Below are positions 1 to 35,583 of a stretch of 35,583 nucleotides of DNA, piece after piece (the first letter of the stretch is position 1; every line of letters starts with the position of its first letter). The stretch spans positions 1 to 35,583 of the forward strand of contig CAMBZX010000009.1 of NCBI GenBank assembly GCA_945872185.1, given 5' to 3'. The stretch comes from Synechococcus sp. UW140. Lineage in GTDB: Bacteria > Cyanobacteriota > Cyanobacteriia > PCC-6307 > Cyanobiaceae. The translations under genes were made by a program, and so were the position numbers. The notes under the pieces were generated by a model. That model had not been told where the DNA came from, ran no database searches, and worked only from the letters and a program-made list of their open reading frames with translations.

Positions 1-90
1 ATCAGCAAAGCGCCCGACCACAAACTCGAAGCGATCAACAGCTGGGGTGATGCCCTGATGCACGCCTTCGGCGCCAGTGACAAGGACTGA
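1..90 (+). CDS. C-terminal fragment of an unidentified protein
   Basis: Frame 1 is open from the window edge to a TGA at 88-90 and encodes 29 residues ending in GASDKD. The stretch is hydrophilic to amphipathic and shows no motif I recognise. It is probably the 3' end of a gene that starts outside the window. It lies 115 bp upstream of the oxidase operon on the same strand, so a functional link is possible but unsupported. The coding call rests only on the open frame and codon use similar to the neighbours. Confidence 0.5.
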   Translation: MSKAPDHKLEAINSWGDALMHAFGASDKD

Positions 91-205
91 TCCCGGCCGC
101 CGGCCGCGTCCGGGAATGGCCACAGCCCTGTAGCAAAAGATCACAGAGCCAGCGCGATGCTCGGAGCCTGGCCAGCCTCTAGGGGTTCATCGTGGCAAGG
201 CCCCG

Positions 206-703
206 ATGCAGCAGCTGCTGCCAGCGCTCAATGATCACAACCTTCCCTGGATGGACACCCTCCATCCGATCGTGGTCCACTTCGTCATCGCCATGGCGGT
301 GATCAGCGTGGTGTTCGATCTGATCGGCGTGGTGCTGCGACGACCCAACCTGTTTGAGGTCAGCTTCTGGAATCTGCTGTTCGCCACAGCGGCCATTTTC
401 GTGGCGATCATCTTCGGCCAGGTGGAGGCGGGGCTGGCCGAGCCCTACGGCGCCTCACGCTCGATCCTCAATCTGCACAGCACCCTGGGCTGGTCCCTGG
501 CCGGCATCCTTTCACTGCTCACCGGCTGGCGTTATGTGCTGCGCAACCGTGATCCCGAAAGCCTGCCGCTGCCGTTCCTGGCAGCCGGGGGCGTACTGGC
601 CCTGCTCGTCGCGGTGCAGGTCACCCTGGGCAACCAGCTGATCTGGGTCTACGGCCTGCATACCGTGCCCGTGGTGGCCGCCGGACGCGCCGGGTTGATC
701 TGA
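206..703 (+). CDS. DUF2231 membrane protein (first of a tandem pair)
   Basis: A 165-residue integral membrane protein with about four hydrophobic helices and the DUF2231 signature HPIVVHF near residues 20-26. Histidines recur at H20, H25, H91 (LHSTLGW) and H152 (GLHTV). The next gene product has the same pattern, so they are paralogues. The His layout would suit a b-type heme in the membrane, but that is inference. Its TGA overlaps the next ATG (TGATG at 701-705), so the two are probably translationally coupled. It is the first gene of the oxidase operon, which suggests a role in assembly or electron input. No clear Shine-Dalgarno is seen; an internal ATG at 251 (MDTLHP) is an alternative start. 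Confidence 0.85.
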   Translation: MQQLLPALNDHNLPWMDTLHPIVVHFVIAMAVISVVFDLIGVVLRRPNLFEVSFWNLLFATAAIFVAIIFGQVEAGLAEPYGASRSILNLHSTLGWSLAGILSLLTGWRYVLRNRDPESLPLPFLAAGGVLALLVAVQVTLGNQLIWVYGLHTVPVVAAGRAGLI

Positions 704-1374
704 TGACCTTCCTCCTGCTCTTGACCGCCGCGGTGCGGCCCCAGCTGCTGCTGGAGATCACCACCCTGCCGACCGGTTCGCCGATCAGTCAGCTGGCCAG
801 CTGGCTGGGTCCCAACGATCTGCCCTACAGCCTGCCGGTCCATCCGACCCTGGTCCATTTCACGATCGGCCTGTTCGTGATCGCCGTCGCCTTCGACATC
901 GCCGGCGCCCTTTATCCGCTTGAAAAGCGGGTGTTCCGCTTTCTGGCCCTGCCGATCACCCGGGCCGGCTTCCACGACGTGGGCTGGTACAACCTGCTGG
1001 CCTGCGCCGTCGTCAGCTTTTTCACGGTGGCGGACGGCTTCTTCGAGATGCTGCTGGCGGTGCCGATCCCCGGTGTCACCAGCACCATCGGCCTGCAGAG
1101 CATGGAAACCATGCTTCTGCATGGCGTCGGTGGCGTTGCCATCCTGCTGGCGATCATCGCCATGACGGTCTGGCGCGGCTATCAGCGCTTCCTCTGGCGC
1201 CGCGACATGGGGCGCCAGGTGCAATGGCTGTACCTGCTGGTGGGCCTCGGCCTGTTTCTGGTCATCGGCCTGCACGGCACCCTCGGAGCCGAGTTGGCGG
1301 GCGAATTCGGCGTCCACATCACCGCCGACCAGCTCCTGGCCACCGGGGCTGATCTGAATGTCGCCCTTCCTTAG
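703..1374 (+). CDS. DUF2231 membrane protein (second of a tandem pair)
   Basis: A 223-residue membrane protein homologous to the preceding gene. The conserved HPTLVHFTIG segment is at about residues 47-56, followed by H140 (LHGVGG) and H191 (GLHGTLG), in the same order and helices as in the upstream paralogue. It also shares the W-x-N-L-L region before the second helix. Its N-terminus is longer by about 27 residues and hydrophobic, possibly a signal anchor. Translation is coupled to the first DUF2231 gene by TGATG, and ctaC starts 12 bp downstream. Function is unknown; the operon suggests an accessory membrane subunit or redox partner of the terminal oxidase. Confidence 0.85.
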   Translation: MTFLLLLTAAVRPQLLLEITTLPTGSPISQLASWLGPNDLPYSLPVHPTLVHFTIGLFVIAVAFDIAGALYPLEKRVFRFLALPITRAGFHDVGWYNLLACAVVSFFTVADGFFEMLLAVPIPGVTSTIGLQSMETMLLHGVGGVAILLAIIAMTVWRGYQRFLWRRDMGRQVQWLYLLVGLGLFLVIGLHGTLGAELAGEFGVHITADQLLATGADLNVALP

Positions 1375-1386
1375 GGATCCCACCCC

Positions 1387-2325
1387 ATGACCTCCTCGTC
1401 CCCGCGCCGCCCCGGACCCATCGCCCTGGCAGCCCTGGCCCTCTGGATCGGCCTGCTGGTGCTGATCAGTGTCTGGATGGCCGGCCAGTCCTATCACTGG
1501 CTGCCCGTGCAGGCGTCCAATGCCGCCCCCTTGGTGGATGGCCTGTTCAGCTTCGAAACCGGGCTCGGCACCTTTGTCTGTCTGGGCGTGATCTCCGTGA
1601 TCGCCTGGGTGGTGCTGATGCATCGGGCCGATAAATACGACAAAAGCGACGCCGAGCCGATTGAGGGCAACACCAAGCTGGAGGTGATCTGGACGCTGAT
1701 TCCCCTGGCCATCGTGATGGGCATCGCGATCTACGCCATGCGGATCAACCACCAACTGGGGATCCTCGGCCCGATGGAACACATCCATCCCCACAACGCC
1801 ATTGAGGCGCAGGGTGGTTACCCAGGTGATCAACTGCCGGCCGAGTCGATTGAAGTGGTCGCCCGCCAGTGGTCCTGGGAATTTCGCTATCCCGGCGCCA
1901 AGGTCTCCTCCACGGAACTGCATCTGCCAGTGGATCAGCCGGTCACCTTCCGGCTCACCTCTGATGATGTGATCCATGGCTTCTATATCCCGGCCTTCCG
2001 GCTCAAGCAGGATGTGATTCCAGGCAAGGCAATCGACTTCACCCTCACCCCCACGCGCGAGGGCCGCTACCGGCTCAGAGATTCCCAGTTCAGCGGCACC
2101 TGGTTCGCCACCAACCAGGCCGATGTCGTCGTCGAGACAGCCGAGGCTTACCAGTCCTGGCTAAAGCAGGGAGCCTCCCAACCGCTTCAGGACGGCCTCA
2201 GTGACGCCGTTGGTGAATATCGCGAGCGCCAGACCCAGGCGAATCCTGGCTGGGCCACCGTGCAGCCGGCCCCGCCCCCTCAGGTGAACGTTCCCGGTTC
2301 CAACACCCTCCCCCACGACGCCTGA
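1387..2325 (+). CDS. ctaC: Alternative terminal oxidase subunit II lacking the CuA site
   Basis: A 312-residue heme-copper oxidase subunit II. There is an N-terminal hydrophobic segment (about 12-31), two further hydrophobic stretches (about 62-78 and 100-118), then the periplasmic cupredoxin domain with QWSWEF at 161-166. The usual CuA loop (CSExCGxxHxxM) is replaced by DSQFSGTWFATN: H197 remains, but D232, S236, F240 and N243 occupy the two Cys, the His and the Met positions, and Gln replaces Glu. Loss of CuA is the hallmark of the cyanobacterial alternative respiratory terminal oxidase, thought to take electrons from quinol instead of cytochrome c. ctaD follows after 4 bp. Function as a quinol oxidase subunit is inferred from the missing ligands and known family behaviour. 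Confidence 0.93.
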   Translation: MTSSSPRRPGPIALAALALWIGLLVLISVWMAGQSYHWLPVQASNAAPLVDGLFSFETGLGTFVCLGVISVIAWVVLMHRADKYDKSDAEPIEGNTKLEVIWTLIPLAIVMGIAIYAMRINHQLGILGPMEHIHPHNAIEAQGGYPGDQLPAESIEVVARQWSWEFRYPGAKVSSTELHLPVDQPVTFRLTSDDVIHGFYIPAFRLKQDVIPGKAIDFTLTPTREGRYRLRDSQFSGTWFATNQADVVVETAEAYQSWLKQGASQPLQDGLSDAVGEYRERQTQANPGWATVQPAPPPQVNVPGSNTLPHDA

Positions 2326-2329
2326 GGCC

Positions 2330-4006
2330 ATGACCAGCACGATCCCCCTAGCCCATTCAGAAGAAAACCAAAGCTGGACCCGTTACTTCGGCTTCAACAC
2401 CGATGCCAAGGTGATCGGCATCCAGTACATCGTGGTTGCTTTCTTCTTTTTTCTGATCGGTGGCTTCCTCGCCATGATCATCCGAGGCGAGCTGATCACA
2501 CCGGCCTCCGATCTCGTTGATCGCACCGTGTACAACGGGCTATACACGATGCACGGAACAATCATGTTGTTCCTGTTCATCTTCCCGATCCTCAATGGGC
2601 TCAACAACCTGCTGATCCCCACCATGATCGGTGCCCCGGACATGGCTTTCCCCCGGCTCAATGCCGTGGCCTTCTGGCTGGTGCCGATCTTTGGCAGCCT
2701 GCTGATCGCCAGCTTCTTCGTGCCAGGGGGGCCGGCCTATTCCGGCTGGTGGTCCTATCCGCCAGTGAGCATCCAAAATCCCCTCGGCAATCTGATCAGC
2801 GGCCAGGGACTCTGGCTGGTGGCCGTGGCCCTTTCGGGGGTGTCCTCGATCATGGGGGCCGTCAATTTTGTCACCACGATCCTGCGGATGCGCGCCCCGG
2901 GCATGGGTTTCTTCCGCATGCCCGTCTACTGCTGGACGGCCCTGGCGGCCCAGTCCCTGCAGCTGATCGGCCTGCCGGCCCTCACCGGCGGCGCAATCAT
3001 GCTGCTGCTCGATCTCACCGCCGGCACCTCGTTTTATAGGCCAGAGGGGGGCGGTGACCCCGTGCTCTACCAACACTTCTTCTGGTTCTATTCCCACCCG
3101 GCTGTCTATGTGATCATCCTGCCTGTCTTCGGGATCTTCTCTGAACTCTTTCCTGTCTATTCGCGCAAGCCCTTGTTTGGCTACGTGTATGTCGCGCTCG
3201 CCTCGTTCATCATCGTCGGCCTGGGACTGATTGTCTGGGTGCACCACTTCTTCCCCAGTGGCGTACCGGAGTGGATGCGCAACCTGTTCATGTTCACCAC
3301 GATGCTGATCGCCGTTCCCACCGGTGTGAAGGTGTTTGCCTGGCTGGGCACCATCTGGCGCGGCAAGCTGCAGCTCACCACGCCGATGCTGTTCTGCCTG
3401 GGTGGCCTCACCAATTTCGTCTTTGCCGGCATCACCGGAATCATGCTGGCCACCGTGCCGATCGATATTCACGTCAACAACACCTATTTCGTGGTGGGCC
3501 ACTTCCACTACGTGATCTACGGCGCAGCCGTGATGGGCATCTTCGCCGCCATCTACCACTGGTTCCCCAAGTTCACCGGCCGCATGCCCTACGAGGGGCT
3601 GGGCAAGCTGCACTTCCTGCTCACGTTCGTGGGTGCCAATCTCAACTTCCTGCCCATGCATCCCCTCGGCCTGATGGGGATGCCGCGCCGGGTGTCCTCC
3701 TATGACCCGGAGTTTGCCTTCTGGAACGTGCTCGCCAGCCTGGGCGCCTTTCTGCTGGGGGTGTCGATCATTCCGTTCCTGCTCAACATGATCAGCTCCT
3801 GGGCCCGCGGTCCGCGCGCCACCCACAACCCCTGGAATGCCATCGGCCTGGAATGGCTGCTGCCCTCGCCGCCACCGGAGGACAACTTCGGCGAGCATGT
3901 GCCCACCGTGATCAGTCGCCCCTACGGCTACGGCCTGGGTGAACCCCTGGTGGAGCAGGAGGCCGAGATCGAGAAAGCGCTCACCCTTGCGGAGGCGACC
4001 CGATGA
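2330..4006 (+). CDS. ctaD: Heme-copper terminal oxidase subunit I (A2-like)
   Basis: A 558-residue, 12-helix catalytic subunit that reduces O2 to water and pumps protons. Expected ligands are visible: H75 (MHGTIM, low-spin heme), H256 and cross-linking Y260 (YSHPAVY), H305-H306 (WVHHFF, CuB), and H391/H393 (VGHFHY). YSHPxVY replaces the glutamate-containing GHPEVY, placing it in the A2-type (YS) proton-channel class. Channel residues GAPDMAFPRLN (D104, N111) and K334 (TGVKVF) are present. It follows the CuA-less ctaC and overlaps ctaE by ATGA, so the three form one complex. Length and motifs are complete, with no sign of decay. Confidence 0.96.
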   Translation: MTSTIPLAHSEENQSWTRYFGFNTDAKVIGIQYIVVAFFFFLIGGFLAMIIRGELITPASDLVDRTVYNGLYTMHGTIMLFLFIFPILNGLNNLLIPTMIGAPDMAFPRLNAVAFWLVPIFGSLLIASFFVPGGPAYSGWWSYPPVSIQNPLGNLISGQGLWLVAVALSGVSSIMGAVNFVTTILRMRAPGMGFFRMPVYCWTALAAQSLQLIGLPALTGGAIMLLLDLTAGTSFYRPEGGGDPVLYQHFFWFYSHPAVYVIILPVFGIFSELFPVYSRKPLFGYVYVALASFIIVGLGLIVWVHHFFPSGVPEWMRNLFMFTTMLIAVPTGVKVFAWLGTIWRGKLQLTTPMLFCLGGLTNFVFAGITGIMLATVPIDIHVNNTYFVVGHFHYVIYGAAVMGIFAAIYHWFPKFTGRMPYEGLGKLHFLLTFVGANLNFLPMHPLGLMGMPRRVSSYDPEFAFWNVLASLGAFLLGVSIIPFLLNMISSWARGPRATHNPWNAIGLEWLLPSPPPEDNFGEHVPTVISRPYGYGLGEPLVEQEAEIEKALTLAEATR

Positions 4007-4605
4007 CCAGCACCCCCATCCCACCTCCTGACCAGGCTGTCAGCCACGGCGAAGGCCAGCACGCCAGTCACAATCTCACGGGCTTCATCATTTTTCTCTG
4101 CTCCGAGAGCGTCATCTTTCTGGCGTTCTTCAGTGGCTACGCCATCCTGCGCCTCTCCGCCCTCGACTGGCTGCCGGCCGGTGTCGACGGGCTCGAATGG
4201 CGCATGCCGCTGATCAACACGGTGGTGCTGGTCTCCAGCTCGCTGACGATGGTGGTGGCGGAACACTTCAAGGGCAAGGAGAAGGTCTGGCTGTTCCGGG
4301 CGTTCTGGCTGCTCACCATGGCCATGGGGGCCTACTTCCTCTACGGCCAGGCGGTGGAATGGAGCAGCCTGAAGTTCGGCTTCACCTCCGGCACCTTCGG
4401 CGGCACCTTCTATCTGCTCACCGGCTTCCACGGCTTGCATGTGGCCACCGGCGTTCTGCTGATGGGCCTGATGCTGTTCAAATCCTTCATCCCCGGCAAC
4501 TACAGCGGCGGCGAAGAGGGGGTGAAAGCCACATCCCTGTTCTGGCACTTTGTGGATGTCATCTGGATCATCCTGTTCGTGCTGCTTTATGTCTGGAGAG
4601 CCTGA
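4003..4605 (+). CDS. ctaE: Heme-copper terminal oxidase subunit III
   Basis: A 200-residue membrane protein matching cytochrome oxidase subunit III of the shorter bacterial type, with about five hydrophobic helices. Recognisable family segments are ESVIFLAFFSGY near residue 36 and GFHGLHVATG near 140. Its ATG overlaps the ctaD stop (ATGA). The downstream GMC gene begins 3 bp after its TGA, behind a GGAGAG ribosome-binding site lying within the ctaE 3' end. The subunit stabilises subunit I and may channel O2. It belongs to the same alternative oxidase as the CuA-less ctaC upstream. Confidence 0.94.
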   Translation: MTSTPIPPPDQAVSHGEGQHASHNLTGFIIFLCSESVIFLAFFSGYAILRLSALDWLPAGVDGLEWRMPLINTVVLVSSSLTMVVAEHFKGKEKVWLFRAFWLLTMAMGAYFLYGQAVEWSSLKFGFTSGTFGGTFYLLTGFHGLHVATGVLLMGLMLFKSFIPGNYSGGEEGVKATSLFWHFVDVIWIILFVLLYVWRA

Positions 4606-4608
4606 CTC

Positions 4609-6123
4609 ATGATTATTGATGACAGCCATTACGACGTGATCCTCATCGGCAGCGGCGCCGGTGGCGGCACCTTGGCGGCCACCCTGGCCGAATGCGGCCA
4701 TTCCGTGCTGCTGCTGGAGCGCGGTGGGGTCATGCCCCGGGCCGACCAGAACCTGTCCGAAGTGGATCTATTCCGCAAGGAGCGCTATCACCCCGACGAG
4801 AAGTGGTTCGGCACCGACGGTGATCCCTTCTCACCCCAGATGGTGCATGCCATCGGCGGCAACACCAAGATCTGGGGCGGCGTGCTTGAACGCATGCGCG
4901 AACAGGAGTTCAGTGGCGTCAAGCTGCAGGAGGGCCCCTCCCCGGACTGGGAACTGCGCTACGCCGACCTGGCTCCCTGGTATGAACAGGCCGAGAAGCT
5001 GTATCACGTTCATGGCGTGGCCGGGGCCGATCCCACCGCCCCCGCCCGTGAAGGCGCCTATCCCGCCGCCCCAAGGCCCGTGGAGCCGTTCCTGGTGGAA
5101 CTGCGCGCCGCCCTGGAGCGCCAGGGCCTCCATCCCTACGACCTGCCGCTGAGCTGGTCAGATTCGGCCGTCGATCCCAGCGGTGATGCCGAGCTGTTCG
5201 GCATCAATCCGGTGCGCGCCAGCAGCAACGTGGTGGTGAAGGAGCACGCCCGCGTGGTGCAGCTGCACGTCAATCCCTCCGGCCAGGAGGTGCGGGGCGT
5301 CGAGGTGGACATCGCCGGCCAGCGCTGGCTGTTTCAGGGCCATCAGGTGGTGCTGGCCGCCGGCGCGATCGGCACCCCCGAAATCCTGCTGCGCTCCGCC
5401 ACCGAGCACCATGCCCGCGGCCTGGCCAACGGCTCCGACCAGGTGGGCCGCAATCTGATGAAGCCCCAGCTCACCACGATCCTGCAGTTGGCCGCCTCCC
5501 CCAACTCCGGTCGCTACGCCCGCAGCCATGGCATCACCGACTTCTACTGGGGCGATAAGAACGTCGACTTCCCGCTCGGTTCGATTCACAGCGGCGGTGG
5601 TGTCCTCCAGGACGCCCTGTTCGCCGAATCGCCGCCGGTGCTCTCCCTGGTGTCGCGCTTGCTGCCCGATTTCGGCATTGAACAACTGGCCTCCCGCTCA
5701 ATCACCTGGTGGGCGATGAGCGGCGTGCGACCCGATCCCCACAACCGGGTGCTGCTGCGGGGCAACCAGCTGCAGATCCACTACACCGCCAACAATCGCG
5801 AAGCCCACGACCGCCTTGTCTACCGCTGGATTGACAGCCTCAAAGCCGTGGAGGCCGACCCGTTGACCGTCGTCACCAAGGCAGCCCCCACCCATCCCCG
5901 CGGCGAAGCGCCCCTGCCGGTGATCGGCGCTGCCTGTGGCACCTGCCGCATGGGCTCCGATCCCGCCACCTCGGTGGTGAACCTGGAGGGCCGCAGCCAT
6001 GAGGTCCCCAACCTCTGGATTGTCGATGCCAGCGTGTTGCCTTCCTGTCCGTCGGTGGGCATCGGCCTCACCGTGATTGCCAACGCCCTGCGCATCGGCC
6101 ATGCCCTGAGGTCTTCGCTGTGA
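4609..6123 (+). CDS. GMC-family flavoprotein with missing catalytic pair
   Basis: A 504-residue GMC-type flavoprotein. The N-terminal FAD dinucleotide site is intact (ILIGSGAGGGTLA, about 11-23; E37 of LLERGG binds the adenosine ribose). The C-terminal GMC domain ends in NLWIVDASVLPS. The motif normally reading HxxGTxRMG is here GAACGTCRMG, with A441 at the catalytic His position. The usual N-P before SLT is VGIGLT, with G484 at the His/Asn position. Both catalytic residues therefore look substituted. No signal peptide is obvious. A GGAGAG site precedes the ATG, and the stop overlaps the next GTG (GTGA), tying it to both oxidase and glycosidase. It may be an electron-transfer or regulatory flavoprotein, or an enzyme with different chemistry. 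Confidence 0.88.
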   Translation: MIIDDSHYDVILIGSGAGGGTLAATLAECGHSVLLLERGGVMPRADQNLSEVDLFRKERYHPDEKWFGTDGDPFSPQMVHAIGGNTKIWGGVLERMREQEFSGVKLQEGPSPDWELRYADLAPWYEQAEKLYHVHGVAGADPTAPAREGAYPAAPRPVEPFLVELRAALERQGLHPYDLPLSWSDSAVDPSGDAELFGINPVRASSNVVVKEHARVVQLHVNPSGQEVRGVEVDIAGQRWLFQGHQVVLAAGAIGTPEILLRSATEHHARGLANGSDQVGRNLMKPQLTTILQLAASPNSGRYARSHGITDFYWGDKNVDFPLGSIHSGGGVLQDALFAESPPVLSLVSRLLPDFGIEQLASRSITWWAMSGVRPDPHNRVLLRGNQLQIHYTANNREAHDRLVYRWIDSLKAVEADPLTVVTKAAPTHPRGEAPLPVIGAACGTCRMGSDPATSVVNLEGRSHEVPNLWIVDASVLPSCPSVGIGLTVIANALRIGHALRSSL

Positions 6124-8897
6124 CGATCACCCCAGCCGCCCCTATTCAGATCGACACCATCAAGCCCTCCGAGGCGCGACGGATGGCCGAGCGCGACTAT
6201 GACATCAGGCCCTGGAGCCTCTGGGGCACCTACCTGAGCGAACGCCAGTGGGGCACCGTGCGCGAGGACTACTCCGCCGATGGCGACGCCTGGACCTCTT
6301 TCCCCCATGACCATGCCCGCTCCCGCGTCTACCGCTGGGGTGAAGACGGCCTGCTGGGTCTGTGCGACGAACAGTGCCGCCTCTGCTTTTCGCTGGCCCT
6401 GTGGAACGGCGCCGATCCGATCCTCAAGGAGCGGCCCTACGGCCTCGGCAATCCGGAAGGCAACCACGGCGAAGACCTCAAGGACTACTTCTTCCACCTC
6501 GCCAACACCCCCACCCACAGCTTCATGCGGGGGCTCTACAAGTATCCGCAGCGGGCCTTTCCCTACGAGCAGTTGGTGGCTGAAAATGGCCGCCGCGGGC
6601 GCGATCAACCCGAATATGAACTGATCGACACGGGCATCTTCAACGAGAATCGCTACTTCGACATCTTCATAGAATATGCGAAGGCGGGGCCTGAGGATCT
6701 GCTGATCCGGGTGCGAGCCACCAACCGCGGCCCTGAAGCGGCACCGCTCACCCTGCTGCCCACTCTGTGGTTACGCAACACCTGGCGCTGGGGCTATCCG
6801 GACGAGATCGAGCACAGCATCGCCCTGGCCCCCACGGCGGCCAACGATCCCTCCAGCAGCTCCATCGTCACCGACGTTGTTCCCCACCTCGGCACCTATC
6901 AGCTCGATTGCCAGCAAGCCGGGCGCTGGATCTTCACCGATAACGAAACCAACAGTGAGCGGCTCTGGAATCAACCCAACCCCACCCCCTTCCAGAAGGA
7001 CGGCTTCCATCGCCATGTGGTGAATGGCGAGCTGGCTGCGGTGAATCCGGCCCTGTGCGGTAGCAAGGCGGCCCGGGTGCTGGAGCACACCCTCGCCCCC
7101 GGCGAAGAGTGGGTGGTGGAGCTGCGCCTGCATCGCATCGACGGCACCGCAGGGGTGCCCTCCGCTGACATCGCCAACGGGTCAGCCAGCTCGCTGGCCA
7201 GCAGCTGGGATGCCACAACGGCCGCGGCTGACAACTATGCAGCGATCTTCGCCGACCGCGAGCGGGAATGGCTGGAGTACTTCGATAATCGTGTGCCCGG
7301 CCTGTCCGAAGACGACCGCCGCATCCATCTGGCCGGTACCGCGGGTTTGCTCTGGTGCAAGAAGTACTACGGCTGGAGCGTGATGCGCTGGCTGGCAGGC
7401 GACCCCACCGGCGCCGTTCCGCCCCACGAGCGCCTGAACACCCAGAACGCCTTCTGGAATCGGCTGCACGCCCACGACGTGATCTCGATGCCGGACTGCT
7501 GGGAGTATCCCTACTTCTGCCAGTGGGATCTGATGTTCCACGCGGTGGCCTTCGCCAACTTCGATCCGGCCACGGCCAAGGAGCAGTGCATGCTGCTGCG
7601 CAAACCCCACTACACCGCCCCCAACGCCCAGACCCCTGCTTACGAGTGGGCCCTTTCTGATCCCAATCCACCGATCGGCGCCTGGGCGGCGATGCGCATC
7701 TACCAGATTGATCGCAAGGCCACCGATGCTCCCGATCTGCCCTTCCTGCGCACGGCCCTGCGCAAGCTGGTTCTGGAATACGGCTGGTGGGCTAATCGCA
7801 ACGACCGCTCCGGCGACAACGTGTTTGAAGGCGGCTTCCTCGGCCTCGACAACATCGCCGTGTTTGATCGGCGCTTCCCCCTGGCCGACGGCAGCATCAT
7901 CGAGCAGTGCGACGGCACCGCCTGGATGGCCTCGCTCAGTCTCAACCTGCTGCAGATCGCCGTGGAGCTGAGCCGCGAGGAGCCGGAGTACGCCGACATC
8001 TGCGAGCGTTTCGTGGTGGATTTTGTGCAACTGGCGATCGGCCTCAACAAGCCCGCCGGCCGCAGTTACGTCAACTGGGACGAGGAAGATGGCTTCTATT
8101 ACGATGTGATCAAACGGCCCGACGGCAGCGTTGACTACCTGCGCACCCGTTCGCTCTCGGGCCTGGTACCGCTACTGGCGGTGCAGAGCTTCGACATCGA
8201 CACCGTGCAACGGCTGCCGATGCTCGACGTGACCAAGACCCTGGCCTGGTTTGTCCACGAGCGCACCACCCCCTCCTGGATGCTGCACAATCTGGCGATC
8301 TGGAACAACGATCGAGTGCTGTTCACTCTGGTGCCAAAAGATCGCCTGCAACGCATCTGCGAACGACTCTTTGATGAGGATGAGTTTCTCTCCCCCCACG
8401 GCATCCGTTCCCTTTCCAAAGTGTATGAAAAACAGCCCTACACCTACACCGAAGGCAGCCAGAGCCAGACGCTCGCCTACAGCCCGGCCGACAGCCCGGT
8501 GGCGATGTTCGGCGGCAATTCCAACTGGCGTGGGCCGGTGTGGATGCCGATCAACTTCTTGCTGATCGAGTCGCTGCAGAAGTTCGCCCATTTCTATGGC
8601 GACAGTCTCAAGGTGGAATTTCCCACCCGCTCCGGCAACTGGCTGAATCTCTGGGAGGTTTCACTGGAACTGGAGAAGCGGTTGGTGGGCATCTTCCGCC
8701 GTGACGACCAGGGTCGTCGCCCCTTCAATGGCAACGAAGAGACCTTCCAGAATGATCCCCACTGGCGCGATCTGATCCAGTTCAACGAATACTTCCACGG
8801 CGACAATGGCAGCGGCGTCGGTGCCTCCCACCAGACCGGTTGGAGCGCGATGGCCTGCAAGATGCTCAGTCAGCTGTCCAACTACCCCGACGACTGA
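6120..8897 (+). CDS. GH63/MGH1-like glycoside hydrolase (glucosidase family)
   Basis: A 925-residue protein of the bacterial 'glucosidase' group related to GH63/MGH1-like (alpha/alpha)6-barrel hydrolases. The N-terminal third is a beta-rich domain with SLWGTYLSERQWGTVREDYS near residue 32. The barrel includes WEYPYFCQWDLMFHAVAF near 462 (a WD pair typical of the general acid site) and NWRGPVWMPINFLL near 802, a signature shared with GH63 enzymes. It probably cleaves an alpha-glucoside or a compatible-solute glycoside; the substrate cannot be read from sequence. No signal peptide is visible, so it is likely cytoplasmic. The GTG start overlaps the GMC stop by GTGA, indicating coupling. A GC-rich hairpin follows the stop. 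Confidence 0.85.
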   Translation: MTITPAAPIQIDTIKPSEARRMAERDYDIRPWSLWGTYLSERQWGTVREDYSADGDAWTSFPHDHARSRVYRWGEDGLLGLCDEQCRLCFSLALWNGADPILKERPYGLGNPEGNHGEDLKDYFFHLANTPTHSFMRGLYKYPQRAFPYEQLVAENGRRGRDQPEYELIDTGIFNENRYFDIFIEYAKAGPEDLLIRVRATNRGPEAAPLTLLPTLWLRNTWRWGYPDEIEHSIALAPTAANDPSSSSIVTDVVPHLGTYQLDCQQAGRWIFTDNETNSERLWNQPNPTPFQKDGFHRHVVNGELAAVNPALCGSKAARVLEHTLAPGEEWVVELRLHRIDGTAGVPSADIANGSASSLASSWDATTAAADNYAAIFADREREWLEYFDNRVPGLSEDDRRIHLAGTAGLLWCKKYYGWSVMRWLAGDPTGAVPPHERLNTQNAFWNRLHAHDVISMPDCWEYPYFCQWDLMFHAVAFANFDPATAKEQCMLLRKPHYTAPNAQTPAYEWALSDPNPPIGAWAAMRIYQIDRKATDAPDLPFLRTALRKLVLEYGWWANRNDRSGDNVFEGGFLGLDNIAVFDRRFPLADGSIIEQCDGTAWMASLSLNLLQIAVELSREEPEYADICERFVVDFVQLAIGLNKPAGRSYVNWDEEDGFYYDVIKRPDGSVDYLRTRSLSGLVPLLAVQSFDIDTVQRLPMLDVTKTLAWFVHERTTPSWMLHNLAIWNNDRVLFTLVPKDRLQRICERLFDEDEFLSPHGIRSLSKVYEKQPYTYTEGSQSQTLAYSPADSPVAMFGGNSNWRGPVWMPINFLLIESLQKFAHFYGDSLKVEFPTRSGNWLNLWEVSLELEKRLVGIFRRDDQGRRPFNGNEETFQNDPHWRDLIQFNEYFHGDNGSGVGASHQTGWSAMACKMLSQLSNYPDD

Positions 8898-8900
8898 CCA

Positions 8901-8915
8901 GCGCCGTCACGGCGC
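8901..8915 (+). terminator. GC hairpin directly after the glycosidase gene
   Basis: GCGCCG-TCA-CGGCGC forms a perfect 6-bp stem with a 3-nt loop, beginning 3 nt after the TGA. There is no T tract, so it is at best a weak intrinsic terminator or a 3'-end stabiliser. It separates the oxidase/glycosidase operon from the second GMC gene 160 bp downstream. Confidence 0.4.
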
Positions 8916-9074
8916 CGCACCTCATCCTGGTGTTGCGATTTGATCCAGGGCTGCAGTGATTGCGATCCAACGATCGCATCGAGAGCCCCCTCAAGACGCT
9001 CCCCAGAGCCAACCCGTCCAGCACTCCGAAGCCTCGGCGTTCCCCGTTTCCAGCTCCCCCACCCGTTCCTCCTC

Positions 9075-10730
9075 ATGAGCTCCCCGTCTCCCAGCGCCGC
9101 CGCCGTCTCCGCCGCCAGCGGTGGTCCGAACTTCCACAGCTCACCCCTGCCCGATGCCAGCCAACTGCAGGTGGCCAACGGCGCCCACTTTGACGTGGTG
9201 ATCATCGGCAGCGGCGCCGGCGGCGGCACCCTGGCCCGCCATCTGGCTGGGACAGGCCTCAAGGTGCTGGTGCTGGAGCGGGGCGACTGGCTGCCCCAGG
9301 AACCCCAGAACTGGGATGCGGAGGCGGTGTTCCAGCAGAACCGCTATGTGTCGAAGGATCCCTGGCTCGACAAGCACGGCAAGGCCTTCCAGCCCGGCAG
9401 CCATTACTTCGTCGGTGGCGCCACCAAGATGTATGGCGCCGCCCACTTCCGCCTGCGCCAGCAGGATTTTGAAGAACTCGCTCACTTCGATGGCACCTCG
9501 CCGGCCTGGCCCCTGCGCTACGCCGACTTCGAGCCCTGGTACCAGCAGGCGGAGGAGATGTATCACGTGCACGGCCAGCGGGGCGAGGATCCCACCGAGC
9601 CCCCGTGCAGCGGCCCCTATCCCCATCCGCCGGTGGCCCATGAGCCGCGCATGCAGAAGCTGGTGGACGACCTGCGCTCCGGCGGGCTCCATCCCTTCCA
9701 CGCCCCCAGCGGCGTGCTGCTCGACGAGGCCAACCTGGCCTTCAGCCGCTGCCGCAAGTGCAACTGCTGCGATGGCTTCCCCTGCCTGGTGCACGCCAAG
9801 TCGGATGCGGAGGTGCTGGGGATGCGGCCGGCCCTGGCGTCGCCCACCGTGTCGCTGCTGACCCGGGCCCAGGTGAAACGCTTGATCACCGACGACTCCG
9901 GCCGCAGCGTCAAAGCCGTGGAGCTCGAACGCGACGGCGAACCGATGACCGTCAGCGGCGATGTGGTGGTGGTGAGCTGTGGCGCCGCCAACAGCGCCCG
10001 GCTGCTGCTGATGTCGGCGAACGACAAGCATCCCCGCGGCCTGGCCAACGGCTCCGATCAGGTGGGCCGCCACTACATGTTCCACAACAGCAAGGCGATG
10101 GTGGCCCTGGCCCACGAGCCGAATCTCACCGTGTTCCAGAAAACTGTGTCGATCAACGACTGGTATCTCGGCGATGCGGACTTCGACTACCCGATGGGCA
10201 ACATCCAGATGACGGGCAAGACCAGCGGCACGATCATGAAGGGCTATGCGCCGCTGGAAACCTTCCTGATGCCGGGCTGGAGCATGGACAAGATCGCCGA
10301 ACACGCGATCGACTTCTGGATCTCCAGCGAAGATCTCCCCGATCCAAACAACCGCGTGACCGTGACCGGCACCGGCCAGATCCAGCTGAGCTACACCCCC
10401 AACAATCTCACCGCTTCCCAGCGCCTGGTGAGCCGGCTGGAGGGCATGCTCGATCGCCTCTATCTGCGTAAGCACCTGGTGGAACGCCAGATCTACATCG
10501 CCAACAGCATGGGCATCGCCGCCGTGGGTCACCAGGCCGGCACCTGCCGCTTCGGCAGCGATCCAGCCAGCTCGGTGCTGGATCTCAACTGCAAAGCCCA
10601 CGAACTCGACAACCTCTACGTTGTCGACACCAGCTTCATGCCGACGATCGGCGCCGTGAACCCCTCGCTCACCGCCATCGCCAATGCCCTGCGGGTGGGC
10701 ACCCATCTGGTTGAGCGGCTGCGCGGTTGA
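9075..10730 (+). CDS. GMC oxidoreductase with cysteine cluster
   Basis: From the ATG at 9075 this is a 551-residue GMC flavoprotein dehydrogenase. The FAD site VVIIGSGAGGGTLA is at about 41-54 and LVLERGDW at 65-72. A cysteine-rich insert CRKCNCCDGFPCLVHAKSDA begins at C226 (C226, C229, C231, C232, C237). The C-terminal domain keeps H486 (GHQAGTCRFG) and N529 (VNPSLT), the expected catalytic pair. It likely oxidises an alcohol or sugar, passing electrons to a quinone or other carrier; the cysteines could hold an Fe-S centre, by analogy with FAD glucose/fructose dehydrogenases. The ORF track extends to a TTG at 8940, but those 45 residues look non-conserved, so I prefer the ATG. It is paralogous to the upstream GMC protein, which lacks the Cys insert. 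Confidence 0.9.
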   Translation: MSSPSPSAAAVSAASGGPNFHSSPLPDASQLQVANGAHFDVVIIGSGAGGGTLARHLAGTGLKVLVLERGDWLPQEPQNWDAEAVFQQNRYVSKDPWLDKHGKAFQPGSHYFVGGATKMYGAAHFRLRQQDFEELAHFDGTSPAWPLRYADFEPWYQQAEEMYHVHGQRGEDPTEPPCSGPYPHPPVAHEPRMQKLVDDLRSGGLHPFHAPSGVLLDEANLAFSRCRKCNCCDGFPCLVHAKSDAEVLGMRPALASPTVSLLTRAQVKRLITDDSGRSVKAVELERDGEPMTVSGDVVVVSCGAANSARLLLMSANDKHPRGLANGSDQVGRHYMFHNSKAMVALAHEPNLTVFQKTVSINDWYLGDADFDYPMGNIQMTGKTSGTIMKGYAPLETFLMPGWSMDKIAEHAIDFWISSEDLPDPNNRVTVTGTGQIQLSYTPNNLTASQRLVSRLEGMLDRLYLRKHLVERQIYIANSMGIAAVGHQAGTCRFGSDPASSVLDLNCKAHELDNLYVVDTSFMPTIGAVNPSLTAIANALRVGTHLVERLRG

Positions 10731-10743
10731 TGCCCCCAACCGC

Positions 10744-10759
10744 ACCCAGGCGTCTGGGT
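10744..10759 (+). terminator. Short hairpin after the second GMC gene
   Basis: ACCCAG-GCGT-CTGGGT forms a perfect 6-bp stem with a 4-nt loop, 13 bp after the TGA at 10728-10730. It lacks a following T run. It may mark the end of the GMC transcript before the HlyD-type gene. Confidence 0.35.
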
Positions 10760-10870
10760 CCGGCCACCTGCGGCGCTCCGGCCTGCAGCGGCCGGATCCA
10801 CCAGCGGCCTTTGGCTGGCGGGGTTGCCATGATCCTGGGGCAGGCTGGACAACGGCCGGGCTGAGTGGAG

Positions 10871-12211
10871 ATGCGCACCTTGGACCCTCGCCCTGTGGAG
10901 CCGCTGCCGACAGCCCTGCGCCGCGACGCCCCGCTGTCCCATTCCGAGCGGCGGGTGCTGGTGGCGCTGGCCAGCGCCTGGGCCCTCACCGCCGGCTGGT
11001 TTCTATTTTGGCCGGTGCCCACCGAGGTGATCGGCCGCGGCGTCGTGATCGTGCCCGGTGGCGCCACCGTGATCGACGCCCGGGCCGAGGGCCAGATCCT
11101 CAGCCTGCCGGTGCGGGTCGGAGACGAGGTGCAGCGGGGCCAGACCCTGATCCGCCTCTTCCTGCCCGCCCTGGAGCAGCAGCTGCGCCGCCAGGAGAAG
11201 GATCTGAGCGAACTGATCCGCATCAACGCCGATCTCGACCAGCGCGACCGGGGGCGCCTGGCCTCGGCTGGGCGGTTGCGGGACACGGCCCTGGCCAAAC
11301 TCGAAGCCGACCGCCAGCGCTTTCAAGCCCTGCGCCGCATCTATGACCAGAAGGTGGCTGATTTCCGCCATCTGGCCCGCCGCGAGGTCGTGGCCCCCCT
11401 GGCCCAGGAGGTGGTGGCCAGCGAAGACCGGGCCGTCCAGCTGGGCAACAGCCTTGCCGAGGTGGGGATCCGCCAGCGGGAGGCGATCGATGTCTGGGAG
11501 AAGGTGAAGCTGGAGATCGAGACCGAGGCCCAGCGCCGTCGTTACGCCATCGACGATGCCCGCCGTGCCGTGCGGGTGACCCAGACCCAACTGCGTTACG
11601 ACGGCACCCTCAGCGCCGATCGCGACGGGCGCATCCTCGATCTGCAGGTGGTGCGCGGCCAGACCGTGAAGGCGGGGGAACGGCTCGGCACCCTCGGCAG
11701 CCGCCAGGGCGAAGCACTGCGCGCCGTGGCCTACTTCGCACCGGCCGATGCCCGCCGGTTGCGACCGGGCCTGGCGATGGAGGTGGTGCCGGACTGGAAT
11801 GAACGGGGCCGTTTCGGCGGCATTCGCGGACGGGTGCAACGGGTGAGCCTGCTGCCCGCCACCCCTGAGGATGTGAACACCACCATGGGCAATCCCCAGC
11901 TGGCCGAAGCCCTGGTGCGCAACGGGCCCGTGCTGCGCACCGAGATCGAGCTGCTGAGTGTCGACCCGAACCGCTCGGGCTCAGGGAGGCGATCCAGCCT
12001 GGACGGCTATCGCTGGACGATCAGCCGCGGCAGCAGTGTCTTCCCGATCCGCGAAGGGCTGACGCTCAAGGCCCATGGCTACGTGGAATGGCGCACGCCG
12101 GCCAGCTACCTGTTGCCGATCCTGCGCGACCTAACCGGCAGTTACCGCACCTTGCGCCAGCAGGAGCGCCAGGATGACCGCGAGCTGCGCCAGCGGGGCA
12201 CGCTGCCATGA
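10871..12211 (+). CDS. HlyD-type periplasmic adaptor (membrane fusion protein)
   Basis: A 446-residue adaptor. A short cytoplasmic N-terminus is followed by one transmembrane helix (about 28-47, LVALASAWALTAGWFLFW). Next come a split lipoyl/biotinyl domain (GQILSLPVRVGDEVQRGQTL, then DGRILDLQVVRGQTVKAGE), a long Arg/Glu-rich coiled-coil hairpin between the halves, and a beta-barrel tail. The arrangement, including YRWTISRGSS...IREGLTLK near the end, resembles adaptors of NHLM/NHLP peptide-export systems, though this is from memory. A GTG at 10865 is an alternative start; GGAG abuts the ATG. The stop overlaps the next small gene (ATGA). It should link an inner-membrane transporter to a TolC-like channel, but no transporter gene is adjacent. 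Confidence 0.87.
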   Translation: MRTLDPRPVEPLPTALRRDAPLSHSERRVLVALASAWALTAGWFLFWPVPTEVIGRGVVIVPGGATVIDARAEGQILSLPVRVGDEVQRGQTLIRLFLPALEQQLRRQEKDLSELIRINADLDQRDRGRLASAGRLRDTALAKLEADRQRFQALRRIYDQKVADFRHLARREVVAPLAQEVVASEDRAVQLGNSLAEVGIRQREAIDVWEKVKLEIETEAQRRRYAIDDARRAVRVTQTQLRYDGTLSADRDGRILDLQVVRGQTVKAGERLGTLGSRQGEALRAVAYFAPADARRLRPGLAMEVVPDWNERGRFGGIRGRVQRVSLLPATPEDVNTTMGNPQLAEALVRNGPVLRTEIELLSVDPNRSGSGRRSSLDGYRWTISRGSSVFPIREGLTLKAHGYVEWRTPASYLLPILRDLTGSYRTLRQQERQDDRELRQRGTLP

Positions 12212-12465
12212 CCAGGGACAACACCCCCTCAGCGACGACCGCCGGCAGCCTGCGCCATGAACTGCCCTGGCTGGCCCTGGAGGCCGCCTTGCTGGTGGTG
12301 CTGCTGCACGCCAATGCCCCGGAGGTGTGGTTCTGGTTCGCAGCCCTGCTGGTGCTGCTGATCTGGCGCACCATGGCCTGGCAGAACCGGCGCTGGGAAC
12401 GGCTCCAGGCCGAAGTTCAGGAGCCTCCGAACACCAGCGGCAGCTCCACCGGCAACCCCGGCTGA
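12208..12465 (+). CDS. Small membrane protein downstream of the HlyD-type adaptor
   Basis: An 85-residue protein, coupled to the adaptor gene by ATGA. Residues 20-35 (LPWLALEAALLVVLLH) and 40-53 (VWFWFAALLVLLIWR) are hydrophobic, consistent with two helices or a hairpin. A charged, Ser/Thr/Pro-rich tail follows. I recognise no family. Its last 49 bp overlap the 3' end of the convergent tolC-like gene, so this tail is constrained by two reading frames. Gene order suggests an accessory component of the same envelope export apparatus. Confidence 0.65.
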   Translation: MTRDNTPSATTAGSLRHELPWLALEAALLVVLLHANAPEVWFWFAALLVLLIWRTMAWQNRRWERLQAEVQEPPNTSGSSTGNPG

Positions 12466-14120
12466 GGCGGCACCGGCAGCAGTTCGCGCAGCAGCTGGGC
12501 GTAGCTCACATTGGCCAGCGTGGTCGATTCGGCCACCCCCTCCATCGCCCCGGTGAGGGTGGACACGGTGACGGCCACATCGCTGTAATCGGCCAGCCCC
12601 AGCTGATAGCGGGCGCGCACGTCGCGGAAGGCCTCGCGCGAGGCGCTGTAGGAGGCGCGGGCCGCCACGATCTGGCCCAGGGCGGCGCGATGGTCGTAGA
12701 AGGCGGCCTCCAGGCGCTGGCGGATGGCATTGCGCTCCCGGGCCAGGGTCTGATCGGTGCGGGCCGCGGCGGCGCGGCTGGCGGCCACCGCTCCGGCGGT
12801 GACGCCGCCATCGAAGAAGCGCCAGTGCAGCTGCAGGCCGGCGGCCCAGTCGGCGCTTTGATTGAGCAACTGGGGGATATGGGCCGAGCCGCAACAGCCC
12901 TCCAGCTGGATCAGGGGCTGGGTGATCACCCCCTCGCCATAGCCGGCTGAGGCCACCAGCCGCAGGCTGGGCAGCAGCTCGGCGGCGCGGCGATCAGCCT
13001 GGCGCAGCAGGGCATCGCGGGCGGCCTGCAGGGCCTTGAGCTGGGGGTTGTCGCTCCAGCCGCGCAGGATCGTCGGCTCCAGCTCCAGGGGCCAGGGTGG
13101 CTGCAGTCGCACCGCCTCGCTGGCCCGCAGGCTGACATCAAAGGGAACGTTGATCAGGTTGCTGAGCTGGCGCTGGCGGCTGAGCCGCAACGCCTCGGCC
13201 TGCTCCAGCCGATAACGGCTCTGTTGCAGGGAGGCCTCGGCCCGCAGCAGATCGAGCCGGGGCACCAGGCCCACCTGCTTGAGGGCCGCCACCTGATCAC
13301 GCACCACCGTGTCACTGGCGACGACGGCCTGGCGAATGCGCTGCAGTTGATCAGCCAGCTGCAAGCCGTAGTAGGCGACGCTGACATCCAGCTGCAGCTG
13401 ACGCAGCCGATCCCCGTAGCGCTGGCGCGAGGCCTTGAGGCTGTCCTCGGCCTCGGCGATGGCGGCGGTACGGCCCGGGCTGATCAGCTCCCAACCCAGC
13501 TCCATCCGGGCTGCCGCCGCGCCGACATTGGTCTGCAGCACATTCCAGCCCTGCGGCTTGACCAGAAACGGCGATCCCACCGGGTAGAAGCCGACATTGT
13601 CGGTCCAGACCGAGCTGTAGGAGCGCTCCTGGCGGTACCCCCCCGCCAGGTTCAGGCCCAGCTCGGGCCACCAGCGCCCGCGGGCCGAACCGACCAGATC
13701 CTGCTGCTCGCGCACGCTCAGCACGGCGGCGGCCAGATCGGGATCGTTGCGCAAGGCCACCAGCAAGGCCTCGGCCAGGCTGAGGCGCTGACGCCGCTGG
13801 ATGCGCACCGCCGCCGGCGTGGTGGGCAAGGCGGTGGCAGCCGGCGCCGGCAGGCCCTCGAGAACGGCCGCAGCCGCCGGCCCTGAGCCCTGCGCGTCTG
13901 AAGCCCCCTCAGACTCGGCCGAGCCCGGCAGCAGGCTGCGGTCCAGCAGCTCCAGATCGTGCTGGAAGCCCTGCAGGCTGCGCAACAGCGCCGAGGAGGG
14001 GGGAGGCAGTCGCTGCGGTTGGGGCGCCGGGATCAATGGCTGGGCCAGGGCTGGCGGCAGCGCTGCCAGAAATCCGAAGGCCAGCCCGGGGGCGGACCGC
14101 AGCCAGCGGGGCCGGATCAT
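12417..14120 (-). CDS. TolC-family outer membrane factor (copy 1)
   Basis: A 567-residue TolC/OEP-family channel when started at the ATG at 14120. A signal peptide covers about residues 1-26 (FGFLAALPPALA-QP). Two OEP repeats follow, with RLSLAEALLVALRNDP at the first helix, PFDVSLRASE mid-protein, and RARYQLGLADYSDVA near the C-terminus. The protein would form a trimeric outer-membrane/periplasmic conduit for export. The ORF-track extension upstream is a frame through the two small membrane genes. The ATG overlaps the preceding stop (ATGA). It is clearly paralogous to the TolC at 22865-24556, including GCCG. Its 3' end overlaps the plus-strand small gene by 49 bp. The Pro-rich linker after the signal peptide is unusual but shared by both paralogues in looser form. 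Confidence 0.92.
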   Translation of the reverse strand: MIRPRWLRSAPGLAFGFLAALPPALAQPLIPAPQPQRLPPPSSALLRSLQGFQHDLELLDRSLLPGSAESEGASDAQGSGPAAAAVLEGLPAPAATALPTTPAAVRIQRRQRLSLAEALLVALRNDPDLAAAVLSVREQQDLVGSARGRWWPELGLNLAGGYRQERSYSSVWTDNVGFYPVGSPFLVKPQGWNVLQTNVGAAAARMELGWELISPGRTAAIAEAEDSLKASRQRYGDRLRQLQLDVSVAYYGLQLADQLQRIRQAVVASDTVVRDQVAALKQVGLVPRLDLLRAEASLQQSRYRLEQAEALRLSRQRQLSNLINVPFDVSLRASEAVRLQPPWPLELEPTILRGWSDNPQLKALQAARDALLRQADRRAAELLPSLRLVASAGYGEGVITQPLIQLEGCCGSAHIPQLLNQSADWAAGLQLHWRFFDGGVTAGAVAASRAAAARTDQTLARERNAIRQRLEAAFYDHRAALGQIVAARASYSASREAFRDVRARYQLGLADYSDVAVTVSTLTGAMEGVAESTTLANVSYAQLLRELLPVPPQPGLPVELPLVFGGS

Positions 14121-14389
14121 GGCGGATCGGTCCTGGGCGGCGACGGCAATGGCCCTGAAGGGGGCGGGGGCGGGGCCGCCATGGCGTGGGAAGCCTGCAT
14201 CAGATCGTGGAGCCCCAGGGTGGTGCGGGCCAGGCAACCAATTGAGAAACAGATGGCGGCGCTGCCGAACAGGCCCAGCTTCGCCTCCTGGGTCTCGCCA
14301 TCGATGCGGGTCATGGCCAGCAGCACCACACCGGCAGCCAGCCAGGGCAGGGTGACGACCAGGGCGATCTGGGAGCGGGTCATCGCCAT
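14117..14389 (-). CDS. 90-aa two-helix membrane protein with GLFGxAAICFSIGC motif (copy B)
   Basis: A 90-residue protein with helices at about 8-26 and 38-55, then a Pro-rich tail (APPPPPSGPLPSPP). The second helix contains GLFGSAAICFSIGC, nearly identical to GLFGNAAICFSIGC in the adjacent upstream gene product, also 90 residues. It starts at the ATG sharing one base with that gene's TGA, and its stop overlaps the tolC start by ATGA. Three genes are therefore translationally coupled. I know no named family for it. Context suggests a small inner-membrane component of the export system, perhaps partnering its paralogue. Confidence 0.75.
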   Translation of the reverse strand: MAMTRSQIALVVTLPWLAAGVVLLAMTRIDGETQEAKLGLFGSAAICFSIGCLARTTLGLHDLMQASHAMAAPPPPPSGPLPSPPRTDPP

Positions 14390-14661
14390 CAGCGCAGGCC
14401 GAGTTGCTGGCGCAACTGCACCTCCAGCTGGCGCACGGCGTTGACCCGGGCCATGGCCCAGGAGAGCTTGCAGACGCAGCCGATCGAGAAGCAGATCGCC
14501 GCATTGCCGAACAGCCCCCAGGCATGGCTCTGCAGGGCGAAATCCTCCTCGAGCAACAGCCGCAACGCCAGGATCACCAGCAGCGACGCCACCACCCAGG
14601 GCCCGTACACCCAGCCCACAAAAAACTGATCGACAAACAGCCGGCGGGGCGGCGTGGCCAT
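14389..14661 (-). CDS. 90-aa two-helix membrane protein with GLFGxAAICFSIGC motif (copy A)
   Basis: From the ATG at 14661 this encodes 90 residues. Helix one is at about 13-36 (FFVGWVYGPWVVASLLVILALRL, in part) and helix two at 48-64 (GLFGNAAICFSIGCV), followed by a basic, Gln-rich amphipathic tail. A GAGG sits just before the ATG; the ORF-track start 24 bp upstream is a TTG. It is the first gene of the small-small-tolC operon and a tandem paralogue of the next gene. The function is not recognised. Two cysteines in helix two are shared by the pair, which may matter for packing or metal or disulphide chemistry. Confidence 0.73.
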   Translation of the reverse strand: MATPPRRLFVDQFFVGWVYGPWVVASLLVILALRLLLEEDFALQSHAWGLFGNAAICFSIGCVCKLSWAMARVNAVRQLEVQLRQQLGLR

Positions 14662-14938
14662 GACCTCAGGCCCCAGGAGGTGCAAGTCTGCCGGCCGCCG
14701 GGGGCGATCACGCCCGAACGCGGCCGCCGGCCCAGCTGGCCATCTGGGCGACGCCGGCCGACGGACGTGGTTGCGGGGGCTGGCAGCTCCGCGAGCCTGG
14801 CTGGCTTGCGGCCCCGGCTCCGGTCTGGTGACAGGGCCGAGGCTGGCACTCTGTGGCCTGTGCGGTTGGGCGAGGAATGCGGCAGGGCGCCGACCTGGGC
14901 TCCCAGTGGCTGCCGGGTTGGGGCCGTGCTGGGTGTGA

Positions 14939-17284
14939 TCAGCTAACGCTGACGATATGGACGCTCAGATCGTTCCAATCGTAGTCGGAGTGAACACCCT
15001 TGAGGTCCTCGAATCCGAGATGGTTTTTTCCGAGCAGCCGCATCTGCGGGTTGTCGCCGTCGGCGGCGTCGGCCGGGCCGGAGCAGAAGACATTACCCTC
15101 CTGCGTGATCAGAACGGGGCTGAAAAGGCCGTCCTGCTTGACATCCCAAAAGAGGTCTGAGGAGATTGTCCTGCCTGTCTGTCTGATCTGAAAACCGGGA
15201 TCCAGCAGGAAGTCGATCTGCTCGCGGAACAGATCACTGTTGATGGCGATCTTCTGATCGCCGACCGTGCCGAGCGGCAGACCAGTGACGGAATCAACAT
15301 TGAGCCTGACGAAGCCGAGCCGGTTCTCGAAGGCACAGTCGGTGCTGACGCTGAGCTCGACCCGCTGGCCCTCGCGGAGCTGCAGCAGGCCATCGGTGGC
15401 AGAGGCCTGGGGAGCGGCGATCTGATCGAGGGCGGAAGGTGTGGTCCCGACTGGATCAGCGATCACATTGAACTGCAGGCTCGCTGGCTGGGAGCCGTCG
15501 TCAGTGCGGAGCAAGACCTCGAAGTTGCCCGTGTCGCCCACAGCGCGAATCTCGGTGGAAACGCTGTCGCGGCCATCGCCGCTGCGCGACAGCAGCCGGA
15601 ACTCGAGCGTTTCTCCGACCTGGAGCAGGACGCTCTCACGGCCGAGGGACTGGAGCTGACTGGCCTCGGCCGTGGTGCCCCCGATGCTGCCGATCACCTC
15701 GGAGCGCCCATCCTTGCGTGTGCGCAGGATCTCGATGTGCATGGGGCGTTCGCCCTCTTGCTTGGTGGCCTGGAGCAGGACGGTGAGCAGGCCGAAGTCC
15801 TCGCTGACCACCTGCAGGCTGTCGCCGTTGAGAACCAGGGCAGGGGGAGTGGGGGCGTTCTTGCGGAAGGACTGGAACCAGTCGATCAGGTTCTGGTCGG
15901 TGCCTGCGGGATGGTCCTTGGAGGCGAGGAGGGCGTTAAGAAATGCTTGGTCGTGGGAAGCTCCATCAACTGGTACCAAGGTCACCTTGGGGCCACCGGC
16001 CTCGGCAAGCCCCGGGTCGACGAGCTCGGGGGGCAGCGCCTCATCCTCAAGCCCGTACCAGGCCTTCAAGGGTGTGCTGTAGGTCCAGTAGCGGGGTGAG
16101 TTGGCCTTGATCTCCTCCAAGAACTGGCGCACCACCCCCACTGGACGATCCAGCGCCCCATCGACGAGCATCTCGGCGCCAGTGAAGCCGGGGGTCGTCG
16201 TCCAGACCTCCCGGCCATCACGGATCACATTGACCTGCCAGGCATCGTTGCTGAAGACGCTTGGCGGCCCAATTCGGACGACCGCATCGCCAAACTCGGC
16301 AAAGCGTTTGATCACCTCTCGATAGGTCACGTCAAGAGGATTGCGGATGACTTCACCTATGGAACTTATGGCTGCAGGGATCACCGCGTCTTTGACAATG
16401 GCATCAAACAGGCCGCTCAGCCCCTCCCAGGACTCATGGCTGCGGAGCAGGATGCCGACGCACAGCGGTATCCAGGCGCCGGGGTCAAGAGGTTCCTTGG
16501 GATCCATCATCTGGCGGCTTATCCACCATCGGAAGGACTTTTCAAACTCATTAAATGGGGTCTCGGCGGCGACTGCCGCCACCGGAATCTGAAGGGCCTC
16601 CAGGGCCTGCAGGGACCATTGGGTGTTTGCGCCGCCTTGGGACTGGCCAGTCAAAAAGAGTTGGCTGGGCTGTATGCCCAACCCACTCAGCACCGATCGA
16701 CTGGCCTCTAAAAAACCGACGATGGCCTCTGTGGTTGGCTTCTTGACGGCATAGGCCTGCTGTATGTTATTAACGCCAAAGCCGACATAGTCGGCGGCGA
16801 TCATGCTGTAGCCCTTGTCCGCCAGCAGGGCGCCGGTGAGAAGCGTCTGGAAGGATCCCACCGCCCAGCCCCCATCCGGCTCTCTGAACACAACATTGGA
16901 GGATGTGGAATCGCGATTAAACAGAGTGCCATGACTATAGAGGGCAAGGGGCATTTTGCCGGGCATCTCCTGGCCTTCCACGCGATCGGGCACCATTAGC
17001 AAGCCGGAAACAACTTGCTGACGCGGATAATTCGGGTTATTGACATCAATCGTATAGCACACGCGATAGAAAGTTGCGCCACTGCTAATAGTCGGCGTCG
17101 CCAGAGTCTGGGGTATTGGAAAGTTGTAATAGGGCAGCTGCTCGGCAATCAGGGTCGTCAGCTCTTGGGCTGTGAGGCTGCCAATCAGCTCGTAACTGGT
17201 GCCTGGAGCGGTGATCGTCATCTCACCAATGCCGGTCAAGGTATTTTCGGAGGAAACGCTAGCAACACTTGCTCGAGTTTTCAA
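14939..17284 (-). CDS. Large alpha/beta hydrolase with C-terminal DUF4114-like domain
   Basis: A protein of 781 residues (760 if started at ATG 17221). The N-terminal part to about 470 is an alpha/beta hydrolase: YSHGTLFN oxyanion region near 116, nucleophile elbow GQSQGG (S215), acid D414 (GLEDEALPP) and H444 (DGASHDQAF), the triad expected of lipase/esterases. About 480-690 is beta-rich. The end (FWDVKQDGLFSP, GFEDLKG..SDYDWNDLSV) matches DUF4114, a domain common in secreted calcium-associated proteins. There is no Sec signal peptide, so type I export is possible given nearby HlyD/TolC genes. The TTG start overlaps the rluA-family stop (TTGA). Base composition in the N-terminal half is more AT-rich than neighbouring genes, hinting at transfer. 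Confidence 0.8.
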   Translation of the reverse strand: MKTRASVASVSSENTLTGIGEMTITAPGTSYELIGSLTAQELTTLIAEQLPYYNFPIPQTLATPTISSGATFYRVCYTIDVNNPNYPRQQVVSGLLMVPDRVEGQEMPGKMPLALYSHGTLFNRDSTSSNVVFREPDGGWAVGSFQTLLTGALLADKGYSMIAADYVGFGVNNIQQAYAVKKPTTEAIVGFLEASRSVLSGLGIQPSQLFLTGQSQGGANTQWSLQALEALQIPVAAVAAETPFNEFEKSFRWWISRQMMDPKEPLDPGAWIPLCVGILLRSHESWEGLSGLFDAIVKDAVIPAAISSIGEVIRNPLDVTYREVIKRFAEFGDAVVRIGPPSVFSNDAWQVNVIRDGREVWTTTPGFTGAEMLVDGALDRPVGVVRQFLEEIKANSPRYWTYSTPLKAWYGLEDEALPPELVDPGLAEAGGPKVTLVPVDGASHDQAFLNALLASKDHPAGTDQNLIDWFQSFRKNAPTPPALVLNGDSLQVVSEDFGLLTVLLQATKQEGERPMHIEILRTRKDGRSEVIGSIGGTTAEASQLQSLGRESVLLQVGETLEFRLLSRSGDGRDSVSTEIRAVGDTGNFEVLLRTDDGSQPASLQFNVIADPVGTTPSALDQIAAPQASATDGLLQLREGQRVELSVSTDCAFENRLGFVRLNVDSVTGLPLGTVGDQKIAINSDLFREQIDFLLDPGFQIRQTGRTISSDLFWDVKQDGLFSPVLITQEGNVFCSGPADAADGDNPQMRLLGKNHLGFEDLKGVHSDYDWNDLSVHIVSVS

Positions 17285-18231
17285 CTCGCTCTCAGCCGCA
17301 GCACCGTTAGCAGCTTCTCAAACACCGGCGGCAGCGGCGCCTCGAACAGCATCCGCTCGCCGCTGATCGGATGGTCGAGGCCCAGGGTCACCGCATGCAG
17401 GGCCTGTCCCGGCAGCTCGATCGGCAGCTTGCGGCAACGGCTATAGAGCGGATCGCCGACGATCGGATGGCCCATGTGGGCGCAGTGCACCCGGATCTGA
17501 TGGGTGCGGCCGGTGTCGAGCTTGAAGCGCAGCAAGGTGTAATCCCCCAGCCGCTCCTGCAGACTCCAGTGGGTGCGGGCTTCACGGCCGCTGCCATCGT
17601 CCATCACGGCGTACTTCTTGCGATCGATCGGATGGCGATCGATCGCACCCACCAGGATGCCCGAATCACCCACTGGCAGGCCGTGAACCACCGCCAGATA
17701 GTTGCGGGAGGCGATCCGTTTCTGGATCTGCACCTGCAGCTTCACCAGAGCCTCCTGGCTCTTGGCCACAACGATGCAGCCCGTCGTGTCCTTGTCGAGG
17801 CGATGGACAATGCCGGGTCGCATCTCACCGCCGATGCCGGGCAGGTCGGGGCAATGGTGCAGCAGACCATTGACCAGGGTGCCGTCCTTGTTGCCCGGCG
17901 CCGGATGCACGGTGAGGCCGGCGGGCTTATTGATCACGATGATGTGATCGTCCTCGAAGAGCACATCCAGCGGGATGTCCTGGGCCACCAGGTAGGGCAA
18001 GGGCTCCGGCGGCGGCATCCACAGCTGCACGATGTCGTTGGGACGCAGGGGTGTCTTGGCGCGGCCAGTGACGCCATTCACCTGCACATAGCCGGCTTCG
18101 ATGAACTTCTGAATGCGAGCCCGGCTCTGCTCCGGACGCTGGGCCACCAGCCAACGATCCAGGCGCATCGGCAGGGGCCTGGGGTAGTGGAGTGTCAGCA
18201 GTTCACCCTCTCCTTCGCCGAAGCTGCTCAT
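17281..18231 (-). CDS. RluA-family 23S rRNA/tRNA pseudouridine synthase
   Basis: From the ATG at 18231 this is a 316-residue enzyme. An N-terminal S4 RNA-binding domain (RLDRWLVAQ to GYVQVNG) precedes the catalytic domain, with the motif HRLDKDTTG carrying the essential Asp. VINKPAGLTVHP and TGRTHQIRVHCAHMGHPIVGDPLY are further RluA-type signatures. It isomerises uridine in rRNA; RluD-like specificity is likely from the S4 domain but unproven. The ORF-track start 38 codons upstream is a TTG with non-conserved sequence. The stop overlaps the TTG of the hydrolase gene, and a 361-bp divergent region separates it from the RND adaptor. Confidence 0.93.
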   Translation of the reverse strand: MSSFGEGEGELLTLHYPRPLPMRLDRWLVAQRPEQSRARIQKFIEAGYVQVNGVTGRAKTPLRPNDIVQLWMPPPEPLPYLVAQDIPLDVLFEDDHIIVINKPAGLTVHPAPGNKDGTLVNGLLHHCPDLPGIGGEMRPGIVHRLDKDTTGCIVVAKSQEALVKLQVQIQKRIASRNYLAVVHGLPVGDSGILVGAIDRHPIDRKKYAVMDDGSGREARTHWSLQERLGDYTLLRFKLDTGRTHQIRVHCAHMGHPIVGDPLYSRCRKLPIELPGQALHAVTLGLDHPISGERMLFEAPLPPVFEKLLTVLRLRAS

Positions 18232-18592
18232 GGCCAGTCGCAGAGAACTACGGGGCGCAGGAATCTGGGGCCGCCGGGAGTGGGACTTAGCAATCGGGAG
18301 GGCTGGGACAGGACGCAGGGCAAGGCAAACCGATGGCGGGAGCAAGGACCGCCAGCTCAGGCGTTGATCCTAGGGACAACGATTGGCACGGGATCCCGCT
18401 CGGATCCTCGCAGGGCCAGGGGAGCCAGCAGCCTTGGCAGACCAAGGCTGCAGCCGGCGAGGGGCCTGGGCCGGTCCCTGGGCGTCGCCAGTTGGACAGA
18501 ACTTCGACGCAGGCAACGGCAAAAGGCCGCCATCGACACCCTGGAAAACAAAACCAAGATGCATAAACTCGGCCAACCGGAGTTCGCCGTTG
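18232..18592. promoter_or_regulatory. Divergent intergenic region between the RluA-family gene and the RND operon
   Basis: This 361-bp region must hold the promoters for the rluA-family gene (minus) and the adaptor-pump operon (plus). I see no convincing -35/-10 pair. It contains CAGTTGGACAGAAC at 18489-18502, matched 13/14 upstream of tolC copy 2, and an AT-richer patch around 18543-18570. Plus-strand frames run open through it, but the encoded sequence looks non-coding (basic, low-complexity). Confidence 0.45.
18489..18502 (+). promoter_or_regulatory. Shared 14-nt motif upstream of the RND adaptor
   Basis: CAGTTGGACAGAAC lies about 90 bp before the adaptor start. The same motif with one change (CAGCTGGACAGAAC) is found 54 bp before the start of the convergent tolC copy 2. 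AGTT-GGACAG-AACT is a short inverted repeat in this copy only. It is a candidate common operator for the two halves of the efflux system. Confidence 0.3.
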
Positions 18593-19660
18593 TTGGAGTC
18601 CAGAACAGCTGATCGGCGACCGGTGGCGGCCGTCCTGACCTGCCTGTTAGTGGTTTCGGCAGGGGCCAGCGGATGCAAGCCGGCGGCCGTGGCCACCACG
18701 CCGCTGAAGCAGGTCCAGCTTGATGAAGTCCGGCAACAGAATCTGCCTAGCACGGTCACCTATCAGGCGACCGTGGCGGCCATCGATGAAATTCCGATGA
18801 GCCCGGAGATTGACGGTCGAATCGTGGCGATGCCGATGCGCGAAGGCCAGTTTGTCAAAGCGGGCACGCTTCTCTACAAGCTGGATCAAAAACCCCTCGA
18901 GTCCCAGGCCAGAGCCGATCAGGCCGTGGCCGAGAATGCCCGACTCAATGCCCTGCGCTTCGTCGGCGCCAACTTTTCAGGAGCTGTTTCCAACAAGGAA
19001 AGCGCCGATTACGTTGCCACGGCGAAGCAGACCCAGGAGATCTTTCGCTCGCGAAAGGCGATGCTGGCCTACAAATCTGTCCGGGCACCGATTGATGGGC
19101 AGCTGGGAGCCATCAATAACAAGCTGGGCGATTATGTCACGGCAGGCACAACCGTGACCAGCCTGGTGGACAACCGGCGACTCTGGATCTCCATCGACGT
19201 CCCGGCCGCCCTCGGCCACCGCCTCCGGCTCGGGCAACGGGTCCAGGTCAAGGCCCCGGGTCTGTCGTCAGGACTGGGCCGGGCACTGGTCACCTTCATC
19301 GCGCCCGAGCTGGATGAGCAGCGCCAGACCCTGCTGGTGCGGGCCACCCTCGACAACCCCAGCGGCGTGCTGCGCCACAACCAGAGGGTGGAGGCCGTCC
19401 TGGAGTTAGGCCAGCGCCTCCAGACCACGATTCCGGCAACGGCCACCCAACTGCAAGCGGGGCAGAGCTTCGTCTTCGTGGCCGAGCCCCTGAACCAGGG
19501 GCGCTACCGCCTGGAGCAGCGACCGGTGCGGCTGGGCCTGCCCCAGAACGGTCACTTTCCCGTGCTCTCAGGCCTGCAGGAAGGCGAAACGGTAGTGATC
19601 GGCAATCTGGCCGAACTCAGCAATGGCGCCACCGTTTCGGCCGGGAGGACTGGACTGTGA
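18593..19660 (+). CDS. RND efflux membrane fusion lipoprotein
   Basis: Starting at the TTG at 18593 (GGAG about 10 nt upstream) this gives 355 residues. A basic n-region and hydrophobic core lead to a lipobox ending GASGC, so the mature protein is probably a lipoprotein anchored in the inner membrane. The lipoyl domain follows (SPEIDGRIVAMPMREGQFVKAGTLLYKLD), with a coiled-coil hairpin, then VRAPIDGQLGAINNKLGDYVTAG and a barrel. This is the AcrA/MexA-type periplasmic adaptor. The start is uncertain: the ORF track extends to 18383 without supporting sequence, and a GTG at 18623 is also possible. Its stop overlaps the pump start by GTGA. Confidence 0.9.
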   Translation: MESRTADRRPVAAVLTCLLVVSAGASGCKPAAVATTPLKQVQLDEVRQQNLPSTVTYQATVAAIDEIPMSPEIDGRIVAMPMREGQFVKAGTLLYKLDQKPLESQARADQAVAENARLNALRFVGANFSGAVSNKESADYVATAKQTQEIFRSRKAMLAYKSVRAPIDGQLGAINNKLGDYVTAGTTVTSLVDNRRLWISIDVPAALGHRLRLGQRVQVKAPGLSSGLGRALVTFIAPELDEQRQTLLVRATLDNPSGVLRHNQRVEAVLELGQRLQTTIPATATQLQAGQSFVFVAEPLNQGRYRLEQRPVRLGLPQNGHFPVLSGLQEGETVVIGNLAELSNGATVSAGRTGL

Positions 19661-22600
19661 GTCTGTCCGATGCGTTCATCCGTCGGCCAGTCCTCAGCTC
19701 AGTCTGCAGCATCCTGATCCTGCTGATGGGGGCCATCGCGTTGATGAGCCTGCCGATCGAAGCCCTGCCCAACATCGGGCCGCCGACCGTGCTGGTGACC
19801 ACCACCTTTCCCGGTGCCGATGCGATCACGATCGAGAAAACCGTGACAGCGCCGCTGGAGGAACAGATCAACGGCGTACCAGGAATGGATTACATCTCCT
19901 CCAACAGCGATAACGACGGCAATTGCGTCATCAATGTCTTCTTCAAACCCGGAACCGATATCAACGGAGCCGAAACCAATGTCCTGAACCGGGTCCAGAC
20001 GGCCCTCGCCCAGCTACCGGACTCCGTCAACAAACAGGGCGTGACCGTACAGGCTACATCCAGCACCTATCTGCTGATCTATTCCATCACCTCGGCCAAT
20101 GGCAACTATTCCAACACCTACCTCAATGGCCTAGCCCAGGACAAACTCGTCTATCCCCTCAGTCGCGCTGATGGGGTGGGTCAGGTGGTGGTGCTGGGCA
20201 GCGCGCCGCCCGCCTATCGGCTCTGGCTCAATCCATTCCGGCTGGCCCGCTACAACCTTTCCCCCCAGACGGTGGTCCGGGCCCTGCGGGAGAACAACAC
20301 GGTCCAGGTCGGCGGATCCCTCGGCAATCTGCCTGCCCTGCAGCCCGCAGACACCAGCTATCCGATCGTCATCAAAGGCAATCTGGAGAACGTCGACGAA
20401 CTCAACAACCTGCCGATAGCCCGCGCCCCAGACGGGACACTAATTCACCTCAGTGATGTTGGCCATGCCGAATATGGCATGCAGAACTACAACACCTATG
20501 CCCTCAATGTCAGCAACGGCAAACCGTCTGTGGCCTTTGGTGTGGTGCCGCTGCCTTCGGCCAATGCCCTGACCACATCAGCCGCAGCCAAGGCCGTGAT
20601 CAGCCAGTTCCAGAAGACCCTGCCCGAGGGAGTTGAGCTGAAGAAGGTCTACAACACGGCCGATTATGTGAACGCATCGATCAACAACACCAAACTGGCC
20701 CTCGCCGATGCGCTGGTATTGGTGCTGCTGATCATCTTCCTGTTTCTGCAGGATTGGCGCGCCACCCTGGTGCCCACCCTGGCGATGCCGATTTCACTGC
20801 TAGGGGCGATGACCTTTCTGAGCCTGGCCGGTTTTTCGCTCAACGAACTGACTCTGCTGGGCATCATTTTGGCCACCGGCCTGGTGGTGGATGACGCCAT
20901 TGTTGTGGTGGAAGCCGTATCCGAACGGATTGAAGCGGGGCGACCTGCCTTGAGCGCGGCCTCCGAGGCGATGCAGGATCTGACTGGGCCGATCATCGCC
21001 ACCGCCCTGGTGTTGCTGGCGATCTTCCTGCCGGTGTCCTTCTTCCCTGGACCAACCGGTGTGATCTACCGGCAATTCGCCCTGACGATCGTCTTCGCCC
21101 TGGTGATCTCCACCTTCAATGCCATCACCGGCAAACCGCTGCAGTCGGCGATGCTGCTTTCTGGCCATCCACCCCAGGTTTCCGCCCGCACCTACAGCTT
21201 GATCCTGTCGCTGCTGCTGGGGGGCTACGGCTGCTGGCGCAGCGGTTGGCTCACGGGGCTGGGCTTTGCCTTGGTCGCCTGCCTGGTCGGTGCCCGACTG
21301 CCGCAGATCTTTGCCACCTTCAACCGGCTACTGGCGAGGATCTCCAGAGGCCACCAAGCCCTGCTGAACCGCCTGCTGAAGCGGCACCGAATCATTTCTG
21401 CCGGCCTGGTGCTGGCGACCCTGCTGACGGGCGTGCTGTTCACCGCGGTGCCCTCAGGTTTCGTGCCGACGGAAGATCAGGACTACATCATGGGCATCAT
21501 TCAGTTGCCGGCCCGGGCCTCCCTGAAGGCCACCCGGGATGTCAGTCAGCAGGTGCAGAAAATTCTCAGCAAGTATCCCATCATCACCTCTGGTCAACTG
21601 ATCTCAGGCGTTGGCTTCAATGGCTCCACCCCCTATCAGGCCACCTTTCGTGCCGGCCTGCTGCCGATCGATCAACGACCGGGCGAAAAACTTTCAGCCC
21701 AATATCTGGTCGCTGACCTCAACAAGGAATTTGCCAAGATCACCAACGCCAAAGTTAATGCCCAGATGCCGCCTGCGGTGAATGGCTACAGCGCCCAGGG
21801 GGGACTTCAGTTTCAGTTCAATGATCTCAGTGGCGGCCAGATCTCCTTCAGCAACCTGCTGGGGCTGGCCCAGCAGCTGATCAACAAGGCCAAGAGCACA
21901 GGCCTTTACTCCAGCCTCTACACCCAGTTCATCAGCGATGCCCCGGTCTGGCGGCTGGAGATGGATCGCGAACGCCTCGCCTCCCTGGACATCGATTACA
22001 GCCAGGCTGCCGAAACCATCGGAATCCTGCTGGGCGGCAGCTTTGTCAATCCCACCTATGAGGGCATTCAATACCGCCAGGTTTATGTGCAGGCCGAAGG
22101 GGACAGCCGCAGCCAGCCCACGGACCTTTCCGGCTATTACGTGACCAATCGCCGCGGCCAGCAGATCCCGCTGGGCAACATCGCCAGCCTGAAGCTGGAC
22201 AGCGCACCGCCGGTGATCAATCACTACAACCTCAATCGTTCGATTCTGATTCAGGGCGACACCGCCCCCGGCAAGAGCAGCAGCGGCGGTCTGCAGCAAC
22301 TCGTCGACTCCTTCGGGCAGCTCAATCTGCCCCAGATCGGCATGGCCTTCTCCGGGCTGTCGCGGGCCCAGGCCGCCATCGGCTCCCAGACGGCCCTGGT
22401 CTTTGGGCTGGGGGTGGTGGTGGCCTACCTGGTGCTGGCGGCCCAGTACGGCAGCTACATCGATCCGTTGATCACCCTGGCCACCGTGCCCCTCGGCATT
22501 CTCGGCGGCATCCTGCTCCTGCTGGCCAGGGGCCTGGACAACAACATCTTTGCCCAGGTTGGGCTATTGACCCTGGTGGGCCTGGCGGCCAAGAACGGCA

Positions 22601-22908
22601 TCCTGATCGTCAGCCTGGCCAACACGAACATGCAACAGGAAATGGCCCCCGCGCAGGCGGCACTGGCCGCCACGTGCTCCCGTTTCCGGCCGATTCTGAT
22701 GACAAGCAGCGCTGCCCTGTCGGGCTTCTTCCCCCTGGTGATCGCCACCGGTGCCAGCCAGATCAGCCAACGTTCCCTGGGGGCCGTGATCTTCGGCGGT
22801 CTGCTGGTGTCCACCCTGACCAGCCTGTTGATCGTGCCCGCGGTTTACACCACCGTGAAAACCTTCATGGAGCGGCGACGGATTGCGCAGTCTGCTGCGG
22901 CAGGGTGA
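19657..22908 (+). CDS. RND-type efflux pump, HAE1-like
   Basis: A 1083-residue proton-driven exporter of the AcrB/HAE1 type. It has the N-terminal FIRRPVLSSVCSILILLMG helix, a first porter domain, helix-4 motif GLVVDDAIVVVEAV (D412/D413, proton relay), a second porter region, and C-terminal helices ending NGILIVSLAN...SQRSLGAVIFGGLL. It should take lipophilic substrates from the membrane or periplasm and pass them to the adaptor and TolC; the substrate is unknown. GGGAGGAC precedes a GTG start overlapping the adaptor stop. Residues about 505-548, in the cytoplasmic linker between the halves, form an unusual extra hydrophobic stretch (TYSLILSLLLGGYG, GLGFALVACLVGA). The 3' end overlaps the convergent tolC gene by 44 bp. 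Confidence 0.95.
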   Translation: MSLSDAFIRRPVLSSVCSILILLMGAIALMSLPIEALPNIGPPTVLVTTTFPGADAITIEKTVTAPLEEQINGVPGMDYISSNSDNDGNCVINVFFKPGTDINGAETNVLNRVQTALAQLPDSVNKQGVTVQATSSTYLLIYSITSANGNYSNTYLNGLAQDKLVYPLSRADGVGQVVVLGSAPPAYRLWLNPFRLARYNLSPQTVVRALRENNTVQVGGSLGNLPALQPADTSYPIVIKGNLENVDELNNLPIARAPDGTLIHLSDVGHAEYGMQNYNTYALNVSNGKPSVAFGVVPLPSANALTTSAAAKAVISQFQKTLPEGVELKKVYNTADYVNASINNTKLALADALVLVLLIIFLFLQDWRATLVPTLAMPISLLGAMTFLSLAGFSLNELTLLGIILATGLVVDDAIVVVEAVSERIEAGRPALSAASEAMQDLTGPIIATALVLLAIFLPVSFFPGPTGVIYRQFALTIVFALVISTFNAITGKPLQSAMLLSGHPPQVSARTYSLILSLLLGGYGCWRSGWLTGLGFALVACLVGARLPQIFATFNRLLARISRGHQALLNRLLKRHRIISAGLVLATLLTGVLFTAVPSGFVPTEDQDYIMGIIQLPARASLKATRDVSQQVQKILSKYPIITSGQLISGVGFNGSTPYQATFRAGLLPIDQRPGEKLSAQYLVADLNKEFAKITNAKVNAQMPPAVNGYSAQGGLQFQFNDLSGGQISFSNLLGLAQQLINKAKSTGLYSSLYTQFISDAPVWRLEMDRERLASLDIDYSQAAETIGILLGGSFVNPTYEGIQYRQVYVQAEGDSRSQPTDLSGYYVTNRRGQQIPLGNIASLKLDSAPPVINHYNLNRSILIQGDTAPGKSSSGGLQQLVDSFGQLNLPQIGMAFSGLSRAQAAIGSQTALVFGLGVVVAYLVLAAQYGSYIDPLITLATVPLGILGGILLLLARGLDNNIFAQVGLLTLVGLAAKNGILIVSLANTNMQQEMAPAQAALAATCSRFRPILMTSSAALSGFFPLVIATGASQISQRSLGAVIFGGLLVSTLTSLLIVPAVYTTVKTFMERRRIAQSAAAG

Positions 22909-24556
22909 TTGGCAGGAGCACAGGCTGCTGGGGGCTGGTGGGCACCGGCAGCAGCTCCCGCAGCATGCGGGCATAACTGAGATTCGCCATCGTGATCGCC
23001 ATGGCCTTGTCCTCCATCGCCCGAGTGAGGCTGACGATCGTGTCACTGACATCAGTGTAATCGGCCAGGCCCAGTTGATAGCGAGCCCGCATATCCCGAA
23101 AGGCTTCCCGCGCCGCCCTCAGCGACGCCCTAGCGGCGATCACCTGGGTGAGTGAAGCCTGGTGATAAAAGAAGGCCTGCTCCAGTCGCTGACGAATACC
23201 ATTGCGCTCCTGCGCCTGTTGCTGGGCATAGCTGCTGGCCTCCGCCCGACTGGCCTCAGCCTGACCGCGACTGACACCACCATCCATCAACATCCAGTTG
23301 AGACGCAATCCGGCCGCCCAGCCATAATTGCGGTTGTAAATCTCAGGAATCACCGCCACACCACAGCAGCCGGTATTGCTACGATTCGACTCAATCTGGT
23401 TGCTCTGGCCGATGCCCAGGGAGACAAACACACTGAGGCTGGGCAACAGCGAAGCCGCCTGCTCATCAGCCTGCCGCAGCAACGCCGATCGGGCCGCCTC
23501 CAGGGCCAGGAGCTGGGGATTCTGCTGAAAACCGACGCTGAGGGTGCGGGCCAGATCCATCGGCCAGGGAGGCTGCAATTGCACCGGCTCCGTGGCCAGC
23601 AGGGTGACATCAAAGGGCACGTTCACCTGGTTGCTCAGCTGGCGCTCCTGGCTGAGCAGATCGGCCTCCACCTGGGCCAGCTGGAAACGCCCCTGCTGCA
23701 ACGCCGCCTCGGCCCTGAGCCAATCGACCCGCGGCACCAGCCCATTGGCAAAAAGCGCCTTGGCCTGGTCCCGCACGGCCCGGTCATTGAACACCTGGGC
23801 CTCGCGGATGCGCTTGCGCAACTGTGACAACTGGATCAAATAGTAGGTCTCGCTGATATCCAGCTGGAGCTGCCGGAGACGATCGGCGTAGCTCTGGCTG
23901 CTGACCTCCAACCTGTCCTTGGCCTTGGCGAGGGCAGGGCCACGAACAAAGTCCAGCAGTACATAATTTTCACTCAGGGTGACCAGACCACCAAAACTGG
24001 AGAAAAGATCCGACTTCCAGCTCCCACTATCAACAAAAAAAGGAGAGGTAGGGGCATAAATGGAGGCATTACCAACCAGGGCTTTTTCAAACATCTGGCT
24101 CTGACTGCCAAAACCCGACATCGCCAGATTCAGGGTCGGGGCATAGCGACCCCAGGCGGCGCGCACCAGAGCCCGCTGCTGCTCCACCTTGGCCCCGCTC
24201 TGGGCCAGGCTGGGATCGTTGCTGACCGCCAAGGCCAGGACCTCCGGCAGGCTGAGACGGACGCGCTCCCGCACCCTGACGGCCCCATCGCCCTGTGGAA
24301 TCGCCAGGGCCGCAGGAGCCGGCAGCTGCAGCGCTTGAGCCCCCTGCCCCCTAGCCCCGGCTGGGGCTTCCAGCAGCGTGTCGAAGTGCTCGAGATCCTG
24401 GAGGATGCCGCCGAGATCACGCAGCAGGCCGCCGTACACCGGAGCCTGACGAGCCGCAGCCGGCGGAAGCGCCCCCGCCGGCTGCGGCAGAACGAGGAGA
24501 AGACCGGCAGGAACGATCAACGACCATGTACGCCAGCGCTGAGCAAGGCAGCCCAT
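22865..24556 (-). CDS. TolC-family outer membrane factor (copy 2)
   Basis: From the ATG at 24556 this is a 563-residue OEP/TolC channel with a signal peptide (SLIVPAGLLLVLPQPAGA). OEP signatures include RLSLPEVLALAVSNDP, PFDVTLLATEPVQLQPPWP and RARYQLGLADYTDV. It is paralogous over its whole length to the TolC at 12417-14120, and both share a GCCG vicinal-cysteine element before a WAAGL strand. It almost certainly serves the adjacent RND pump as outer membrane exit duct. Its gene is convergent with the pump and overlaps it by 44 bp, so the tripartite system is split between two opposing transcripts. The ORF track starts at a GTG 54 bp upstream. Confidence 0.93.
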   Translation of the reverse strand: MGCLAQRWRTWSLIVPAGLLLVLPQPAGALPPAAARQAPVYGGLLRDLGGILQDLEHFDTLLEAPAGARGQGAQALQLPAPAALAIPQGDGAVRVRERVRLSLPEVLALAVSNDPSLAQSGAKVEQQRALVRAAWGRYAPTLNLAMSGFGSQSQMFEKALVGNASIYAPTSPFFVDSGSWKSDLFSSFGGLVTLSENYVLLDFVRGPALAKAKDRLEVSSQSYADRLRQLQLDISETYYLIQLSQLRKRIREAQVFNDRAVRDQAKALFANGLVPRVDWLRAEAALQQGRFQLAQVEADLLSQERQLSNQVNVPFDVTLLATEPVQLQPPWPMDLARTLSVGFQQNPQLLALEAARSALLRQADEQAASLLPSLSVFVSLGIGQSNQIESNRSNTGCCGVAVIPEIYNRNYGWAAGLRLNWMLMDGGVSRGQAEASRAEASSYAQQQAQERNGIRQRLEQAFFYHQASLTQVIAARASLRAAREAFRDMRARYQLGLADYTDVSDTIVSLTRAMEDKAMAITMANLSYARMLRELLPVPTSPQQPVLLPITLPQQTAQSVAAP

Positions 24557-24609
24557 GGCAAACCGAAAGTTGTGACATTGCACCACAGAACAGGGCGTCG
24601 GTCCGTCCA

Positions 24610-24623
24610 CAGCTGGACAGAAC
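24610..24623 (+). promoter_or_regulatory. Shared 14-nt motif upstream of tolC copy 2
   Basis: CAGCTGGACAGAAC, differing at one base from the copy at 18489-18502, starts 54 bp upstream of the tolC ATG (gene on the minus strand). Its position suits an operator or promoter element. Confidence 0.3.
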
Positions 24624-24689
24624 GTTGATCGGTGGGTTATTCAGCCTGGCCTGGGGCCACGGGACGACGGTTGCGCAGGACTGCGCCGC

Positions 24690-24731
24690 CATCCTCCCGG
24701 TGGTGGCAACCCAGCCACCACCGGGAGGATG
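24690..24731. repeat. Large 18-bp perfect inverted repeat
   Basis: CATCCTCCCGGTGGTGGC and its exact reverse complement flank a 6-nt AACCCA loop. After one mismatch the stem continues for six more base pairs (24683-24688 with 24733-24738). No T run follows on either strand. It could be a bidirectional terminator or stabiliser for the minus-strand rbgA transcript about 320 bp upstream, an RNA element in the tolC leader, or a small mobile hairpin. Confidence 0.6.
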
Positions 24732-25051
24732 ACGGCGCGAGCAGACCCGGCCAGAAGATCCACTTAATCTGAGTCAACCCCGGACCGATTCAGTTGCACA
24801 TGGTCGCCAGCTTCTGGCCCGGGGATGACTGGGAAAGACTGCCGATCAGCCCAGCATCTATCCCGGCAATGGATCACACGCCGAGCCAATCTTCGGCCCA
24901 GAAACATGGACAAAGGCGATCATCACGAGACCACAACACCATCCTTCGGACAGCCCCGGAACGGCACCAGCCTGACCAACAACCACCGGCATTGCGTTCA
25001 GGCGCAGCCGACTGATCGGATTTATTCGGTGCAGCTGGCATCGGTGCCCGC

Positions 25052-26122
25052 TCAGGGCAACTCGAGGGCAATCGGCCCCAGCAGGCCGCGACGGTAGTCG
25101 TCCAGCAGGCGCTGGCCCATGCGCAGGCTGTCGCCACTGGTGTGGCGGCTGGCCGCAGCCAGCAGCCAATGGGCCGCATCCGGGATGGCCGGCTCTGCAG
25201 CGCTCGGTGAAGCCTCATTAATGATGGCGGCGTTGAGAACCGGCACCGGCAGCCCATAGCGGCGTTCCAGCAGTCCCGGCGCCACACCCGCGCCTGCCAC
25301 CGGCTCCAACAGGGCCAGCAGGCGCACGAAGGCCAGGGCCACCTGTTCCACGTCGTAGGCCGCTTGGCCGATGTCGTCACACAGGGCCAGACGCAAGGCG
25401 GCCAACTGGTCATCGAGACGCGGCGGCAGCACGCCGGGGGCATCGAGCAGATCGAGGTCCTGGCCGACCCGCACCCAGCGCAGGCTGCGGGTGACGCCGG
25501 CGCGGCGGGCACTGTCCACCACCTTCTGGCGCACCAGCCGATTGATCAGCGCCGACTTGCCCACATTCGGGAATCCCAGCATCAGGGCCCGCACCGCCCG
25601 TGGCTTCATACCCCGACCGGCTCGCCTGGCATTGAGGGCCTCCCCGGCGCGGATCGCCGCCTGCTGCAGCTGCTTGACACCGGTGCCGACCTTGGCGTCA
25701 CACCACCAAGGGGTCTGGCCCCTGAGCCGGAACCAGCCATCCCAGGCGAGGCGCGCCGCCTCATTGACCATGTCGCGGCGGTTGATCACCAGCAGATGCT
25801 GCTTGTTGCGCATCCAGCGCTGCAGCCGTGGATGGCCTGTCGCCAGCGGGATGCGCGCATCGCGCACCTCAATCACCAGATCCACCTTCTCGAGATGGGC
25901 GGCCAAAGCCCTCTCAGCCTTGGCGATGTGGCCCGGATACCACTGGATCGTGGGAGCTGACGCACTGAGGGCAACCCCACTCAGTCCGCTCAGCCTTGCG
26001 GCGACAAGACTTTTGACGGGAAGGACCGGCTCGGTTGCACCATCCAGCTCGATTGGCGATCCAGCGGCCCCTTCCAGGGGGGAGTCGTTGGTGAGATGTT
26101 CACGCTCAGGGCCACTCGACAT
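25052..26122 (-). CDS. rbgA: Ribosome biogenesis GTPase RbgA/YlqF
   Basis: A 356-residue circularly permuted GTPase involved in late large-subunit assembly. Motif order is permuted as in YlqF: IQWYPGHIAKAERAL (about 59-73), G4 NRRD at 114-117 (NKxD in most members), DAK at 142-144, G1 GFPNVGKS at 183-190, G2 T211, G3 DAPG at 227-230. A C-terminal helical RNA-binding domain follows. The N-terminus is about 55 residues longer than the usual start just before IQWFPGH, and that extension looks poorly conserved. The ATG shares one base with the TGA of the upstream usp gene, so the two are co-transcribed. Confidence 0.93.
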   Translation of the reverse strand: MSSGPEREHLTNDSPLEGAAGSPIELDGATEPVLPVKSLVAARLSGLSGVALSASAPTIQWYPGHIAKAERALAAHLEKVDLVIEVRDARIPLATGHPRLQRWMRNKQHLLVINRRDMVNEAARLAWDGWFRLRGQTPWWCDAKVGTGVKQLQQAAIRAGEALNARRAGRGMKPRAVRALMLGFPNVGKSALINRLVRQKVVDSARRAGVTRSLRWVRVGQDLDLLDAPGVLPPRLDDQLAALRLALCDDIGQAAYDVEQVALAFVRLLALLEPVAGAGVAPGLLERRYGLPVPVLNAAIINEASPSAAEPAIPDAAHWLLAAASRHTSGDSLRMGQRLLDDYRRGLLGPIALELP

Positions 26123-26505
26123 CAGGGCACCACCAGCACCGGACAGGGCGCCAGCTGGATCACCCGGGCGGCCGTGCTGTGCTCGTCGTCCTCCAGGGCC
26201 AGGCCGCGGGTGCCCATCACAATCACATCGGCATTGATCTCATCGGCCACATCGCCGATCACGAAGGCCGGCTTGCCCTCCCGCTCGATCACCTCGCAGC
26301 TGATCCCCGCCTGCTCGAAACTGCTGCGCACCTGCTCCAGCAACTGGGCCACGGCGGCCCCATCGTGCATGGCGCCAGCCTCTGCCTCCACCACCGAAAG
26401 CAACACCAGACGGCTGCCATGGCGCTGGGCCAGTCGCAGGGCCACCGCAGCCGTGTCCAGGGTCTGACGGCTGTTGTCGACGGGGAGGAGGACGGTCTCG
26501 AACAT
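26122..26505 (-). CDS. Universal stress protein, UspA family
   Basis: A compact 127-residue single Usp domain, with MFETVLLPVDNS at the N-terminus, the beta-4 strand VIVMGTRG and the C-terminal APCPVLVVP. The ATP-binding pattern GxxG-x9-G(S/T) is imperfect: after GTRG comes LALEDDEHST, without the second glycine, so nucleotide binding may be weak or absent. It is the first gene of a two-gene unit with rbgA and divergent from pgk. Its cellular role is likely stress adaptation by an unknown mechanism. Confidence 0.9.
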   Translation of the reverse strand: MFETVLLPVDNSRQTLDTAAVALRLAQRHGSRLVLLSVVEAEAGAMHDGAAVAQLLEQVRSSFEQAGISCEVIEREGKPAFVIGDVADEINADVIVMGTRGLALEDDEHSTAARVIQLAPCPVLVVP

Positions 26506-26653
26506 GGCGTCGGGCTACTGAACCTCGATCTCGGCTCCTGTCTAGACGGGCAGCCAACCCCTGGGCCACAGCCCGGGCAGGGGAAAACCGGCAGGGCACC
26601 AGGGGCCTGGGGCTAAGCTCCGGCCGTTTTCCCCCTACCCCGTATCAAAAACC

Positions 26654-27859
26654 ATGGCGAAGCGTTCCCTGGCCAGCCTCGGCGCCGCAGACCTCCGCAG
26701 CAAGCGCGTACTGGTGCGGGTCGACTTCAACGTGCCCCTTGATGACGCCGGCGCCATCACCGATGACACCCGCATCCGCGCCGCCCTGCCCACCATCGCC
26801 CACCTGCGGAACCACGGCGCCAAGGTGATCCTGGCGGCCCACTTCGGCCGTCCCAAGGGCCAGGTGAACGAGTCCATGCGCCTCACCGCCGTGGCGGCCC
26901 GCCTCAGCGAGCTGCTGGCCCTGCCGGTGAGCAAGACCGACAGCTGCATCGGCCCCGATGCCGAGGCCAAGGTGGCGGCCCTGGCGGAAGGCGGCGTGCT
27001 GCTGCTCGAAAACGTGCGCTTCTTCGCCGAGGAAGAAAAGAACGATCCGGCCTTCGCTGAAAAGCTGGCAGCCCTGGCCGATGTCTATGTGAACGACGCC
27101 TTCGGCGCCGCCCACCGCGCCCACGCCTCCACCGAAGGGGTCACCAAGTTCCTGAGCCCCAGCGTGGCCGGCCTGCTGATGGAAAAGGAGCTGCAGTATC
27201 TGCAGGGCGCCATTGATGAACCGAAGCGCCCTCTGGCGGCAATCGTGGGCGGCTCCAAGGTGAGCAGCAAGATCGGCGTGCTCGAGGCCCTGATCGACAA
27301 GTGCGACAAGATTCTGATCGGCGGCGGCATGATCTTTACCTTCTACAAGGCCCGTGGCCTGGCGGTGGGCAAGAGCCTGGTGGAGGAGGACAAGCTGGAG
27401 CTGGCCAAGGAGCTCGAGGTCAAGGCGGCCGCCAAGGGCGTGCAGTTCCTGCTGCCCACCGATGTGGTGCTGGCCAACAACTTCGCCCCCGATGCCAACA
27501 GCCAGATCGCCAAGGTGGAAGCCATCCCCGACGGCTGGATGGGCCTCGACATCGGTCCTGATTCAATCAAGGTGTTCCAGGACGCCCTGGCTGACTGCAA
27601 GACCGTGATCTGGAACGGTCCCATGGGCGTGTTTGAGTTCGACGCCTTCGCCGCCGGCACCAACGCCATCGCCCACACCCTGGCCGACCTGAGCGCCACC
27701 GGCACCACCACGATCATCGGTGGCGGTGATTCGGTGGCGGCCGTCGAAAAAGTGGGCGTGGCCGAGAAGATGAGCCACATCTCCACCGGCGGCGGCGCCA
27801 GCCTGGAGCTGCTCGAAGGCAAGGTGTTGCCCGGTGTGGCGGCCCTGGATGAGGCCTGA
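26654..27859 (+). CDS. pgk: Phosphoglycerate kinase
   Basis: A full-length 401-residue enzyme interconverting 1,3-bisphosphoglycerate and 3-phosphoglycerate in glycolysis and the Calvin cycle. Visible signatures are RVDFNVPL near residue 22, the substrate loop HFGRPKG near 63, ENVRFF near 117, GGSKVSSK near 198, and the C-terminal nucleotide loop [12 protein letters not shown] near 355. No Shine-Dalgarno precedes the ATG, common for such genes in cyanobacteria. It is a single-gene unit with a 148-bp divergent region shared with usp and a strong intrinsic terminator about 95 bp after its stop. Confidence 0.98.
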
Positions 27860-27953
27860 TGCCCAGGCCCCCTCGGCGCTGGTGAAGCGCTGAATCGGCG
27901 CATCGGGCAGCCCGCCTGCTGAGGCCAACGATCCCCAACCCTGCCGCTCTTCT

Positions 27954-27987
27954 CGCCCGCGGACGCAGCAGCGTCCGCGGGCGTTTT
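27954..27987 (+). terminator. Intrinsic terminator of pgk
   Basis: CGCCCGCGGACGC-AGCA-GCGTCCGCGGGCG is a perfect 13-bp stem with a 4-nt loop followed by TTTT. This is the clearest rho-independent terminator in the window and ends the pgk transcript. Confidence 0.88.
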
Positions 27988-28043
27988 GCTGGCCGCCCAT
28001 CCCATGGCAGGCTGGCGCCACCAGGCGAAATGGTGGAGCAAGG

Positions 28044-28529
28044 GTGGCGAGCAACCAACCGGCCCGATCCACACCCCTGCTGCTCAAGCTGGTGCTGTTC
28101 AAGAAGCTGGTGGAAGCCGGCGTGTTGTTCGTGGCAGCGCTGCTGTCGCTGGCTGGGATTCGCCACTATCAGCACCTGCCGGAGCTGGCCGATCGCCTGG
28201 GGGCTGGCCATCGCCCGCTGCTGGCGGCCCTGGCCCACCAGGCGATCGGCATGGGTCCCTGGCAGCTGGAAATCACGGCGATCGCCGCCGCTCTGTTTGC
28301 CGTGCTGATCACGGTGGCCTCAGTGGCCACCTTGCGCCAGCGCCCCTGGGGAGAGCGGCTGCTGCTGGCGGTGCTGCTGACGATGCTGCCGCTGGAGAGC
28401 TGGAATCTGGTGCGGGAACCCAGCTGGCTCCATGGTCTGGTGGTGGCTCTCTCCCTGCTGGGCACCCTGCTGGTGATCGGGGAGATGCGCCAATCCAGCC
28501 GAGCCGGACAGCAACCAGGCTCCCACTGA
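28044..28529 (+). CDS. DUF2127-like membrane protein
   Basis: A 161-residue membrane protein starting at a GTG with GGAG nearby. It opens with LLLKLVLFKKLVEAGVLFVAALLSL (in part), typical of DUF2127 proteins, and has about four hydrophobic helices, including a final LVVALSLLGTLLVIGEM. DUF2127 proteins have no established function. It lies alone between the pgk terminator and the LuxR-type gene and gives no operon clue. A cytoplasmic basic tail ends the protein. Confidence 0.78.
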   Translation: MASNQPARSTPLLLKLVLFKKLVEAGVLFVAALLSLAGIRHYQHLPELADRLGAGHRPLLAALAHQAIGMGPWQLEITAIAAALFAVLITVASVATLRQRPWGERLLLAVLLTMLPLESWNLVREPSWLHGLVVALSLLGTLLVIGEMRQSSRAGQQPGSH

Positions 28530-28711
28530 TGCGGCCGTCAAGACAGGGCCGCCTCAGCCGGGAGGGCGCCCAATCCAGCCCCAAATGGTCTAGGAACGAC
28601 CTCAATTACGATCAGACCCTCTCTGCTGTTGGGTCAGCGCCACGAGGCCCACAGCTGTCGCCACGCCAAACTAAGTTCCCAAAATCCGCCATGTCCTGAG
28701 GAGGGATTCTG

Positions 28712-29449
28712 ATGGCAATCCCCAAGCAGCCGGGAATCGCCGACTTCACCAACCGGTTCAAACAATTGGAGCCCAATCGCCGCATGATGGCGTCCTGGTT
28801 TCTGTCGAGCGGGATACGGCTGAAGTTCGTGTTCGCGATTGCCCCAAGGATGTCGCTGGCCTTTATCTGCAGTCTCATTCAACGACCGAACATGGTGGTT
28901 GGGGCCGTGAGCGGCGAGGAGGCCGCCCTGGCCTACATCGCCAAAGGAAGGCCAGGCCTGCTCATCTGCACAGATCTCCTGGAGGAGGGCGATGGGTATG
29001 CACTGGTGCGGCGGGCCCGTGCCCTGGTGCCTGATCTGCGGGTGGTGATGCTGATGCAAAGCCCCAAGCCCGATGTGCGTCAAGCCCGGGCCCTGAAGAT
29101 CGAGGGCATCTTCTGCAATGCCGACGTCGGCACACCCGTCGGCGGCGGGATCCAGGCGCTGATTGCCGCCTGCATGGGCAAGACATACCTTTCCCCGGAG
29201 GCCGAACGCCACTTGCTGGAGCAAGGGGGAGTTCAGGAAGATCGAACCCTGAGGCTGACACCACGCGAGGAGGAAATCCTGGGATTGATCATCCAGGGAT
29301 ACTCCGATCGGCAGATTGGCGAACAACTCCTGCTCACCTATGAAACCGCCCGCACCTACGGCAAGACGGTGCGCCGCAAGCTGGGGGCAAAGAGCCGCCT
29401 GGAACTGGTGGGCCGGGCCATGAACGTGGTGCTGGGTCGCGGCGATTGA
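28712..29449 (+). CDS. LuxR-type regulator with degenerate receiver domain
   Basis: A 245-residue DNA-binding regulator. Residues 37-155 resemble a receiver domain: D88 (LLICTDLLEEGDG) occupies the phospho-acceptor position, but beta-1 (LKFVFAIAPRM) lacks the acidic pair, and the usual Lys near GYLLK is replaced in GIFCNADVG. A LuxR/NarL helix-turn-helix covers about 181-241 (LTPREEEILGLIIQGYSDRQI...). It probably works as a phosphorylation-independent or atypical response regulator. The start has a strong GAGGAGGGA site about 4 nt upstream. The N-terminal 35 residues are unusual for the family. No kinase is adjacent. Confidence 0.88.
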   Translation: MAIPKQPGIADFTNRFKQLEPNRRMMASWFLSSGIRLKFVFAIAPRMSLAFICSLIQRPNMVVGAVSGEEAALAYIAKGRPGLLICTDLLEEGDGYALVRRARALVPDLRVVMLMQSPKPDVRQARALKIEGIFCNADVGTPVGGGIQALIAACMGKTYLSPEAERHLLEQGGVQEDRTLRLTPREEEILGLIIQGYSDRQIGEQLLLTYETARTYGKTVRRKLGAKSRLELVGRAMNVVLGRGD

Positions 29450-29608
29450 GCTGGCCGCGGACCGCAACCGGGTCGGGGAGGGCCGCCTGCCGCTTCGGCC
29501 CCTTGGCCAGCTGGGGAGCAGGGGGGAGTCCGACCCTGGGCTTCCCGGGGCTGGCGCGTCCAGACTCCCCACCCTGGGGACCGCCCAACTCCTCGCCCCA
29601 ACCCCGCC

Positions 29609-29857
29609 ATGTCCGTGATCAAAACCTTGACTGCCGCTGCGCTGCTGAGCGCCGCCGCCCTGTTGACGGGCTCCCCAGCCGTAGCCGTCGTCTACTGCAC
29701 CGGCCCCGGTGTACCCAGGGGCTGCGTGGTGCGCCGCCCCGTCGCCACCCCTGTTGTGGGGAACCCTGTGGTGGTGACACCAGCCGTCAGGCCCGCCGCC
29801 GGTCCGGGCGTCGGGGTCAACCTGGGCGGCCCGGTCAATCGTGTGGGCCCGCGCTGA
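29609..29857 (+). CDS. Small secreted Pro/Val/Gly-rich protein
   Basis: An 82-residue protein with a clear signal peptide (LTAAALLSAAALLTGSPAVA). The mature part has two cysteines (VYCTGPGVPRGCVV) and then repeats of Pro, Val and Gly (TPVVGNPVVVTPAVRP). Small proteins of this kind occur in cyanobacteria, but I know no function. The upstream 159-bp gap holds an 8-bp inverted repeat (GGGGAGTC at 29523-29530, GACTCCCC at 29563-29570) that may shape the leader. No Shine-Dalgarno is seen. Confidence 0.68.
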   Translation: MSVIKTLTAAALLSAAALLTGSPAVAVVYCTGPGVPRGCVVRRPVATPVVGNPVVVTPAVRPAAGPGVGVNLGGPVNRVGPR

Positions 29858-29883
29858 ATCGCAGCGATCCATCAGGCGGCTTC

Positions 29884-30013
29884 AGAGACTGCTGAAAAAC
29901 CTGGATGGGCCAGGCTTGATCGCTCCTTCGCCACCCGGCAACCCAGTGATCAGGACTTGGATACGGCCGGCGGAACGCCAGTCAGCTCTTCTGAGGGTTT
30001 TTCAGTGGTCTCT
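29884..30013. repeat. 130-bp segment bounded by 17-bp imperfect inverted repeats
   Basis: AGAGACTGCTGAAAAAC at 29884-29900 is matched by GTTTTTCAGTGGTCTCT at 29997-30013, with 15 of 17 positions complementary. A small CCTGG-ATGGG-CCAGG hairpin sits just inside the left end. Size and terminal repeats fit a MITE or a remnant of an insertion sequence. No target-site duplication is obvious and no transposase is present. Confidence 0.5.
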
Positions 30014-30041
30014 TAAGATCACATTCCGATCACCTACAGCC

Positions 30042-30287
30042 ATGACCTTCGCCCCGATCCCCTTCCGCACCGCCGCCTTGCTGGGCGCAACCCTGGCTCC
30101 GCTGCTGCTGACGTCCCCGGGGCGGGCCATGAGCCTGAGCGAGGCCTGTGGCACATTCGCCACAAAGCTGGCAAGCGCCCAGGCCAGTGGCGATACGGCC
30201 AAGGCCCAGAAGATCTACATCGAAGGCAACAAGCGCATTGCCCTGAACTTCAATGGCGCCACCTGCCCGAATGTGAAAGCCCCCTGA
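30042..30287 (+). CDS. Small secreted protein, function unknown
   Basis: From the ATG at 30042 this encodes 81 residues with a signal peptide (TAALLGATLAPLLLTSPGRA). The short mature region has two cysteines (EACGTF and ATCPNV) that could form a disulphide. The helix between them has the pattern AKLASAQASGDTAKAQK (approximately). The longer ORF-track frame to 29841 runs through the inverted-repeat element and is not credible. The promoter may lie within or beside that element (TAAGAT at 30014-30019). It is convergent with the next secreted protein gene, with a shared terminator-like structure. Confidence 0.68.
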   Translation: MTFAPIPFRTAALLGATLAPLLLTSPGRAMSLSEACGTFATKLASAQASGDTAKAQKIYIEGNKRIALNFNGATCPNVKAP

Positions 30288-30295
30288 GGCTGGGA

Positions 30296-30347
30296 TCAGG
30301 AACGGCCAGGCCTGCTGGACCTGAAGGAAGGGCCTGGAGGCTCCTGA
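30296..30347. terminator. Bidirectional hairpin between convergent genes
   Basis: CCAGGCC (30306-30312) pairs with GGCCTGG (30331-30337). An outer TCAGGA (30296-30301) pairs with TCCTGA (30342-30347). The structure sits exactly between the stops of two convergent genes (30287 and 30350). No long T run is present, so termination strength is uncertain. Confidence 0.5.
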
Positions 30348-30349
30348 GA

Positions 30350-30877
30350 TCAGTCGATGCAGCCCTGCACCGAAATCCGATAGCTGAAACCAAGGGCCTC
30401 TGGATCCGCGCTGGTGCCCACCTTGAAATTCATCTGGCTGGCCTGCTTGCCGGGTACGGCCGCAAACGGGCCGAACATGCGGCCGGTGCCAATCGGTGGA
30501 TTCATGGTTTCATCCACCACCTGCAGATTGGAGCCATCACTGAACTTCATGTAGGCCTGAACCGGATACTTGGCATTCGGATCAGACGAATTAGCAGTAA
30601 AGAAAAACTTATAACTGTTGTAGGGCTGATTAACGGCAAAGTCGGTGTTCCAGTTGGTGCGGCCCAGCACCATGGCGTAGGGGGTGATCTTGGGAGCCCC
30701 CACCGACTTGCTGACAATCGGCGAAGTGCCATTGCTACCAATCGGCATCAGAAAGGTGCACACCGGCACCGCTAGGGCTGGCCCGGCGGCGAGTAGAGCG
30801 CCAACGGAAACCGTGGCCGACATCAGCAAGGCCGGGAGGAGACGATGGCCTGCGGAACGGAAGGGAGCAGAGCGCAT
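30350..30877 (-). CDS. Secreted protein of about 175 residues, function unknown
   Basis: Starting at the ATG at 30877 gives 175 residues with a signal peptide (LLMSATVSVGALLAAGPALA). The mature protein begins VPVCTFLMPIG and is rich in Asn, Ser and Tyr (NWNTDFAVNQPYNSYKFFF), with a final Cys (QGCID) that could pair with the first. It looks like a small beta-rich exported protein. I do not recognise the family. The ORF-track start at 31057 adds 60 residues overlapping the next gene and is unlikely. Codon use is more AT-rich than in neighbouring core genes. Confidence 0.72.
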   Translation of the reverse strand: MRSAPFRSAGHRLLPALLMSATVSVGALLAAGPALAVPVCTFLMPIGSNGTSPIVSKSVGAPKITPYAMVLGRTNWNTDFAVNQPYNSYKFFFTANSSDPNAKYPVQAYMKFSDGSNLQVVDETMNPPIGTGRMFGPFAAVPGKQASQMNFKVGTSADPEALGFSYRISVQGCID

Positions 30878-30950
30878 GCTGGGGCAAGAACGGCCAGAAC
30901 TTGGTAAGCATAGGAGCGTCCAGCGGGCACCGATACCGAGCCTGGCAGGT

Positions 30951-31265
30951 TCATGGAGACCAGCGCAGCGGACGCAAGCAACGGCGAACAAAATTGAGAA
31001 AATCGATACCAAAATAAGAAAGCAAGGCAAAGGCAACCAGGGAAATCGGGCCGCCATGAAAGACCAGAGAAGCCAGGCAGACTACAACCACAAAAATACA
31101 GCGACTTCGCGCCACTGCAATCAGCGAAGTCAGATCCTCGTCAGCCGCAATCGAGCCGCCACCTTCAAGCTTCAGCAGTGAATGCCTGACGGAAAGATGC
31201 AGCAAAAGATAAGCCAGCAGAAGCAGCAGCAGACCAAATAACGCCCGGATCACTTCAACAACCAT
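30951..31265 (-). CDS. Small three-helix membrane protein, unknown
   Basis: From the ATG at 31265 this is a 104-residue protein with hydrophobic segments at about 4-24 (VIRALFGLLLLLLAYLLLHL), 56-71 (CIFVVVVCLASLVFHG) and 75-92. It ends in a basic tail (RRCLRPLRW). A GAGGGGAG ribosome-binding site just upstream supports this start over the TTG in the ORF track. A 7-bp hairpin at 31271-31290 overlaps that site. The region is more AT-rich than its surroundings. No family is recognised. Confidence 0.6.
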   Translation of the reverse strand: MVVEVIRALFGLLLLLLAYLLLHLSVRHSLLKLEGGGSIAADEDLTSLIAVARSRCIFVVVVCLASLVFHGGPISLVAFALLSYFGIDFLNFVRRCLRPLRWSP

Positions 31266-31270
31266 GCTCC

Positions 31271-31290
31271 CCTCTTGATCGCCCAAGAGG
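31271..31290 (-). promoter_or_regulatory. Hairpin overlapping a ribosome-binding site
   Basis: On the minus strand CCTCTTG-GGCGAT-CAAGAGG forms a 7-bp stem. Its 3' arm runs into GAGGGGAGC just before the ATG at 31265. Folding would partly hide the Shine-Dalgarno, a plausible translational control of the small membrane protein. Confidence 0.4.
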
Positions 31291-31475
31291 ACATCAGGCT
31301 ATCAAAACGTGTTCACGATCTTCACCACGGATTGCGGACAACAAACAGCTGGCGAAAGATCGGCCTGGCCCCATCGGCAAACAGACCTCAGCCAGATCAG
31401 CGTTCTGCCTTCCGGGCCTGGCACGCGGCTCAGCGCGGAGGGCCTGGCCCCTGAAGGCGAAATGCAACGCCCGCG

Positions 31476-31928
31476 TTACAGCGGCACACCTGCGCCAGGG
31501 GTGCCGGGGCCAGGCCCTGGCTTGTAGCCGCGGCCACCCTTGCCCATCTCGGGCACCGGCAGACCATTGCGCTCAAACAGCTGGCGCATGGCGTTGAAAT
31601 GCTGCTGGCGCTGGACCATGGCAGCGCTGCGCTCCTGCTTCATGCAGGTTTGCAATGCTGTGGTGCTGGTGGCCGCCTGGATGCAGCGCTCGGCGCTCTG
31701 CATGGTGGTGATGCGGGCGCGGCGATCCTGAAGTTGCAGGCTGCGCAACTCGGGGAAGATTTTCTCCAGCTGGGCGGAGGTCGGGCGGGTTTTGCCAGGC
31801 TGTCCTACCGGCTGGGCCAGGGCCGCCAGCGGCAGGGCCAGCGCCGCACTGCTGCCCAGGCCTGCCACCAGGGCGACGGCGCTCAGACGGGACAGCAGGG
31901 GCATGGACAGGGAAGGGAAACGCGGCAT
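31476..31928 (-). CDS. Small secreted helical protein next to OmpR/EnvZ-like genes
   Basis: From the ATG at 31928 this encodes 150 residues (an ATG at 31904 is also possible). The signal peptide is LSAVALVAGLGSSAALALPLAALA. The mature region is helical and charged, with two cysteines (AERCIQ, QTCMKQ) spaced for an intrahelical or hairpin disulphide, and a Gly/Pro-rich tail. The character recalls small periplasmic stress proteins, but I see no LTxxQ motif, so that is only an analogy. Three 11-bp direct repeats lie 50-82 bp upstream of the start, and the sensor kinase gene ends 116 bp upstream on the same strand. Regulation by that two-component system is plausible. Confidence 0.72.
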   Translation of the reverse strand: MPRFPSLSMPLLSRLSAVALVAGLGSSAALALPLAALAQPVGQPGKTRPTSAQLEKIFPELRSLQLQDRRARITTMQSAERCIQAATSTTALQTCMKQERSAAMVQRQQHFNAMRQLFERNGLPVPEMGKGGRGYKPGPGPGTPGAGVPL

Positions 31929-31977
31929 GGGGGCAAGCGCCTGAGGCGACTGATCAACCCCAACACTCTGGGGTGCA

Positions 31978-32010
31978 AATCGGACTGGAATCGGACTGGA
32001 ATCGAACCGG
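31978..32010 (-). promoter_or_regulatory. Three tandem 11-bp direct repeats (candidate OmpR-family operator)
   Basis: On the plus strand the units are AATCGGACTGG, AATCGGACTGG and AATCGAACCGG, with no spacer. The 11-bp period matches one helical turn, as in tandem half-sites of OmpR/PhoB-type regulators. They lie 50-82 bp upstream of the secreted-protein ATG at 31928 (minus strand), the right place for an activator. A CCCCA-ACACTC-TGGGG hairpin follows at 31958-31973. Confidence 0.55.
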
Positions 32011-32044
32011 CAGCCGCCCAGATGTGAGCAAATGTGACCGCAGC

Positions 32045-33448
32045 TCAGGCGGGGGGCAGGGATCGCCCCCACAGGCCCACGCCGAAACCAGCCGCCACCA
32101 GGCTTCCAGCCCCGGAGATTGCGGACCCGGAGATTGCGGCCCCCATCGGCACACCAGGCTCGCCGCCAGCGAGCCGCACCAGCCCGCCGCCGTGATCGCG
32201 GGCGACCCGCTCGGCGATCGCCAGCCCGAGGCCGCAATGGCCCTCCTGGCCGCCACGGGCCGGATCGAGCCGCTGAAATGGGGCCAGGGCCCCGGCCCAC
32301 TGCTCGGCAGCAATGCCCGGGCCCCGATCCCACACCTGGATCTCAAAGCCGTCGCGGCCCACAGCCCGCAGATGCAGCTGCAGGGGCGGAGCGCCATGGG
32401 CGAGGGCGTTCTCCAGCAGATTGGTCACGGCCCGGCTGATGGCGATCGGCCGCACCCACCGCTGCATCGGCTCCAGCGCCATCGTCAGCGGCACCTCTGC
32501 CACCATCGCCGCCGCCTCCGCCACCAGCTGCTCCAGAGGCACCAGCAGCGGCAACTCCTGTTCCGCCCCGGCAAACAGCAGGAATTGGCGGGTGATGCGC
32601 TCCAGCGCCTGCAGATCGGCTTCGGCGCCGGCCCAGTCCCGGCGCAAGCGCAGCCGCGTGAGCGGCGCTCGCAGGTCGTGCGCCATGCCGGCCAGCATCG
32701 TGTTGCGCTCCTGACTGGCCCGCTCCAGCCGCGCCAGCATGGCGTTGAAATGCTGCGTGAGCTGGCGCACGGCGTTGGCGCCGCGGGCCGGCAGGGCGGC
32801 GGGCCTCACCTCCAGCTCCACGGCACCGAGGGCCTGCTCCAGCTGGCGCAGCGGTCGCTGCACCTCCAGCGCCAGATACAGCAGGCCCGTCGTCAACCCG
32901 GCCACCCCCAGGGCCAGGGAGAGCAGCCGCGGATCCGGCGGCCAGCCCCGCAGGGACGGCAGCGGCGCGAACAACCAGACCGTCTCCAGGGACGAGCCCA
33001 TCTCGACCCACACCCCGCGAGGCCCGCTCTCGCTGGGCCACACCGCCGGGCAGCGGGGCAGATGGCGACAGAGCTCGCTGCGCAGTTGGCGGGCCTGGCG
33101 CCGCAAGGGGCGATCGGCCAGCGGGCGCGCGCTGGTGAGGGCTGGAGCCTCGGGCCTGGCCCCCACCGCCAGACGCAGGCCACTGAGCTGGGCCAGCACT
33201 GACGGGCTGAAGCGCTCCAGGGCCACCTCTCCCAGCACCAGGTTGGCGGCCACCTGGGTGCTCAGCTGCTGCAGCTGCTGCTCGGCCAGGCGCCGGCCCA
33301 CCAGCAACTGCAGCAGCAGCAGACTGATCGCCGTGACCCCCAGGGCAACGGCCGGATACAGCAGCCCATGGCGTCGCCCGCCGGATACCGACTGGCGGGG
33401 CCCGACCAGCTCAGGAGGCACGGGGCTGGCCGTCGGGCACGAACACAT
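32045..33448 (-). CDS. EnvZ-like sensor histidine kinase
   Basis: A 467-residue inner-membrane kinase. Transmembrane helices are near 30-50 and 174-193, with a periplasmic loop of about 120 residues between them. HAMP follows (about 194-245), then the H-box MAHDLRAPLTRLRLR (H257) resembling EnvZ. The ATPase domain has NLLENAL (N343-N347), DRGPGIA (374-380) and GLGLAIAERVARDHGG (406-421). After the catalytic domain comes an odd Gly/Ala/Ser-rich tail containing AISGSAISGA, from a 15-bp tandem duplication. The ATG lies inside the regulator gene (38-bp overlap); a GTG at 33421 is another option. It is the last gene of the operon and the likely partner of the OmpR-like regulator. Confidence 0.92.
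   Translation of the reverse strand: MCSCPTASPVPPELVGPRQSVSGGRRHGLLYPAVALGVTAISLLLLQLLVGRRLAEQQLQQLSTQVAANLVLGEVALERFSPSVLAQLSGLRLAVGARPEAPALTSARPLADRPLRRQARQLRSELCRHLPRCPAVWPSESGPRGVWVEMGSSLETVWLFAPLPSLRGWPPDPRLLSLALGVAGLTTGLLYLALEVQRPLRQLEQALGAVELEVRPAALPARGANAVRQLTQHFNAMLARLERASQERNTMLAGMAHDLRAPLTRLRLRRDWAGAEADLQALERITRQFLLFAGAEQELPLLVPLEQLVAEAAAMVAEVPLTMALEPMQRWVRPIAISRAVTNLLENALAHGAPPLQLHLRAVGRDGFEIQVWDRGPGIAAEQWAGALAPFQRLDPARGGQEGHCGLGLAIAERVARDHGGGLVRLAGGEPGVPMGAAISGSAISGAGSLVAAGFGVGLWGRSLPPA
32111..32140 (-). repeat. 15-bp tandem duplication inside the kinase gene
   Basis: CCCGGAGATTGCGGA is followed directly by CCCGGAGATTGCGGC. The duplication preserves frame and encodes the repeat (S)GSAISGA in the C-terminal tail of the histidine kinase. 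It is probably a slippage product. Confidence 0.75.
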
Positions 33449-34154
33449 AGCCGTAGCCCCACACCGTCTGCAGATAGCGAGGGCGAGCGGGATCGGGCTC
33501 GATCAGGCGCCGCAGCCGCGACACCTGCACGTCCATGCTGCGGCTGTCGGTGTCACTGCCTGGGCCCCGGGCCAGTTCCACCAACCGCTGCCGCGACAGC
33601 GGCCGCTGCGGATGCTGCACGAACACCGCCAGCAGGGAGAACTCGCCGGTGGTGATCGTCACCGCGGCGCCATCGCGCGCCAAGGTGCGGCTGGCGGGAT
33701 CGAACAGGCAGGTGCCGAAACAGACGGGCTGGCTCTCGGGCTGGGGGCTGCCGCTGGGGGAGCGGCTGCGGCGCCGCAGCACCGCCTCGATGCGAGCCGT
33801 GAGCTCCCGCGGCAGAAACGGCTTGGCCAGGTAGTCGTCGGCTCCCTGTTCGAGGCCGATGATGCGATCGACGCCGTCGGCGCGGGCGGTGAGCATCAAC
33901 ACCGGCAGGTCGTCGCCGCCATCGCGCAGGCGCCGCAGCAGGGTGAGGCCGTCGTCGCCGGGCAGCATCAGATCGAGCACCAGCAGATCGGGGCGCTCGG
34001 GGCCCAGGCGCCCCTCCAACCGGGCCAGCAACTGGGGGCCGCCTTCGAGGCAGCGCACCGCATAGCCCTGCTCACCGAGATAGGTGGCGAGCATGCGCCG
34101 CAACTCGGGGTCGTCATCCACCACCCAGATCCGATGGGAACGGCCCATGCCCAT
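33411..34154 (-). CDS. OmpR-like response regulator
   Basis: From the ATG at 34154 (sharing one base with the upstream TGA) this gives 247 residues. The receiver has acidic D13/D14, phospho-acceptor D61 (LLVLDLMLPGDDG), T89 and K111 (AKPF). The C-terminal winged helix is strikingly OmpR-like: TTGEFSLLAVFV, RPLSRQRLVELARG, SMDVQVSRLRRLIEPDP, and the end LQTVWGYGYVFVPDG. It should bind tandem DNA half-sites when phosphorylated by the adjacent EnvZ-like kinase. All switch residues are present. The ORF track begins at a TTG one codon earlier. Confidence 0.95.
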   Translation of the reverse strand: MGMGRSHRIWVVDDDPELRRMLATYLGEQGYAVRCLEGGPQLLARLEGRLGPERPDLLVLDLMLPGDDGLTLLRRLRDGGDDLPVLMLTARADGVDRIIGLEQGADDYLAKPFLPRELTARIEAVLRRRSRSPSGSPQPESQPVCFGTCLFDPASRTLARDGAAVTITTGEFSLLAVFVQHPQRPLSRQRLVELARGPGSDTDSRSMDVQVSRLRRLIEPDPARPRYLQTVWGYGYVFVPDGQPRAS

Positions 34155-34942
34155 CAAGGCTTCAGCAAGGCCTTGTCGCCCACCACCCGCACGCGCTTGG
34201 TGGCGCTCAGCACCCCCTTGGGATGCACCAGCAGCACCGCCCAGGTCTGGGAGCCGGGGTTATAGGGAGCCTGGACGGTCTTGAACAGACCACCACCACC
34301 GAGGGCGGCCAGATCGAGGCTGGGGCTTTCCATCGCCGCCACCTGCTGGGCTGTGAGGGCCAGCAGGCCACCCGCCACCAGCGCCCCGTCCAAGGGCTCA
34401 TCGAAGATCACATCGACGTCGTAGCGCTGGCCGGTGAGCACCACATCGGGAATCAGCAGGCTCACCGGCAGATCCACCTCACCGCTGCGCAGGATCGACT
34501 GCTCCTGCAGCAGGGTTTCACCATTGATGCGCTGCCCATCACTGTGCAGAACCAGCTGCTGGTCGGCCGCGAGCCGGTAGGTGACACTGCCCTGCTCCCG
34601 GGTGGCCGTGACCCGCAGATTGACGGTGGGCTGGCCATCGCGGGCGGGAATGCCCGGACTCAGCTGCCAGTGGGCATTGGCGAACTGCTGGCGCAAGACA
34701 TTCCAGCGGCGCTCGATCAGACCCGGATCGAGGCCGGCGCCAGTGTCGAGCTGGGCGCGCAGGGCCGCCTGATCGGAGCCGTTCAGGGCGCGCTCCAGCG
34801 CCTGCAACTGGGCAGCGGAAGGGGCGGCAGCCCGCACCAGGGCCGGCAGACCCAGACCCGAAGCCGCCAGCGCCGTGGTGGCCAGCAGGCTCCCCAGCAG
34901 CGCCTGGCGAACCGCGCGGGACAAGCTGCGTAGCAAGGGCAT
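34154..34942 (-). CDS. Exported protein of unknown function, first gene of the OmpR/EnvZ-like operon
   Basis: From the ATG at 34942 this encodes 262 residues with an N-terminal signal peptide (ALLGSLLATTALAASGLGLPALVRAAA). A helical segment (PSAAQLQALERALNGSDQAAL, in part) is followed by a beta-rich region with WQLSPGIPARDGQPTVNLRV and a hydrophobic Ala/Leu-rich stretch near 190-210. I recognise no family. The ORF-track extension beyond 34942 runs antisense to murG and is a shadow. Its stop overlaps the regulator start (TGATG), so it is translated together with the two-component system. It could be a periplasmic signal input or a target under autoregulation. Confidence 0.78.
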   Translation of the reverse strand: MPLLRSLSRAVRQALLGSLLATTALAASGLGLPALVRAAAPSAAQLQALERALNGSDQAALRAQLDTGAGLDPGLIERRWNVLRQQFANAHWQLSPGIPARDGQPTVNLRVTATREQGSVTYRLAADQQLVLHSDGQRINGETLLQEQSILRSGEVDLPVSLLIPDVVLTGQRYDVDVIFDEPLDGALVAGGLLALTAQQVAAMESPSLDLAALGGGGLFKTVQAPYNPGSQTWAVLLVHPKGVLSATKRVRVVGDKALLKP

Positions 34943-35056
34943 GGGAGGGCGAACGGGGGAGCGCAGGCGGGCCCGGCAAGCGAACAGAGGCGGTCCGCTG
35001 CGAAACCTGGCTTTTAAGTTAGGCGCGCTCGCCCCCGCCGCCACCCGGCCGACCCC
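34943..35056. promoter_or_regulatory. Divergent region between the two-component operon and murG
   Basis: This 114-bp gap holds promoters for both directions. The only AT-rich patch is CTTTTAAGTTAGG at 35011-35023, where TAAGTT could serve as a -10 element for murG (37 bp before its ATG). No matching -35 box is evident. Confidence 0.3.
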
Positions 35057-35583
35057 ATGCCGACGCTTCTGATTGCCGCCAGCGGCACGGGCGGCCATCT
35101 GTTCCCGGCCCTGGCTGTCGCCGATGCCCTGCCCAACGACTGGCGGGTGCTGTGGCTGGGAGTGCCGGACCGGCTGGAAACCGAGCTGGTGCCGGCCCGG
35201 TTTCCGCTGCACACCGTGCGGGCCGGCGGCCTGCAGGGCAAAGGGCTGCGCAAGCTCTGGCACCTGGTGCAGCTGCTGGCCGCCACCCAAGTGGTGCGGC
35301 GCCTGATCCGGCGCGAGCGGATCGATGTGGTGTTCAGCAGTGGCGGCTACATCGCCGCGCCGACGATCCTGGCGGCCCGCTGGTGCGGCGTGCCGATGGT
35401 GCTGCACGAGAGCAATGCCATTCCCGGCAAGGTGACCCGCCTGCTGGGGCGCCTCTGCCGCCATGTGGCCGTGGGCCTGCCCCAGGCCGCCGAGCAGCTG
35501 CCCCGCTGTCGCCCCCTGATTACCGGCACGCCGGTGCGCCGTGCCTTCCTGGAGCCCGCCGCCCTGCCCGACTGGGTGCCGAC
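35057..35583 (+). CDS. murG: MurG, lipid II-forming glycosyltransferase (5' part)
   Basis: The ATG at 35057 opens a frame that runs off the window end after 175 codons, so it is missing from the ORF track. The N-terminal motif [17 protein letters not shown], then [10 protein letters not shown] and [16 protein letters not shown] (in part), are diagnostic of MurG. The enzyme adds GlcNAc from UDP-GlcNAc to lipid I on the cytoplasmic face of the inner membrane to make lipid II for peptidoglycan. The visible part is the N-terminal acceptor-binding half. It is divergent from the exported-protein/two-component operon. Confidence 0.96.

Follow-up and report, generated by a model that had tools for sequence, protein, structure and literature searches.

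A picocyanobacterial adaptor-TolC gene block without a pump gene as a candidate variant of FUSC-type export machines

Which inner-membrane pump, if any, serves a gene block that encodes a periplasmic adaptor and an outer-membrane factor, but no transporter? The question is raised by a locus found in the window, i.e. the whole analyzed stretch of DNA (35,583 nt). This stretch is C9, one of the contigs in the draft genome (2.9 Mb; completeness 85.6%) of a picocyanobacterial lineage. The initial annotation of this region described an adaptor, a TolC protein and three two-helix proteins of 85–90 aa without a transporter gene, and all five genes were found (Table 1); the adaptor frame starts at position 10865, while the start given earlier (10871) is an ATG located two codons inside. 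The genes had also been described as all tightly coupled. This holds inside each strand, where adjacent frames share 4 nt (adaptor/S85), 4 nt (TolC/S90b) and 1 nt (S90b/S90a), but not across the block, which is composed of two convergent units, adaptor and S85 facing TolC, S90b and S90a, whose S85 and TolC ends overlap tail to tail over 49 nt. The block is therefore not a single operon.

Table 1 Features of the export block and of the neighbouring RND locus (positions within the window).
Feature	Position	Strand	Size and remarks
Adaptor, type-A HlyD/EmrA-like, periplasmic	10865..12211	+	448 aa
S85, two-helix protein	12208..12465	+	85 aa; adjoins the adaptor 3' end
TolC-family outer-membrane factor	12417..14120	-	567 aa; Pfam OEP 142.7 bits; TIGR01844
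S90b, two-helix paralogue of S90a	14117..14389	-	90 aa
S90a, two-helix protein	14389..14661	-	90 aa; motif LxGxxxICFSIGC; helical-hairpin model
RND efflux set (adaptor, AcrB-type pump, TolC)	18383-24610		complete; about 4 kb from the block

A first point in the analysis of the block was whether the pump gene is truly missing. Adaptors of the same type (type A, at least about 61% identical) were identified in 25 of 149 related genomes, counting one broken copy (G011). Gene calls in these relatives came from a home-made caller based on codon usage, and gene labels from BLAST; most of the genomes are drafts, and the E-values of genome searches are per genome. The order adaptor-S85-TolC-S90b-S90a was kept across the ~35 type-A loci inspected in related picocyanobacteria, which represent about ten genera (named relatives include Cyanobium, Synechococcus, Aphanothece and Vulcanococcus) and three genomic settings. 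These are: (i) a GMC oxidoreductase gene on one side and a pseudouridine synthase gene on the other, (ii) glyoxalase/mutS2 and hemB as flanking genes and (iii) a pseudouridine synthase neighbour combined with a different left neighbour (L095 and L148). Neither a transporter gene nor any other gene was found inside the type-A block among these ~35 loci. An ABC gene lying within the cluster of a related genome, which the initial annotation had named as the finding that would speak against its reading, was sought in the same loci and none was found. The missing pump gene is a genuine feature of the block.

The surroundings of the block are more variable. In the window (1387-10730), coxB-coxA-coxC are followed by genes for a GMC oxidoreductase, an MGH1-like glycoside hydrolase and a second GMC oxidoreductase, and in L082 (3-8334) the same coxBAC-GMC-glycosidase-GMC order continues into the adaptor gene at intergenic distances of -4 to +4 nt, forming an apparent operon. 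As these genes are absent from the other settings of the block, its substrate is not defined by that neighbourhood. On the opposite side, a 760-aa protein (14939-17221) with an alpha/beta-hydrolase-like GQSQGG motif may be secreted; it gave no Pfam match, and no counterpart was seen at the same site in relatives. Broken adaptor genes were observed as well: in L098 (G011), S90 is intact but the type-A adaptor is split between frames, and in G025 the second copy of an adaptor gene (C6:2028-3239) carries stops.

The family of the adaptor points to the type of pump. The protein comprises one N-terminal membrane helix, two hairpin helices of ~70 residues, and lipoyl and barrel domains (structure model with pLDDT 78.5; helices 26-48, 101-172 and 177-247). 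In a PDB search, EmrA was its best structural relative by TM-score, at a sequence identity of about 14-17%, and Escherichia coli AaeA could be aligned to the adaptor profile across 218 columns (P 5.5e-6). In the tree of adaptors, type A forms one clade (95/100), with type B adjoining it and type C as the next group. The FUSC-linked type-B adaptors are the nearest kin of type A (about 50-56% identical), and their loci encode S85 and TolC, usually along with two FUSC proteins of half size; in type C, exemplified by contig C18 of the window's own genome, the order is adaptor, a 64-aa relative of S85 and FUSC. The nearest FUSC gene lies within 1 kb of the adaptor in 16/16 type-C cases and within 11 kb in 31 of 36 type-B cases (of the others, one is at 32 kb and four are on another contig), while for type A no FUSC_2 gene was found within 11 kb in any of 24 cases. 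Since some type-B adaptors have a distant or other-contig FUSC gene, the pump is often already detached in type B.

The adaptor had been called NHLM-like, and as a model match this stands, since it reaches 166.8 bits on TIGR03794, the NHLM adaptor model, against a cut-off of 156.2. It does not stand as a statement of function: FUSC-linked adaptors score 178-193 bits, i.e. above the block adaptor, so the model lacks specificity in this case, and the adaptor beside the double-ABC locus C83 of the same genome reaches 70 bits, far under the cut-off. The gene neighbourhoods of this adaptor lineage point to FUSC, and a label such as 'NHLP bacteriocin secretion protein', which these adaptors can receive, is likely to be an annotation problem. 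NHLM/bacteriocin export was rejected for the block, as there is no ABC gene at the locus and TIGR03794 is not specific. The best match to the ABC2 model TIGR03797 in the genome, located elsewhere, reached 553 bits versus a cut-off of 709.4. Three C39-peptidase/ABC double-transporter loci, all under the NHLM ABC2 cut-off, are present on the genome's own contigs C4, C82 and C83 (L107, L108 and L109, respectively).

Could the adaptor and TolC nevertheless serve another pump in trans, of the ABC, RND, MFS or EamA type? Besides the adaptor score above the NHLM cut-off, this would be in line with the C39-type ABC exporters of the genome, with the complete RND set about 4 kb from the block (Table 1) and with an EamA-type transporter that borders the block in L090, a similar insertion being present in L167. 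The adaptor-using ABC loci and the other adaptor-using exporters inspected in the genome, however, have their own adaptors nearby, and no NHLM ABC2 above the cut-off is encoded there. The RND set, tried as a partner, was rejected, since it comes with an adaptor and a TolC of its own and is missing from the block site in most relatives, having been seen near the block in only some of them (L084 and L098); the initial statement that there is no ABC or RND gene is valid inside the block, but an RND gene does lie in its vicinity. The EamA gene is confined to one genus and lies on the opposite strand, and the closest adaptors are FUSC-linked. Taken together, another pump in trans appears quite unlikely. 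The dedicated ABC ATPase of a type I secretion system was found inside none of the type-A blocks inspected (~35 loci).

S85, the smallest product of the block, is closely tied to the adaptor. Its family gave 92 matches in the 149 genomes, 91 of which are located directly 3' of an adaptor gene on the same strand (median distance 25 nt); the sole other match is on contig C461 of G032. The family has a conserved core (P-W-L ... N-A-P-E-V/L-W-F-W), and a profile built without the 64-aa protein of C18 matched that protein (E 2e-5). In G104, which belongs to another cyanobacterial family, matches to the adaptor, S85 and FUSC are adjacent. The balance of synonymous and non-synonymous changes in S85 is not clear, and part of the gene overlaps that of TolC. 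Comparison of S85 with Pfam gave no reliable family and no DUF1656 match; homology of S85 to DUF1656/AaeX by sequence was rejected on that ground and on an hhalign probability of 0.8%, and the joining of S85 and S90 into one family was rejected because there was just a weak 15-column match. By position, and by position only, S85 is the equivalent of AaeX/FusD, the fourth subunit of FUSC pumps. S85 constitutes a small-protein family tied to cyanobacterial adaptors of the type-A lineage, which bears on the role of AaeX/FusD-like subunits.

S90a and S90b are tandem paralogues, found in picocyanobacteria only, that share the motif LxGxxxICFSIGC, S90b being the divergent copy. Comparison of S90a with its counterpart in L082 revealed 25 synonymous versus 7 non-synonymous codon changes, i.e. 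a clear codon constraint, which is weaker in S90b, and S90a was modelled as a helical hairpin (pLDDT 82). The small proteins are real, with homologues at the same place in dozens of genomes. In a wider search, S90 was found in 66 of 400 genomes, representing 12 genera of the family. When 84,980 prokaryote species were scanned, the matching records bore cyanobacterial names with a single exception; titled Bifidobacterium breve, it is probably a misnamed assembly, since its contig and the S90 contig of the relative G022 are identical in length (22303). No S90 was found in viral contigs. Pfam gave no reliable family and a remote-similarity search no transporter-family match, and S90, marked by its invariant motif, is a protein family without a name.

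The distribution of S90 is instructive with regard to its role. Within the 149-genome set, S90 is present in 25/25 type-A genomes, and type A is present in 0 of the 122 genomes without S90; the tandem pair accompanies the block in all three settings and never occurs with type B, which has FUSC. This pattern, the predicted membrane hairpin and the invariant motif would fit a tripartite exporter with an inner-membrane unit of a new kind, in which oligomers of the paralogous hairpins S90a/S90b, possibly together with S85, take the place of the FUSC pump and supply the channel made up of adaptor and TolC. Such an assembly is very unlikely, both as a replacement for the FUSC pump and as a novel type of unit: these two-helix proteins have no visible energy-coupling domain, the remote-similarity search gave no match to a transporter family, and S90 also occurs where the exporter does not. 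S90 genes are kept between hemB and mutS2 at sites from which the block is absent (L093, L094, L156-L158, L161-L163, L165 and L170-L172), and a single S90 gene is left there in genomes without the block at that site, this being S90a in L094, L156-L158, L161-L163 and L170-L172. Moreover, two genomes that are 99% complete (G317 and G346) have S90 and no ADAP-like adaptor at E<=1e-20.

The same persistence of S90a without adaptor and TolC in several genera, as well as the genomes G058 and G213, which have the S90 pair but lack the block, could be taken to indicate that S90a and S90b are unrelated neighbours with a membrane function of their own, the export module consisting of adaptor, S85 and TolC only. 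We regard this as unlikely, given the 4-nt overlap of the TolC and S90b frames in the window and the retention of the pair beside the module throughout three settings and about ten genera. (The probabilities attached here to the competing explanations are judgements and partly overlap.) The initial annotation had also named a lack of association between the small proteins and the adaptor as a finding against its reading. For S85, this clearly fails; for S90, the association is found in every type-A genome, but S90 also persists without an adaptor. S90 is linked to the exporter without being dependent on it.

The FUSC family is the likeliest source of the pump. FUSC_2 genes were found in all 39 genomes with a type-A or type-B adaptor versus 19 of 110 others (counts that are not independent of ancestry), and a type-B adaptor is also present in all 22 type-A genomes outside three less complete ones (G000, G012 and G017). 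The search of G003 and G013 found no FUSC genes other than an adjacent pair close to the type-B adaptor. The window's own assembly has two FUSC genes only, on C18 and, encoding a 173-aa protein, on C48. The latter was rejected as a dedicated partner: G003 and G013 have the type-A block but no FUSC genes besides the pair by the type-B adaptor, so it is not required. In the window's assembly (85.6% complete), neither the type-B adaptor nor its neighbours could be located, possibly owing to an assembly gap, so pump sharing cannot be seen in the genome of the window itself. As a separate observation, ion-channel-like membrane proteins recur by FUSC-type or type-A loci (L080:7114-7896, L078:14543-15391, L106:8479-9192 and L095:13588-14307); the protein of L080 is assigned to Pfam Ion_trans_2, and those of L078, L106 and L095 resemble it by eye only.

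Based on these comparisons of sequences and loci, the explanation that we favour, with modest confidence, is that the block is a duplicated adaptor/outer-membrane module of a FUSC exporter, which has lost its local pump and uses the FUSC pair of the sister type-B locus. An adaptor-S85-TolC-FUSC cluster would have been duplicated, giving rise to a copy without its own pump gene. The FUSC pump encoded by the sister locus would sit in the inner membrane, where it would be contacted by the membrane helix of the adaptor and by S85, and the long hairpins of the adaptor would dock to TolC, so that small, probably acidic metabolites could be exported straight outside. S90a and S90b may be lineage-specific accessory membrane proteins of the type-A version. 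As to the substrate, a small organic acid is our guess, because FUSC pumps handle aromatic carboxylic acids. Of the two options offered by the initial annotation, i.e. a transporter encoded elsewhere or an unusual inner-membrane complex including the small proteins, the former is the better supported, and the pump type indicated is FUSC rather than NHLM/ABC or RND. The block would then show an efflux machine that has been separated from its pump in nature, and repeatedly so, which makes it testable if a single pump is able to work with two sets of adaptor and outer-membrane factor.

How, then, does the block compare with known systems? The NHLM/NHLP exporter is a three-gene system (TIGR03794/03796/03797), in which the partners of the adaptor are two ABC proteins (Haft et al., PMC2887384). 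The adaptor score above the TIGR03794 cut-off is common to both; unlike in that exporter, no ABC transporter gene occurs in any type-A block inspected, and the FUSC-linked adaptors surpass the block adaptor on TIGR03794. With the EmrAB-TolC (MFS) pump, the block shares a long-hairpin, membrane-anchored adaptor, for which the best TM-scores were obtained; it differs in having no MFS gene and in the low sequence identity given above. Closer parallels are found among FUSC pumps. In AaeXAB, the aromatic carboxylic acid efflux system of E. coli (L227), in which the role of AaeX is unknown (PMC9301823), a small membrane protein also adjoins the adaptor, and AaeA aligns to the adaptor profile; on the other hand, S85 does not match AaeX/DUF1656 and an AaeB-type pump is absent at the block locus. 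The fusaric-acid tetrapartite pump Bucl8-FusC-FusD-FusE includes FusD, a 67-aa protein of unknown role with an overlapping reading frame (PMC7682875). It has in common with the block an outer-membrane factor, an adaptor and a small protein with an overlapping frame, and the relatives of the block adaptor are linked to its pump family. The block differs from it by having no FUSC gene, two extra S90 proteins, a longer adaptor (448 aa versus 293 aa) and an outer-membrane factor gene convergent with that of the adaptor.

Compared with FUSC exporters in general, the block thus has an adaptor of FUSC-linked lineage, a small membrane protein coupled to it and FUSC proteins in the 39/39 type-A/B genomes, but neither a FUSC gene in the cluster (0/24 type-A loci within 11 kb) nor a DUF1656 small protein. 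The machine may differ in kind from FUSC exporters, because S90, absent from FUSC-linked loci, travels together with the block as one unit. On balance, these likenesses suggest that the block is probably a variant of the FUSC-type export machine.
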